Of a stretch of 46,213 bases of DNA, positions 1 to 46,213 are shown one piece after another. Within the stretch, counting starts at the first letter, position 1, and the number at the start of each line of letters is the position of its first letter. The notes under the pieces are model-generated. The model was not told the DNA's origin and ran no database searches. It saw only the letters and a program-made list of their open reading frames with translations. The position numbers were made by a program, and so were the translations under genes. Source of the stretch: a virus; IMG/VR virus record IMGVR_UViG_3300043411_000447, positions 1 to 46,213 of that record; one strand, written 5' to 3'.

Positions 1-127
1 GGGGGTTTTTGGGCAGCAGTGGTGGAAAGGGTGGGTACCCTTATCCCCTATACAATCAATATCTTACAGCATTTCAGAGTCCGCAAGCGTCCCGTGCAGC
101 CCTGATTTTCAGAGTCCGCAAGCAGCC
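1..127. repeat. Terminal direct repeat, left copy (assembly overlap)
   Basis: These 127 bases are identical to the last 127 bases of the window (46087-46213). The length equals a common maximum assembler k-mer (127), so I read it as the overlap of a circular assembly path and not as a physical terminal repeat. It implies a circular or circularly permuted genome of about 46,086 bp. The sequence is non-coding and G-rich at its start. Confidence 0.93.
72..123. repeat. 17-bp direct repeat pair in junction region
   Basis: TTTCAGAGTCCGCAAGC occurs at 72-88 and again at 107-123, one start 35 bp after the other. The same pair recurs in the right-hand copy of the terminal overlap. Each copy contains a GANTC site. 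Being exact and closely spaced in a non-coding region, they may be protein-binding sites for replication, packaging or transcription. No function can be read from the sequence. Confidence 0.6.
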
Positions 128-183
128 TTTTGTAATCATTCGGAAGTACATGACCAGGGTGGCCCCAAGTGGACTCCAAGTGG

Positions 184-227
184 TAGTGAGATGGGGTCAG
201 GGTCCTAGTGAGATGGTAGTGAGATGG
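184..227. repeat. Three copies of an 11-bp iteron-like repeat
   Basis: TAGTGAGATGG is found at 184-194, 206-216 and 217-227. The first two start 22 bp apart and the last two are directly adjacent, so copies are on an 11-bp grid, close to one helical turn. This looks like a cluster of sites for a DNA-binding protein, such as an initiator, a regulator or the small terminase. It lies about 60 bp upstream of the candidate rightward promoter. Confidence 0.55.
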
Positions 228-287
228 ATGTGACTTTTTGGAAGCTTTTAGAGCGGGCTGTTAAGGGACGAGATGTGAAAAGATTGC

Positions 288-316
288 TTGCATCTAAGGT
301 AAGCTCGTGGTATAAT
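288..316 (+). promoter_or_regulatory. Candidate rightward sigma-70 promoter
   Basis: TTGCAT (288-293), a 17-bp spacer and a perfect TATAAT (311-316). The same -35/-10 pair with the same spacing occurs on the other strand at 43264-43292, which supports a real promoter class in this phage. Transcription would start near 323 and give a leader of about 245 nt before the first firm gene at 569. Confidence 0.65.
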
Positions 317-317
317 A

Positions 318-572
318 ATGGTTCGCGTGGCACCTTACTCAAACATTTTGCCACGCGTCGCGGTGAAAGCTGCAATAAGAAGACCCCAAGTACCAGTGAC
401 GGTCAGTCTTAGGATGGACCCGAGAGAAGATGGGGCTTTACGACTCCCAAGGAAGGGAGTCACCTTGAGCGCATATGGTCGCCTTGTAACCAGAACAAAG
501 GGCATTAAGCTCTTCGATGAAGTGACAGCAACGTCAATAAGTCTGTCACATTTTTTTGAGAGGTTGGTATGA
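318..572 (+). CDS. Doubtful small basic ORF overlapping the first gene
   Basis: This 84-codon ORF ends in an ATGA overlap with the gene starting at 569, an arrangement used by many true gene pairs in this genome. However, its ATG at 318 has no ribosome-binding site and lies immediately after the TATAAT box, before the expected transcript start. An internal ATG at 414 would give a 52-aa product. The product is basic and I recognise no family. It may be only leader sequence. Confidence 0.25.
   Translation: MVRVAPYSNILPRVAVKAAIRRPQVPVTVSLRMDPREDGALRLPRKGVTLSAYGRLVTRTKGIKLFDEVTATSISLSHFFERLV
442..461 (+). other. Leader hairpin
   Basis: GACTCCC (442-448) pairs perfectly with GGGAGTC (455-461) around a 6-nt loop in the putative leader of the rightward transcript. 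No T-run follows, so it is not a classical terminator. It could stabilise the leader RNA. Both arms also carry a GANTC site. Confidence 0.45.
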
Positions 573-1219
573 ATAAGTTTATAAAGCACGGAATGATTTA
601 TTTATTTATCTGCCTGCCCCTGCAGTTGGTCGGAATTCCTTTAGTTGCCTTGGCTGTTTTAGTGCAGCCTTGGGACGCTTACAGACTCCCCAAGTTCCTG
701 AAGTGGTTTGACCTAGCTGACAACTACCCTGAAGAATTTGCAAGATCAAATGAAACCTATGTAGCGCAGATACTGCCTGCTGGAAAGTTTGCTCGATTCA
801 ATTACATAGCTTTAAGAAATCCTACCAACTATTTCTGTTATAAATATCTATCAGTCAAATTTTTACGAATCAGCGCTTTTGGATGTTCTAGATCGCTTCA
901 ACCAGACTACCTTGACGCTATGGATCCAGAACTAGCTAAAGTCTTACTGTTGCAAGACATAGGTGACAATGGCGTTAGCGGACTCAGCGAGATTGAAATT
1001 GACGGTATTACAATAGACGATACCGCTAAGCATGTTTGGGAATATTACAGAATATACCGTTATACCATATTTGGAATAACTAAATGTGTCAGAATACGCA
1101 TTGGATGGAAGCTTAGCGAATTCAGCGATGAAAATCAAGGAAAGTGGTTGCAATGGGTTTTTGTGATTAGTCCATTTCATAGTTTTACTGGAACTCTCCC
1201 AAATGGCAAGAAGTCATAA
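569..1219 (+). CDS. Phage membrane protein of the lysis region, function unknown
   Basis: A 216-aa protein with a strongly hydrophobic N-terminal segment at about residues 8-32, then a mostly soluble domain with many aromatic residues. The ATG follows a clear GAGAGG ribosome-binding site 5 nt upstream. It is the first firm gene of the rightward unit and overlaps the next gene by 17 bp. Its position directly before the holin suggests a lysis- or envelope-related role, but I recognise no catalytic motif. It resembles uncharacterised podovirus proteins found beside holins; that resemblance is from memory and untested. Confidence 0.75.
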   Translation: MNKFIKHGMIYLFICLPLQLVGIPLVALAVLVQPWDAYRLPKFLKWFDLADNYPEEFARSNETYVAQILPAGKFARFNYIALRNPTNYFCYKYLSVKFLRISAFGCSRSLQPDYLDAMDPELAKVLLLQDIGDNGVSGLSEIEIDGITIDDTAKHVWEYYRIYRYTIFGITKCVRIRIGWKLSEFSDENQGKWLQWVFVISPFHSFTGTLPNGKKS

Positions 1220-1523
1220 GAAGCGCCCATTTTATGGCATTGCCATGAAGCGATCTAGTGCTCAGAAATGGTTTAGATCGTCTGAAAATAGAGCTAAACG
1301 AAAGAAAGTTAAACAGCTGTTGACTAAAGCTTTACTTGGGTTAGACGTTATCATGCCACATGAAAAGGAATATGGTAATGAATGGGCAAGCCCTCGAGAT
1401 GGTAAAGTAAGACTGGATCATTGGAAAGGTTTAAAAAGAGCTTGGATTGAATATGAAAAGATGGTTAAAAGTTCGTTTCAAGCAGATATCGCTTTATCTT
1501 GTATTAAAGTCATGAGGAAGTAA
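1203..1523 (+). CDS. Small basic protein, unknown
   Basis: A 106-aa very basic protein, with Lys/Arg-rich runs over residues 1-45 and no Cys pairs or membrane segment. The start codon lies inside the end of the preceding gene and has a weak GGA ribosome-binding site. It ends one base before the holin ATG, so it is part of the same operon. The charge suggests nucleic-acid or membrane-surface binding, but no family is recognised. Confidence 0.6.
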   Translation: MARSHKKRPFYGIAMKRSSAQKWFRSSENRAKRKKVKQLLTKALLGLDVIMPHEKEYGNEWASPRDGKVRLDHWKGLKRAWIEYEKMVKSSFQADIALSCIKVMRK

Positions 1524-1524
1524 C

Positions 1525-1947
1525 ATGCCACTATTAGGAATTTTAGGATTAATTCAGACCGTTGCCGGTGGCTTACTTGATCTTGGAAGGAAGTATATAC
1601 CAGACAAAGACAAGCAAGCGTTGTTTGAAAAAGAAGTTATGACAATGCAGGCCAACTTACTGGCAAAGCAAATTGATGCAAACGTTGAAGAGTTAAAAGC
1701 AGGATCTGCGGCAGTTGTGGCAGAAGCTAATGGCGAATCATGGCTTCAACGTAATTGGCGCCCTATGGTGATGATGGTGTTCACTGGCTTAGTTGTCTGC
1801 TACTGGTTCGGTATCATGCCAGTAAATACAGATCAGACAACAATATTAGAATTGTTTAGTATTGTCAAAGTAGGACTAGGAGGCTATGTGATTGGTCGTT
1901 CAGCCGAAAAAGTTGCAACGACGGTTGCGGGAGCTTTGAAGAAATGA
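1525..1947 (+). CDS. Holin, 3-TM (gene-transfer-agent type) family
   Basis: A 140-aa holin-like protein. It has an N-terminal glycine-rich hydrophobic stretch, a central helical region, then a SWLQRNWRP motif (about residues 72-80) followed by two hydrophobic helices. This Trp-Arg-Asn-Trp-Arg-Pro signature before membrane segments is typical of the 3-TM holin family described from gene-transfer agents and many phages of Gram-negative bacteria. Such proteins make the inner-membrane lesion that times lysis and releases the endolysin. It follows a GAGGA ribosome-binding site and shares ATGA with the next gene. Confidence 0.85.
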   Translation: MPLLGILGLIQTVAGGLLDLGRKYIPDKDKQALFEKEVMTMQANLLAKQIDANVEELKAGSAAVVAEANGESWLQRNWRPMVMMVFTGLVVCYWFGIMPVNTDQTTILELFSIVKVGLGGYVIGRSAEKVATTVAGALKK

Positions 1948-2132
1948 TAGCAGAGTATTATTGCCGAGAATGTAAGCAAGTTACTGAATACATTCAGAAA
2001 TACGACGATATACAAGATATATGCGCAGCTTGTGGAAAAGCAAGTTGCCTTGACCGAATAAAATACAGCGCTGTAAACTTCCAGTTTATTGGCCCTGGAT
2101 TTTATGTAAACGACTCTAAAGGGAGAAAATAA
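1944..2132 (+). CDS. FmdB-like zinc-ribbon protein
   Basis: A 62-aa protein with two Cys pairs (CREC near residue 7 and CAAC near residue 27) forming a zinc ribbon. Its C-terminus contains a GPGFYVND segment that matches the GSGFYxTD ending of the FmdB family of small zinc-ribbon proteins. Such proteins are common in phage genomes; their role is unproven, perhaps transcriptional or structural. It starts inside the ATGA overlap with the holin gene. Confidence 0.7.
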   Translation: MIAEYYCRECKQVTEYIQKYDDIQDICAACGKASCLDRIKYSAVNFQFIGPGFYVNDSKGRK

Positions 2133-2133
2133 C

Positions 2134-2310
2134 ATGTTAGACGTCATTTTAGCAATGGCACACGATATTTTTATCGTTGTACTGCCAATCGTAGCCGCCT
2201 TTTTAACTGTGATTGCAATTAATGCAGTTTTAAAGCTGGTGGACGTTGTACAGCTGTTAGTTGGCAAGTTTATTGCCAAATTAGCTGACAAAGTCTCTGC
2301 TGATAAATAA
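2134..2310 (+). CDS. Small single-pass membrane protein of the lysis region
   Basis: A 58-aa ORF with a strong GGGAGA ribosome-binding site. The product has one long hydrophobic segment at about residues 12-32 and a charged C-terminus ending in Lys. It sits between the FmdB-like gene and the small terminase gene, two bases after the former. Size and topology would suit an antiholin or accessory lysis protein, but nothing in the sequence proves that. Confidence 0.7.
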   Translation: MLDVILAMAHDIFIVVLPIVAAFLTVIAINAVLKLVDVVQLLVGKFIAKLADKVSADK

Positions 2311-2320
2311 GGCAGACAGC

Positions 2321-2797
2321 ATGACCGGCACAGCAGATCGTAAAGCTCTAGTTAAATACATTCAAGAATCAACTGCAGATGATGCTTTTGATGAAGGCTT
2401 GCTAAATAAAAAGCGCTATACTAATAAGTTGTGCCGGGAGGCCGTGCAGTTAATGGGTAAAGGCATGTCCGATACGCAATTAGCGGCTTATTGGAATATG
2501 TCAAGTGAAGATTTAGAAGCATGGAAAAGAGACCATCCAGAATTTAAGCGAGCATTGATGGTCGGTATTACTGCTTTTGAAAGTTTTTGGGAGATGCAGC
2601 TGCAATTAATCGCATCTGGTCAAATCAAAAACGGTAATGTAACAGCTTGCGAAAAGATTTTAAAAACTAGACGATCAGAAGTCTGGAATGTTAAAGAAGA
2701 AAAGAAAAAAGAAATTAAATCTGCCATTGAATCAATGACGGATGAAGAACTAGAGACAGCATTACAGCAAATTTTGAAGGTCTCAAAAAATGATTAA
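2321..2797 (+). CDS. terS: Terminase small subunit
   Basis: A 158-aa protein located immediately upstream of the large terminase. Residues 30-75 look like a helix-turn-helix (KGMSDTQLAAYWNMSSEDLEAW). A helical region follows, with conserved-looking sequence around GQIKNGNVTACEKILKTR, then an acidic C-terminal tail. Small terminases bind the packaging site on the DNA and form a ring that recruits the motor. The fold and gene order support the call, though sequence similarity in this family is always low. The ribosome-binding site is weak. Confidence 0.8.
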   Translation: MTGTADRKALVKYIQESTADDAFDEGLLNKKRYTNKLCREAVQLMGKGMSDTQLAAYWNMSSEDLEAWKRDHPEFKRALMVGITAFESFWEMQLQLIASGQIKNGNVTACEKILKTRRSEVWNVKEEKKKEIKSAIESMTDEELETALQQILKVSKND

Positions 2798-3008
2798 GTC
2801 TGCATACTGCGGTTGTGGTGAGTCTGATGATTTAATCCCATCACTAAGGCTCCCTCATTTTAAAAAAATCAAATTTTCTATACATCAGAAAGCTCTCATG
2901 TATAGCATTTTTAAAAAAGGCATGCAGAGACACTTTGATCGTGTCAATAAAGAGATTATTAGTTACTATTTGGATTGGAAAGCGAATGGCCAGTTTAAGT
3001 CGGGCTGA
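2790..3008 (+). CDS. Small protein between the terminase genes, unknown
   Basis: A 72-aa protein with a CGCGE motif near the N-terminus and a basic, aromatic-rich remainder. It overlaps the small terminase gene by 8 bp and the large terminase start by 23 bp, so translation is likely coupled. No family is recognised. Its place suggests a packaging accessory protein. Confidence 0.55.
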   Translation: MIKSAYCGCGESDDLIPSLRLPHFKKIKFSIHQKALMYSIFKKGMQRHFDRVNKEIISYYLDWKANGQFKSG

Positions 3009-3753
3009 AAAAGAGCAATTACTAAAACTTGCTCAAGAAAAGAAGAAACGCGAACAATATAATGCGTTATTGTCGTATTTTACGGATTCAGGAAGCAATG
3101 CACGGTCTTTATATCCTAAGCATATGCTTTTCTTTCAAAAAGGTAAAGAATACAAAGAAAGAGCCTTAATAGCAGGTAATAGAAGTGGAAAAACGCTAGC
3201 ATGCTGCTTTGAAATGGCTTTGCATTTAACTGGGCTCTATAACACAGAGCCAAGATTCCAGTGGTGGGAGGGGCGTAAATTCGAGCATAGCGTTCTGGCT
3301 TGGTCTATTGGGAAGACTCATGAAACGACTCGAGACATTTTACAAAGATATTTAGTAGGTCCAGTGCAAGACATAGGATCTGGGATGATTCCTAAAGATT
3401 TGATAGTAGATTACTCGTCAAAGCCTGGCGTTCCTAATGCAATTCAAGACGTCTACATTAGACACTCAAGCGGTGGTATAAGTGAATTGTCATTTAAGTC
3501 ATATATCCAGGGTATAGATAGCTTTATGGGTACAAGTCGTCACGTAGTGCATTTAGACGAAGAAGCAGACAATCCAATGATATATTCTGAATGCCTTACC
3601 CGTACGATGACGACAAATGGAATCGTTATGCTCTCGTTTACCCCTCTTCATGGGTTGACTGATATAGTTCAATCATTCTTATCTGGTGGCAAATTTCCAG
3701 ACACAGAGCCTGGATTCCCATTTTGTGGTGAAGTGACTCATAAACAGGAATAA
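2986..3753 (+). CDS. terL: Terminase large subunit, ATPase half (split gene)
   Basis: The 255-aa packaging motor ATPase domain. Walker A is GNRSGKT (residues 64-70), Walker B is VVHLDEE (about 187-193), and a coupling motif (LSFTPLHG) follows. I chose the ATG at 2986 because it matches the usual N-terminus; an upstream in-frame start at 2935 adds 17 atypical residues. The ORF ends in TAA three bases before the ATG of the nuclease half, in the same reading frame. In related phages these two domains form one protein of about 500 aa, so here a single in-frame stop splits it. Each half looks intact. Confidence 0.9.
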   Translation: MASLSRAEKEQLLKLAQEKKKREQYNALLSYFTDSGSNARSLYPKHMLFFQKGKEYKERALIAGNRSGKTLACCFEMALHLTGLYNTEPRFQWWEGRKFEHSVLAWSIGKTHETTRDILQRYLVGPVQDIGSGMIPKDLIVDYSSKPGVPNAIQDVYIRHSSGGISELSFKSYIQGIDSFMGTSRHVVHLDEEADNPMIYSECLTRTMTTNGIVMLSFTPLHGLTDIVQSFLSGGKFPDTEPGFPFCGEVTHKQE

Positions 3754-3756
3754 ACC

Positions 3757-4509
3757 ATGGCTAAGTATGTCGTTAACATAAACTGGGATGAGGCTGTTCA
3801 CTTATCAGCTGAAGATAAAGCCACATTGATGGCTTCGTACAGCCCGGCCGAACGAGAAGCACGAAGTAAAGGTATACCAAGCGTAGGATCAGGAGCAATA
3901 TACCCTGTTCCAGAATCTGACTTTGTAGTAGATACCTTTAACATTCCGCCACATTGGGTTAGAGCTTTCGGGATGGACGTGGGATGGAAAAGAACCGCAG
4001 CAGTTTGGGGGGCTTATAATTCCCAAGAGGATTGTTGGTATCTTTATAGTGAACACTACCGAGGATATAGTGAACCTTCTATTCATGTTAATGCTATTCA
4101 ATCTCGAGGTAAATGGATTTCTGGCGTCATTGATCCGGCTGCCAGAGCCGCTAAACGGCAGAGCGACGGGATAGCTTTACTTGATGAGTATATGGATTTA
4201 GGTTTAGATCTATCGATAGCAAACAATGCTGTTGAAGCAGGTCTTCTTGAAGTCTTCCAAAGATTGGCTACTGGACGGCTTAAAGTAATGAAACACTTGA
4301 CAAATTGGCTAAGTGAGTGTAGAATATACAGAAGGGATGACAAAGGCCGTATTGTCAAAAAAGATGATCACTTAATGGATGCAACCAGGTATCTAATGAT
4401 GTCTGGTATGGATGTTGCGTCTTTAGCGCCAGATTCAGACGAGGAAATAAATGGAAACCAACATGGACTTGATGCCGATGTCGGAAGAAATTCTGTCACA
4501 GGATACTAA
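3757..4509 (+). CDS. terL: Terminase large subunit, nuclease half (split gene)
   Basis: A 250-aa C-terminal RNase H-like nuclease domain of the large terminase, which cuts the concatemer during packaging. Expected acidic residues are present: D74 in GMDVGW, D126 in VIDPAA and D208 in HLMDATRY. It is in frame with the ATPase half, separated only by TAA-ACC. An AGGA sequence about 8 nt upstream of the ATG could serve for re-initiation, so the two halves may be made separately and assemble. Alternatives are a recent nonsense mutation, a sequencing error or readthrough. Confidence 0.9.
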   Translation: MAKYVVNINWDEAVHLSAEDKATLMASYSPAEREARSKGIPSVGSGAIYPVPESDFVVDTFNIPPHWVRAFGMDVGWKRTAAVWGAYNSQEDCWYLYSEHYRGYSEPSIHVNAIQSRGKWISGVIDPAARAAKRQSDGIALLDEYMDLGLDLSIANNAVEAGLLEVFQRLATGRLKVMKHLTNWLSECRIYRRDDKGRIVKKDDHLMDATRYLMMSGMDVASLAPDSDEEINGNQHGLDADVGRNSVTGY

Positions 4510-6583
4510 AACAGAAAGTGAATATTTGCCTATTGGCAAAAGCGCTCCTGACAAGCTGATCAAATTTATTCAAAGCTCTAATATAGCTAATGATCTAGAT
4601 GAGGACGAACTCACTCATATTTCTCGTTGCTGTAAAGATGGCTATGATGAAGACAAGAATTCAATGAGCGAGTGGATGCTCGCAAATGAACAGATTATCG
4701 ATGTAGCAAAATTAAAAGGTGGACCGAAATCCACACCTCTCCTGAAATCGTCAAATATAAAATATCCAGTCATCACTCAAGCAGCATACCAATTTGCTTC
4801 TAGAATTTACCCTGAATTTGTCAAAGATGGTCGAATAGTTAAAGCTAGAACTCTTGGAAAAGATCCCCAAGGAGCTAAGCAAGAACGAGCTGAGCGTGTA
4901 TCTCAATTTATGTCTTTTCAGTTACTAATGCAAGACGAAGATTGGGAATTGCATTTTGACCGCTTACTTAACTTTTTACCACTGTTCGGATTTTTAGTTA
5001 AGAAGTCTTATTTTGACCCCGTATCATTACAGAATAGAAGTGAACTGTGTGAAATACATGACATCGTAGTTCATAAAGACATTAAAAGCTTAGAAAGAGC
5101 TCCACGAATAAGTCACGCATTGCATTACTACCCTAATGACTTAATTCAGAATGCTAGAGCTGGAATTTTCCATAAAGAAAACGTTGATGAAATCCTAAAA
5201 ACATTTTCGGATCAAGACGCTATCTTAAACAAGCAAATCGACTTAATTGAACAACATTGCTTTTATGACCTAGATGAAGATGGTTACGCAGAACCTTACA
5301 TCGTCACTTTTGAAGATAAGACAGGCTTAATCGTACGAATAGTTGCAAGATATGGCCTGGATGACGTCTCTTTACAAGGTGATACAATCCTTCGTATAAG
5401 AGCACAGCAATCATTTACAGCATTCCATTTCCTACCTAACCCTGACGGCTCGTTCTTATCTATTGGCTTTGGGTCTTTACTGCTACACATGAATGAATCC
5501 ATTAACACGATACTAAATCAATTGATAGATGCGGGATCTTTAGCAAACCTTCAAGGCGGATTCATGGATTCCAAAATCAGCTTGCAGCGTGGTGTTAATC
5601 CCGCACAGCAAGGTGAATGGAAATCTGTCAATGTCAGCGGTGCCGGCAGAAATATACGAGATATGGTTGTCCCTTTTCAATATAAAGAGCCCAGCTCGGT
5701 TTTATTCCAGCTTTTAGGGACTTTAGTCGAAGCTTCAAGAGAAGTTTCTAGTAGTACACAAGTTCTCAACGGAACTGCTGGCATGGAGAATGTCAAAGCG
5801 ACTACAGTTGTCAGTCTTATTGATCAAGGGTTAAAAGTTTTCAATTCGATTCAGAGACGTTTATATAGATCGATGAAAGCTGAATTCCAAAAGCTATTTA
5901 ATTTAAATAAAGTGTACTTAGATCCGGTGGAGTATGCAACTTTATTAGATGATCAAAGAGCTAATGCAGTTCTAGACTTTCAATCAGAAGATTTAGATAT
6001 CCTTCCCATAGCCGACCCAAATATGGCTAGCGATGCGCAGCGCCTGGCTAAAGTACAAGCTTTGATTCAAATTAAAGACGACCCAGCTCTGAATAAACAA
6101 GAAATATTTAAACGTTACTTTGAGGCATTAAATATCCCTAACCCTGAAGCTTTAATTAATCCTCCAAATAACACACCGTCTCCGGATATGATTAAAATCC
6201 AAGCTGATATTAATATTAAATCTGCTGAGATTAAACAGAAAGATCAAGAAATGCGTCTAAGAGAAAAAGAACTCTACTTAAAAGCTGCTCAAGCTCAAGC
6301 GAATATTCTTGTAGCTGAGTCTCAAGCTTTATTGAATATAGCTACGGCTGAGAATACAGACAAACAGCATAGTCTTGAAGAAAACTATTTACAACTAGAA
6401 GCATTAAAAACTCATATAGATAAAATCCTTCTAAATAAGGAGATAGATCAAGCGTATGAACTCAAATCTAAGGGCATGGCTCAGCCAGCCAGCAACGCAG
6501 CACCTGATCAAGAAGTTACAGAACCGCAAAACGGAATGCCTGAATCAGTTGAGTCTAGAGACGGATTACAACCGAGTTTATGA
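4451..6583 (+). CDS. Portal protein
   Basis: A 710-aa podovirus portal, which forms the dodecameric ring at the capsid vertex through which DNA enters and leaves. The middle region has features typical of portals (KYPVITQAAYQFASRIYPEF near 97-116, and FHFLPNPDGSF with downstream helices). Residues about 570-680 are a long charged coiled coil that would form the barrel. A GAGGA ribosome-binding site 6 nt before the first ATG supports this start, which overlaps the terminase gene by 59 bp. Position right after the terminase is canonical. Confidence 0.88.
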   Translation: METNMDLMPMSEEILSQDTKTESEYLPIGKSAPDKLIKFIQSSNIANDLDEDELTHISRCCKDGYDEDKNSMSEWMLANEQIIDVAKLKGGPKSTPLLKSSNIKYPVITQAAYQFASRIYPEFVKDGRIVKARTLGKDPQGAKQERAERVSQFMSFQLLMQDEDWELHFDRLLNFLPLFGFLVKKSYFDPVSLQNRSELCEIHDIVVHKDIKSLERAPRISHALHYYPNDLIQNARAGIFHKENVDEILKTFSDQDAILNKQIDLIEQHCFYDLDEDGYAEPYIVTFEDKTGLIVRIVARYGLDDVSLQGDTILRIRAQQSFTAFHFLPNPDGSFLSIGFGSLLLHMNESINTILNQLIDAGSLANLQGGFMDSKISLQRGVNPAQQGEWKSVNVSGAGRNIRDMVVPFQYKEPSSVLFQLLGTLVEASREVSSSTQVLNGTAGMENVKATTVVSLIDQGLKVFNSIQRRLYRSMKAEFQKLFNLNKVYLDPVEYATLLDDQRANAVLDFQSEDLDILPIADPNMASDAQRLAKVQALIQIKDDPALNKQEIFKRYFEALNIPNPEALINPPNNTPSPDMIKIQADINIKSAEIKQKDQEMRLREKELYLKAAQAQANILVAESQALLNIATAENTDKQHSLEENYLQLEALKTHIDKILLNKEIDQAYELKSKGMAQPASNAAPDQEVTEPQNGMPESVESRDGLQPSL

Positions 6584-6671
6584 TGTCGCTGTACTATCAG
6601 GACATATTCGTGAAATTAACGAAGTTTTAGATTTTGAAAGTATTTTTGAAGATTTTAACATTCCTGAGTAG
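6456..6671 (+). CDS. Small helical protein overlapping the portal C-terminus
   Basis: A 71-aa protein read in another frame across the last 128 bp of the portal gene. Its composition is mostly helical, with an L-x-x-P-x-x-Q-x-L start and a GHIREINEVLDF end. Many phages carry a protein of this size and pattern directly after the portal; its role is unknown, perhaps head assembly. An AAGGAG sequence lies 13 nt upstream of the ATG. The product continues 88 bp past the portal stop. Confidence 0.65.
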   Translation: MNSNLRAWLSQPATQHLIKKLQNRKTECLNQLSLETDYNRVYDVAVLSGHIREINEVLDFESIFEDFNIPE

Positions 6672-6681
6672 GAGATAAAAC

Positions 6682-6972
6682 ATGTTGACGCCATTAGGCC
6701 ATAGAGTGTTGGTTAAAGTTGAGAAAGTGGAAGAAAAGATAGGTTCTTTTTACCTCCCTGAAAAAGAGTTGAAAAAAGAGCAAAATGCAAAAGAAGAAGG
6801 CGTGTTGATTGCTATTGGTAACACTGCTTTTCAGAATCTCGGTGATGGTCAGCCTTGGGCAGCGATTGGCGATAAAGTCGTTTTTGCAAGGTATGGCGGT
6901 TATCGTGTGGAAGATGGGGACGATCAATATGTTGTCCTTAATGATGAAGACTTAATAGCAAAGAGAGAATAG
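6682..6972 (+). CDS. GroES-like co-chaperonin
   Basis: A 96-aa protein with the length and motif order of bacterial GroES (usually about 97 aa): PLGHRVLVK at the start, GVLIAIG in the middle, GDKVVFARYGGY and a VLNDEDLIA end. The mobile-loop region contains IGSFYLP in place of the host GGIVL-type tripeptide, so it could dock on a host GroEL ring. Phage co-chaperonins such as T4 gp31 help fold the major capsid protein. Its place between portal and scaffold genes fits that job. The start follows a GGAGAT ribosome-binding site. Confidence 0.88.
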   Translation: MLTPLGHRVLVKVEKVEEKIGSFYLPEKELKKEQNAKEEGVLIAIGNTAFQNLGDGQPWAAIGDKVVFARYGGYRVEDGDDQYVVLNDEDLIAKRE

Positions 6973-6975
6973 GCC

Positions 6976-7920
6976 ATGAGTATGGAAGAAAACGTGAGTG
7001 CTGGTGAGAAAGCTTTTTTAGCTGAGCTTGCCGCTGAGAGTCAGACTTTAGGATTAACGGAGCCGAAGATTCCAGAGGAATCAGAAGCAAAAGTTGAAGA
7101 TGTTGCAGAAATTGCAGCAGCTGAGCCAGAGATCGTTGACGAAAAGCCAGTGTTGTCTGAGGTTGAAAAGACAGCTATGGAGCAAGGGTGGAAACCTAAA
7201 GACCAGTTTAATGGTGATGATTGGGTTCCTGCTGATGAATTTGTCCGACGTGGACCTTTACTAAAGCGTATTAGTGAGCAAAGTAAAGACATAAAGGAAC
7301 TTAAAGCTTCTTTAGAGCACTTTAAAGAAATCTTCCATAAAAAAGAAACATCGACTTATTCAACACGTATGGATGAATTACTAGCTGAACGAATTAAAGC
7401 CGTTGAGTTATCAGATGTCGAGGCTTTTAAAAAGATCGATATGGAAATAATGAAGCTTAATCAGCAACGTGGGGAACTGGAAACGGTTAGACAGGTCCAA
7501 AAACCTCAAGAAGCTCCAAAGCAAGATCCAGCTTTTGTTGAATTCGCAGCAAAACATGAATCAAACTGGTTTAACAATAACTCTCCAGAGAATATTGCAA
7601 TGAGAGCGTTTGCAAATGCGATTGCTCAAGACTTAGATCGCAAGCATCCTACTCTAGCCCCTTCTGAAGGCTTAAAAATTGTTGAACAACGAGTCAGAGA
7701 GCAGTTTCCACATCGATTTAACGAAACTAATAGAAATCAGCCATCTAAAGTAGGTGTATCAACAGCATTACCAGAGACTAAATCATCTACTAAGGATTTA
7801 ATCGATAAATTAACACCTATGCAAAAAGAGATGGGGATGTATGCAGTCAAGGCTTCTAAAAATTACACCTTACTACAATATGCAAAGGATTTAGAAAAGC
7901 AAGGCGTTCTAGGTAAATAA
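6976..7920 (+). CDS. Capsid scaffolding protein
   Basis: A 314-aa acidic, low-complexity protein with a Glu/Ala/Lys-rich N-terminus, a long helical centre (about residues 95-175) and a basic-mixed C-terminus. It contains GWKPKDQFNGDDWVPADEFVRRG, a motif I associate with podovirus scaffold proteins. Scaffolds guide capsid assembly and then leave the prohead. The location between the portal and capsid genes supports the call. Two ATGs, at 6976 and 6982, are possible starts. Confidence 0.8.
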   Translation: MSMEENVSAGEKAFLAELAAESQTLGLTEPKIPEESEAKVEDVAEIAAAEPEIVDEKPVLSEVEKTAMEQGWKPKDQFNGDDWVPADEFVRRGPLLKRISEQSKDIKELKASLEHFKEIFHKKETSTYSTRMDELLAERIKAVELSDVEAFKKIDMEIMKLNQQRGELETVRQVQKPQEAPKQDPAFVEFAAKHESNWFNNNSPENIAMRAFANAIAQDLDRKHPTLAPSEGLKIVEQRVREQFPHRFNETNRNQPSKVGVSTALPETKSSTKDLIDKLTPMQKEMGMYAVKASKNYTLLQYAKDLEKQGVLGK

Positions 7921-7934
7921 TTGGAGTATTAAAC

Positions 7935-8324
7935 ATGACACAGCAATTAGAATCTAAAAGTACTAGAGTCAAACGTCGTTCGATTGAAAGAGCAGGCCCT
8001 TTGACAATTGATCATATTAAAGAAGCAGGATTTCAATATCGAATTGCTTCGTCAAAGAATTTAGCCCGCTATGAAGCAATGGGCTACGAAATAGTAAAAA
8101 GCGACCAAGAGGTCGGTGATGCTACAGCAACCAAAAGTAAAAAACTTGGATCTGCTGTTACAGTAGAGGTCGGGGGTGGACGGAAGGACGTCCTAATGCG
8201 TATCCCTGTGGATATCTACGAAGAAATACAAGAAGAAAAGCGCGAAAATACAAAAAAACAACTTGACGCAACTAGTGTCGATCTTGGCCCAAGCCAAGTC
8301 GGAACTGGGTTGACTTTAAAATAA
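7935..8324 (+). CDS. Head-region protein, unknown
   Basis: A 129-aa protein with a GGAG ribosome-binding site. It has a basic N-terminus and a predicted mixed fold, with a VGGGRKDVLMRIPVDIYEEI segment followed by a charged helix. It sits between scaffold and decoration genes, so a role in head assembly is likely. I do not recognise the family. Confidence 0.65.
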   Translation: MTQQLESKSTRVKRRSIERAGPLTIDHIKEAGFQYRIASSKNLARYEAMGYEIVKSDQEVGDATATKSKKLGSAVTVEVGGGRKDVLMRIPVDIYEEIQEEKRENTKKQLDATSVDLGPSQVGTGLTLK

Positions 8325-8340
8325 ATTGGAGTTTTAAAAT

Positions 8341-8925
8341 ATGGCAAATGCAAATGCTCCCTTTGGTTTGAGACCTGTTCGCAATTTACGAACCGGCACA
8401 AGCCTAGTGAATATCGCAACTTATTTTGTTCCTGCGTCTGATGGTACGGCTTTGTATATGGGCGACGTCGTAAAATTAGGCGGGACCGCGGATGCGCGCG
8501 GATCTCATGCAACTGTAACAAGAGCTTCGGCTGGCGATACAGTGCTGTTAGGTGCTGTGGTCGGTATTGATCAGGTAAAAGATGTTTCGGCGATTAATCT
8601 TCGTCAAAACTATCGTCCTGCTTCAACTGCTATGTATGTCTTAGTCTGTGATGATCCAGATGCGGTCTATCATGTGCAAGAAGATTCAGTTGGTGGCGCT
8701 TTAGCTATCACGAACGTCGGCGAATGTGCTGACATCGTCGTGGCAGCTGGCTCAACCGTTACTGGTAAATCTGGTACAATGTTAGACAGCTCAACGTCAT
8801 CTGCATCTACTGCAAATCTTCGCATTCTGGGTTTAGCTGATAAGCCTGACAATGTGATTGGTGACTATGCAGTTTTTGAAGTTATCATTAACGAGCATGT
8901 CTTCAAAGGCACCGCCGGTGTTTAA
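8341..8925 (+). CDS. Capsid decoration / head structural protein
   Basis: A 194-aa protein starting MANANAPFGLRPV, an N-terminus I associate with phage head structural proteins encoded just upstream of the major capsid gene. The rest is beta-rich and Gly/Ala/Ser/Thr-rich, with no membrane segment or enzyme motif. A GGAG ribosome-binding site precedes the start. The likely role is capsid decoration or stabilisation; this rests on position and composition. Confidence 0.7.
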   Translation: MANANAPFGLRPVRNLRTGTSLVNIATYFVPASDGTALYMGDVVKLGGTADARGSHATVTRASAGDTVLLGAVVGIDQVKDVSAINLRQNYRPASTAMYVLVCDDPDAVYHVQEDSVGGALAITNVGECADIVVAAGSTVTGKSGTMLDSSTSSASTANLRILGLADKPDNVIGDYAVFEVIINEHVFKGTAGV

Positions 8926-8945
8926 TAGGATAGGAGAATAATCAT

Positions 8946-9866
8946 ATGGCAGGTATTATAAGCACAGCTAATTTTAGCGCCGCTCTTCAACCTATTGTTA
9001 ACAAGTGGGTTGGGGACGATTTAAAAGATTTAGCACCAATATATACAAGAATCTTCGACGTTCGACAAAGTGACAAACATTTTGAAGAATTTGGAGTTTT
9101 AAGTGGCTTCGGTCTTGCAAGAGTCCGTGAGCAAGGTGCTCCGTTTACAATTGACACATCTAACCAGATGCATCTTCCACGCTTCCAACATGCGGAATAT
9201 GCGTTAGGTTTCCATATCACTAAGATCATGATCGAAGACGGTATGGCAATGGGCCAATCAAAACGATTTGTTAAAATGTTAACGAAAGCAATGGCAAAAA
9301 CTCCAGATATCGTTTGCGCGAATATCTTGAACAATGCTTTTGATTCCGCTTATACAATGAAAGGCGGCGATGCCAAACAGTTAATTGCAACTGATCACCC
9401 ATCGTCTACAGGTAACCAATCGAACTACTTAAGCACTGGTGCTGCCGATATTAGTGAATTAGCTTTAGAGCAAATTCATATTGATATCCGCAAAGCTACC
9501 GATGATCGTGGCTTACGTATTGCGTTATTACCTCAAAAAATCATTGTCCCACCGGAATTAGTCCATGAAGTCGATAGATTCTTGAGCAGCCCTGATCGTC
9601 CTAACACGGCAGATCGAGCCATCAACTCTATCAATAACATGAATGTGTTTCCTGGCGGTGTGGTAGTTAACCCCTACTTAATCGACACTGACGCTTGGTT
9701 TGTAACAACTGATCGTGATGAAGGTTTAGTCTATATGGAACGCCAAGCGTTACGTGTTGACACTCAAAACGATTTTGCAACCGACAACGTGTTAGTTAAA
9801 GGTACTCAAAGATTCTCTGCCGGCTGGATTGATTTCCGTGGCATTTTCGGATCTGCAGGTGCTTAA
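8946..9866 (+). CDS. Major capsid protein
   Basis: A 306-aa protein in the expected place after the scaffold and decoration genes, with a strong AGGAG ribosome-binding site. The sequence contains an ATDHPSSTG-type segment near residues 147-156, and a C-terminal half with AWFVTTDRDEGLVYMERQ. Both patterns are common in HK97-fold major capsid proteins. It would form the icosahedral shell, probably folded with help from the phage GroES-like protein. A hairpin follows the stop codon. Confidence 0.85.
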   Translation: MAGIISTANFSAALQPIVNKWVGDDLKDLAPIYTRIFDVRQSDKHFEEFGVLSGFGLARVREQGAPFTIDTSNQMHLPRFQHAEYALGFHITKIMIEDGMAMGQSKRFVKMLTKAMAKTPDIVCANILNNAFDSAYTMKGGDAKQLIATDHPSSTGNQSNYLSTGAADISELALEQIHIDIRKATDDRGLRIALLPQKIIVPPELVHEVDRFLSSPDRPNTADRAINSINNMNVFPGGVVVNPYLIDTDAWFVTTDRDEGLVYMERQALRVDTQNDFATDNVLVKGTQRFSAGWIDFRGIFGSAGA

Positions 9867-9876
9867 TAACAATATG

Positions 9877-9900
9877 AGAGCGGGGAGTAATCCCCTCTCT
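9877..9900 (+). terminator. Hairpin after the major capsid gene
   Basis: A 10-bp stem with one mismatch (arms 9877-9886 and 9891-9900) around the loop GTAA, rich in G-C pairs. No T-run follows; instead the ribosome-binding site of the next gene begins a few bases later. It is therefore more likely to be an RNA-stabilising or partial-termination element that favours capsid mRNA than a full terminator. Confidence 0.5.
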
Positions 9901-9914
9901 TACTAGGAGGATAC

Positions 9915-10358
9915 ATGACTACTCATATATCAGGTCCATTGCAACCAACTTACGGGATTATAAACCCAGTTGGGGCCGATGTTGACGTTACTCAGGCCAC
10001 ATTGACGCCCGCTCAAGGCGCTTCTAATGTGTGCTTAGTGACTGTTCAGCTAAAGGATGCAACAGGTACCGCTATTGCTAGGCGTACTCCACTCAGGATC
10101 TATTTGTCTGATGCTGCAACTGGTGCGGGCGTAACAGCCACAACAGCTTCGGGAGCAGTCGCTGTCGGCGCTTCCGGCACAGACATCGTCGACCTTACAT
10201 CAAAAAAGGTTAAAGATGTCATGACAGATGCTAGTGGTGTTTATATCTTATCGATTACCGATACAGCAAAAACAGGCTTTTACGTCTGCGCAGCTGTAAT
10301 GGGAGCTTCAGGAGGCGTTAAAGTCTCGTCGCAGCTCGTAGCAGGTAATTACGGTTAG
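9915..10358 (+). CDS. Ig-like structural protein
   Basis: A 147-aa Thr/Ala/Gly-rich beta protein with a strong AGGAGG ribosome-binding site. It has patterns of an immunoglobulin-like or bacterial big-like domain (VTVQLKDATGTAIARRTPLRIYL; DASGVYILSITDTAKTG). Such domains decorate capsids or tails and can bind surface sugars. It is flanked by hairpins on both sides, suggesting separately adjusted expression. The domain call is from pattern only. Confidence 0.65.
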   Translation: MTTHISGPLQPTYGIINPVGADVDVTQATLTPAQGASNVCLVTVQLKDATGTAIARRTPLRIYLSDAATGAGVTATTASGAVAVGASGTDIVDLTSKKVKDVMTDASGVYILSITDTAKTGFYVCAAVMGASGGVKVSSQLVAGNYG

Positions 10359-10371
10359 AGATTAAAAGATA

Positions 10372-10395
10372 GCTGCTTAGGGAAACTTAGGCAGC
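10372..10395 (+). terminator. Terminator-like hairpin with GAAA loop
   Basis: Arms 10372-10381 and 10386-10395 form a 10-bp stem with two G-T wobbles around a GAAA tetraloop. It is followed by GATTCTTTA, a weak T-rich tail. It lies in a 108-bp gap between two structural genes. It may partly terminate the capsid-region transcript or protect its 3' end. Confidence 0.5.
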
Positions 10396-10466
10396 GATTC
10401 TTTATAGTTATTCGGATTGAGAAGTCTTAATAATTATAAAGGATTTAATACAAAGGAGTTAATTAA

Positions 10467-10856
10467 ATGGCAGACGCAGTTGCAAGTCAAACTTTAATAA
10501 ATGGACCCAGAAAGTTAGTGATGAAATTTACTAACGTATCGGATGGTACTGGGGAACCAAACGTCATTAAAGTTGATAAATCAACCTTAACTGGACCTAA
10601 TGGCGCAGAGCCTACTCAACTCGTGATTGAACGAATTGAATATGCTTGTGACGGTCTGGCGGTTGTAATTTCAGCCGATCACACAACCGACGTTGTCTTG
10701 GCGACAGTTTCGGGATATGGTCGCTTAGATTTTAAAAAAGCTGGTGGTCTACAGTCCAGTGGCGCCGGTGGTACTGGTGATATTTTATTCACAACGAAAA
10801 ATCACACTGCAGGCGATACGTATACCATTCTTTTATATATGAGAAAGAAAGACTAA
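10467..10856 (+). CDS. Phage structural protein, unknown
   Basis: A 129-aa protein with an AAGGAG ribosome-binding site. It is beta-rich, with segments such as PTQLVIERIEYACDGLAVVI and GDTYTILLYMRKKD. Proteins of this size and pattern are frequent in podovirus structural modules, but their exact place in the virion is not known to me. It follows the terminator-like hairpin and precedes a small zinc-ribbon gene by two bases. Confidence 0.65.
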   Translation: MADAVASQTLINGPRKLVMKFTNVSDGTGEPNVIKVDKSTLTGPNGAEPTQLVIERIEYACDGLAVVISADHTTDVVLATVSGYGRLDFKKAGGLQSSGAGGTGDILFTTKNHTAGDTYTILLYMRKKD

Positions 10857-10857
10857 T

Positions 10858-11073
10858 ATGCACGCTGAATGCCCAAGCTGTCTTACAAAGTTCTATATTG
10901 AAAAGATTCTTCCAGGGTTAATGAATGGAGTGATTACATGCGCAGTCTGCCATCAACACTTCGATGTCATTAAAACAAAAAGATTTCTTTTACCAATTAA
11001 GATAGAAACTCGATTAAGACAGCATCAAAACTTAGAAATTGCTAATAACTTAAAGCACGAGACTAATGGCTAG
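10858..11073 (+). CDS. Small zinc-ribbon protein
   Basis: A 71-aa protein starting MHAECPSC and carrying a second pair, CAVC, near residues 28-31. This is the arrangement of the short N-terminal zinc-ribbon domain seen in many bacterial proteins. The C-terminal half is basic. It overlaps the next gene by 8 bp. Function is unknown; it may be a scaffold-like or regulatory protein within the tail operon. Confidence 0.6.
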   Translation: MHAECPSCLTKFYIEKILPGLMNGVITCAVCHQHFDVIKTKRFLLPIKIETRLRQHQNLEIANNLKHETNG

Positions 11074-12109
11074 ATACGCTCGCTCAAATGCAAGGATGTT
11101 CGTCTTTAAAGGGACGACACCTCCGACAACGCTGAATGGTGCGTCCATAGGTGATCAATGGACAGATACCAGCGTATCGCCATGTGTGGAAAATAAGTGT
11201 ACATCTATATCACCAATGACTTGGGTAACTGCTGAAGGGAGCGGTGGTGGGGGAGGCCTAAGCGATGGTGATTATGGTGACATTACTGTTTCAAGCTCAG
11301 GAACGGCTCTAACGATTGACAATACTGCAGTAACGTTTGCAAAGATGCAGAACGTGTCTACTGGAGTTTTGATCGGACGCTCTACTGCATCGTCAGGAAG
11401 TATGGAGGCATTGTCGGTTGGTGCAGGATTAGATTTAAGTGCTGGTGTCTTATCTTCGCTTATAGAGCAATACACTAATGACATGGCTGAAGACACCATA
11501 GCTTCGTTAATACAAAACGGAACTGGTATAACTTGGTCTTATGACGACATAGGTAATACACTGACTCCAACAGTAAGTTTAGGAAGCTTTTCTACAACTA
11601 ACTTAAGTGAAGGATCTAACCTATATTACACTGACGAAAGAGTTGATGACAGAGTAGCTTCATTACTACAGAACGGCACAGGTATTACTTGGACGTATAA
11701 TGACGCAGGTGGAACATTGACTCCTGCCGTCAGCTTGGGAAGTTTCTCTACGACCAATTTAAGTGAGGGAACAAATCTTTACTTCACAGATGAGAGAGCC
11801 CAAGACGCAGTAGGTACGTCACTGACGGACTCCTCTACAATCGATTTCACTTATACAGACGGAAGTAATCAAATATCTGCTGCCGTAATAGCGAACACCT
11901 CTACGCAGAAAATTGAAGTTACTAAAAACTCTGGAGCTGTTGTAGGCACGCGTAAACAATTAAACTTTATCGAAGGCACGAACGTAACTTTAACCATAGC
12001 TGATGATGCTGGTAATGATCAAGTTGATATTACCATAGCAGCATCTGGAGGCGGTGGTAGTGGATTGACTCAGCCTGAAGTATTAGCTAGACTATCTTTG
12101 AGGATTTAA
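11066..12109 (+). CDS. Tail fibre-like repeat protein
   Basis: A 347-aa Gly/Ser/Thr-rich protein. It has two tandem repeats of about 52 residues, each running from QNGTGITW through GSFSTTNLSEG to LYYTDER or LYFTDER. A glycine linker lies near residue 57, and a second Gly-rich linker lies near the end. The LYYTDER repeat is common in phage tail fibre and collar fibre shafts. A module near residues 290-330 (TKNSGAVVGTR, FIEGTNVTLTIADD) is shared with the protein at 17856-19037. It is probably a virion fibre or appendage component. Confidence 0.72.
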   Translation: MARYARSNARMFVFKGTTPPTTLNGASIGDQWTDTSVSPCVENKCTSISPMTWVTAEGSGGGGGLSDGDYGDITVSSSGTALTIDNTAVTFAKMQNVSTGVLIGRSTASSGSMEALSVGAGLDLSAGVLSSLIEQYTNDMAEDTIASLIQNGTGITWSYDDIGNTLTPTVSLGSFSTTNLSEGSNLYYTDERVDDRVASLLQNGTGITWTYNDAGGTLTPAVSLGSFSTTNLSEGTNLYFTDERAQDAVGTSLTDSSTIDFTYTDGSNQISAAVIANTSTQKIEVTKNSGAVVGTRKQLNFIEGTNVTLTIADDAGNDQVDITIAASGGGGSGLTQPEVLARLSLRI

Positions 12110-12110
12110 C

Positions 12111-13292
12111 ATGTTACTATTAACAGCGACAACTCATGCTTTGGAATTAGTCACTAGTTCAACTTCTGCAGTAGACTACCACGTTTCGTTTGTGGATGTT
12201 ACAACGTCAGCGTTTACACCTGACAGTAGCCAAGGAGCTATTACTACAGCTACAACTACGACGATCTGTAGTGCTCCTGGTGCATCCACTCAAAGACAGA
12301 TTAAAATGATCTCAATAGCTAACAAGGGAACAGCTGCACAGACTGTTACAATACAGAAAGACGTATCTGGTACTAATTACGAAATCATCCCTTCTGTAAC
12401 ACTAAGTGCAGATGAAAGAATTGAGTACGTAGATGGACAAGGTTTTTCCGTATGCGACGCGTATGGTAGAAAGAAACAACAAATCCCGTTATCAGTTGGA
12501 ACAACTGGAAGAGCTACGGAGTTCTACAAGATTGGAGCAACTTCAGAAGCTGCAGGTGTTAGAGTATCTTACCACGCTGCTTCCGGGGTCCCCGGAGCTT
12601 TTGCACCAGGTACACCAGGCTTAGCCGGACGTACGACAGATGGAACTACTACGACAGACGCTGGATGTATCCCAATATGGACGCCTACAGGTAGTCTATA
12701 CTTAACTGGTTTTGATTGCGCTGCCGGTGTAGTTTGTCAACTGACTTTACGAGACTGGCTATGGATTAATACCGGTGCCGTAGTAACAACTACCACAGGA
12801 CAAACGGTTAACTCAGTGACGCTTCCTGCACGGGATCTAAATGGAAGCACAAACGGTGAGGGCATATACGCTGCTATACTAGTGACCACTGCTACAACTA
12901 ATGCTGGTGCAGTTACTAACATGACACTGACGTACACCAACTCAGACGGAACTGGATCACGAACTGCTACAATGGCATCATTCCCAGCCACGGCAGTAGC
13001 TGGCACATTTGTGCCTTTTCAATTAGCAGCTGGAGACAGAGGCATTCGAAGCATACAAACTCACACGTTAGGAACGTCTTTAGTGACAGGAGCAGTATCC
13101 TTAGTCATGTATCGCACAGTTGCTGCTGCAGCTATAACAACAGCAAACGTTGGAAGCGTAGGATCACTCAGTCTTAACGCAGCTCAGCCAGGCGTTCGGC
13201 TATACAATGGAAGTTGCTTAATACCTGTAACACTACCAAGTGCTACCACTGCGAACAACATCACTGGATTAGTTACTATCACAGAAAGATAA
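12111..13292 (+). CDS. Virion surface protein, unknown
   Basis: A 393-aa Thr/Ala/Gly-rich beta protein with a GAGG ribosome-binding site. The first 120 residues look like one beta domain (ATTHALELVTSSTSAVDYHVSF, then VTIQKDVSGTNYEI). The remainder is a second beta-rich domain with a SLYLTGFDCAAG segment. It lies between two fibre-like genes. I take it as a tail or capsid appendage protein; no enzymatic motif is visible. A sigma-70 promoter starts directly after its stop. Confidence 0.6.
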   Translation: MLLLTATTHALELVTSSTSAVDYHVSFVDVTTSAFTPDSSQGAITTATTTTICSAPGASTQRQIKMISIANKGTAAQTVTIQKDVSGTNYEIIPSVTLSADERIEYVDGQGFSVCDAYGRKKQQIPLSVGTTGRATEFYKIGATSEAAGVRVSYHAASGVPGAFAPGTPGLAGRTTDGTTTTDAGCIPIWTPTGSLYLTGFDCAAGVVCQLTLRDWLWINTGAVVTTTTGQTVNSVTLPARDLNGSTNGEGIYAAILVTTATTNAGAVTNMTLTYTNSDGTGSRTATMASFPATAVAGTFVPFQLAAGDRGIRSIQTHTLGTSLVTGAVSLVMYRTVAAAAITTANVGSVGSLSLNAAQPGVRLYNGSCLIPVTLPSATTANNITGLVTITER

Positions 13293-13321
13293 TTGATTTT
13301 TAGAGTGATTTATGCTATACT
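13293..13321 (+). promoter_or_regulatory. Extended -10 sigma-70 promoter before the fibre gene
   Basis: TTGATT (13293-13298), a 17-bp spacer ending in TGC, and TATACT (13316-13321), making an extended -10 promoter. It lies in the 53-bp gap just before the fibre gene at 13346, one of the few true gaps in the rightward unit. This would give the fibre and downstream tail genes extra or separately timed transcription. Confidence 0.7.
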
Positions 13322-13345
13322 AGGCAGATTCACGGAGAGAAAAGA

Positions 13346-14809
13346 ATGACTACAACATTGACCGGCCAGTCCTTAAATTCAACCTATAAAGACCTCTTAC
13401 AGTTAGGTAATAGTGGTGCTGGGATTACTGGCTCTTTAACGACCGTTTATGATGGTAATGGAGCAGCTACTGGGCTGACATTGTCTTCTAGTGGTATAGG
13501 GACCAGTGGAAGCTTCGCTGCAAGCAGCTTGACCGTTGGTGGTTATAGTTTAACGCTAGGTGGTACATTCTCAACAGCTGACGCCTTCTCAACAATTGGA
13601 GGCTCTTTAGCGATAACACTAAGTGGCGCGACTGCAATTACCTTTCCCACATCAGGGACACTAGTCACAACTTCAGGCACTCAAACGTTAACAAATAAAA
13701 CATTAACGACACCAATCATTGCTCAAATTTCAAACACGGGGACGCTGACTCTTCCGACGTCTACCGATACTCTTGTTGCACGAGGAACGACTGACACCTT
13801 AACCAATAAAACTCTCACAACTCCAGTTATTGCTCAGATCGTAAATACCGGAACACTAACGTTACCGACATCGACTGACACTTTAGTCGCAAGGAATACG
13901 ACTGATACCTTGACGAACAAAACCTTAACGACTCCAGTCATTGCGCAGATTGTGAACACAGGAACTTTGACACTTCCTACTGCAACCGATACCTTAGTTG
14001 CTCGTACTACTACAGACACTCTTACAAATAAGACACTGACAGATCCTAAAATTAATGCCATAAAAGACACTAATGGGGCCGGCTCAATTGATATCACTGC
14101 GACTGCAAGTGCTGTGAATAGATTTGTAGCGACAAATACCGCTACAGGTAATGGACCATTACTGACAGTTGATGGCACTGACACTAATACAGATATTAGA
14201 TTAAGATCAAAAGGCACAGGCCAAGCATTGATTCAATCAGCGAATACAACTACAGCAGTCGGATTTTCAACTGGGACCAGTTACCAGCATACAACACTTT
14301 TAAGCTTTGCGAACACTTCGGCAAGTAGGACCATAACAATACCAGACTGTGATATCCCTGGTATGTATGTACAGCAAGCTTATACAAGTACTGGAACAGG
14401 CGCTTCAGGTACTACCACCATACCTTTTGACAATACAATCCCTCAGAACACCGAAGGCAATCAGTACATGACGCTGGCAATCACTCCAAAATCAACGTCA
14501 AATCTTTTAGAGATTGACGTAGTTGTTTTATGTACATCTAATGGCGCGACTCAGTTAACCGCTGCGCTATTTCAAGACTCTACGGCGGACGCATTAGCGG
14601 CTATGTCTATGTACGCAGATTCATCAGGAGTTATGAGAACGATTACATTCAAGCATAGAATGACGGCTGGAACGACCTCATCAACTACATTTAAAGTCCG
14701 TATGGGGCCTAGTACTGCCGTTACAGCGTATTTTTCTCAAGCTGCTGGTGCCGCGATTTTTAATGGTGCAGTTGTTTCCTCAATCCATATTAAAGAATAT
14801 TCCGCATAA
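13346..14809 (+). CDS. Tail fibre protein with TLTNKTLT repeats
   Basis: A 487-aa protein. Residues 114-224 are three tandem 37-aa repeats beginning TLTNKTLTTP and ending near DTLVAR, with a partial fourth copy. TLTNKTL repeats are widespread in phage fibre shafts. The C-terminal 200 residues form a different beta-rich domain, probably the receptor-binding or trimerisation tip. The repeats are nearly identical in protein but strongly diverged at third codon positions. It has its own promoter and a GGAGA ribosome-binding site. Confidence 0.78.
   Translation: MTTTLTGQSLNSTYKDLLQLGNSGAGITGSLTTVYDGNGAATGLTLSSSGIGTSGSFAASSLTVGGYSLTLGGTFSTADAFSTIGGSLAITLSGATAITFPTSGTLVTTSGTQTLTNKTLTTPIIAQISNTGTLTLPTSTDTLVARGTTDTLTNKTLTTPVIAQIVNTGTLTLPTSTDTLVARNTTDTLTNKTLTTPVIAQIVNTGTLTLPTATDTLVARTTTDTLTNKTLTDPKINAIKDTNGAGSIDITATASAVNRFVATNTATGNGPLLTVDGTDTNTDIRLRSKGTGQALIQSANTTTAVGFSTGTSYQHTTLLSFANTSASRTITIPDCDIPGMYVQQAYTSTGTGASGTTTIPFDNTIPQNTEGNQYMTLAITPKSTSNLLEIDVVVLCTSNGATQLTAALFQDSTADALAAMSMYADSSGVMRTITFKHRMTAGTTSSTTFKVRMGPSTAVTAYFSQAAGAAIFNGAVVSSIHIKEYSA
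13685..14017 (+). repeat. Three 111-bp in-frame repeats in the fibre gene
   Basis: Units start at 13685, 13796 and 13907, each coding 37 residues. Units 2 and 3 differ by only a few amino acids (for example TSTD against TATD), while most synonymous positions differ. They are thus protein repeats, not recent DNA duplications. Confidence 0.8.
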
Positions 14810-14823
14810 TAATAGGAGGTTTA

Positions 14824-15159
14824 ATGGTTACTTATCTGGAAAAAATACAGTATCTATATCCTGGAATACAGAAGGTCATGCAATGGGATGCTAATTTCGA
14901 TGGTACACCATTTAATGACCCCTATGATGGCGTTGTCTGGGAAAATACAGAATATGATAAACCATCAAAAGAAGTTCTTGATGCAATTCCAGATGAAGAC
15001 ATTATAGCCTCACAAAAAGAGAAAGAACTTAATGCATTATGCGATTCCCTTAAGAACGATACCATGGCAAAGATGATGTACATGATGGAAAAAAAATCTA
15101 ACGCTGATCTGACATTTAAAGATTATATCAAATCAATTCAAGACATGGAAGTAGTTTAA
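14824..15159 (+). CDS. Small tail-region protein
   Basis: A 111-aa protein with a strong AGGAGG ribosome-binding site. It has a YLYPGIQKVMQWD start, then DPYDGVVWENTE and DKPSKEVLDAI, followed by a charged helix. Proteins of this pattern are common next to phage fibre genes, and by position may act in fibre assembly or attachment. It shares one base with the next gene (TAATG). Confidence 0.6.
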   Translation: MVTYLEKIQYLYPGIQKVMQWDANFDGTPFNDPYDGVVWENTEYDKPSKEVLDAIPDEDIIASQKEKELNALCDSLKNDTMAKMMYMMEKKSNADLTFKDYIKSIQDMEVV

Positions 15160-15473
15160 TGAGTCATCGGCTTGGAAAGCATTTTGTCTTATGTGATATC
15201 TGTGGAAATAGGTTTTACAATGACGAAGTTGCACAGCAATGGGATGGAACTATTGCTTGTATAATCCGCAATAAATGCTGGTCACCAAAGCCAGCGTCGT
15301 ATCTACCTTTACGACGTCCAAAAAATGAAGGTGTAGTGAAGTATCCTGTACGGCCTGAAGTAAGTACAGTATCAAATACAAATGGAGATGGATTAGTCTG
15401 GGGCCGTACTTACGACCTAGTCTGGAGTGATCCATATGATGTCTCAAACGATCGTAAATGGGGACAAACTTAA
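15159..15473 (+). CDS. Small Cys-pair structural protein, unknown
   Basis: A 104-aa protein. CDIC near residue 12 and two later Cys around residues 34 and 40 may bind zinc in the N-terminal half. The C-terminus is Pro/Trp/Asp-rich. It overlaps both neighbours by one base, so translation is coupled in the tail operon. Function is unknown; position suggests a head-tail joining or tail protein. Confidence 0.6.
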   Translation: MSHRLGKHFVLCDICGNRFYNDEVAQQWDGTIACIIRNKCWSPKPASYLPLRRPKNEGVVKYPVRPEVSTVSNTNGDGLVWGRTYDLVWSDPYDVSNDRKWGQT

Positions 15474-16399
15474 TGGCAGTTTCAAATTCTTATAATTATA
15501 ATGACACTAGAGATACAATCATAAAAGACGCTTTGTGCATGATTGGAATTCTAGGAGAAGAAGAGTCTCCGACTACGGATCAGACAAATATATGTGATAG
15601 AGCCTTAAATCGGCTTGTTAAGTCGTTGGAGAGATACGAATCCTTACAGACCAATGAGACTACAGCCGTTATTTTTTTAAATTATAATGACCCTAGCTAT
15701 GCACTATCGTCAACAGGTGACCATGCTGCTCAAGAGTTCGTTTCTACTACTGCGTCAGCTGGGAGTGGAACAAGCTTAACGGTCGCATCAACTAGTGGTA
15801 TGACTGCTCTTGATAATATAGGTATAATGTTAAGCACTGGACTACGTCAATGGACGACGATTGCAAGCGTTGACTCATCGACAGGACTCACATTAAACGC
15901 ATCCTTGACAGGCTCAGTGTCAGCTGATGCAACTGTATACAGTTACACAACAAGATTGCCAAGACCGAATAAAATTGTAATGGCAACTTTATACAAATCA
16001 TCTGCTGATCTTGAATACTTACTGCAAGACTTGCCGTTATCTGATTTCAACCAATTACCGAACAAATCAGTTATTAATCGCCCTTTAAGCTACACATACC
16101 AAGGCTCATCAACCGCAGGTAACCTTCGCGTCTATCCAAGGCCTGATAACGGTGATGATTATATACTAGCTCAAGTCATTCTTCCAATTATGGACTTAGA
16201 CTCTGGTACTGATAACTTAGATTTAGTCTCTCATTGGAATGATTGCATCGTTGCGAATCTAGCCGTTAGTGTGGCTCCTATTTTTCAAATAAACATAGCT
16301 CAGAAATTTCCTGAACTAATGAATCGAGCAAAAGAGCTTCTTGATGAGCTGAAAGGCTTTGAAAAGAATGATGGATCAGTCTTTTTAGTGCCGGAATAA
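15473..16399 (+). CDS. Head-tail connector / tail adaptor (P22 gp4-like)
   Basis: A 308-aa protein. The first 50 residues (TRDTIIKDALCMIGI, then a DRALNRLVKSLE helix) resemble the adaptor that binds the portal in P22-type podoviruses. The middle has a beta insertion (GSGTSLTVASTSGM) and the end is helical. I start it at the ATG overlapping the previous stop (15473), not at 15458, because that gives the conserved N-terminus and the same one-base overlap as its neighbour. It precedes a gp10-like gene, as expected for head-completion genes. Confidence 0.65.
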   Translation: MAVSNSYNYNDTRDTIIKDALCMIGILGEEESPTTDQTNICDRALNRLVKSLERYESLQTNETTAVIFLNYNDPSYALSSTGDHAAQEFVSTTASAGSGTSLTVASTSGMTALDNIGIMLSTGLRQWTTIASVDSSTGLTLNASLTGSVSADATVYSYTTRLPRPNKIVMATLYKSSADLEYLLQDLPLSDFNQLPNKSVINRPLSYTYQGSSTAGNLRVYPRPDNGDDYILAQVILPIMDLDSGTDNLDLVSHWNDCIVANLAVSVAPIFQINIAQKFPELMNRAKELLDELKGFEKNDGSVFLVPE

Positions 16400-16402
16400 A
16401 TC

Positions 16403-17854
16403 ATGCAGAAATTTAATTTCTTAAACCAGTCGAATCCTGGTAACTACAGAGATAACAATCAATCTCGATTAGTTAATTACTATTTAAAATATATAGATGC
16501 TCAGACTAAATCAGTTTATAATGATATAAGCATGGGAAAATTTACATGTATTGCCGTTCCCACGCCTGGCCTTAAGCAATTCAGTGTGAATACAGGCACT
16601 CAGAATAGACTAGGTTTTCAGCATAAAGGAGTTTTGTACTCTGTAATTGATGATAAATTTTACTCCGTAGATTCAAGTGGTGCTAAGACGCTTAGAGGAA
16701 CTTTAAACACGTCTAGCGGATGGGTCAGATATGCGGCAACATCGGATCAGATTATTTTGATTGACGGAACAAATGGCTATCATTATAACACAACTACTAC
16801 AACAGCGACTTTCCCAATAACTGATCCAGATTTTATACAGACAGCGACGGGGATCGCTTCAACAGACGAATATTTTATATCTGTAGCTGGAACTAGCGCC
16901 GTATGGAGATACTCAAATCTTGCTGATGGTTTAACTTGGAATGCTATTGATTTCTTCTCGGCCTACAATGCAGATGTATCAAATTTATTAAAAACAGCTA
17001 AAAGATCAACTAAAGGCGATCTATGGCTTTTTGGTACTGTGTCCGTAGAGATTTGGTATAATACCGGAGATGCTACTACAACATTCGCAGTGAATAAAGG
17101 TGGGAATATTGGATACGGTCTCGCAGCTATTGATTCCCTAGTACATAAAGACAATGCTTTTTTATGGCTGGCTAGCTCGCCGGATGGGGGTTTAGATGTG
17201 GTCGGAACTGACGGATACTCTGTTATCCCGCTATCAACCGATTCTATATCTGAAAAAATAAACAGTTTTACAACAACGTCCGACGCTCGGGCATTTATGT
17301 ACACGCAAAATAATCATACCTTCTATTGCTTGACATTTCCAACAGAAGGCTATACGGCTGTGTATGATCTGACGACTAAATTCTGGCACGAAAGACAGTC
17401 ATACATCAGTGGGAATTGGACTAGATTTGCTGCTCAATGGGGCACTTACTGCTATGGTAAGGTATTAGTCGGAGACTGTCAGAGCGGTAATATTTACCAA
17501 CTAGATAATTTTACATATACAGATATTGGGGCAGCTTCGACATACCGATACATTCAAACATCTCCAACGTTTGCTGATGGGAAGCGTGTTATGTTTGGAG
17601 AATTAACTGGGTTCTTTAAGCATGATACAACAACGCCATCTTTTACTTTATCAGTAAGCAAAGATGGTGGTCGTACATTCCCATTAAGTTATACGAAAAC
17701 AGTCCCGACCACTTCCATAGGGTTTTCAAAGCCTATTAGATGGCAGAGACTAGGCAGTGCAAGAGACTCATTTGTATTTAAACTAGAATCCACATCAAGC
17801 CTTGATTCGACAGTTTTAGGGTTCGTTGGAAGAGCTGACTTCGGAAATAATTAA
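16403..17854 (+). CDS. Packaged-DNA stabilisation / tail hub protein (P22 gp10-like)
   Basis: A 483-aa protein beginning with a FNFLNQSNPGNYRDNNQSRLVNYY segment and containing repeated blades such as DQIILIDGTNGYHYN, SVEIWYNTGD and HTFYCLTFPTEGYTAVYDL. This order is typical of the P22 gp10 family, a beta-propeller-like tail protein that plugs the portal after packaging and carries the tailspikes. It sits directly after the adaptor gene. The weak GGA ribosome-binding site suggests coupled translation. Confidence 0.8.
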   Translation: MQKFNFLNQSNPGNYRDNNQSRLVNYYLKYIDAQTKSVYNDISMGKFTCIAVPTPGLKQFSVNTGTQNRLGFQHKGVLYSVIDDKFYSVDSSGAKTLRGTLNTSSGWVRYAATSDQIILIDGTNGYHYNTTTTTATFPITDPDFIQTATGIASTDEYFISVAGTSAVWRYSNLADGLTWNAIDFFSAYNADVSNLLKTAKRSTKGDLWLFGTVSVEIWYNTGDATTTFAVNKGGNIGYGLAAIDSLVHKDNAFLWLASSPDGGLDVVGTDGYSVIPLSTDSISEKINSFTTTSDARAFMYTQNNHTFYCLTFPTEGYTAVYDLTTKFWHERQSYISGNWTRFAAQWGTYCYGKVLVGDCQSGNIYQLDNFTYTDIGAASTYRYIQTSPTFADGKRVMFGELTGFFKHDTTTPSFTLSVSKDGGRTFPLSYTKTVPTTSIGFSKPIRWQRLGSARDSFVFKLESTSSLDSTVLGFVGRADFGNN

Positions 17855-17855
17855 T

Positions 17856-19037
17856 ATGTCTATCATTCTGCCACGACCTCCTGTCGAAATACCAATCCTT
17901 GAAATAAAGACAGGCATCATGCCTATTGTATGGCAGAAATTTTTTAGAGATTTATATTCAAAGACTGGTAGCGCAAGTGCAGGACTGGCGCCCGACACTG
18001 CTAAATATATTATTCAAACAACAGACGCAGGGCTATCAAATGCCCAGGTCCTAGCATCATTAAGCAGCGGTTTTGTTAAAGTAGCAACTACGACTGGCGT
18101 TCTTTCTTCGACTGGAAATGTAAAAATACAAGCTGCAGATCTTGCAGATACAGCCGTCACACCTGCCACGTATACAGTCAATGGAAACAATATATTTACC
18201 GTCGATCAGCAAGGACGTTTAACAAGCGCATCAAATGTCAGTGTAGCTTCTTTAATAGCTTATAAAAAGAATAGTGGGGCGGTAGTATCCACACGAGGGA
18301 CTTTAAACGTCATTGAAGGCTCTAATATAACTCTCACATTGGCAGACGACGGCGGTGGAAGTAAAACTGATTTAACCATTACCAGCACAGCTAATGTTGT
18401 CGGGCCAGGAAGTTCAACTGACAATGCAATAACTAGATACGATGGTACTACCGGAAAGCTTCTTCAAGATAGTTATGCACAAGTTTCTGATGATGGCTCA
18501 ATTACTACCTCAATAAACACTGGAGCATGTGCTGGAGGCGTTTCGGCATATCATTGGATGATGCTCACAGCAGATTACACACTAACCAGTACGACAAGTG
18601 TTCAGAAAGCTTTTAATACAACCACCAACGGAACGTTAACACTACCGACTGGTGTCTATATGTTTGATTGCTTTCTGTATTTGACGACAATGTCAGCAAC
18701 GTCCGGTAATGCAGCATTCTCGTTAGCAGGTACAGCAGTGACCGATCGATTTGGATATTATGCTAGCGGTGTAGATGACAGCTCGCCATTAGGAGCCTTG
18801 TCACGAACTGGAAGTGGATCTGTGACAAATGCGTCTGCAACTTCAATCGTTGTAGCTGGCACCGGTACTGGTATGATAACTAAAATTTCTGGAATGTTCC
18901 GAGTATCTACTGGTGGAACAATTATTCCTTCATTAGCTCTTGTCACTGCAGCGGCTGCCGTGGTAAAATCTGGGTCGTGGTTTAGAATTGCAAAAATAGG
19001 CGACTCTTCAGAGACTTATAAAGGAGCTTGGACTTAA
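17856..19037 (+). CDS. Tail fibre / tailspike-like protein
   Basis: A 393-aa protein starting MSIILPRPPVEIPILE, followed by PIVWQKFFRDLYSKTG. This N-terminus resembles virion-attachment regions of podovirus tail proteins. The middle carries the module KKNSGAVVSTRGTLNVIEGSN, shared with the protein at 11066-12109. The C-terminal 160 residues (VSAYHWMMLTADYTL onward) form a beta-rich C1q-like or fibre-tip domain. The ATG at 17856 is preferred to an in-frame TTG at 17826 inside the previous gene. Confidence 0.68.
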   Translation: MSIILPRPPVEIPILEIKTGIMPIVWQKFFRDLYSKTGSASAGLAPDTAKYIIQTTDAGLSNAQVLASLSSGFVKVATTTGVLSSTGNVKIQAADLADTAVTPATYTVNGNNIFTVDQQGRLTSASNVSVASLIAYKKNSGAVVSTRGTLNVIEGSNITLTLADDGGGSKTDLTITSTANVVGPGSSTDNAITRYDGTTGKLLQDSYAQVSDDGSITTSINTGACAGGVSAYHWMMLTADYTLTSTTSVQKAFNTTTNGTLTLPTGVYMFDCFLYLTTMSATSGNAAFSLAGTAVTDRFGYYASGVDDSSPLGALSRTGSGSVTNASATSIVVAGTGTGMITKISGMFRVSTGGTIIPSLALVTAAAAVVKSGSWFRIAKIGDSSETYKGAWT

Positions 19038-19504
19038 TGCTCACATGCTATCAGACTTTTGACCAACGTCAAATTGAATCCGTCCTAAATGAGCCACGTA
19101 ATTTTCAGGCAACGTTTGGCCAGGATCCATCAATCAAGTATGCAGACATGGATCCAACATATAAATACTACGGCGTTTATGATACTCATTCATTAATTGG
19201 ATTATTTCCAGTTAGAGAATTGACAAAAATAACCTTAGACACTCATATTTACATTAAAGAGCTTTATCAGAAATCTGAGCTTGTTGATAAAGCATGCTAT
19301 ACAGCAATGCGAAAGTTCAAAGAAGAAGGCTACGAGCAGCTGATTGGCCTCGTTCCTTTCAATCTTGACCGAATGATCACGTTCATTCAAAGAATAGGTT
19401 ACGAGCCTAGAGGCTTAATACAAAACGGAATCATGTATAATGGAGAAAAAACTTCTGTTTTTGTCTTCCAAAAAGACTTGATTTGTGGTATAATACCAGA
19501 CTAA
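19037..19504 (+). CDS. GNAT-like protein of the tail module
   Basis: A 155-aa protein with the layout of a GNAT acetyltransferase fold: a YYGVYDTHSLIGLFPV beta region, a central helix, LIGLVPFNLDRMITFIQRIGYEPRG, and a final beta strand. Several podoviruses encode such a protein near the DNA-ejection genes. Its activity is unproven and the acetyl-CoA loop is not obvious. It starts in the stop of the previous gene, with GGAG upstream. A promoter-like element lies near its end. Confidence 0.65.
   Translation: MLTCYQTFDQRQIESVLNEPRNFQATFGQDPSIKYADMDPTYKYYGVYDTHSLIGLFPVRELTKITLDTHIYIKELYQKSELVDKACYTAMRKFKEEGYEQLIGLVPFNLDRMITFIQRIGYEPRGLIQNGIMYNGEKTSVFVFQKDLICGIIPD
19466..19494 (+). promoter_or_regulatory. 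Possible promoter before the ejection genes
   Basis: A perfect TATAAT (19489-19494) with a weak TTCCAA -35 at 17-bp spacing, inside the last codons of the GNAT-like gene. It could add transcription for the ejection-protein genes that follow. Only the -10 is strong, so this may be chance. Confidence 0.35.
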
Positions 19505-19525
19505 ATATAGACAGGAGTCGCGCAT

Positions 19526-20836
19526 ATGTCCATGGGCGGTGGTTCTGAATCTTCTTCAGAACAGTATAGTATAATCCAGTACACTAATCCAGCATCAGCA
19601 ATAGCAGCTGGAAATTTAGTGGCTGGCGCAGCTCAAGAGGCTGCTAATCAATCAAGAGTTGCGACTAATGACGCCATCGGTCAAATGGTATCTTATTACT
19701 CACAGGCAACCCAAAATTTTACTCCTTATGCATCCTCGGGCTATCAAGCTCTTGTAAAGATGAATCAATTAATGGGCATGGCTCCCCCACAGCCTGGGCA
19801 GTCTCCGATCGCGCCTACAGCTCCCACCAAAACAGACGTCAAGGATCGCGAAGTCTACGACTATATCAAGGCTAATACTCAGACGCCGACCGGCGGGCAT
19901 GCGACAATATATTCTGGCATAGGCGCAAAAGCGACGCCATGGGACAATAGATATGAAGGGGCCCTGGGACAGTGGGCCGGTGTTGATGGCCGACCAAATG
20001 TAACTTTAAACGCCGAAGGAAAGTTGATCCCGACTAATCTATTAGGCCAGCCACTTGTAGATCAGAACGGCCAGCCTATTAATGATTTCATGTCAGACGC
20101 TGACTGGGACAAGCTATATTCTACTTGGAATCCTGGTGACTCAAAGCCTTCCTCGTTTACGAAAGAGCAGATTAATGCGATCAGAGATAATATATATGCT
20201 TCAAAATATAGCGACATTGATAAATCTAACCAAGAACTTTATAATACCAAAAATGAAGCATATCAAAAAGATTTGGCAAACTACAATAATTTAGTATCGA
20301 CATATGGTACTATGAAAGGCCAAGGGCAAGGTGAAGGCGGGGCTTACACCGCTCAGCAGGCTCAAGATTATATAGCGAACACGCCAGGCTACCAAACTCG
20401 ATTAAATTCCGGTATTGATGCAGTCTCGAGAGCTAAGTCTGCAGCTGGGCTCCTTGGTTCTGGATCTTTATTAAAAGACCTTCAGTCATACGGTGATAGA
20501 CTAGCCGCTGATACATACCAAAATGAGTTAACTAATCTTGCTAATCTCGCAGGTCAAGGACAACAAGCTGCTCAAGGCATTGCACAGACGCAGACTAATC
20601 TTGGTAATAATTCAAGTCAATTAACGTACCAGTCAGGGCAGGACACTGCAAACTCAATACTAGCAGGAGCACAGGCTCAAGCTAATGCCGTGATTCAAGC
20701 TAATCAGAAATTTGATAGGGTACTGACCGGGTCAAGTAAAAGCAGCTCTGGAGGCGGATTGGGAGGCCTGGGAGGCATTGGTCAGTTAGCTGGATTCTTT
20801 AGTGGTGGGATGGGTCCCGGCGTAATAGGAGCTTAA
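19526..20836 (+). CDS. DNA ejection / internal virion protein
   Basis: A 436-aa Gln/Ala/Gly/Ser-rich protein with an AGGAG ribosome-binding site. Residues about 280-345 contain YIANTPGYQTRLNSGIDAVS and AAGLLGSGSLLKDLQSYGDR. This segment is characteristic of podovirus DNA-transfer proteins of the P22 gp7 type, which are ejected into the cell ahead of the DNA. The C-terminus is a glycine-rich hydrophobic stretch (GGLGGLGGIGQLAGFFSGG), perhaps membrane-inserting. It is the first of an ejection-gene cluster. Confidence 0.8.
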   Translation: MSMGGGSESSSEQYSIIQYTNPASAIAAGNLVAGAAQEAANQSRVATNDAIGQMVSYYSQATQNFTPYASSGYQALVKMNQLMGMAPPQPGQSPIAPTAPTKTDVKDREVYDYIKANTQTPTGGHATIYSGIGAKATPWDNRYEGALGQWAGVDGRPNVTLNAEGKLIPTNLLGQPLVDQNGQPINDFMSDADWDKLYSTWNPGDSKPSSFTKEQINAIRDNIYASKYSDIDKSNQELYNTKNEAYQKDLANYNNLVSTYGTMKGQGQGEGGAYTAQQAQDYIANTPGYQTRLNSGIDAVSRAKSAAGLLGSGSLLKDLQSYGDRLAADTYQNELTNLANLAGQGQQAAQGIAQTQTNLGNNSSQLTYQSGQDTANSILAGAQAQANAVIQANQKFDRVLTGSSKSSSGGGLGGLGGIGQLAGFFSGGMGPGVIGA

Positions 20837-20838
20837 GA

Positions 20839-22146
20839 ATGGCAATTAATTATGATTTAACAAACGTTGAATACCCCCAGGCAAAAGTTATTGCTCAAGG
20901 TACAACATCAAATTCAACGTCCCCAGCTTCGACAAAAGAGTCTGATCCGTTAAGCTCTTTTATGGAAGGATTCCAAAAATCACAGCTAAATAGCGCTCAA
21001 GTAGAAGGGCAGCAATTACGGAATCAAGGTTATGATCTAAGTAATCAGCAAGATCAAGTTAAGCTTGAAGCTTTACAACGTGCTAATGAAGACGAAAAGA
21101 ATCTGCGAGTAGCTGCGGCTGAAGGTGAGCAGAATTTTAGAGATTTACTCGGTAAAACAAACCCTCAAGAAGCTGTAAAATATGATAAAGCACGACAAGA
21201 TTTAACTAATGCAGTTCTTGACGGTAAGAAAAAGCTTGGTGAAGTCGATGCTCAAACTTTAAAAAATAATGTTGAAGCTTTGGGCGCTTTTGGTAACGCT
21301 GCTTCCTATATAGAGACGGCTCCTTTAGAACAACGTCCAGCATTGTATGAAGCTGCTAAGCCTCATTTGCAAGAAATTTTAAAAGGTACAAATATAAAAC
21401 TGCAGCTTCCGGAAAAATATGATCAAACATATAACTTAGTTGCAATGAATACTGCGGTAGGCTTTTCTAATCAAATTAAACAAGATCCTAGTTTGATGGA
21501 CAAGCTTAAAACAGAAACAGCCAGAGCTAAAGCAGATCCTAATGCACCTGCTAAAGTAGATCCTCAATCTTTTGAAGGACGGAATACGCTCCAAGCCAAT
21601 AGAGCTGTGCAGGGGGTTAATGCCTCAAAACTTGGTGATATGGCCGATACTGTGGCTATACTGCCAACGATTGCTTCAAACTTCGATGCTATGGATAACC
21701 TAGTCAATAAGATTAGTCCGATTGCAATGAGTCGAGTTGCTCAGACTACTGGAGCAAGTCCATATATCGATTCGAAGTATGCAGAATTAAAATCTCAATT
21801 TAACGCAACAGCTTTAGTTATGAAAAAAGTTATGGGTATGCCTAGTGCGGGCTTTTCTGATGGGGATAGGAATTATTTAGATGAGATCGTAGGTAAAGGT
21901 GCAACCCCAGAAAGTGTTAAAGCTTTGAATAATTTATTTAGGACCATGTCTCAACGTGTTCCAGGTGCTTACAAAAAAGCTCAAGATCTCTATCAAAAAT
22001 CTGGTGGAACTAAAATCTATGATGATGCTGATTTGCAAGGACTTACAGACCGGCTACAGCCTAAAGGTAATGGTGCACAGCCGACGGCAGCTCCTACAAT
22101 GACTCTTTTGCAAAAAATTAAAGCTGAACGTCAAGGTAAGAAATAA
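20839..22146 (+). CDS. Internal virion (DNA ejection) protein
   Basis: A 435-aa mostly helical, Gln/Ala/Lys-rich protein. Its first 17 residues (MAINYDLTNVEYPQAKV) closely match the start of the next protein (MAINFDLTQVQYPESKI), while the rest is unrelated. Central segments such as FGNAASYIETAPLEQRPALYE and ATALVMKKVMGMPSAGFSDGD are similar in style to podovirus ejection proteins. It is probably a virion-internal protein delivered with the DNA. GGAG lies 9 nt upstream of the ATG. Confidence 0.75.
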   Translation: MAINYDLTNVEYPQAKVIAQGTTSNSTSPASTKESDPLSSFMEGFQKSQLNSAQVEGQQLRNQGYDLSNQQDQVKLEALQRANEDEKNLRVAAAEGEQNFRDLLGKTNPQEAVKYDKARQDLTNAVLDGKKKLGEVDAQTLKNNVEALGAFGNAASYIETAPLEQRPALYEAAKPHLQEILKGTNIKLQLPEKYDQTYNLVAMNTAVGFSNQIKQDPSLMDKLKTETARAKADPNAPAKVDPQSFEGRNTLQANRAVQGVNASKLGDMADTVAILPTIASNFDAMDNLVNKISPIAMSRVAQTTGASPYIDSKYAELKSQFNATALVMKKVMGMPSAGFSDGDRNYLDEIVGKGATPESVKALNNLFRTMSQRVPGAYKKAQDLYQKSGGTKIYDDADLQGLTDRLQPKGNGAQPTAAPTMTLLQKIKAERQGKK

Positions 22147-22148
22147 TT

Positions 22149-22910
22149 ATGGCAATTAATTTCGACTTGACTCAAGTTCAGTATCCAGAGTCTAAAATAA
22201 CTCAGGGGCAGGCTCCTCAGGCTCAAGCAGCACCTCCGCCAAGTAATGATTCAGGAGGACTCCTGTCCGGATTATTAGATCTTAAGAATTTCTTAATGCC
22301 TCAGCAGCAGCAGCCTCAGCAAGAAGCTGCACCTACTGATGTAAATCAGTACCCAAATCAAGACCCTCATCCATTAGTACAGCAAGCTGTGGTAGATGGA
22401 CAAGAGAATATTAAACCGACATCCGGACTTCAAGCCGGACTTCATGACGTGAGTAATAATATGGACAAAAATCTTGGAATTCAGTCGGCAATCACTGCTG
22501 CAAAAAAAGTCTATCCAGACAATCCAGTAATGGCACAGCTAGCTGCAACTCAAGCGATATTAGAGTCAGGCCTAGCTTCCGGAAAACCTAGTGGCCTGGC
22601 TGCGAAATATAATAATTACTTTGGTATTAAAGGTAAAGGCGACAATGGTTCAGCGTCCATGCCTACTAAAGAATATGTGAATGGGCAGTGGATAAAAGTA
22701 CCTCAACCATTCGCATCTTATACTTCACCAGAGGGAAGTTTTGCTGCACATAAAAACCTAATGTCTAAGCCTAGGTATTCATCTGTCGGCTCCGCTGCAG
22801 ATCCTGAACAAGCTTTTAATGCTGTATGGAAATCCGGCTATGCAACAGATCCACATTATCCAAAGCTACTAACCGGGATTTGGAACAAATACGTTAGAAG
22901 TTCTTTTTAA
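22149..22910 (+). CDS. Virion-associated glucosaminidase (FlgJ-like lytic domain)
   Basis: A 253-aa protein. Residues 1-17 duplicate the N-terminal tag of the preceding ejection protein, and residues 20-75 are a Gln/Pro-rich linker. Residues 110-253 form a glucosaminidase domain: QAILESGLASG (likely catalytic Glu 139), NNYFGIKG, a FASYTSPEGSFAAHKNLM segment and SGYATDPHYPKLL. This family cuts peptidoglycan glycan strands. Within the ejection cluster it probably opens the cell wall at infection. It lacks a signal peptide, as expected for a virion protein. Confidence 0.85.
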   Translation: MAINFDLTQVQYPESKITQGQAPQAQAAPPPSNDSGGLLSGLLDLKNFLMPQQQQPQQEAAPTDVNQYPNQDPHPLVQQAVVDGQENIKPTSGLQAGLHDVSNNMDKNLGIQSAITAAKKVYPDNPVMAQLAATQAILESGLASGKPSGLAAKYNNYFGIKGKGDNGSASMPTKEYVNGQWIKVPQPFASYTSPEGSFAAHKNLMSKPRYSSVGSAADPEQAFNAVWKSGYATDPHYPKLLTGIWNKYVRSSF

Positions 22911-22912
22911 TT

Positions 22913-23404
22913 ATGATTAAACACACGGATCCTAGAATGGTTGCTTTCATACCTAACAAGTATCTCAATACATTAGCTTCATATCCAAGAAGCAAGCCTG
23001 TTGTTGAAGTTATACTGCATCATACAGTTACAAATTCCGTAAAGACAACTGTTGATGTTTTAACTCAAAGAGGACTTGCTTACCATTATTTAATAGATAA
23101 AGATGGCGAGGTATATGAATTGCAGGCACCAGAGAGAATGTGCTATCATGCGAAAGGATATAACACTGACACAGTCGGAGTGTCTTTTGTATGTGGTGGC
23201 CAGTTCGGGCCTACCAATAGTGATCAGAAAGAATCATGTGCCGAATTGTTGACTTATTTAAAGAATAGGATACCATCTATTCAATTTTTAAGCGGGCATA
23301 AGTTTCGCTCAACGTCTGGCAAAGTAGATCCAGAAGGTGTTACAGATGAAGAATTTAAAGATTTAGCTGCTAAATCAGGTCTCATATTTAAGAAGGTCAG
23401 ATAA
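22913..23404 (+). CDS. N-acetylmuramoyl-L-alanine amidase (endolysin or virion lysin)
   Basis: A 163-aa single-domain amidase of the PGRP/T7-lysozyme (amidase_2) type. Zinc ligands are visible: His of ILHHTVT (36 or 37), H129 in SGHKFRS and D139 in KVDPEG. AYHYLIDKDGEVYEL is the usual second-strand motif. It cleaves the amide bond between muramic acid and L-Ala. No signal peptide is present, so as endolysin it would use the holin at 1525; inside the ejection cluster it could instead be virion-borne. Confidence 0.88.
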   Translation: MIKHTDPRMVAFIPNKYLNTLASYPRSKPVVEVILHHTVTNSVKTTVDVLTQRGLAYHYLIDKDGEVYELQAPERMCYHAKGYNTDTVGVSFVCGGQFGPTNSDQKESCAELLTYLKNRIPSIQFLSGHKFRSTSGKVDPEGVTDEEFKDLAAKSGLIFKKVR

Positions 23405-25329
23405 TGGCGAATTATATTACACTTAACGATCTGAGCGATGATGACTTAGATCATTTAGACAATGCGATGAAAACTCAGCAATTTGATCAGAAAGCTGAAG
23501 GCTTATTGAGGCAGCTTGATGATAAATCGCTAACTGACTTAGAGTCTAATTATAACGCCCCACAGCAACAGGATGCCTCAGAACCTAAAGGTCTAGATGC
23601 ATGGAATAAATCCGAAGATGTACAGTCCGCAAGAGCTTTTGGCCAAGGTATTGTTAAAGGTGCTCTGGATTTCGGCGGAAAGGCTGATCAATTACTTTTA
23701 AATGTGGGCGAAAAGCTTGGCTTGGTTGATAAAAATAGAGCAGCTGATTTACGGCAAGGCTTTAAATCTTTAGAGTCAGAGCAAGCTCCAATGGAAAACA
23801 CTAACCCATTTGCAAGTAAAGCTGGCCAGTTTGTAGGCGCTAATGCAATACCTATAATGGCAGGCGGAGCCGCTGGAAGTGGGATTAAGGCAGCTGCGGC
23901 TCTAGGAGCTACACAAGGAGCGATCTTAAATCCTGATCAACCTGTGCAAGGGGCTATATTAGGCGGTGCAGTCGGTGGAGGAGCTCAGGCGGGCTTAAAC
24001 GCCCTCGGTGGCGTAGCTTCCAAGTACCTCGGCGGACTGACTAATAAAATTGATGATGCAGCACAAGCTGGAGTCGCAAAGCCTACTCAGTCCATGCTGG
24101 ACCCAAATTCATTTGCTGCGAATGTAGAGCACTTCTTGTCAAACGTTCCATTCATAGGTACGAAAGGAGCTAGGGCAAATGCGTTTACTCAAGCAGATAC
24201 TGCAATTAAAAACTTATCCACTCAAGCTTTAAAGGAAGCTGGAATCAATGGCGGTTCAATTGATGATGCTGTCCATACGTCATTAAAAGGCTCTTACGAA
24301 GGAGCTTCCAAAAGAGCTTCCTCATTATTCCAGCAAGTAGATCAAGCTGCCGGTGACTTTGATTTAACCTCGACTAAAGCAGCTCTAGGAGCCATGTCAC
24401 AAGGCAGTAAGTACTTTAAATCATCTGTAGACCCAAAACTAGCACAATTTGCAAGCTTACCTGATCAAGTCCCAATTGGAATTATTCACGAAGCACGACA
24501 AAGAGTCGATGATTTATTATCAGAAAAAATTGCCCAAGGCCTATCTTCTGAAATTAAACCTTTAAGATCTTTAAGAGAAGCTTTAACTAAAGACTATGAA
24601 GCAGCTGCTGTTAAAGCTGGTGTTGGAGATGTATTTAAAGAAGCAAATAGCTTATATGCTAATAAAATAATTCCAATGAATGATCTTGGTATTAAAGATG
24701 TGATTAATGATCGTGGTACGGCAACTTCTGTACTGAATAAATTCATGCCTATCGATAAACCTAATCCAGTCAAGGCTGCCGATTTTCTAAATAGCTTTGA
24801 CAAGGAAGGAAGAAAGATCGCGGAAGCTGGAGCTCTTCAAAATATTCTAAATAGAAGTACTGGTAAAGACGGCGCTCTTTCCATTGATACAGCCTTACAA
24901 CGCATCACCAACTTCACGGATTCATATGGTTCTATTATATCGGGGCAGACGAAAGATTATGCCAACGGTGTTAGACGTGTTCTTGGGTATATCAAGAATG
25001 GTAAAATGGAAAAAATGGCACAGCAAATCGCCAAGCCGGCCACAATGACAGGGAATATATTAATGGGTGGCGCAGCAGCAGGGTTAAGCTATGTCAATGC
25101 CCCTTTAGCTGCTTCATTAGGCGTGGCATCTAAACTTACGTCGCTCATGGTCCGACCAGAAGCATTGAAGAACATCGCCCGCATTGGTAGTATGTCTGTT
25201 AAGGGTACAGCCATAGACAATGCCATTATGGGTTTATTTAAGACGTTGGCTGTTGATCAGACAGCAGCTCAACCAGAGCAAGAATATCAAGACAAAGGCC
25301 CGACGGCAGTGTCTGGCGTAAGGGGCTAA
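23404..25329 (+). CDS. Large DNA ejection / internal virion protein
   Basis: A 641-aa protein. The acidic helical N-terminus (DLSDDDLDHLDNAM) leads to a glycine/alanine-rich hydrophobic region at about residues 140-200 (AIPIMAGGAAGSG, AILGGAVGGGAQAG) that could insert in membranes. A long helical soluble part follows, and a second Ala/Gly hydrophobic stretch lies near 550-580. This layout is typical of podovirus proteins that form a trans-envelope conduit during DNA ejection. It shares one base with the amidase gene. Confidence 0.75.
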   Translation: MANYITLNDLSDDDLDHLDNAMKTQQFDQKAEGLLRQLDDKSLTDLESNYNAPQQQDASEPKGLDAWNKSEDVQSARAFGQGIVKGALDFGGKADQLLLNVGEKLGLVDKNRAADLRQGFKSLESEQAPMENTNPFASKAGQFVGANAIPIMAGGAAGSGIKAAAALGATQGAILNPDQPVQGAILGGAVGGGAQAGLNALGGVASKYLGGLTNKIDDAAQAGVAKPTQSMLDPNSFAANVEHFLSNVPFIGTKGARANAFTQADTAIKNLSTQALKEAGINGGSIDDAVHTSLKGSYEGASKRASSLFQQVDQAAGDFDLTSTKAALGAMSQGSKYFKSSVDPKLAQFASLPDQVPIGIIHEARQRVDDLLSEKIAQGLSSEIKPLRSLREALTKDYEAAAVKAGVGDVFKEANSLYANKIIPMNDLGIKDVINDRGTATSVLNKFMPIDKPNPVKAADFLNSFDKEGRKIAEAGALQNILNRSTGKDGALSIDTALQRITNFTDSYGSIISGQTKDYANGVRRVLGYIKNGKMEKMAQQIAKPATMTGNILMGGAAAGLSYVNAPLAASLGVASKLTSLMVRPEALKNIARIGSMSVKGTAIDNAIMGLFKTLAVDQTAAQPEQEYQDKGPTAVSGVRG

Positions 25330-25330
25330 C

Positions 25331-25558
25331 ATGTCATTTGATCTTTTAGGTATAGCGGTAACAATTGGAATTGCACTTTTAGGATGGGTGGAAATGAGAT
25401 TAACTGCATTAAGGAAAGAGCTTTCAGAGCAGATCGTTAATAAGCAACAGGTCGACGCTGTTGTTCAAGAGTCTATTAAAGAAGATTTACTTCGACTCGA
25501 GAAGAAGATCGACGACCTGACCGAGAAGCTTTTTAAATTAAAGACCAACGTACTGTAA
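25331..25558 (+). CDS. Small membrane-anchored coiled-coil protein
   Basis: A 75-aa protein with one N-terminal membrane helix (about residues 4-20) and a charged coiled-coil C-terminus. It has a GGGG ribosome-binding site and is the last rightward gene. The topology resembles small haemolysin-like/XhlA proteins or inner-membrane spanins, which act in lysis. No outer-membrane partner is evident. Its last 21 bp overlap the end of the convergent gene on the other strand. Confidence 0.65.
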   Translation: MSFDLLGIAVTIGIALLGWVEMRLTALRKELSEQIVNKQQVDAVVQESIKEDLLRLEKKIDDLTEKLFKLKTNVL

Positions 25559-25996
25559 TACTGGATGCCCTTCTGGGACTCCAATAGGACGCTCTAGGAC
25601 CTCCATAGAGCTCGGATCTATGAATTTAATAGGTTTTCCTATGGTCTTGGCATATTTAAGCTCAGAGAGCACTCCGTAAGACTCTAGCCAGCCTTCTGAC
25701 ATTAAAGTCCAGACTTCGTCGCAAATTGAGATCCATGTATAATCATCCTTTGCCCAAGTGTCAAAGCCATTATCAAATTGGTGAAACTTGGCAATCATGG
25801 AAGACATTGCTATCGGAAGCAAGAAACAGTACTTCCCTTTAAACTTCTTTTTCAACTTACCAGCAACTAGTGATTCGTAATTCAATCGTATAACCATTTG
25901 CATAGAGGCGTCGGAACTATCCGGTAAATGCGAAGTATAGGCATTTGCTAAATAGATCGGCTTCGCAAGGGTACGAGGTAAATTATGAGCTTTCAT
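25538..25996 (-). CDS. DUF1937 protein (nucleoside deoxyribosyltransferase-like)
   Basis: A 152-aa protein with the DUF1937 pattern: IYLANAYTS near the start, a central CDEVWTLMSEGWLESYGV segment, and AKTIGKPIKFIDP. This family is thought to be related to nucleoside 2-deoxyribosyltransferase-like folds and is common in phages, perhaps in nucleotide salvage or DNA modification. I start it at 25996, where AGGAAGGAG precedes the ATG, and not at 26017, which lacks a ribosome-binding site. It overlaps the upstream gene by 14 bp and ends the leftward unit. Confidence 0.78.
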   Translation of the reverse strand: MKAHNLPRTLAKPIYLANAYTSHLPDSSDASMQMVIRLNYESLVAGKLKKKFKGKYCFLLPIAMSSMIAKFHQFDNGFDTWAKDDYTWISICDEVWTLMSEGWLESYGVLSELKYAKTIGKPIKFIDPSSMEVLERPIGVPEGHPVLQYVGL

Positions 25997-26450
25997 GGCC
26001 TGTATCTCCTTCCTCATTTGAGGACTGGGAATAGAAGAACTCTAACATAGATGCATCTTTCAAATCCGATTGAGTAAAGAGTACTTTCTTTCTCCTTGTG
26101 TATTCCATAACTGCTCTTGCTGCTAAATGTAAAGCTGGATGTAATCCACTTTCGTGATCTGCTTGTTGTCCTACAGACATTTCAGCTGCATGCCTAAAGG
26201 CTGACGCACACATATCTTTATGAGAGCATTTTGATCCTTCCATAGTCAGCCAGTTGTCGGGGCCATGCTTTTTTGCGCCCATTGCGAAGACTTCTAGGAA
26301 GTCGAAAAACTCTGAAGGTATCGTAAAACCTAATGAGTAATAATGTTCAATCTTCCTGAGGACATCAGATGGGATGCTGCTATCCTGCCCGAAAAACTCA
26401 TCAATGTCTAGTTCAATACTTGTCATGGTTGAAGTTGATCTTGTTCTCAT
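25983..26450 (-). CDS. MazG-like dATP/dGTP pyrophosphohydrolase (DUF5664)
   Basis: A 155-aa protein with the all-alpha NTP pyrophosphohydrolase pattern: GAKKHGPDNW, a helix with FRHAAEMSVGQQADHESGLHPALHLAARAVM, and basic residues after it. This fits the DUF5664 family, which includes the MazZ enzyme of 2-aminoadenine phages. No PurZ-like gene is present, so here it more likely balances dNTPs or hydrolyses a signalling nucleotide. A GGAGG sits 6 nt before the ATG. Confidence 0.78.
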   Translation of the reverse strand: MRTRSTSTMTSIELDIDEFFGQDSSIPSDVLRKIEHYYSLGFTIPSEFFDFLEVFAMGAKKHGPDNWLTMEGSKCSHKDMCASAFRHAAEMSVGQQADHESGLHPALHLAARAVMEYTRRKKVLFTQSDLKDASMLEFFYSQSSNEEGDTGHESS

Positions 26451-26452
26451 TC

Positions 26453-27184
26453 TTAAGCCTCCAATGCAACTGTTTGATTTGATCCGCAGCTGTTACAATG
26501 TAATCTCTGCATTGACTTAGTTTTCAATCTTAATATTCCGTGTTTGATTAAGTTATCACTACCACATCCATGGCATTCAAAATCAGTATTAGCTTCAGGT
26601 ATAAGCTTCCGATCAATCACAGGCTTCAAACGGTTATAGATGCGCTCCAAGACGACTACATCCTGTCTATTGTACTTCTCAATACGTCTGGCAGCTGCTT
26701 GAGAGTCCTTAGGAGAGCCTAGTAAAAATCTGATCCAGTCCCCTGACTCTGGTTTTCCTTTCTCTTCATTACCGTCCAGCTTAGATACTAAGTATCCTAA
26801 TCTATTAGACGTGAATGCAAAGTTGCGGCGGGCAAGCTTTAATGTATCGATAGATGCTATTTTACTAGGTAACGGAGGCAGATTGTTAAGGATCAATCTA
26901 GTGTTGAATCTTTTAATGTCAAACTTGTCTGAGTTATGGCCTACGACGTAATCAGCTTTAATAATCTCTTGATAGAACCTTTTCGCAATCTTTTTGTCAT
27001 TTCCTTTTTTAGCTCGCAGTGAATGGACTTTAGATTCTCCCTCCCATTTCCACGCAATAGAAATCAGTTGCCACGGTACTATCACATTTTGATATGGTAT
27101 GGCCTCTGGATATAGCCCGAAAGACGCGACTAAATCATGACTAGTTTCAATGTCGAAAAATAAGATCTTTGCTTTTCGTGTCAT
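26453..27184 (-). CDS. DEDDy 3'-5' exonuclease with C-terminal zinc ribbon
   Basis: A 243-aa RNase H-fold exonuclease. Exo I is FFDIET (D11, E13), Exo II is VVGHNSDKFD (about 82-91), and Exo III is YNRQD (about 172-176), where Tyr marks the DEDDy class. The C-terminus has a zinc ribbon, CHGC and CNSC, about 25 residues apart. Likely roles are end-trimming, recombination or host DNA recycling during replication. It begins with an ATGA overlap with the upstream nuclease gene. Confidence 0.82.
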   Translation of the reverse strand: MTRKAKILFFDIETSHDLVASFGLYPEAIPYQNVIVPWQLISIAWKWEGESKVHSLRAKKGNDKKIAKRFYQEIIKADYVVGHNSDKFDIKRFNTRLILNNLPPLPSKIASIDTLKLARRNFAFTSNRLGYLVSKLDGNEEKGKPESGDWIRFLLGSPKDSQAAARRIEKYNRQDVVVLERIYNRLKPVIDRKLIPEANTDFECHGCGSDNLIKHGILRLKTKSMQRLHCNSCGSNQTVALEA

Positions 27185-27504
27185 TTGTTAATTCCTTCTT
27201 CAACTAGTATTCTTTCAATCCAACCTGACTTAATTAGCGTAGGCGTCAAGCGGTATATTTTCCATCCTTGGAGCGATGCTTCATTGTACTTTTCGCAGTC
27301 CCCTTCAAATCCTGCAGGTCTTACATGCCTGCCGCCTGCCCATATACCGCCTTCAACTTCTATTGCGATTTTTTTATCTGGGAAAGCGAAGTCAAATCGC
27401 CATCTTCTTGTTTTGTGGAATCTGTGCTCTCTGACGTACGACTTAACACCCCTGTCGTCAAGCACTGACTCAAGCCAAGCTTCCCAATCATTCCTTTGCG
27501 ACAT
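27181..27504 (-). CDS. PD-(D/E)XK / Vsr-like nuclease
   Basis: A 107-aa nuclease. D38 in RWRFDFAF and E49-V-E51 in IAIEVEGG form the PD-(D/E)XK active-site pattern, followed by GRHVRPAGFEGDCEKYNEA and a GWKIYRLT strand. Small proteins of this type in phages act as Holliday-junction or Vsr-like endonucleases; this one may fill the role of T7 endonuclease I. GGAAG precedes the ATG. The first 145 bp overlap the 3' end of the upstream exonuclease gene. Confidence 0.78.
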   Translation of the reverse strand: MSQRNDWEAWLESVLDDRGVKSYVREHRFHKTRRWRFDFAFPDKKIAIEVEGGIWAGGRHVRPAGFEGDCEKYNEASLQGWKIYRLTPTLIKSGWIERILVEEGINK

Positions 27505-28412
27505 AAATCATCTTCCTGTTCTATATAAGTATACGTACCAAAAAGTCGCTGATCCCAATTATACCATGTTTCACCACTGTTTCGCAATATCCATAGTAAA
27601 GTACAGACTTCATCTCTAACTTCATCTGGAATCCCTGCGTGTCTGAACTGATTAAACACGTACTGCCGTAGAGCTGGAACTGTATGCCGTTTACTGAAAT
27701 TTGAAGCTAAGGTTTTATATTTGTTATACCGTAAGTAGTGACTTACTCCTTCCGCTGCATATTTTGCAGCTAACTCAACCAAGCTTGGAATATTGTCGAC
27801 AGTATCGCCAGAAAGACATTGCAGAAAGAATGTACGATCTGCCTCATCTCTTGAAACGCTAGAAATATCTCTAGAGTTCATATTGTAATGCAAGCATGGG
27901 ATCATTAAGAGATCTTTGTCGATCGACGCTATAATCGGATTACCATGCTCTTTACGTAAGGTCTTCGATAAAGCTTGAATCCCTAACATATCATCGGCTT
28001 CCATGCCAGTGACAACTTCAGCTTTCCATTCCGTAACTAATAAGTTTCTGATTGCTTCGTATAATCTAGGTTTGTCTTCTGGACGTCTATTCCCTTTATA
28101 AGGTTGGAATTTAGCCGTTAAAAATCTGAAATTAGACTTTCCCGACGCTGTGATAAACATTTTATAGTTAGTCGTACCACAGTCTCTAAATATAGATTGG
28201 ATCTTCTGACGTAAGAGAAGACTAGCTTGGTCTTCTGTCCCTGACACGGTGACGATCCTAATCTTCTTATTAGGCATACCTAATTCATTAAATGCGGCTA
28301 TAGCTTCTTTTTTCGACTTATAATAATGCTCGTTAAAGCTGTAATAGACCTTCTGACAAGCAAAGCCTATTTGGTACGTTAAGATATCGCCGTCAATTAA
28401 GATCAAAGCCAT
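27360..28412 (-). CDS. 5'-3' exonuclease / flap endonuclease (T7 gp6-like)
   Basis: A 350-aa protein of the PIN/FEN superfamily: LIDGDILTY at the start (D7, D9), EADD (138-141), SIDKD (163-167) and GDTVDNIP (202-209) supply the metal-binding acids. Such enzymes remove RNA primers and degrade host DNA. The conserved part ends near residue 300. The last 48 residues, read through the beginning of the next gene in another frame, are Ser/Thr-rich and look like an unconserved extension. The ATG follows GGAG. Confidence 0.85.
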   Translation of the reverse strand: MALILIDGDILTYQIGFACQKVYYSFNEHYYKSKKEAIAAFNELGMPNKKIRIVTVSGTEDQASLLLRQKIQSIFRDCGTTNYKMFITASGKSNFRFLTAKFQPYKGNRRPEDKPRLYEAIRNLLVTEWKAEVVTGMEADDMLGIQALSKTLRKEHGNPIIASIDKDLLMIPCLHYNMNSRDISSVSRDEADRTFFLQCLSGDTVDNIPSLVELAAKYAAEGVSHYLRYNKYKTLASNFSKRHTVPALRQYVFNQFRHAGIPDEVRDEVCTLLWILRNSGETWYNWDQRLFGTYTYIEQEDDLCRKGMIGKLGLSQCLTTGVLSRTSESTDSTKQEDGDLTSLSQIKKSQ

Positions 28413-28414
28413 AA

Positions 28415-29962
28415 TTATGCTCCATCGTCATCAGAGTACACAATTGGTCTCCCTGTCTTAACATCAAATTCTTTGTAATGAATTTTGAAATACCCTTTAG
28501 AGTCCCATAAATTCTCGATAGAACGCTGAAGGTTCATTTTATCAATGTCTGGCATTGTCTTTGATGCATTCAAATGAGCATTTAACGTCAATCTCTTCGT
28601 TGTGCGATTAAAGCCTCCCACTTCTAACAATGGAAATTTCTCGCCGTCATAGAAATTATATTTATCTGATAAGATTCTTCTAATCATCTTAAACCCTTCG
28701 TCGTCATGAATACCGTCGACATTATAGAACTTAGATTCCTCAACTCCTCTGTAGCCATGGTCAACTAATTCAGTTTTGATGTGAGTAGCCATAAGCTTGT
28801 AATCCCTAACTAATTTAGGACTTAAGAATTGAGAGACTGCGGTAGAGTCGCTGAAGTTATAGCAGCAATCTTTAACTGCATCAAGCCAATTTGTTTCTAC
28901 TAAATCAGGGAAATAATGACGATCCTCATCAGTAGGCTTAGTGCAGATCCGCTTAATATCATGCAGTAAATTGTAACCTAAGTGATACGGGTTAAAATTG
29001 ACCCCCATTTCCGAATCATTGTGGCGGACTACACATGTATGGCTATGTAGAATCTCCATCATCCGGCCTTCGTCGAGCCAGCCTTCCTCAAATAAGTCAT
29101 GGGTCAATTGGTGGTGCCAAAATGAAGCCCAGCCTTCGTTGAGCATTTTAGTCATCATTTGGGGATAGAAATATCGCCCAATTTCAGCATAGCTTTTAAT
29201 GACATTCCGTGCCGACCGGGGAAGTGTCGGGGAATGTTCAGCTATGAAATCCAAAATGCTCAGAGACTCCGGGGCTACCTGGCCCGATTTCTGGGTCATA
29301 ACAACATCTCTGCCCAGGCCTAAACTATCAATCGAAATTGAAAACTCTTTATTCAAAGCCTCTCTAATCTTTTGAGAGTTAGCTTCTACTTCTTTCGATG
29401 TATGCACAGACTGATTTTTAAATGAAATCCCATAGAATTGTAGGGGGAGCAGTTGCTCGAAGAGATCCGTGATGCGATACTTCTTCTCTAAAGCTTCTTC
29501 TTCGTATATAGATAAGTTAGTTCGGAACTGCTTAAATAATGAAATAGCATTCTCTGCTTTGGTGTACTGCTTAAACAGATGATTGTTTTTAAAGAAAGAT
29601 GAATGTCCTACAGCTGCATGTGCTAGCACTAGAGCCTGCATAGCTGTGGAGTTTGTATTCAGTATATAGCATAGTGATGGACTTGTGTTAAAGATGACTT
29701 CGTAAGCAACTCCCATCTGGTTTCCTTGGTATTGCTTTAACATCTTTTCGTATTCCACCCCAATAGTCCAATGATCGACCCACACTGGAAAACTGCCGGC
29801 ATGGATATGTAGCATATCTTCCCAAGTGACAATTTCAAACAAAGGGTCGTAGAAGTCTATAGAGTATTTTTTAACAGCTATATTTCGAATCACATCCCAC
29901 ATGTCTAGGATATCTTTCGATGACCATTCAACTTTTGAAAAAGGGTTTGCTCGTTTTTTCAT
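28415..29962 (-). CDS. spoVR: SpoVR family protein
   Basis: A 515-aa full-length SpoVR/YcgB homologue (E. coli YcgB is about 510 aa). Family hallmarks are LAHAAVGHSSFFKNN (113-127), EGWASFWHH (276-284), NPYHLGYNLLHDI and a C-terminal LTLNAHLN region. The family is named for B. subtilis spore-cortex formation; in Proteobacteria it is usually encoded with prkA and yeaH and induced in starvation. Its biochemical role is unsettled. The ATG follows the YeaH stop codon directly, with GGGAG upstream, so all three genes are co-translated. Confidence 0.93.
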   Translation of the reverse strand: MKKRANPFSKVEWSSKDILDMWDVIRNIAVKKYSIDFYDPLFEIVTWEDMLHIHAGSFPVWVDHWTIGVEYEKMLKQYQGNQMGVAYEVIFNTSPSLCYILNTNSTAMQALVLAHAAVGHSSFFKNNHLFKQYTKAENAISLFKQFRTNLSIYEEEALEKKYRITDLFEQLLPLQFYGISFKNQSVHTSKEVEANSQKIREALNKEFSISIDSLGLGRDVVMTQKSGQVAPESLSILDFIAEHSPTLPRSARNVIKSYAEIGRYFYPQMMTKMLNEGWASFWHHQLTHDLFEEGWLDEGRMMEILHSHTCVVRHNDSEMGVNFNPYHLGYNLLHDIKRICTKPTDEDRHYFPDLVETNWLDAVKDCCYNFSDSTAVSQFLSPKLVRDYKLMATHIKTELVDHGYRGVEESKFYNVDGIHDDEGFKMIRRILSDKYNFYDGEKFPLLEVGGFNRTTKRLTLNAHLNASKTMPDIDKMNLQRSIENLWDSKGYFKIHYKEFDVKTGRPIVYSDDDGA

Positions 29963-31168
29963 TTAACTCTCCCTTCTCTTTTTGTATGTATGTGTGAATA
30001 TCTGTAAAATATCTGTGGAAATTTGACTATCTGACAAAGTCTCTATACGATCGCCACTGTAAGTTACCACGCTGATCTTTGGAGACTTGCCCATTGAAGA
30101 TTTTTCTAACCTTTCTGAGTACTGTCCTGTCGATCCTCCACTGTACGGGCTGTACCCACGGATAAATTCTAAATAACTTAAATGCCTAATCCTTGGCAAT
30201 AGATCTAATTTAAGTACTTTAAAAGCTTCTTCGACATCCCGGTCCATAATCACTTCGCCGTCGGAAGTCTGTGCGATATAAATGTTCCAAGATGGCTCTT
30301 TATATTTCGCTTCAATGCAACGTCTGATGGCATGGTAAGCCGGGGCCATCATAGTACCGCCACTTAGCGTCGTATTAAAAAACTGATCGTAATCCATTTC
30401 ATAAGCTTCGGAAGCGTGTTGAATAAAATTGACTTCCACTATCTTGTACATCTGAGACACAAATAAATGCAAAAGCATAAAGTAGATTTTAGAAGCGTAT
30501 CTCATTTTATCCGTAACAGATCCAGACACGTCCATAATACAGAAAATTACTGCTCTAGATTCAGCCATCTCGATAGGCTGTCTTAAGTTATATCTTAAAT
30601 CTTCTTCAATAATATAAGGGGCTTTAGTGCCGCGCTGCTCAGCGGCAACTTTCCTTGCAATAGCATTTTCCATTGTCTTTAATAGATTTAAAGAGGTAGG
30701 TGATCCGGACGTTGTATAACCAGCTCTTTGGAATTCTGTTGAGATTAATGTGAAAAATGTTTTTTCTAAGTTAGGCAATTCAAGGCCACTAAAAAGAATA
30801 GATAGAAATTCTTCTTGTGTCAAGATCATATCTAAGACGCTTTCTGAATCGCCTTCGCCCGAACCAGATCCTTGACCTCTTCCACTGCCTTTACCTGGAG
30901 GCATTGGAATCTTATCACCTTTATTGAATTGTTTATTCCCATGAATAATGAACTTATCATCACCATGAGAATCGTAAACTGGAGGATTCGGCACGTCATC
31001 GCTATTTATGATGATATGTTTTTTACCAGATAGACCATCAATACCAGAGCCTCTTACGATATCAGAGGCTTGGCGTTTTAGGCGGTCGCGGTGGCGGTCA
31101 ATCATCTTTTGACGACTGACCGCTTGACCTGACTTATGTGAACGGCTTTTATCTACGATACCAGTCAT
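29963..31168 (-). CDS. yeaH: YeaH family protein (DUF444, vWA-like)
   Basis: A 401-aa member of the DUF444 family (E. coli YeaH is about 427 aa). Residues about 85-110 are a Gly/Ser/Lys linker, as in the bacterial proteins. A vWA-like domain starts at VIFCIMDVSGSV; DVSGS (213-217) is a MIDAS metal-binding motif. SGGT and WNIYIAQTSDG follow. The C-terminal part after residue 340 differs from the E. coli protein. It lies between prkA and spoVR, the usual bacterial order. A GGGG ribosome-binding site precedes the ATG. Confidence 0.92.
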   Translation of the reverse strand: MTGIVDKSRSHKSGQAVSRQKMIDRHRDRLKRQASDIVRGSGIDGLSGKKHIIINSDDVPNPPVYDSHGDDKFIIHGNKQFNKGDKIPMPPGKGSGRGQGSGSGEGDSESVLDMILTQEEFLSILFSGLELPNLEKTFFTLISTEFQRAGYTTSGSPTSLNLLKTMENAIARKVAAEQRGTKAPYIIEEDLRYNLRQPIEMAESRAVIFCIMDVSGSVTDKMRYASKIYFMLLHLFVSQMYKIVEVNFIQHASEAYEMDYDQFFNTTLSGGTMMAPAYHAIRRCIEAKYKEPSWNIYIAQTSDGEVIMDRDVEEAFKVLKLDLLPRIRHLSYLEFIRGYSPYSGGSTGQYSERLEKSSMGKSPKISVVTYSGDRIETLSDSQISTDILQIFTHTYKKRRES

Positions 31169-31192
31169 GAGATCCCCTTCATCTCGTTATGG

Positions 31193-33103
31193 TTAATTTC
31201 GACTTACTTTAGCGTACCAGTCTGTCAAAATGGCTACTTGTCTTTCAGTATAGCCCAATTTTTTCATTCTGTCAACAAAGTGTCGGTGTCGTTTTTTGCT
31301 ATCATCGTCACCATGAGTAGATGTGGCGATAACTGGTAGCATATCTTCAATATTTCCAAGAATCTTTGCTTCGATGACATCCTTGATTTTTTGGTAAGCT
31401 GTCCATCTTGGATTTTTACCACCATTTTTAGCTTGATATCTAAATGCAAATGTGACGATCTCATTTCGGAAATCTTTCTTATTTGAAATTCCTGCTGGTT
31501 TTTCTACTTCCAACAAGAACTCATCTAACTCCTTCTGAGACATCATTAAACTTGAGGTTGGATCTTTAATCGTATCTTCTCTCAAGAATGCATCTGCAAA
31601 TAAAACATATCGATCAAAAAGATTTTGACCATATTCTTCATATGAGTCGATATAAGCCTTACGTAGCTCTTTATCTAAGAAGGCCTTATAATCTTCTAAG
31701 ACTAATTGATGAGCTGCTAAATAAGCATTTTCAACTGCTTTATCTAAGTTCTCTTTGCGGATCCTGTCTTTTAAAAGAATCAGCAAATGGACTGGATTTG
31801 CAGCAGTTTCTTCAATATCATAGTTGAATGTTTCTGCGAGCAGTTTAAATGCAAAACGAGTTGAGACTCCAAAAAATCCTTCTTCTGGCAAGCTTTCCTT
31901 AGCTTCATTCTTCAGCTCGTAAACTCCTTTAACATCGCTAATCTTATGCTTTAAATTTTCGCCATTGTAAACTTCCATCTTACGATTTTCTTTAATGTGA
32001 TTTGAAGGCTTTAATCTTGTCATCACAGAAAACTTGGCCAGTGTTTCCAGAGTCTTCGGAGCAACTGGAGAAGATGAAAGCGAACTATCATTTAACATTT
32101 TCTGATAGATACGACTTTCTTCGCTATATCGTAATGTATATGGAATCTTTACAATAAATATACGGTCAATAAGCGCTTCATTGCGTTTGTCATTGCGGAA
32201 TTTAGTCCACTCTGATTCATTCGAATGCGCTATAATCAGCCCGTCAAAAGGAATCGCCCCAATCGGCTGGGTTCCGTTATACATACCGGATTGAGTCGCT
32301 TCAAGAAGGGGATTTAGCGACTTGATTGGGGCTTTGAACATTTCTGCGAATTCCATCAAGCCTCGGTTGCCTTTACACAGACCACCACTGAAGGAGTACG
32401 CATTTGGGTCACTAGCATCTAATAAGCCAATCTGAGAGATATTAGCTTTGCCGACTAATGATGATATATCTTGATTATTCTCATCACCTGGCTCAACATG
32501 GCTAATTGCGACTTGATTGACTTCACTAGGAAACAATTTAACAACTTTAAGTTGAGAGATGTCACCATCAAGATCTCTTACCTTCTGAGCAAGCCATGGA
32601 GATGGTAAGACAGAAAGATATCGTGAGGGAATACCTAATTCTTCTGAATCGGATGTTGTAAATAGAGATAAAGGATTATCAAGAACTGGAGATCCTTCGA
32701 TTGCAAAGAATGGACGTTGCTCCATTAAATGCTTTAATAATCTTACAATCGTTGACTTACTCGATCCGACCGGACCTAAAAGATACAGAATTTGCTTCTT
32801 TTCTTCTAATCCTTGAGCCGCATGCTTAACGAAAGATATTAAATCTTTGATAGGCATTTCTAAGCCGTAAATGTCTTTAAATGTCTCGAATACTTGGATA
32901 GTTTCATTTGAGAATATTCTTGCTAATTTCTCATCGTTCTTTGTATCGACTAAAGTTGGCGCGCCAATAGCATCAAGTAGTCTCTCTGATGCTGTAGCAT
33001 ACGCTAATTTATCAGTCTTGCAAAGTCCTAAGTAGTCAGCAAGACTCATCGTCTCCCTCACTCTAGAAACTAGCTTATCACCTGCTTTCTTTAAATTTAG
33101 CAT
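31193..33103 (-). CDS. prkA: PrkA family serine protein kinase / AAA+ protein
   Basis: A 636-aa full-length PrkA/YeaG homologue (E. coli YeaG is about 644 aa). The N-terminal AAA+ part has HAAQGLEEKKQILYLLGPVG with Walker A GPVGSSKST (110-118), and EPGDENNQDIS. MEFAEMFKAPIK and LIIAHSNESEW follow. The C-terminal region keeps SYEEYGQNLFDRYV and EKPAGISNKKDFRNEI. In bacteria it acts as a kinase and possibly a Lon-like AAA+ protein in stress and nitrogen starvation. A GGGGG ribosome-binding site indicates strong translation. Confidence 0.94.
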   Translation of the reverse strand: MLNLKKAGDKLVSRVRETMSLADYLGLCKTDKLAYATASERLLDAIGAPTLVDTKNDEKLARIFSNETIQVFETFKDIYGLEMPIKDLISFVKHAAQGLEEKKQILYLLGPVGSSKSTIVRLLKHLMEQRPFFAIEGSPVLDNPLSLFTTSDSEELGIPSRYLSVLPSPWLAQKVRDLDGDISQLKVVKLFPSEVNQVAISHVEPGDENNQDISSLVGKANISQIGLLDASDPNAYSFSGGLCKGNRGLMEFAEMFKAPIKSLNPLLEATQSGMYNGTQPIGAIPFDGLIIAHSNESEWTKFRNDKRNEALIDRIFIVKIPYTLRYSEESRIYQKMLNDSSLSSSPVAPKTLETLAKFSVMTRLKPSNHIKENRKMEVYNGENLKHKISDVKGVYELKNEAKESLPEEGFFGVSTRFAFKLLAETFNYDIEETAANPVHLLILLKDRIRKENLDKAVENAYLAAHQLVLEDYKAFLDKELRKAYIDSYEEYGQNLFDRYVLFADAFLREDTIKDPTSSLMMSQKELDEFLLEVEKPAGISNKKDFRNEIVTFAFRYQAKNGGKNPRWTAYQKIKDVIEAKILGNIEDMLPVIATSTHGDDDSKKRHRHFVDRMKKLGYTERQVAILTDWYAKVSRN

Positions 33104-33122
33104 GAAGACCCCCTTCAGGTTC

Positions 33123-33701
33123 TTAGTAGTCTGTGTCTGGTAAATCTTTTATTTCAACATGTGCAGTCTTATCTACCGTTTCGCTCAGCTTATCCGCAAG
33201 CCATTTCGGAAGAGCTTTTTTCTGTGCATCTGTTGCGTCATCTTTATTTAAAACTAAAATGGTCTCACCTTCGATCGGGGAAACTAATTTCAATTGCGAC
33301 GAAGATACTTTTAAAATATTTGCAATCTTAGGGCTTCCGGTAGGCGTAAGCTCAACTTGTACTTGCACAGGGGCTCCCAATAAATCTTTAAGATCAATAT
33401 TTCCTGAGGTTTTTCCAGTTGCTGCTTGGACAATCTTTGTTAATGTTGATTTTTCTCCGAGAGAAGATGCTCCAGTTTTCGTTAGAGTCGCAGGACGATT
33501 GTCGGAAGTCCTTACATCTGATATTTGGAAGACAACAGCGATCTTGTCCGTAAACAGTTGCTTAGCTCCTGGAAATGTATTCTTTTCCAGCCCTATATGC
33601 ACAATATGTTGTATACGTGCTAGATACACATCTGGTGCTATTGTTAACTTGCCACTCGAACCGCCTTGACCGCCAATCTTCATCACTTGATTAAGTGCCA
33701 T
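33123..33701 (-). CDS. Probable ssDNA-binding protein (OB-fold like)
   Basis: A 192-aa-class protein starting MALNQVMKIGGQGGSSGKL, then a beta-barrel-like region: VYLARIQHIVHIGLE, DKIAVVFQISDVRTSD, an EKSTLTKIVQAATG helix and a VQVQVELTPTG strand, with an acidic C-terminal tail ending DLPDTDY. An acidic tail after a beta fold is typical of phage ssDNA-binding proteins such as T7 gp2.5. I start at 33701 after AAGGGGG. It lies between DNA polymerase and prkA. No residue-level proof of the function is visible. Confidence 0.65.
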   Translation of the reverse strand: MALNQVMKIGGQGGSSGKLTIAPDVYLARIQHIVHIGLEKNTFPGAKQLFTDKIAVVFQISDVRTSDNRPATLTKTGASSLGEKSTLTKIVQAATGKTSGNIDLKDLLGAPVQVQVELTPTGSPKIANILKVSSSQLKLVSPIEGETILVLNKDDATDAQKKALPKWLADKLSETVDKTAHVEIKDLPDTDY

Positions 33702-33712
33702 GGTAACCCCCT

Positions 33713-35653
33713 TTAATGCGTTTCTGACCAATTGGATCCGAATTTGCCATCCCCTTTCATAGGGCATTTAAAATTAAAAAACTCTCCTGCTTTTCTGATT
33801 GAATCTGGGACTATATTGCTTATTATACTCCTCACTGAGCTATTGTCAAGTACTTCAATCTGAAACTCATCGTGGATATTTAAAACAAATTCATAATCTA
33901 TCCCAGGTGTCAAGCCCTCCTTTTGTAAGTCACTATCTGCAATATACAAAGCTTTTTTCATAATTAAAGCGCCACAAGATTGTAATAACATATTTAAGGC
34001 GGCATGGTCTGATCGAACTTTTAATTTACGTCCATCGATTGCTTTTAAGAATCCACGCTCTTTCACAGCTGTCAAGATTCCAGATTTCAATTCATCTAAA
34101 GCCGGTATCTGATTCCCGTAGTTTTGTTTTAATACTTTCCCAGCAGCTACAAATTTATACCACATTTCGGGTCGATCTATTCCTTTAGACACAGCCCATT
34201 TCTTTATTTTAAAGACTTCAGAGTCCATGTTTGACACAAAATCGTCAAAGTCGTAGCCAAATCTATGCAAAATCTCTCCCATCTTAGGTGCCTGCGCTCC
34301 GTACAACATAGCGTAGAACAGCGTTTTAGCGCAGTCTCTATCGCCAGGGACACCGTATGCTTCAGCATTCAGAGTATGCACGTCAGTTTTGGTTTCTTTC
34401 GAACCATACAAAACTGTCTTGACAAATTCTCCATTATCATATTTTGCTAAGTATCCAGCTAGGCATCTTAATTCTAACGCATCCGCATCACATCCGAATA
34501 AAACCATTCCTGGAGATGCTTCGAATAAAGCACGACATTGCTTCCCGTAGATATTTTTCTCAGATGGTATCTGTCCCAAATTCGGACGGTTATGTGTAAA
34601 TCTGCCGGTAACCGTACCGTTCTGCACAACTTGCCCGTAGATCCGCCCATTCTTTAAACTTTTAAGCCAAGAATTCTCTCCTGTCCATAGCTTACCCGAA
34701 ATATTCTGAGCTAAATAGTACTCTTTTAACAATTCGACTCCGGGTAACGGGAGCGTTGACAAGATTTTTTCGTCTAATTTTGCTATGCCGGCTTCGGTGA
34801 ATTCTTCCGGCTCCCATCCAAGCTCTTTTTGCAGCCTGTCGGCAACTTGCTTTCTAGATCCAGGATTGAATTCTTCAAATTTTATTTTTGTAAATGTGCA
34901 CCCTTTGCGATAGCCGTATAGAGGACGATCAAGCTTGGGTGTAAATTCTCCTAGTGAAATGGCTCTAGTTTTAAATTGATCTCGCAATTCACTTCTCATT
35001 TTAAAAATCTTTGCATCTATTTCAGTCAACAGATCAATAGCTTTATTCTCGTTAAAAACAACTCCACGATGTACTTGCCTCGTAACGATTGGCGCTATAT
35101 CATGCTCTAATTTAATCGGTAATTCTGAAGTAACAAAACATCCTTTATTTTCCATTAAATACTCGTATAGCTTCAAAGTTACATTCGTATCTTGAATACA
35201 ATACTCAATCATATCTTCAGAAGGTACTTCAAATGATCCGGTAAACTCTCCTTTAAACTCTCTTAATCGGATGCCCCATGCCTTTAAACTGTGACCTCCT
35301 TTTATTTTATACTGCTCACGGTCATAGCTAGATATAGGCTTAGTCTCGTATATGTCTGGATAAAACAAGTTAGATAGAAGCAAAGTATCGATTACTTCTA
35401 TCTCCTTAAATCTCTTCCCAATGATTTTCTCTATAACTGGTAAATCGTAGTTTATAATATTGTGCCCTATGAGGGTTGATATTTCCTTGCATTTGAAATC
35501 TTCTAAGGATCCTGAAGCTAAAGGACAGATATTGAAGTCGTTTGTATAGACTTCAACTGAATTATCTTCAATATTCCGTAAAGCTATGCAATGAATTCTA
35601 GTAGCTTCTTTAAATAGCCCGTTGGCTTCAATATCGATAATGAATTTTGACAT
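33713..35653 (-). CDS. DNA polymerase I family (family A) replicative polymerase
   Basis: A 646-aa T7-like polymerase. The N-terminal proofreading domain has FIIDIEANG (D7, E9), LIGHNIINYD (61-70) and YCIQD (151-155). The polymerase domain has motif A DADALELR (389-396), motif B RDCAKTLFYAMLYG (439-452, with the Tyr typical of dideoxy-sensitive enzymes) and motif C HDE (594-596). It replicates the phage DNA with the primase-helicase encoded just upstream. I start at 35653 where GAGGA precedes the ATG; upstream in-frame starts lie within the preceding gene. Confidence 0.95.
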   Translation of the reverse strand: MSKFIIDIEANGLFKEATRIHCIALRNIEDNSVEVYTNDFNICPLASGSLEDFKCKEISTLIGHNIINYDLPVIEKIIGKRFKEIEVIDTLLLSNLFYPDIYETKPISSYDREQYKIKGGHSLKAWGIRLREFKGEFTGSFEVPSEDMIEYCIQDTNVTLKLYEYLMENKGCFVTSELPIKLEHDIAPIVTRQVHRGVVFNENKAIDLLTEIDAKIFKMRSELRDQFKTRAISLGEFTPKLDRPLYGYRKGCTFTKIKFEEFNPGSRKQVADRLQKELGWEPEEFTEAGIAKLDEKILSTLPLPGVELLKEYYLAQNISGKLWTGENSWLKSLKNGRIYGQVVQNGTVTGRFTHNRPNLGQIPSEKNIYGKQCRALFEASPGMVLFGCDADALELRCLAGYLAKYDNGEFVKTVLYGSKETKTDVHTLNAEAYGVPGDRDCAKTLFYAMLYGAQAPKMGEILHRFGYDFDDFVSNMDSEVFKIKKWAVSKGIDRPEMWYKFVAAGKVLKQNYGNQIPALDELKSGILTAVKERGFLKAIDGRKLKVRSDHAALNMLLQSCGALIMKKALYIADSDLQKEGLTPGIDYEFVLNIHDEFQIEVLDNSSVRSIISNIVPDSIRKAGEFFNFKCPMKGDGKFGSNWSETH

Positions 35654-35654
35654 T

Positions 35655-37271
35655 CTAATATTCCTCATTATCTGAGACTTTAGTATACAAAGACAGCTTC
35701 TCAGCAATCTCAAGTTTACCTGTATGGGCTTGGTATGTCAATGTATCGGCCTGGCCTACGATCCCACTAACTCTGTTCTTAAGCACTCGTATTAAAAGTT
35801 TATTAGGATCGTTGCCCTGCTGATCCCTTTCTAAGGCCAGGACAACGTCAGAAAGCTGCTCTAATGAGCCGCTGCCTCTAAGGTCTGTAAGGCTGACTTG
35901 ATCCCCCTCATTGTATTCCTTGCCCCGTTTAACGTGGACAGCAGCTAAGACACCGACTCCAGTTCGTGCCACAATGGAACGAAGTGCTGTCATGATTCTA
36001 TCAATATCTTTCCGCTCACCTTCACGGCTCGATTCTAGCCCTGATACTAAAATTGAAATGTGGTCTAAAAATATAAAATCGACTCTATAAGCTTTGACTA
36101 GGTATTCAACAATAACTTCCAATCTCTCTAAACTAAGTGATCCAAAATGTTCGTAAAATGTCATTCGATCTTTAAACTTATTTAAAGAAGCTTGAATTTT
36201 GCTGTCCGATATGATCGATGGGTTCTCTGCAAACTGATAAGCAGGTTTGTCATTATCTAGTGCAATGAAACTTTGGACAGTAAAAAGCATGTTTTCTTCT
36301 AAGAAGATATTAGCAATTCTCAAATCTCCGGAATTATCTAAGAGGTACTTTCCTAGCTGTTTCATAAACGTTGTTTTACCGATCCCCGATCCGGCCGTGA
36401 TTAATGTCAAACGCCCTTTATTGATTCCCCTGATCATTTCATCAAGCTGTGGGTATGGTAGTGGCAGACCTCTAGGAGCTGCGGCCTTTATTTGGTCTAA
36501 TGTAATATCATTAATAGTGACGATTCCGTCCGGCCTATATTCCCTCGCTGTAAACGGCAACCGTAGTAATTCAGGGATACGATCAGCTAACAGAAGCTCA
36601 TTTAAGTCTTTTAAAGCGGGGGTGGCAATCTTAACCCTGCCTGGCGGAAATAGCTCTGCGCACTGATTCACAGCAATTTGACCTGCTTCGTCATTATCGA
36701 AAGCCAATATAATTGTTTCAAATCCTAATAAAAAGTCTAGATTACGACGCATATCCGCCTCTGCTCCAGGAGCTCCGGTATTAACTGATACTACCGGGTA
36801 TTTTCCCTGAGTGACTTCTGCATATGACATGGCATCAATAGCGCCTTCCGTTACTATAATCATTTTATTATACTTACCAGACCACAGATGCTGCCCAAAT
36901 AGGCCACATTCTTTAGCTCTGCTGGAATTAATCCAAGCGAAGGTTTTATCGGGTCTTCTAATTTTTTGGGAGATAACTTCTCCCGAGACTCTATGGTGGT
37001 AATTTTCAATTTGAACTGGATTCTTAAAATCATCCAATCCCTGCATATACCCAAATAGTTCACAGGTTTCTTGGGAAATCTTTCTCTGAGTGAGCTGCGC
37101 AGTAGTTCCGACTAACAGTCCAGAATCCGCAGGTATGATCGTAGCTTCGCGTTTACGTTTAACTTTGTTAGATTCACATCCAGGAGTGAAGCAATATTCA
37201 GATCCGTTATCAAAGACTTTTTTGTTGTCTTTTGACCCGCAAGAATCACAGCTTTTTGTCTGTACGGACAT
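35655..37271 (-). CDS. Bifunctional primase-helicase (T7 gp4-like)
   Basis: A 538-aa protein. The N-terminal zinc-binding domain has C8, C11, C27 and C32. A TOPRIM primase domain follows (VTEGAIDAMS with E142, and AFDNDEAG with DND 192-194). The C-terminal RecA-like hexameric helicase has Walker A GSGIGKT (294-300), a Walker B-type FIFLDHISILV, and DLRGSGSLEQLSD. It unwinds DNA and makes primers for the family A polymerase. GGGG precedes the ATG, and the start overlaps the small zinc-ribbon gene by 26 bp. Confidence 0.94.
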   Translation of the reverse strand: MSVQTKSCDSCGSKDNKKVFDNGSEYCFTPGCESNKVKRKREATIIPADSGLLVGTTAQLTQRKISQETCELFGYMQGLDDFKNPVQIENYHHRVSGEVISQKIRRPDKTFAWINSSRAKECGLFGQHLWSGKYNKMIIVTEGAIDAMSYAEVTQGKYPVVSVNTGAPGAEADMRRNLDFLLGFETIILAFDNDEAGQIAVNQCAELFPPGRVKIATPALKDLNELLLADRIPELLRLPFTAREYRPDGIVTINDITLDQIKAAAPRGLPLPYPQLDEMIRGINKGRLTLITAGSGIGKTTFMKQLGKYLLDNSGDLRIANIFLEENMLFTVQSFIALDNDKPAYQFAENPSIISDSKIQASLNKFKDRMTFYEHFGSLSLERLEVIVEYLVKAYRVDFIFLDHISILVSGLESSREGERKDIDRIMTALRSIVARTGVGVLAAVHVKRGKEYNEGDQVSLTDLRGSGSLEQLSDVVLALERDQQGNDPNKLLIRVLKNRVSGIVGQADTLTYQAHTGKLEIAEKLSLYTKVSDNEEY

Positions 37272-37467
37272 ATTCAGCCCCTTCTTTGAATATTCGTTTT
37301 AAATCTTCTACTGTCATATCATCATAAAGCTCCTCGCCTGCAAAAACTGCATCGCTGCTAGCCGAGCACTTGTAGCACCATCCCCCAAGTTCATCTAATA
37401 AATCTTGCTCAGCCCGGTTTAGTAGAGTATTACAGCATCCACAGCGTAGGCCATAACTCATTTTCAT
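37246..37467 (-). CDS. Small zinc-ribbon protein before the primase-helicase
   Basis: A 73-aa protein with CGCC (residues 9-12) and CYKC (31-34), a zinc-ribbon layout, and an acidic C-terminal half with a DLKRIFKEGAEYV helix. A GGAG ribosome-binding site precedes the ATG, which lies in an ATGA overlap with the upstream small membrane gene. It overlaps the primase-helicase start, so the two are translationally coupled. It may act in replication, but the family is not recognised. Confidence 0.65.
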   Translation of the reverse strand: MKMSYGLRCGCCNTLLNRAEQDLLDELGGWCYKCSASSDAVFAGEELYDDMTVEDLKRIFKEGAEYVRTDKKL

Positions 37468-37616
37468 TTGTAAACTCCCATTAAAGCGCTAAGGACTATA
37501 AATAGCAAATCATTCAAAAGCCATATAATAACTAAGAACGGTGTCATTATAAGCAATGATGGTAGAATAATCAATAATGCTGTTATTAATAAAAACCTCT
37601 TCAGTCTCGTTTTCAT
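37464..37616 (-). CDS. 50-aa membrane protein
   Basis: A 50-aa ORF whose product is a basic N-terminus followed by almost continuous hydrophobic sequence, enough for two membrane helices. It lies one base after the preceding gene's stop and its TGA overlaps the next ATG (ATGA), so it fits tightly in the operon. Function is unknown. Confidence 0.65.
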   Translation of the reverse strand: MKTRLKRFLLITALLIILPSLLIMTPFLVIIWLLNDLLFIVLSALMGVYK

Positions 37617-37617
37617 A

Positions 37618-37923
37618 CTAATATCTCGATATAGTTTTCATCAAGAACACTTCGACGCCTTGATCGTTCATGGCATTTTTAAAATTGCTTTCATTATCGA
37701 CATATATAGTGACAGATTTATCATGGAGCTCTGTGACTATTACGCATCCAAAGCTTGTATCTAAAAAGCTTTCAATGTAACTTCTAAAATGATCATAAGA
37801 ATCGCCAGCTTCTTGCAGAGTATGTAAGGTCTGATAGACTTCTTCATTGAAAACTAAAGCACCGCCTGCATTCAAACCTTGTTGTGTATATCTAATCAAT
37901 TGAATCTTTGATGAAGTTCTCAT
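37618..37923 (-). CDS. Unknown 101-aa protein, first gene of the replication transcript
   Basis: A 101-aa soluble protein with an AGGAGA ribosome-binding site. It is the first gene after the TTAA-N7-TTAA promoter at 37957-37998, so it heads the transcript that continues into primase-helicase, polymerase and prkA. A FGCVIVTELHDKSVTIYVDNE region suggests a small alpha-beta fold. No family is recognised. Confidence 0.65.
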   Translation of the reverse strand: MRTSSKIQLIRYTQQGLNAGGALVFNEEVYQTLHTLQEAGDSYDHFRSYIESFLDTSFGCVIVTELHDKSVTIYVDNESNFKNAMNDQGVEVFLMKTISRY

Positions 37924-37956
37924 GGCACTTTCTCCTATATCTATCTGTATATGGAT

Positions 37957-37998
37957 AGTATAGACCTTAAATCGTTAGCTGCATTAAAGGAACCTTAA
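37957..37998 (-). promoter_or_regulatory. CtrA-box promoter upstream of the replication genes
   Basis: On the minus strand TTAA-N7-TTAA (37984-37998) is followed after exactly 21 nt by TATACT (37957-37962 on the plus strand). The inner TTAA then lies at about -36 to -33, overlapping the -35 position. This is how the alphaproteobacterial response regulator CtrA activates promoters. The identical geometry is found at 39285-39326 and 42639-42680. Binding by a host CtrA is inference. Confidence 0.7.
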
Positions 37999-38714
37999 CT
38001 TGGTAATTTAATCCAAAATATGTCATACATGCCGGTAAGTATATACAAAAGCTTACGTTTCTCGACGTTTGTTCTTGCTAGTTCAATATCCGCATCGAAC
38101 ATTGCTTTTATGACTCCATCGACTCTAGTGCTAAAAAATAATAATTCCTGCGCTCTTGACGGCTTTACTGTGCCATCAACTAGTTTAGCTACTAAATTAA
38201 AAACTTGAACTAAATCTCTTCCAGTCACTACGGTATCTGTCTCGAAGCGTATAGCGAAGTCTTTATGAGCATCGAACATAATCACATTAGACTCTTGATT
38301 AAAGCCTAGTAACTCGTACGACTCTCTGACTTCTATATTCATATCATCAAGTTCTTCATCTGAACATTTAACACTCTCACCACAATGGGCTCTGTGGAAT
38401 AATACCACGCCTCCGGCATATACGTGAACTTCGTCCGAGCTCGCAGCTATAATCGCAGCTGCAGAAGCTGCTTCTGAATAGACTTCGGAGACGACAAATG
38501 AAAACTGACTCGCTACCGCTAGAAAATCTTCCATAGCTGACAGCTGCCCGCCTCTACTGTCTGCTATTATAGTTAGAACTTCATGCTTGTTTGAAGATTT
38601 CATCTGAGATATGAGTGGAGCCATAGTCTCGTCAGTAATTTCTTCTGGAAGGATCACTGTCAGAGCCCAGGCGGGGCTTATGACAAGTATAAACATAAAT
38701 ACTAGTGCTCTCAT
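37995..38714 (-). CDS. Secreted ClpP-like serine protease
   Basis: A 239-aa protein with a signal peptide (residues 1-17, ending AWA). A ClpP/crotonase-type fold follows: LTIIADSRGGQLSAM (48-61, oxyanion-type GG), SEAASAAAII with probable nucleophile S84, and VVLFHRAH with probable H107. A candidate Asp lies near 162. The layout resembles ClpP and SppA peptidases, but with export to the periplasm. It may degrade envelope proteins or counter host defences. A GGGGG ribosome-binding site precedes the start. Its stop codon falls inside the CtrA-type box downstream. Confidence 0.72.
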   Translation of the reverse strand: MRALVFMFILVISPAWALTVILPEEITDETMAPLISQMKSSNKHEVLTIIADSRGGQLSAMEDFLAVASQFSFVVSEVYSEAASAAAIIAASSDEVHVYAGGVVLFHRAHCGESVKCSDEELDDMNIEVRESYELLGFNQESNVIMFDAHKDFAIRFETDTVVTGRDLVQVFNLVAKLVDGTVKPSRAQELLFFSTRVDGVIKAMFDADIELARTNVEKRKLLYILTGMYDIFWIKLPS

Positions 38715-38715
38715 A

Positions 38716-38850
38716 TTATCCCCCGAAATCTAGGCCAGTCTCAGTCTCGATATCGTCTAATCTATCTTCGAATGAGTGATTGTAATCACTGGCAAAATCT
38801 TCAACTTCTAGCACTCTTTCCTTTACTGCGTCCCATTGTAATCTACTCAT
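38716..38850 (-). CDS. 44-aa acidic protein
   Basis: A 44-aa ORF with an excellent GGGGG ribosome-binding site and an ATGA overlap with the upstream gene; it ends one base before the protease gene. The product is acidic and helical (VLEVEDFASDYNHSFEDRLDD). Such small acidic early phage proteins often bind host enzymes; here the function is unknown. Confidence 0.65.
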   Translation of the reverse strand: MSRLQWDAVKERVLEVEDFASDYNHSFEDRLDDIETETGLDFGG

Positions 38851-38972
38851 TTGACACCCCCTTTAGATTTCATATAAGCAAATACCACCGTACCCCAAAC
38901 GCCGACCATTGTCAATAGCAATGAACCATACAAATCAAAATTTTCGCATTGAATGTATATGAGCCAATCCAT
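38847..38972 (-). CDS. 41-aa membrane protein
   Basis: A 41-aa ORF with a GAGGGG ribosome-binding site and one hydrophobic helix (about residues 14-33) followed by KSKGG. It is linked by ATGA to the next gene. Function is unknown. Confidence 0.6.
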   Translation of the reverse strand: MDWLIYIQCENFDLYGSLLLTMVGVWGTVVFAYMKSKGGVK

Positions 38973-38978
38973 ATCCCC

Positions 38979-39098
38979 TCACTTATTAGCTAACCCAACG
39001 GCTAATGCTATAAATATCAGTAATCCTATTAATCCAGCAGCATGGAGGCAGATAGCTGCTAATGAAAATCCTGCTGCTACTTGAAAGAGATCACTCAT
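38979..39098 (-). CDS. 39-aa membrane protein
   Basis: A 39-aa ORF with a strong AAGGAG ribosome-binding site. Most of its length is an Ala/Leu/Ile/Gly-rich membrane segment ending in NK. It sits between two other small genes, with spacings of 6 and 10 bases. Function is unknown. Confidence 0.6.
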   Translation of the reverse strand: MSDLFQVAAGFSLAAICLHAAGLIGLLIFIALAVGLANK

Positions 39099-39108
39099 GA
39101 CACGCTCC

Positions 39109-39252
39109 TTATTCGTATTTACCAGTTTGTAATTCATCAGCTACTAATAAAGCCACAAATTTATCGATCAAATCTTTTTCTTCTTGACTTTGATAATTAA
39201 CTTTCGTGTAAGCTATTTGACTTGAATTTGTATTTCGATACCAGATAGTCAT
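39109..39252 (-). CDS. 47-aa soluble protein, first gene after a CtrA-box promoter
   Basis: A 47-aa ORF whose ATG follows GGAG and lies about 33 bp downstream of the TATACT box at 39285-39290. The product has a WYRNTNSSQIAYTKV start and an acidic-basic helix. It heads the transcript for the small membrane proteins and the ClpP-like protease. Function is unknown. Confidence 0.62.
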   Translation of the reverse strand: MTIWYRNTNSSQIAYTKVNYQSQEEKDLIDKFVALLVADELQTGKYE

Positions 39253-39284
39253 GGCACATACTCCTATTCAATCTTTATAACTTA

Positions 39285-39326
39285 AGTATAATCGACTTTC
39301 AGGAGCATGTATTAAGGCAGGCTTAA
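39285..39326 (-). promoter_or_regulatory. CtrA-box promoter
   Basis: Read on the minus strand: TTAAGCCTGCCTTAA (39312-39326), 21 nt, then TATACT (39285-39290). The box is both a TTAA-N7-TTAA site and a perfect inverted repeat (TTAAG-N5-CTTAA). It is the best-formed of the five boxes. It drives the small-gene cluster that ends with the ClpP-like protease. Confidence 0.75.
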
Positions 39327-39433
39327 ATTTTAAAAATATTTTTAATTAAACGGAAAGCCCCATGCACAGCTACAGGGGCCCCGATTATTACAAGAACGAT
39401 GAAAGTGTATGTAGTGATTTCTGCTAATGTCAT
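39323..39433 (-). CDS. 36-aa membrane protein
   Basis: A 36-aa ORF with GGAAA upstream, one membrane helix (about residues 9-26) and a short basic tail. Its stop codon is formed by the CtrA-type box downstream. Function is unknown. Confidence 0.55.
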   Translation of the reverse strand: MTLAEITTYTFIVLVIIGAPVAVHGAFRLIKNIFKI

Positions 39434-39437
39434 AGCA

Positions 39438-39581
39438 TTATTTCCTTTCTTTTTTGCTGGATTTTTTTCTAATTCTCTTTCTTTCATTACGCTCCTGTTC
39501 AATGCCTACTTTGTCAGTTACTAATATGACTGTGAATATCATAGCTATGCAAAAAATAACAAATGTAATCGCTGCTGTCAT
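39438..39581 (-). CDS. 47-aa membrane protein with basic tail
   Basis: A 47-aa ORF with a GAGGTG ribosome-binding site. A hydrophobic helix (residues 3-22) is followed by a very basic, charged tail (ERKRIRKKSSKKERK). The topology would place the tail in the cytoplasm on membrane or nucleic-acid surfaces. It follows the HslV-like gene in the same operon. Confidence 0.6.
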   Translation of the reverse strand: MTAAITFVIFCIAMIFTVILVTDKVGIEQERNERKRIRKKSSKKERK

Positions 39582-39592
39582 ACATCACCTCG

Positions 39593-40195
39593 TTAATTGT
39601 GAAGAATGTCTACATTAGAATCGCATCCAGGGCTTACTTCAGAGGCTGCCTGTAAGGCCATGGTAAGCTTTTGTTCTGGGGTCAAGTCTTGTGCTGCTTT
39701 TTCAAGGGCTAATAATGCGCCCCATGCAAGACTTCCTCCGCATCCTGCAGCGAACGGCGTGGATATCGGACACATCGCAATATAATCGCTGGACACATCT
39801 AACTCATAAAGATCACTTCCGATACCTACTAGGATGGTTGCCGATAAATCAGTGCCCTCAGTATGCTTGGCAAGCCTGAACTCGCCTTTATTAATCCATC
39901 CAGTTTTTCTTAAATGTTTGATATATGCAGGCAAGAATTTCGTATTGGCGTACATATACGTATCTTCTTGCTTATTGAACTTAGGCGGAACAAATAAGTC
40001 TGTAGCTGTATCACATAGCACTGAAGTTCCTGTACCCGCAAATAGGATACCATGTCGGAAGGTGATCTTTGATCTAGGAGAGATTTGTGCCTGCCCTATA
40101 TGCCATGAAATCCTGCGATCTCCTGCAAAATAAAGTTTTCCTTTGTGCTTCAGCACAGCTAGACACGTATGAGATTTGAGTCGATGTTTAGTCAT
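39593..40195 (-). CDS. HslV/proteasome-like Ntn-hydrolase peptidase
   Basis: A 200-aa protein aligning with HslV. Thr10 in SHTCLAVLKHKGKLYFAGD would be the N-terminal nucleophile after removal of a 9-residue propeptide. D26 is then position 17 of the mature chain, and K43 is close to the expected Lys33. FAGTGT and AAGCGGSLAWGALLALE match the HslV FAGG and GSGG loops, with Cys for Ser. No HslU ATPase gene is nearby. The start at 40195 is chosen because GAGG precedes it; an ATG at 40207 is upstream of that GAGG. Confidence 0.78.
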   Translation of the reverse strand: MTKHRLKSHTCLAVLKHKGKLYFAGDRRISWHIGQAQISPRSKITFRHGILFAGTGTSVLCDTATDLFVPPKFNKQEDTYMYANTKFLPAYIKHLRKTGWINKGEFRLAKHTEGTDLSATILVGIGSDLYELDVSSDYIAMCPISTPFAAGCGGSLAWGALLALEKAAQDLTPEQKLTMALQAASEVSPGCDSNVDILHN

Positions 40196-40209
40196 AAGAA
40201 GCCTCATTT

Positions 40210-40256
40210 AGTTAATAATATACGTGTATTGTACACTTAACGCAGTCTTAATGCAA
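40210..40256 (-). promoter_or_regulatory. CtrA-type box overlapping a sigma-70 promoter
   Basis: TTAAGACTGCGTTAA lies at 40237-40251 (minus strand). At the usual 21-nt distance only TTAACT (40210-40215) is found. However, a good alternative promoter, TTGCAT-17-TACAAT (40251-40256 and 40228-40233), has the box filling its spacer. A protein bound here would block that promoter, so this copy may act as an operator. It controls the HslV-like gene. Confidence 0.62.
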
Positions 40257-40454
40257 TACTGGTCTAACAAATTCTGGGTGGCATTCAAGTAATTTGAAAG
40301 CGCCTTCTAGTGTCACATTTAAATTGAAGGAAGCTCCCAACTCTCTCGAGTCTCCGGTAGACACTTGAGATATTAAAGCATATTGACCATTTTCTTTTTG
40401 TGTGATATAGAACTGGGCCGGATGTTCTTTATTGCCAAACATTATTGGTCTCAT
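40248..40454 (-). CDS. Unknown 68-aa protein
   Basis: A 68-aa protein starting MRPIMFGNKEHPAQFYI at an ATG with GAGG 6 nt upstream; an in-frame GTG at 40466 has no such site. It contains a GQYALISQVSTGDSREL region and ends in HPEFVRPVLH. Its stop codon lies inside the CtrA-type box. No family is recognised. Confidence 0.6.
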   Translation of the reverse strand: MRPIMFGNKEHPAQFYITQKENGQYALISQVSTGDSRELGASFNLNVTLEGAFKLLECHPEFVRPVLH

Positions 40455-40466
40455 AGGACACCTCAC

Positions 40467-40613
40467 TTAAAAAATCCAAGTAGTATAAGACAGCAGTCTA
40501 TATAATTCAACATTTGCGTCGCTAAACGTAGCGTGAGATGATATGATATCTTCATTTTCGTTTAGTATGACATACAAGTTGTCGCTGTCTTTTCGTATTG
40601 TCAATATATTCAT
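40467..40613 (-). CDS. 48-aa protein downstream of a CtrA-type box
   Basis: A 48-aa ORF with AAGGGG upstream. The product has two short beta-like segments (NILTIRKDSDNLYVILNENEDI) and an aromatic C-terminus. It is the first gene after the box at 40662-40676. Function is unknown. Confidence 0.6.
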   Translation of the reverse strand: MNILTIRKDSDNLYVILNENEDIISSHATFSDANVELYRLLSYTTWIF

Positions 40614-40632
40614 ATAAAGCCCCTTATAGTTT

Positions 40633-40676
40633 AGTACACTTATCAGTATACACTATGACTATTAAGATTTACTTAA
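40633..40676 (-). promoter_or_regulatory. CtrA-type box with nearby -10 elements
   Basis: TTAAG-TAAAT-CTTAA (40662-40676), a perfect inverted repeat and TTAA-N7-TTAA. On the minus strand it is followed by TATACT after 11 nt (40645-40650) and by TGTACT after 23 nt (40633-40638). Neither matches the 21-nt rule, so the exact promoter is uncertain, but the box itself is clear. Confidence 0.55.
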
Positions 40677-40817
40677 ACCGAATAAATAATTAACAGCGTC
40701 CACATACGACGCAAACCAGTATTGCGCATCGGCTTCAGTATAAACCCATTGCCCATCACTCGGCTTTAAGTCATAAATAGCAGACGGAGGCATCCATCTA
40801 TCGTTTAATCTGTTCAT
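40662..40817 (-). CDS. Unknown 51-aa protein
   Basis: A 51-aa ORF with a perfect AGGAGG ribosome-binding site. The product is Trp/Tyr-rich (SDGQWVYTEADAQYWFASYVD), resembling the short GYF/DUF-like stretches in phage proteins. Its stop codon is part of the TTAA-N7-TTAA box. Function is unknown. Confidence 0.65.
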   Translation of the reverse strand: MNRLNDRWMPPSAIYDLKPSDGQWVYTEADAQYWFASYVDAVNYLFGLSKS

Positions 40818-40825
40818 GAGTCCTC

Positions 40826-41017
40826 CTAATGCATTATCGGTGGTTTAGTAGGAAAATCATCGTCTGATTGCATCTTAAAAGTTCTGATTAATGCGTTGCT
40901 TATGTTGTTTAAAATGCTTTCTACAAGCTCTTCTTTAAGCCTTCTAATAACTATATGCAGAAATATTACATATGCAATTGTAATGCTTAAAGCGACACTT
41001 AAAATTACTACTGTCAT
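40826..41017 (-). CDS. 63-aa membrane-anchored protein
   Basis: A 63-aa protein with an AGGGG ribosome-binding site. One N-terminal membrane helix (residues 2-22) is followed by a basic-acidic helix and a short PTKPPIMH tail. I start at 41017; an upstream TTG at 41050 lies in the previous gene. Function is unknown. Confidence 0.6.
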   Translation of the reverse strand: MTVVILSVALSITIAYVIFLHIVIRRLKEELVESILNNISNALIRTFKMQSDDDFPTKPPIMH

Positions 41018-41018
41018 A

Positions 41019-41117
41019 TCATTCCCCTTTTGTAAAATATTCAAGTCCAATAGCGACTAAAGATAACGCTACCATGGTCAGAAAATAAGTTATAATCAAA
41101 GCTGTGACGATGCTCAT
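41019..41117 (-). CDS. 32-aa membrane protein
   Basis: A 32-aa ORF with an AGGAG ribosome-binding site; nearly all of it is one hydrophobic helix, ending FTKGE. Its TGA overlaps the leader of the next gene. It is too short for family recognition. Confidence 0.5.
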   Translation of the reverse strand: MSIVTALIITYFLTMVALSLVAIGLEYFTKGE

Positions 41118-41120
41118 GAC

Positions 41121-41438
41121 TTACTCCTCGTTTTTAGGATTACCCCAAACGCCTGTGTAAGAAGTTATCAGTTTTCCGCCTGGACCGACGACAGCCACTA
41201 AGTCATCAATTGACGTTGCTTTAAAGTTATCTAAAAGAGCTTTCTTTCGCAATTCGTCAGGGTTAGTTATCAATCCCAGATATTCACTGTTAAATCCTCT
41301 CCCCTGATCTACCTTCTGGATAGCCGTTCCGTCTACAAGCTCCGTAAGTGTAACTAGCCTAGTATGTAGATTATCTCCTCTTTCAATGAATGTTATTTTA
41401 AACACGTGTTGGCCGTTGTTTTCTTTAGTCACTCTCAT
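41121..41438 (-). CDS. Unknown 105-aa protein
   Basis: A 105-aa soluble protein with a GAGGTG ribosome-binding site and an ATGA overlap with the upstream coiled-coil gene. It has a beta-rich N-terminal half (HVFKITFIERGDNLHTRLVTLTEL) and a mixed C-terminal half. Early small-gene region; no family is recognised. Confidence 0.62.
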   Translation of the reverse strand: MRVTKENNGQHVFKITFIERGDNLHTRLVTLTELVDGTAIQKVDQGRGFNSEYLGLITNPDELRKKALLDNFKATSIDDLVAVVGPGGKLITSYTGVWGNPKNEE

Positions 41439-41620
41439 AAGTCACCTCGTAGTTTTTTAAGCTCTGATATACGGACATCTAACTCGTGCAACGAATCTAC
41501 TATGGAAGACTGCCAGCTCTCTATAATCTCTACTCTACGTCTTAACTGTTCCGTGTCTATAACTCTGTCTTCTAGAGCCTTAAGTCGTTTTACTAACTCA
41601 CCAACTGCTTGACAAGTCAT
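41435..41620 (-). CDS. 61-aa coiled-coil protein
   Basis: A 61-aa protein that is helical throughout, with heptad-like leucines (VKRLKALEDRV, RRVEIIESW, LDVRISELKKL). A strong AGGAG ribosome-binding site precedes the ATG. It probably forms a dimeric coiled coil. Function is unknown. Confidence 0.62.
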   Translation of the reverse strand: MTCQAVGELVKRLKALEDRVIDTEQLRRRVEIIESWQSSIVDSLHELDVRISELKKLRGDL

Positions 41621-41632
41621 GATTTAACTCCT

Positions 41633-41809
41633 CTATAAATGACGTTTCAAGACATTATTGCCTAGGTGATTCTTTAGCCACGTCTCTGCTTCAAGTTTGG
41701 TCCGAAATCTTTCGATTATTTCGAATGCGTCTCCTCCAAATCCGTTATCGTATACTACCGCAAATCTTCCATTAGATAATTCCTCAACACTAAAATTTTT
41801 TGCTTGCAT
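41633..41809 (-). CDS. Unknown 58-aa protein
   Basis: A 58-aa ORF with GGAG upstream. The pattern NGRFAVVYDNG, FEIIERFRTKLEAETWLKNH looks like a small beta-beta-alpha domain similar to the short repeat units used in phage and sporulation proteins. It is a well-placed operon member. Function is unknown. Confidence 0.62.
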   Translation of the reverse strand: MQAKNFSVEELSNGRFAVVYDNGFGGDAFEIIERFRTKLEAETWLKNHLGNNVLKRHL

Positions 41810-41820
41810 ACACTATACTC

Positions 41821-42110
41821 CTATAAATTGCCTTTCACTGATTCTCTTAATTCAACTAAAAGCTCAGCAGCAAACTCACTTTCTTCTTCGCCGTACAGTA
41901 GAATTGAGATACTTACTCGTCCTCCAGGCGTTATACCGACTCTATGCCAATTATTTTCTATTCCGTAACTCTTTGTCAGCCTTATTAATTCTGATTTCAT
42001 TTTGTTCTTAAATTCATCGAAATTAGTTATGTGATGCGGAGAGAGAGTATAATTTCAACTGTTGATCTGTCTAATATAGTAATTTCATGCTGATTTGCTA
42101 TAAGTTTCAT
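41821..42110 (-). pseudogene. Two fragments of one small gene, split by a (CT)4 frameshift
   Basis: A 27-aa ORF with a good GAGG ribosome-binding site (42027-42110) and a 59-aa ORF without one (41821-42000) lie in different frames. Removing one CT unit from the run near 42040-42048 joins them into a single 95-aa protein reading MKLIANQH to RESVKGNL without a stop. I take them as one gene broken by, or controlled by, dinucleotide slippage. Assembly error is also possible. No family is recognised. Confidence 0.55.
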
Positions 42111-42126
42111 AAGTTACCTCATTAAG

Positions 42127-42213
42127 TTATTTAAAATCTTCAGTCACTTCTTTAATAACTGCATAGATCGCTAATGTTGCCATGATCCACATCAGACCCT
42201 CAACAATATTCAT
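42127..42213 (-). CDS. 28-aa small hydrophobic protein
   Basis: A 28-aa ORF with GGGGAG upstream. A hydrophobic centre (LMWIMATLAIYAVI) and an acidic tail suggest a membrane microprotein. It starts one base after the upstream gene's stop. Very short, so this rests on the ribosome-binding site and spacing. Confidence 0.45.
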   Translation of the reverse strand: MNIVEGLMWIMATLAIYAVIKEVTEDFK

Positions 42214-42214
42214 T

Positions 42215-42376
42215 TTAGCTCCCCTTTTTCATTAAAGCGTCATATTTCTTTTTAAGCTTCCCATACTTCTCTTTTAGTTCACTCAATTCGTCTCTAACTG
42301 TTTTGTACTTTCCTTTACGTAATCCGGCAGCAGTCTCTAAATCTACCCATACTCGTTCAATGTGTGTTAATTTCAT
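42215..42376 (-). CDS. 53-aa basic coiled-coil protein
   Basis: A 53-aa ORF starting in an ATGA overlap with the preceding gene. The product is basic and helical (VRDELSELKEKYGKLKKKYDAL), likely a coiled coil. Function is unknown. Confidence 0.58.
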   Translation of the reverse strand: MKLTHIERVWVDLETAAGLRKGKYKTVRDELSELKEKYGKLKKKYDALMKKGS

Positions 42377-42606
42377 AAAGCACCTCTATTCCGCATTTCT
42401 TGTACAGCCTGCTCGGCAAACTCTGCATCAACATCAATAGCATCATACCACTGAGATAATTTAGCGTCAATAATATTGTTTTTAACGATTCTAATTTGTA
42501 ACAATAGTTCTTCATGGCCTAGATCTAAAGCTCTATGCTCTAATCTAGTCAGAAGCTCTAATGTGCTGTTTAGAAAGTTTTCTGTTACTAAGATTTCTCG
42601 TGCCAT
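42373..42606 (-). CDS. 77-aa helical protein, first gene after a CtrA-box promoter
   Basis: A 77-aa helical protein (NFLNSTLELLTRLEHRALDLGHEELLLQIRIVKNNI) with an AAGGGG ribosome-binding site. It is directly downstream of the promoter at 42639-42680 and heads the following small genes. Function is unknown. Confidence 0.62.
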   Translation of the reverse strand: MAREILVTENFLNSTLELLTRLEHRALDLGHEELLLQIRIVKNNIIDAKLSQWYDAIDVDAEFAEQAVQEMRNRGAL

Positions 42607-42638
42607 ATTGAATCCCCTTTTATATTTGATTCAATTAC

Positions 42639-42680
42639 AGTATAGCAGAGCTTTTTGAGATTACATTAAGGCAGTGTTAA
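42639..42680 (-). promoter_or_regulatory. CtrA-box promoter with extended -10
   Basis: On the minus strand, TTAACACTGCCTTAA (42666-42680), 21 nt, then TATACT (42639-42644) preceded by TGC, an extended -10. It shares the ACTGCCTTAAT core with the other boxes. It drives the gene at 42373-42606 and those after it. Confidence 0.75.
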
Positions 42681-42681
42681 A

Positions 42682-42846
42682 CTATGAAAAATGTTTTATA
42701 ATTATAAAAAGAAGGTAAACTAGCAATGGTGGTATAACGACTCTTGAAAGGATATAAGTGAGCGGTATTATGTATATAAAAATGACTACTAAAAGCCCGC
42801 AAAAGTTAACAAAAGGCTTTACAAATATATTGAAAAGGTTTCGCAT
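42682..42846 (-). CDS. 54-aa membrane protein
   Basis: A 54-aa ORF whose product is hydrophobic almost throughout, enough for two membrane helices, with a basic start (MRNLFNIFVKPF). It begins 5 bases after the stop of the upstream gene and ends two bases before the CtrA-type box. The ribosome-binding site is weak. Function is unknown. Confidence 0.5.
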   Translation of the reverse strand: MRNLFNIFVKPFVNFCGLLVVIFIYIIPLTYILSRVVIPPLLVYLLFIIIKHFS

Positions 42847-42851
42847 ATAGA

Positions 42852-43154
42852 TCAAACCCCATTCTTAAACAGCTTATTTTTAGCTTCGTCTAGCCATTCG
42901 TAATATGTCCGGCCATGGTATGTTACTATATCATGATCCCCATTTGGTATAACTTCAAAGTTAGCTCTATCGGATGATAGAATAATGTGAGTGAAACGCT
43001 CCATTCCTGGATGCCCTGACTTCACGACATGATACTCACCGACGCGATTCCCTTTATCTAAGAAATCCACATATAAATCTTCATTGACATCATCGTTAAT
43101 ACCAGAAAAACAGTGAAGTTTAACATCGACATTAGGTGAGCTCCAAACTTTCAT
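42852..43154 (-). CDS. Unknown 100-aa protein behind a structured leader
   Basis: A 100-aa protein with a GAGAGG ribosome-binding site, preceded by its own sigma-70 promoter and a structured leader of about 100 nt. It looks like a beta-rich fold (VDVKLHCFSG, YVDFLDKGNRVGEYHVV, DHDIVTYHGRTYYEWL). No family is recognised. The separate promoter suggests individually controlled expression. Confidence 0.62.
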   Translation of the reverse strand: MKVWSSPNVDVKLHCFSGINDDVNEDLYVDFLDKGNRVGEYHVVKSGHPGMERFTHIILSSDRANFEVIPNGDHDIVTYHGRTYYEWLDEAKNKLFKNGV

Positions 43155-43263
43155 GATTAACCTCTCTCATTAAGCCGTAAGACCGGCTGAAAAGATCGAT
43201 GTTTCTCCGGTCCTAAGCAGCTGTCAGTAAATAACTTTGTCGGGTAAGTTACTAGACTAGTAT
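43155..43263 (-). other. Structured 5' leader (possible RNA regulator)
   Basis: The region between the promoter and the gene at 43154 holds several inverted repeats: GACCGG (43181-43186) with CCGGTC (43207-43212), AGCCG with CGGCT around 43173-43188 (mutually exclusive with the first), and AGTAACTT with AAGTTA near the 5' end. Competing stems in a leader suggest an RNA switch or attenuator. No known riboswitch class is recognised. Confidence 0.4.
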
Positions 43264-43292
43264 ATTATACCTTCAATGTATTCAGAATGCAA
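43264..43292 (-). promoter_or_regulatory. Sigma-70 promoter
   Basis: On the minus strand: TTGCAT (43287-43292), a 17-bp spacer and perfect TATAAT (43264-43269). It is the same -35/-10 pair as at 288-316. It overlaps the stop codon of the upstream gene and drives the structured leader and the gene at 42852-43154. Confidence 0.72.
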
Positions 43293-43680
43293 GGTCAGGA
43301 TCATCAGACTTAAATTCTTCAAATAATCCCTTTTCTCTTATAAATTTTGATGCGTAATAATATCTATTCCAGTAGAGTGTTGCATATTCTCTTTCCGTCT
43401 CGTACATATCTTTATAAGTATCCTCATCGCCACTCAGCTCTAAGGGTAGCTGACCATACCCATCAAGAATAATATTTAATGCGGACTCTTTCATCTCTTG
43501 AGATAGGATATTGAGGCTTAAATAACTAATTACATGTTTTTCATAGTCAAATGAGCACGAGTATGTAGAATTAAGTTTAAATTCCTTGGTTATACATACA
43601 CATACACCTTTTGCAACTGAATGATTTCTTTTTACTAATATTTTAATCATGCTGACCAAGCCAGGGTTGTATACTCTCAT
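43282..43680 (-). CDS. Unknown 132-aa protein
   Basis: A 132-aa protein with GGGGTG before the ATG and an ATGA overlap with the upstream gene. It has a GVCVCITKEFKL strand near residue 25 and an acidic, Tyr-rich C-terminal half. It is an early-operon member; no family is recognised. Confidence 0.6.
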   Translation of the reverse strand: MRVYNPGLVSMIKILVKRNHSVAKGVCVCITKEFKLNSTYSCSFDYEKHVISYLSLNILSQEMKESALNIILDGYGQLPLELSGDEDTYKDMYETEREYATLYWNRYYYASKFIREKGLFEEFKSDDPDLAF

Positions 43681-43946
43681 TCTTCACCCCTCATCACATG
43701 ATGAATGTCAACTTCAGCAATACGCAAAGCTTCTCGGCTGTCTGTATAAGCTTCAATAATAATAAAATTACCATAATCGTAAACATTATTTGTTATTAAA
43801 GGGTACACAAGGTATTGTATGTCACTGTTAAGTTTATTAAGGCTAGTAAGTCTTTCTCTCATTTTCGTTGCTAATTTCTCAATTTCGTATTCGTCCATCG
43901 AGTCAACTTGCATTTTGTATACTAAAGTATATTTTATTACTTTCAT
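43677..43946 (-). CDS. Unknown 89-aa protein
   Basis: An 89-aa protein with an alpha-beta pattern (IKYTLVYKMQVDSMDEYEIEKL, then NFIIIEAYTDSREAL). The layout is that of a small ferredoxin-like fold. GGA precedes the ATG, which overlaps the previous stop as ATGA. Function is unknown. Confidence 0.6.
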   Translation of the reverse strand: MKVIKYTLVYKMQVDSMDEYEIEKLATKMRERLTSLNKLNSDIQYLVYPLITNNVYDYGNFIIIEAYTDSREALRIAEVDIHHVMRGEE

Positions 43947-44053
43947 TGTAATATTCCTAAAATTATACTAACAGCTAACAGCGCCCACGGAGTTAGTATC
44001 AACGCGGACCAGCTCGCTACAATAAAAATGTTTAAAATATCCAAATCTTTCAT
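43943..44053 (-). CDS. 36-aa membrane protein
   Basis: A 36-aa ORF, mostly one or two hydrophobic stretches (ILNIFIVASWSALILTPWALLAVSIILGIL). Its TGA overlaps the next ATG. It starts 3 bases after the upstream gene. Function is unknown. Confidence 0.5.
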   Translation of the reverse strand: MKDLDILNIFIVASWSALILTPWALLAVSIILGILQ

Positions 44054-44056
44054 AAT

Positions 44057-44203
44057 CTAAGATACACCTAATATGATTTGAACAGCTGCGGCAGTCATGA
44101 TTCCGACTATTACAAAGCATGCCGCTGTAACCCCCACGATAAAAATAGACCTTATTAAATCAAGTCTGTCTTTTTCAATCCTGCTCATTTCGTCATTGTT
44201 CAT
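44057..44203 (-). CDS. 48-aa single-pass membrane protein
   Basis: A 48-aa ORF with a strong GGGAGG ribosome-binding site. A charged N-terminus (NNDEMSRIEKDRLDLIR) is followed by a membrane helix to the end. It resembles small phage membrane proteins that modify the host envelope, but function is unknown. Confidence 0.6.
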   Translation of the reverse strand: MNNDEMSRIEKDRLDLIRSIFIVGVTAACFVIVGIMTAAAVQIILGVS

Positions 44204-44226
44204 CTAACCTCCCTACCACTATTAAT

Positions 44227-44577
44227 TTAAGCTGACATAACTAACACTAATCCAACAGCAATGGTTAATATAAAAAGCACGTTGGTTATTAAGTGGAAAT
44301 TCTCGCAATCTTTCCTGGCAATATCATCGCTAAGCCTTTTATTATTTAATCTTCGAAGATTCTCCAGCCCCATTTGTAAATCGTCTGTATATTCCTTTTC
44401 CCTGTCTAATTTGTATTGTAGAGTTTTATTTACTTGCTTCAACTCATCTAAATCTTTTTTGTACTTATCTAAAACAATTACGTACTGCTCCTGGCGACAG
44501 CTCCTTTCATTCTTCAAGTGCTTAACTTCATGTTCAAGATCTTTAATGATCACGTCAGCGTGTGATGATTTACTCAT
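44227..44577 (-). CDS. 116-aa coiled-coil protein with C-terminal membrane anchor
   Basis: A 116-aa protein. Residues 8-85 are a charged coiled coil (DLEHEVKHLKNE, VNKTLQYKLDREKEY), and residues 96-114 are a hydrophobic tail anchor. GGGAG precedes the ATG, which overlaps the upstream gene by 8 bp. A tail-anchored coiled coil could tether factors to the inner membrane. Function is unknown. Confidence 0.65.
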   Translation of the reverse strand: MSKSSHADVIIKDLEHEVKHLKNERSCRQEQYVIVLDKYKKDLDELKQVNKTLQYKLDREKEYTDDLQMGLENLRRLNNKRLSDDIARKDCENFHLITNVLFILTIAVGLVLVMSA

Positions 44578-44800
44578 ATTTAGTCTCCCTTTCTCGTATA
44601 CGTTTAGCTCGGTGCAATAGAAACTCTTCTCTTAAATTTTTGGAATAAAGGAAATCCCATGCTGCTGATAGATCCGCATAAAGAATTGCCCTCTCACACT
44701 TCAAGTCTTTCCTCTCTGCCTCTAATTTCCTAATAGTTTCGCGATCATAATGTTCTCTCAGAGCCACTTGATCTAAGAAATGCCTTTCAATCATACTCAT
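44570..44800 (-). CDS. 76-aa helical protein
   Basis: A 76-aa charged helical protein (YDRETIRKLEAERKDLKCER, LREEFLLHRAKRIRERETK) with AGGAG before the first of two ATGs. It is the second gene of the early unit, just after the endonuclease VII-like gene. Function is unknown. Confidence 0.6.
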   Translation of the reverse strand: MSMIERHFLDQVALREHYDRETIRKLEAERKDLKCERAILYADLSAAWDFLYSKNLREEFLLHRAKRIRERETKYE

Positions 44801-44835
44801 TTTAGTACTCCTAATTCAGGCAACTTAAACGGAAC

Positions 44836-45294
44836 TTATCCCGATTTAGTTTCATTCATAATAACATACTTCACAATATTATTCAATAATCCCGACTCCT
44901 TTTTCACCGCGCTTAATATAATCGCACACCTACTGCACACTAGGCCTCTCACATTCCCTTTGTCATCTTTATCTACGCTCAGTCTCTTCCTATACGCATT
45001 AGGCTCAGGTCTGCTACACACAGCACAGAGGCCACCTAGCTGCTGGTTGAGTCTGTCAAAGACATCACTGGTAATATTATGATTAGACTTAAGATCCCTT
45101 TCCCACACTTTGTCCTTATGAATATTATTCCATTCTCTCATGTATTCACGTGTCTTTCTTTTATTAGCAGCTAATATTGATCTTTTCTCGTGGCCACGGC
45201 AGACTCTGCATACAGCATGATAGCCATAGCCTCTCTTGTCAAATCTTTCAATAGCCTTCACCTGACCACACTTGCTGCACTTACGTTCTGACAT
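44836..45294 (-). CDS. Endonuclease VII-like zinc protein with degraded active site
   Basis: A 152-aa protein, first gene after a consensus promoter. Residues 6-32 form one zinc ribbon (CSKC, CRVC). Residues 75-140 follow the T4 endonuclease VII fold: NITSDVFDRL, CAVC, VDKDDKGNVRGLVCSRC. The active-site pattern DHxH...N is here D108-K109-D110-D111 and A124, so most catalytic residues are missing. It is thus more likely a DNA-binding protein or regulator than an active resolvase. AGGAG precedes the ATG at 45294. Confidence 0.7.
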   Translation of the reverse strand: MSERKCSKCGQVKAIERFDKRGYGYHAVCRVCRGHEKRSILAANKRKTREYMREWNNIHKDKVWERDLKSNHNITSDVFDRLNQQLGGLCAVCSRPEPNAYRKRLSVDKDDKGNVRGLVCSRCAIILSAVKKESGLLNNIVKYVIMNETKSG

Positions 45295-45322
45295 AGCTAG
45301 ACTCCTATCTGAATATACAGGA

Positions 45323-45351
45323 ATTATATGCCACAATTAGCTGTTTGTCAA
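45323..45351 (-). promoter_or_regulatory. Perfect consensus sigma-70 early promoter
   Basis: On the minus strand: TTGACA (45346-45351), a 17-bp spacer and TATAAT (45323-45328), matching the sigma-70 consensus at all twelve positions. It lies just upstream of the first leftward gene and should be the strong immediate-early promoter of the phage. Confidence 0.88.
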
Positions 45352-45474
45352 CTCTAAGTTTGACTAGTCTTTAGGGTAGTTATATTGTAAGCTTTACATT
45401 GAAAGCTTTCATTGAGACCATTGTGTCTCTAGTGTCTCTAGTGTCCCCTGTTACTACCATTGCAGCTTAAGCTC

Positions 45475-45486
45475 TTACTGCAGTAA
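45475..45486. repeat. 12-bp palindrome TTACTGCAGTAA
   Basis: A perfect 12-bp palindrome with partly symmetric flanks (AGCT before, AGCagCT after), within the repeat-rich part of the junction region. It may be an operator for a dimeric regulator or part of an origin structure. Confidence 0.4.
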
Positions 45487-45707
45487 AGCAGCTATAGTGA
45501 CCACTGTTACTACATCCTATTACAACAACAGCTAAACAGTAGCTGCCTTAGTCTGACTCGAGATGATAGTAGATACAGGGGCGACAGTGGCTACAGGGAC
45601 GAGGTTAGCTGTTTTGATTATTAACCTGCTTTGCAGGATGTGTCTTAGTATCTTATAGTTGTTCGTAAAACAATCTCGACCACTAAAAGCTGCTGGTAAT
45701 TGGATTA

Positions 45708-45722
45708 TTAAGCTAGCTTTAA
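45708..45722. promoter_or_regulatory. CtrA-type box in the junction region
   Basis: TTAAGCTAGCTTTAA is an exact TTAA-N7-TTAA site. No TATACT lies 21 nt away on either strand, so unlike the leftward boxes it is not an obvious promoter. It may act in replication control or long-range regulation. Confidence 0.45.
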
Positions 45723-45949
45723 GGATAGCAGATGCGTTTAAACGGCCATAGAAGCTCATGGTGCAATCTTTATGGTGCAGGTAATAGGACAGTAGCGACC
45801 CCATAGACAATCGTGGCTGAGAAGGCCTCAGATTGGCTCGGGTGCAATCGGGTCACGATGCAGGTATGCAGCCAGGTGGTCAGTGGTGGCGCTGTACAAG
45901 CCCCCCATCCCCACCCCATTCAGCCATTCCGGACCAAGGCGGTCGATCC

Positions 45950-45964
45950 TTAAGCCTATTTTAA
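45950..45964. promoter_or_regulatory. CtrA-type box in the junction region
   Basis: TTAAGCCTATTTTAA is an exact TTAA-N7-TTAA site, with another TTAA half-site 19 bp further right (45983-45986). It lies in the G+C-rich part of the non-coding region and has no -10 at the usual distance. Confidence 0.45.
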
Positions 45965-46053
45965 GCTTTCTTTCAGCCAATTTTAAGGAAGTTATGTCGC
46001 TGCTGGGCTAGGGTGAGAGCCTGCACGTCAGCTCTTTATGTCCCAGTGGGGGT

Positions 46054-46079
46054 GGGCCTTTCCGGGAAAAAATAGGCCC
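46054..46079. other. Strong G+C-rich hairpin next to the junction
   Basis: GGGCCT (46054-46059) pairs with AGGCCC (46074-46079), with a nested TTCC-GGAA in the loop. It is followed by G-runs up to the assembly junction. It could be a terminator for transcripts crossing the junction, a packaging-site element or an assembly-difficult structure that explains why the circle was opened here. Confidence 0.45.
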
Positions 46080-46086
46080 GGGGGTG

Positions 46087-46213
46087 GGGGGTTTTTGGGC
46101 AGCAGTGGTGGAAAGGGTGGGTACCCTTATCCCCTATACAATCAATATCTTACAGCATTTCAGAGTCCGCAAGCGTCCCGTGCAGCCCTGATTTTCAGAG
46201 TCCGCAAGCAGCC
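46087..46213. repeat. Terminal direct repeat, right copy (assembly overlap)
   Basis: Exact copy of bases 1-127. One copy should be removed to obtain the circular genome. Confidence 0.93.

Follow-up and report, generated by a model that had tools for sequence, protein, structure and literature searches.

YeaG, YeaH and SpoVR are widespread in bacteria, where starvation and stationary phase induce them. To our knowledge, an agreed biochemistry for these proteins is still lacking. PrkA, the YeaG-type protein, was found in 80 of 299 sampled Pseudomonadota, and in the triads of this group (for example L090) the PrkA, YeaH and SpoVR genes are contiguous; E. coli K-12 has yeaGH followed by cdgI and not by spoVR. 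Protease activity has reportedly been claimed for B. subtilis PrkA. In purified B. anthracis PrkA, kinase activity was not detectable and protease activity was negligible (PMC13001217), which lends no support to the suggestion, made in a sequence-only reading of the present locus, that a phage copy reprograms phosphorylation and proteolysis. YeaG and YeaH are described as cooperating to quiesce metabolism in nitrogen-starved E. coli (PMC10954441; PMC4664914). One of these studies calls them a metabolic brake (PMC10954441), which is close to the opposite of keeping infected cells productive, the role first proposed for the phage genes. In viruses, a PrkA family protein (ORF30) and SpoVR (ORF28) are annotated in the 344 kb Ralstonia jumbo myovirus RsoM2USA, where the available part of the paper does not treat the pair as a system (PMC8504454). 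In viromes of oxygen-minimum zones, spoVR is reported to exceed all other viral auxiliary genes of the sporulation type in abundance; it was read there as a promoter of sporulation, and neither PrkA nor YeaG was mentioned (PMC8940887).

In this study, the window is the whole stretch of DNA analysed, the 46,213 nt of IMG/VR virus record IMGVR_UViG_3300043411_000447. Its triad, at 28415-33103 on the minus strand, has the same families, order and motifs as the bacterial operon (E. coli yeaG-yeaH; Pseudomonadota triads) (Table 1). The record is probably complete because the same 127 bases stand at its start and at its end. This identity looks like an assembler overlap on a circular contig and not a biological terminal repeat, since three relatives also have exactly 127 bases. 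The three adjacent genes share one strand and are tightly packed: 19 nt separate the upstream replication gene from prkA, 24 nt prkA from yeaH, none yeaH from spoVR, and 2 nt spoVR from the exonuclease gene. A clear purine-rich ribosome-binding site lies ahead of each of the three genes: GAAGGGGGTCTTCATG for PrkA, GAAGGGGATCTCATG for YeaH and GAGAAGGGAGAGTTAAATG for SpoVR. The sequence-only reading had described three full-length ORFs, strong ribosome-binding sites and the hallmarks GPVGSSKST, DVSGS, HAAVGHSSFFKNN and EGWASFWHH; all were found, and the Pfam matches lie far beyond chance.

Table 1. Features of the triad locus and its surroundings in the window
Feature	Position	Strand	Basis
Small PF18909 (dGTP_diPhyd_N) protein	25983..26450	-	PF18909 2.5e-11
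DNA polymerase exonuclease-subunit-like protein	26453..27184	-	phrog_403 7.6e-59
5'-3' exonuclease	27360..28412	-	phrog_107 1.3e-41
SpoVR, 515 aa	28415..29962	-	PF04293 3.1e-88
YeaH/DUF444 protein with VWA domain, 401 aa	29963..31168	-	PF04285 8.8e-84; predicted VWA fold
PrkA, YeaG-type AAA+ ATPase with PrkA C-terminal domain, 636 aa	31193..33103	-	Pfam, NCBIfam, Walker A, tree
NGO0469-like phage replication protein, upstream neighbour	33123..33767	-	NF046043 E 6.5e-19; phrog_862 unknown function
Family A DNA polymerase	33713..35713	-	PF00476 4.6e-37; phrog_17 1e-116
T7-type primase-helicase	35655..37271	-	PF03796 3e-23; PF21268 3.5e-11; phrog_239 2e-147
Putative sigma-70-type promoter TTGACA-16-TATAAT	33822..33849	-	12/12 consensus match

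PrkA belongs clearly to the PrkA/YeaG family. Both Pfam domains were recovered (AAA_PrkA PF08298, 2.6e-140; C-terminal domain PF06798, 1.3e-51), the Walker A motif is intact, and the protein passes the NCBIfam PRK15455 equivalog cut-off (822.9 against 576 bits). YeaH carries the DUF444 profile and a predicted fold (pLDDT 81) that matches VWA domains with probability 1.0, the MIDAS of Rea1/MDN1 being among the matches. Its own MIDAS (DxSxS at 213-217, T272, D303; DVSGS followed downstream by GGT and SDG) is invariant across 66 sequences. The score of YeaH falls below the NCBIfam equivalog cut-offs for YeaH and YhbH (281.7 against 396 and 152.3 against 468 bits), and we regard it, from its profile scores, as a DUF444 member diverged from both. 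SpoVR was assigned to its family by the Pfam profile and the conserved HAxxGH and EG[WF]A motifs; H64, H115, H120 and E276 do not vary across 79 sequences from phages and bacteria and, in the predicted model, the invariant His and Glu lie mainly on two core helices. SpoVR is a probable metal-dependent enzyme. It too scores below its NCBIfam equivalog cut-off (PRK11767; 342.7 against 679 bits), and the function of YeaH and SpoVR may have shifted, because both miss these cut-offs. Assignment of a function to SpoVR from its fold was dropped: the model is good (pLDDT 86.8), yet nothing in the PDB matched at E < 0.001. Intein-like inserts repeatedly interrupt SpoVR at conserved motifs and spare PrkA and YeaH; their confinement to such motifs of SpoVR is an independent pointer to the likely location of its active site. 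The phage triad is best read as an active copy and not as a dominant-negative one, because the catalytic-looking residues are invariant in phages and bacteria.

The same triad was found in the replication region of about 20 uncultivated phage contigs. Six of them were read whole and share capsid, portal and packaging genes as well as synteny with the window. In many contigs the gene order is the same, adjoining replication and exonuclease genes, and the 5'-3' exonuclease gene comes next after the triad in many relatives; the polymerase differs between lineages while the triad remains near it. Only 3 of 240 PrkA loci were without both partners in the sequence available, and in each this sequence ends close to PrkA. 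A scan of viral contigs with YeaH alone found nothing within the limit of the exact peptide patterns used. The gene trees show phage-only clades, one of which (98/90) contains the window PrkA. This protein is 56-58% identical to its phage relatives and at most 53% to the closest bacterial relatives found. The AU test (p 0.48) did not reject one common origin for all 20 PrkAs from phages, and such an origin was not established either. On an independent portal tree, presence of the triad requires 2 changes, against a mean of 11.1 after shuffling, and none of 500 shuffles was as low. Presence was all-or-none: PrkA occurs in 3 of 23 portal relatives, SpoVR in the same three, and both are absent from the other 20. 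All three genes are under strong purifying selection: synonymous sites are saturated while the proteins are conserved. Values of pN were 0.08-0.31 and of pS 0.7-0.9; with synonymous sites saturated in the informative pairs, these are stated as a strong inequality and dN/dS is not given as a number.

The triad is almost certainly an established phage system: its genes form phage-only clades, keep the same neighbours, are inherited together with structural genes and are under purifying selection. It is a core feature of a single podovirus-like phage lineage with genomes of roughly 42-49 kb. The sequence-only reading had named phage-restricted clades with the same neighbours as a sign of an established viral system, and dN/dS below 1 as a sign that all three genes are maintained; such clades and strong purifying selection were both found. 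It had also named two outcomes that would count against it, and neither occurred: the window genes do not nest inside a host genus, and the presence or absence of the triad follows phage phylogeny. That the three genes are mere passengers, recently acquired from a host or part of host DNA at a contig end and with no role in the phage, is very improbable. Such cases do exist: in Enterobacter phage LAU1, yeaGH lies at the very end and clusters with E. coli yeaG at at least 92%, and the PrkA of another contig (L006) nests in Gammaproteobacteria; recent transfer from one host genus holds for L006 and probably for LAU1. For the window it was rejected. The window triad lies mid-genome, in an operon with replication genes and not at a cargo site, in agreement with the sequence-only reading; it falls in deep phage-only clades, its presence follows the portal tree, and it is under purifying selection. 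Passenger cargo is refuted here by the gene trees and the portal tree, and host contamination or a contig-end artefact is excluded by the mid-genome site, the structural module that the contigs have in common and the portal tree.

The surroundings of the triad were examined for further partners and signals. The upstream neighbour had been labelled an SSB, a name that did not survive: the 33123-33767 product cannot be recognised as an SSB and lacks any Pfam match, and it resembles the NCBIfam family NF046043 ("phage replication initiation protein, NGO0469 family") at 68 bits, against a cut-off of 75. All 19 triad contigs tested encode the small PF18909 protein, as does 1 of 16 triad-less relatives. 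No PF18909 match was found in six phages with independent triads (phiYS40, MN1, Lalka8 and three huge phages), and the protein was rejected as an obligate fourth partner. It is more likely to be a marker of the triad-carrying lineage, since these independent triads occur without it. The putative promoter lies inside the polymerase gene, at its 3' end and just upstream of the cassette of replication protein and triad; a perfect match of this kind occurred in none of 60 simulated sequences with the same dinucleotide make-up. Conservation across the lineage was rejected: two contigs (L003 and L004) have a near-perfect match at a comparable place, and none was found in most relatives.

The best explanation, which we put somewhat short of an even chance, is that the phage owns an active PrkA-YeaH-SpoVR complex, a core trait of its lineage, which imposes a YeaGH-like quiescence during replication. 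PrkA would be the AAA+ motor and YeaH its VWA/MIDAS partner, much as in MoxR/VWA and Rea1/MIDAS machines. Jointly they would remodel or activate SpoVR. The complex, produced alongside the replication enzymes, would hold the infected cell in a quiescent, resource-sparing state, leaving nucleotides and energy to phage DNA when hosts are slow-growing or starving. This physiological role, drawn by analogy, is itself possible but tentative. The E. coli proteins from which it is carried over are about half (PrkA) and about a third (YeaH) identical.

Only the position of the genes suggests a direct role in DNA replication. That the triad takes a direct part in replicating the phage DNA or in supplying nucleotides, by replisome remodelling or through a nucleotide-modifying SpoVR and unconnected with host starvation, is rather unlikely. 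It would account for the regular proximity of the triad to pol A, exo5, exoB and nucleotide-metabolism-like genes, also where the polymerase is of another subtype, for the PF18909 protein in all triad contigs tested of the window's lineage, and for the dNMP kinase or dCTP deaminase genes that adjoin the independent triads of phiYS40 and MN1. Position is weak evidence, however, as phage early genes of all kinds sit here; numerous relatives are without the triad, the phages with independent triads do without PF18909, the Lalka8 triad lies between genes for the portal, a minor head protein and TerL, and the bacterial homologues are stress genes. Unlikely also, and a little more doubtful, is the broader idea that the triad is fundamentally an AAA+/VWA/metalloenzyme machine directed at nucleic acids or nucleotides, which small phages have taken into their replication core, with the bacterial starvation role as one use of its activity. 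It is improbable that the triad serves counter-defence or host takeover, with PrkA and YeaH unfolding or inactivating a host factor and SpoVR as effector. The early-strand site, the architecture of an AAA+ protein plus adaptor, the patchy distribution among phage lineages and the HslV-like and ClpP-like proteins in the same early region are all compatible with this, but conservation of the residues extends to the housekeeping copies of bacteria, and slow protein evolution under purifying selection is atypical for anti-defence genes. PADLOC gave no match among eight proteins tested, a result on which a defence system was also set aside.

A minimal, diverged and motif-intact triad within 46 kb, maintained by purifying selection and beside known replication genes, narrows the possible substrates. 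It offers a compact reagent for reconstitution and knock-out, and a way to learn what the starvation machine does. Viral auxiliary genes recorded as "sporulation" genes in viromes can form part of a three-part machine in phages without an evident link to spores.

Compared with the bacterial operon, the phage copies form separate clades and, unlike it, are embedded among pol A and exonuclease genes. RavA-ViaA, other MoxR AAA+/VWA pairs and the Rea1/MDN1 MIDAS join an AAA+ motor to a VWA/MIDAS protein, the arrangement proposed here for PrkA and YeaH. PrkA constitutes a separate AAA+ family that also has a C-terminal PrkA domain, and its similarity to RavA is weak (E 0.007); the comparison is a works-like analogy, and no membership is assigned. 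Among huge uncultured phages (about 595-642 kb), LR745206, LR756502, LR756504 and LR756511 have all three genes. These lie near each other in all but LR756502, where SpoVR is about 240 kb away from PrkA-YeaH; the SpoVR of LR756504 contains an intein-like insert. In PrkA trees that included the other three, their proteins fell outside the window's clade. The isolated Thermus phages phiYS40, MN1 and Lalka8 have all three families clustered, annotated as a DUF444-type protein, SpoVR and a serine kinase. They differ in gene order (YeaH-SpoVR-PrkA) and in PrkA, which is about 27-30% identical, and their triads, near TerL or nucleotide-metabolism genes, represent an independent lineage. Phage triads as a kind are already annotated, in phiYS40; the lineage that carries the triad in its replication module appears to be undescribed.

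The genes for PrkA, YeaH and SpoVR lie within a run of eleven minus-strand genes, from a primase-helicase to a nucleoside-deoxyribosyltransferase-like protein, which are arranged head to tail and overlap or are barely spaced (see table). Overwhelming family scores were obtained for the three proteins in the profile search. The motifs quoted for them in an earlier sequence-only reading were all found in the window translation, and the ribosome-binding sites it described are clear. The product preceding PrkA was labeled SSB in that reading; NGO0469-like phage replication protein is the better description. Perfect or near-perfect matches to the sigma-70-type promoter consensus were detected at three positions. 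The early region encodes HslV-like and ClpP-like proteins, the former with matches also in contigs G001 (8.8e-37) and G008.

Features of the window and insert sites in SpoVR (residues in window numbering)
Feature	Position	Strand	Loci with insert
Primase-helicase	35655-37271	-	
Family A polymerase	33713-35713	-	
NGO0469-like phage replication protein	33123-33767	-	
PrkA	31193-33103	-	
YeaH	29963-31168	-	
SpoVR	28415-29962	-	
5' exonuclease (exo5)	27360-28412	-	
phrog_503-like protein	27181-27504	-	
Polymerase-exonuclease-like protein	26453-27184	-	
PF18909 protein	25983-26450	-	
Nucleoside-deoxyribosyltransferase-like protein	25538-26017	-	
Predicted promoter, early-strand start	45351	-	
Predicted promoter preceding triad cassette	33849-33822	-	
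Predicted promoter preceding yeaH	31275-31247	-	
HslV-like peptidase	39593-40207	-	
ClpP-like protein	37995-38714	-	
TerL, ATPase half	2935-3753	+	
TerL, nuclease half	3757-4509	+	
SpoVR insert site	after residue 54		L005, L220
SpoVR insert site	after residue ~121, within GHSSFFKNN (after GHS)		L087
SpoVR insert site	after residue 270		L241, L243
SpoVR insert site	after residue 277		L038, L331, L087
SpoVR insert site	after residue 279		L078

The virus record (46,213 bases) repeats 127 bases at both ends; since the identical number was seen in three relatives, this suggests assembler overlap on circular contigs. The TerL halves of the window share one frame, with only a stop codon and three bases between them. 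Two halves, about 360 bases apart, also occur in L002 (the same contig as G001); other relatives have a single TerL ORF.

A search with the window PrkA revealed many relatives among viral contigs. All window proteins were searched against these loci, and replication-module neighbors were common to the window and L002, L003/L004, L008, L010, L022, L030, L053, and L078; further loci came from later scans. Six whole contigs of 46-49 kb were read piece by piece: all six encode homologs of the window portal, capsid, and TerL, and most encode Hc3 and ejection proteins. The triad adjoins exo5 and exoB in these contigs, except in L030, where it lies upstream of the primase-helicase. The helicase of L010 and L022 is DnaB-type. 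The pol A of L010, L022, L053, and L078 gave no BLAST match to that of the window, yet the triad is still downstream of the polymerase. Phages that lack the triad but have a related polymerase commonly show a spacing of a few hundred to ~1,500 bases between polymerase and exo5; the triad thus appears to have been inserted into a pre-existing polymerase-exonuclease module. Within the lineage, all 19 tested triad contigs encode the PF18909 protein, as against 1 of 16 relatives without the triad; in several relatives its gene is directly upstream of prkA.

Relatives were also gathered by a portal profile scan blind to the triad. PrkA was present in 3 of the 23 longer contigs, SpoVR in the same three, and neither in the other 20. 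Mapped onto the portal tree (34 phages), triad presence required two changes, versus a shuffled mean of 11.1 (0 of 500 shuffles as low). Most of the 14 carriers on this tree came from triad searches, so it shows clustering and not frequency. The sole exception within its triad part, G369, is a contig of 30.7 kb that may be incomplete. The fit of a strict single triad clade was marginally too poor (AU p 0.037); the trait may therefore have been gained once, deep in the tree, and lost once, or it may have been gained twice.

In the PrkA tree, the window, L002, L003, and L008 formed one clade (98/90) and 14 further phage sequences a second (100/98). No bacterial sequence fell inside either in the careful PrkA tree, where bacteria were mainly Pseudomonadota; phyla beyond these and Bacteroidota were barely sampled, and among 148 Bacteroidota genomes PrkA was found only in the centre genome of the search. 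A tree joining both clades with L030 and L220 did not fit significantly worse (AU p 0.48), a result compatible with, but no proof of, a single origin of phage PrkA. SpoVR placed the window in the same phage-only clade (0.978), and 18 phage YeaH sequences formed one clade (0.851). Window PrkA is 53% identical to the best bacterial PrkA found versus 56-58% to L002/L004. In phage pairs of 53-92% protein identity, pN was 0.08-0.31 and pS 0.71-0.92 for all three genes; synonymous change is saturated, so omega has no reliable value, and these comparisons indicate clear purifying selection on each. PrkA changed least and YeaH most.

Copies with close bacterial relatives were also encountered. PrkA of phage contig L006 (3300025141_001261) nests among Gammaproteobacteria, which shows that its triad was captured separately and recently from that group; this contig also carries Hc3 and ejection homologs. 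The YeaG/YeaH annotated at the record end of Enterobacter phage LAU1 (MN688132.1, 1-3308; L335) probably come from flanking host sequence and not from the phage, since its YeaG clusters with E. coli yeaG at 92% or more. For the window, the phage-only clades, portal-tree clustering, and purifying selection bear out the proposal of an established viral system: the triad is a lineage trait, not a passenger. As its putative function, a virus-owned quiescence machine is favored over direct replication work, counter-defence, or passenger cargo.

Long inserts were observed in about ten SpoVR loci (phages and one bacterial MAG) and in no PrkA or YeaH of the same survey. Eight loci had cleanly placed inserts, at five sites (those of L086 and L109 are not among these); L087 has two, and the L078 insert is aligned within EGWAxF, after EGWA. 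The ends are intein-like: Cys first, Asn last, Cys/Ser/Thr next, and often TxxH. At E 0.01, Pfam reported no Hint domain for the L078 protein, so the intein-like assignment draws on these signatures. Inteins prefer conserved sites critical to function, and the invaded motifs therefore likely mark the active centre.

SpoVR was modeled with confidence (pLDDT 86.8), but the model matched no solved structure below E 0.001, and no sequence relatives were found in the PDB. YeaH is predicted to be a VWA domain with extensions, with matches including the MIDAS domains of MDN1 and Rea1. A distant solved relative of PrkA is 9xip, titled 'serine protein kinase', and similarity to RavA is weak. Given these MIDAS and RavA/AAA+ resemblances, the most economical putative architecture would pair an AAA+ motor with a MIDAS protein, the two working on a third protein.

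E. coli YeaG and YeaH jointly act as a metabolic brake under nitrogen starvation (PMC10954441; PMC4664914). PrkA from B. anthracis, an AAA+ protein, has undetectable kinase and negligible protease activity (PMC13001217). PrkA and SpoVR are annotated in phage RsoM2USA, whose latent period is 270 minutes (PMC8504454), and a study of an oxygen-minimum zone listed spoVR among viral sporulation genes (PMC8940887). No paper treating the triad as one phage system was found in the open-licence literature. The surprise lies in its replication-module placement, lineage-wide inheritance, and the intein-like invasion of SpoVR. The window triad itself belongs to known families, and the phage triads of phiYS40, MN1, and Lalka8 were deposited earlier.

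Follow-up and report, generated by a model that had tools for sequence, protein, structure and literature searches.

The middle promoter Pm of phage Mu carries two 5-bp inverted repeats within a 16-bp element that is centred at -43.5 and that replaces the -35 element (PMC4390567). A second precedent is provided by CtrA. Mascolo et al. found that CtrA sites cluster at the promoters of several alphaproteobacterial phages, and that CtrA binds these phage sites, where it represses or activates (PMC9437464). Delta and phiCbK are CtrA phages that were tested by EMSA (PMC9437464). As this work is already published, CtrA control of phage genes is, of course, not a new idea. The consensus published for Hyphomonas is TTAA-N7-TTAAC (PMC7200025), and the 5' end of the Caulobacter CtrA site lies near -35 (PMC4287350). 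The Rhodobacter site also lies near -35.

Here, the starting point is a virus record of 46,213 bases, classed with the IMG/VR records; this whole stretch is called the window. Its GC content is 40%, and no tRNA genes were found in it. A rightward arm holds structural genes (terminase, portal, head closure) and a leftward arm holds replication genes (a T7-type primase/helicase, a family A polymerase, and exonucleases). A cassette of PrkA (YeaG), DUF444 (YeaH) and SpoVR genes, a bacterial set related to stress and sporulation, lies at 28415-33103 on the minus strand of this 46 kb phage and is common to a family of IMG/VR phages. The gene for the terminase large subunit has an in-frame TAA at 3751-3753 (plus strand), which falls in the linker that joins the ATPase part to the nuclease part; an ATG follows two codons on. 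The subunit is uninterrupted in the relatives G002, G004 and G005; in G001 roughly 400 bases break it at about the same place.

The preliminary description of this DNA reported five TTAA-N7-TTAA boxes at leftward promoters, three of them at an identical distance from TATACT. All five are there, each closely upstream of a leftward gene, and the distance of 21 nt is exact at three:

42666-42680, minus strand: box TTAACACTGCCTTAA, 21 nt from TATACT at 42644-42639, upstream of gene 42606-42373 and the small genes that follow
40662-40676, minus strand: box TTAAGTAAATCTTAA, 11 nt from TATACT at 40650-40645, upstream of gene 40613-40467
40237-40251, minus strand: box TTAAGACTGCGTTAA, between a -35 TTGCAT and a -10 TACAAT, upstream of the HslV-like gene
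39312-39326, minus strand: box TTAAGCCTGCCTTAA, a TTAAG/CTTAA palindrome, 21 nt from TATACT at 39290-39285
37984-37998, minus strand: box TTAAGGTTCCTTTAA, 21 nt from TATACT at 37962-37957

Downstream of the box at 39312 lie gene 39252-39109 and then a block ending with a ClpP-like gene. Downstream of the box at 37984 lie gene 37923-37618 and then the block of primase-helicase and DNA polymerase. The genes recognised near these boxes are:

39593-40207, minus strand: HslV/Ntn-peptidase-like protein (weak profile match)
37995-38714, minus strand: ClpP-like protease-related protein (weak profile match)
35655-37271, minus strand: T7-type DNA primase/helicase, downstream of the promoter with the 37984 box

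The five promoters are not, as might be supposed, all alike. Three share the 21-nt arrangement. At 40662 the distance of 11 nt is about one helical turn shorter, and at 40237 the box sits inside a sigma70-type promoter, TTGCAT-17-TACAAT at 40256-40228, 3 nt from its -10. That promoter is of the same type, with the same 17-bp spacing, as those at 288 and 43292. Thus, the distances from box to -10 run 21, 21, 21, 11 and 3 nt, and are not uniform.

The common core that had been proposed, TTAAGxCTGCCTTAA, holds in part. A G-type inverted repeat is preferred, with G as the inner base in 7 of the 10 half-sites (binomial P 0.0009 at f = 0.2) and C in 2; CTGC is found in only three of the five boxes. 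The palindromic part is then TTAAG-N5-CTTAA. The outer base is mostly T or A, and is C in one half-site of ten.

If the -10 is taken to occupy -12 to -7, each of the three boxes at 21 nt would span about -48 to -34 and be centred at about -41, a position taken from the -10 hexamer. Here, a palindromic box stands close to the -43 of a Mor/C-type site and would take the place of the -35. No TTGACA-like -35 could be read in the sequence of these three promoters at 16-18 nt; directly next to the box is a weak hexamer resembling ATGCA. The phage also has promoters that carry no box:

45323-45351, minus strand: consensus sigma70 TTGACA-17-TATAAT, a leftward early promoter
43264-43292, minus strand: sigma70-type TTGCAT-17-TATAAT, upstream of gene 43154-42852
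288-316, plus strand: sigma70-type TTGCAT-17-TATAAT, a rightward early promoter
13293-13321, plus strand: sigma70-type TTGATT-17-TATACT in the structural gene arm, as read from the sequence

In this phage, as in G002 and L211 among its relatives, the sigma70-type promoters often have a -35 hexamer of the TTGCA type.

The whole window holds 13 TTAA-N7-TTAA sites against 2.76 expected, a number reached in 0 of 100 shuffles. Five are those at the leftward promoters; six lie in the rightward arm, all inside genes, and are probably incidental. The remaining two lie at the right end, most of which is non-coding:

45708-45722, unstranded: box TTAAGCTAGCTTTAA, without a -10 at 21 nt
45950-45964, unstranded: box TTAAGCCTATTTTAA, without a -10 at 21 nt

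This right end (45352-46213), which is G/C-rich in places, probably belongs to a control region that lies between the arms.

That the boxes exceed chance at promoter positions was borne out by counting them in the 12 leftward gaps (966 nt). These hold four boxes against 0.09 expected, and none of 5000 shuffles reached four; this strict count omits the box at 40662-40676, which runs into the end of the preceding gene. In four of the five boxes a half-site is partly made up of a TAA stop codon, and a control was therefore needed in which the upstream stop was held fixed; its outcome was the same (0 of 5000). When spacings of 0 to 20 were compared among TTAA pairs at most 100 nt upstream of leftward starts, N7 was the most frequent (5), and N9 gave 4. 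The combination of box, 21 nt and TATACT occurs nowhere else in the window beyond 42666, 39312 and 37984, and 0 of 200,000 shuffles placed three boxes at one shared spacing to TATAMT. The three 21-nt spacers are themselves dissimilar (9, 5 and 5 of 21), which rules out recent duplication or copying of the promoters. The box, the distance and the -10 therefore appear to be the conserved parts.

The relatives do without this arrangement. Scans of viral contigs with YeaG and terminase gave a family of distant relatives, mostly at about 30-60% amino-acid identity. Helicase, YeaG and terminase scans of the viral contigs gave nothing closer than family level, and a head-closure scan of them gave no matches. 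Seven relatives (G001, G002, G004-G007 and G016) keep genes of the replication-side module without boxes at these promoters; their recognisable promoters for these genes have a TTG-type -35. None of G002 and G004-G007 has more than one non-coding box. G001 has 3 against 0.70 expected and G016 has 4 against 1.06, at other positions; this is a mild enrichment, mostly without matching promoter geometry. A gap without a called gene in G016 (L211:5280-5947), close to where its two gene arms meet, holds three TTAA-N7-TTAA sites, one of them with TATACT at 21 nt.

A search of the genome and its relatives for a box with a -10 at 21 nt had been proposed as a check. In the phage it returned the three promoters; the relatives have no boxes at these promoters, and one site in G016 shows the pattern. 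The pattern of box, 21 nt and TATANT with the CTGC core gave single matches per contig only, as did the pattern with TATACT among the matches listed. The arrangement of box and promoter is private to this phage among the relatives compared.

We take the boxes to be the sites of one dimeric regulator of the leftward middle genes, with a small early protein of the phage or another host factor a likelier candidate than CtrA; we would give this reading a probability of roughly 0.5. The leftward early genes would be transcribed from the box-free sigma70-type promoters at 45351 and 43292. At 42666, 39312 and 37984, a dimer centred at about -41 would do the work of the absent -35, the role that Mor has at Mu Pm. 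At 40662 the dimer would sit one helical turn nearer the -10. At 40237 it would lie between the -35 and the -10, a position that points to repression or a change of timing rather than activation. The activation, the timing and the identity of the protein are all things that we infer. Activation is favoured over repression because the spacing is strict, being exactly 21 nt at three promoters; that these three have no -35, while other phage promoters have one of the TTG type, also speaks for an activator. The palindromic preference for a TTAAG half-site, which CtrA sites do not share, supports a regulator other than CtrA. Against such a regulator stand the eight core bases that are identical to those of CtrA, and that would then be a coincidence. 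The variation in box position also counts against this reading.

The family searches gave no candidate for this protein. Among the small proteins, neither Pfam nor PHROGs (the best 25 of 44 PHROG families) recognised a DNA-binding regulator. In six frames, the phage gave no match to Trans_reg_C (PF00486, the OmpR/PhoB-type response regulators; E up to 10) and none to the Mor/C family (PF08765). Thus, with neither an OmpR-type, a Mor-type nor another recognised regulator, the protein would belong to an unrecognised family or derive from the host. For two of the early proteins, single-sequence AlphaFold predictions gave no usable fold (pLDDT 35 and 49). If the protein is encoded by the phage, its likeliest home, as we infer, is the early block:

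43282-45336, minus strand: box-free early gene block with an endonuclease VII-like protein and small unknown proteins

A sharper proposal is that an early phage protein of unrecognisable family binds TTAAG-N5-CTTAA and drives a middle regulon of five promoters, having replaced the TTG-type sigma70 promoters of the relatives. This we offer tentatively, at somewhat less than even odds.

The best surviving rival is that the boxes are CtrA sites, that the phage infects an alphaproteobacterium, and that the CtrA~P of the host times the middle genes. All five boxes have the perfect TTAA-N7-TTAA core, and they are intergenic and promoter-bound like those of the LPEG phages (PMC9437464); the CtrA core is indeed enriched at intergenic promoter positions. 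The 11 nt between the box at 40662 and its -10 agree with phiCbK, where by our own reading a -10-like hexamer lies 11-12 nt past the box. The other boxes depart from that distance, with three standing one helical turn upstream of the usual position, although the P1 site of Caulobacter podJ (of N6 spacing) lies at -49, near the inferred -48 here (PMC4287350). The extended TTAAC consensus is not followed. C is the inner base in 2 of 10 half-sites, against 10 of 12 in Delta and phiCbK (Fisher P 0.008), and the outer base in 1 of 10 against 9 of 12 (Fisher P 0.004), with a reference of only six sites. In ten bacterial genomes, genome-wide counts of TTAAC versus TTAAG mainly reflected background, and the alphaproteobacteria did not stand clearly apart from the others.

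The relatives and the host bear on the same question. The preliminary description had named relatives that keep the genes and lack the boxes as evidence against its CtrA reading, and at family level this is what the relatives show; they are distant, so this leaves room for CtrA, and published LPEG sites are likewise gained and lost between close relatives. Terminase relatives come from alpha-, beta- and gammaproteobacterial and other genomes, of many classes; judged by its portal protein, the nearest isolate is a phage of the betaproteobacterium Alcaligenes. Depletion of GANTC or GATC gave no signal of the host; GANTC is at 1.06 of its expectation, a weak negative. Canonical CtrA fits the boxes poorly, and we consider it less likely than not, if the strongest of the rivals. 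Of the earlier claim that CtrA, or a phage protein of the same specificity, times the middle genes, what is well supported is one DNA-binding protein coordinating the middle gene block; the specificity is not, as flanks and spacing differ.

Less likely again is a repressor that binds the boxes as operators and keeps the middle genes silent at an early or a late stage of infection. For this speak the palindromic form of the site, the fact that every box overlaps or abuts the footprint of RNA polymerase, and the box at 40237, which lies between the -35 and the -10 of an otherwise good promoter. An exact 21 nt at three promoters without a -35 is, against this, what an activator requires, and the scans run on the phage showed no recognisable gene for a repressor, an integrase or lysogeny. 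Chance, in an AT-rich genome where TTAA is over-represented (z 5.8), where stop codons give part of a half-site and where the six boxes within late genes look incidental, is very improbable in view of the shuffles with fixed stop codons and those of the shared spacing.

A dimeric regulator other than CtrA would, if encoded by the phage, be a new activator of middle transcription in an uncultivated phage family, and a clean case of promoter rewiring, the relatives doing without the activator. If it were CtrA, this would be one more phage with CtrA control, here of replication-side genes, and an alphaproteobacterial host would be predicted.

Among known systems, the geometry of the 21-nt promoters is closest to that of Mu Pm with Mor (PMC4390567). 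In both, the place of the sigma70 -35 at middle genes is taken by a dyad near -41 to -43, made up of two 5-bp inverted repeats with 5-6 bp between them. The phage differs from Mu in its TTAAG half-site, in having several such promoters rather than one, and in that a Mor-family protein was not detected. With the LPEG phages vB_BsubS-Delta, phiCbK and Cp1R7A-A1 (PMC9437464) it shares the concentration of TTAA-N7-TTAA at intergenic promoter positions. Its flanks are mostly G inside and T or A outside where theirs are C, and its distance to the -10 is mostly 21 nt rather than 11-12 nt. The boxes here lie at leftward middle promoters; theirs are found for the most part within terminal repeats or in a large gap. 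Like the middle promoters of T4 with MotA/AsiA (PMC6755090), the phage has an activator box that would replace the -35 at several promoters, those of replication genes included. The MotA box has its centre at about -30 (PMC6755090), whereas the one here, a palindrome, would have its centre at about -41.
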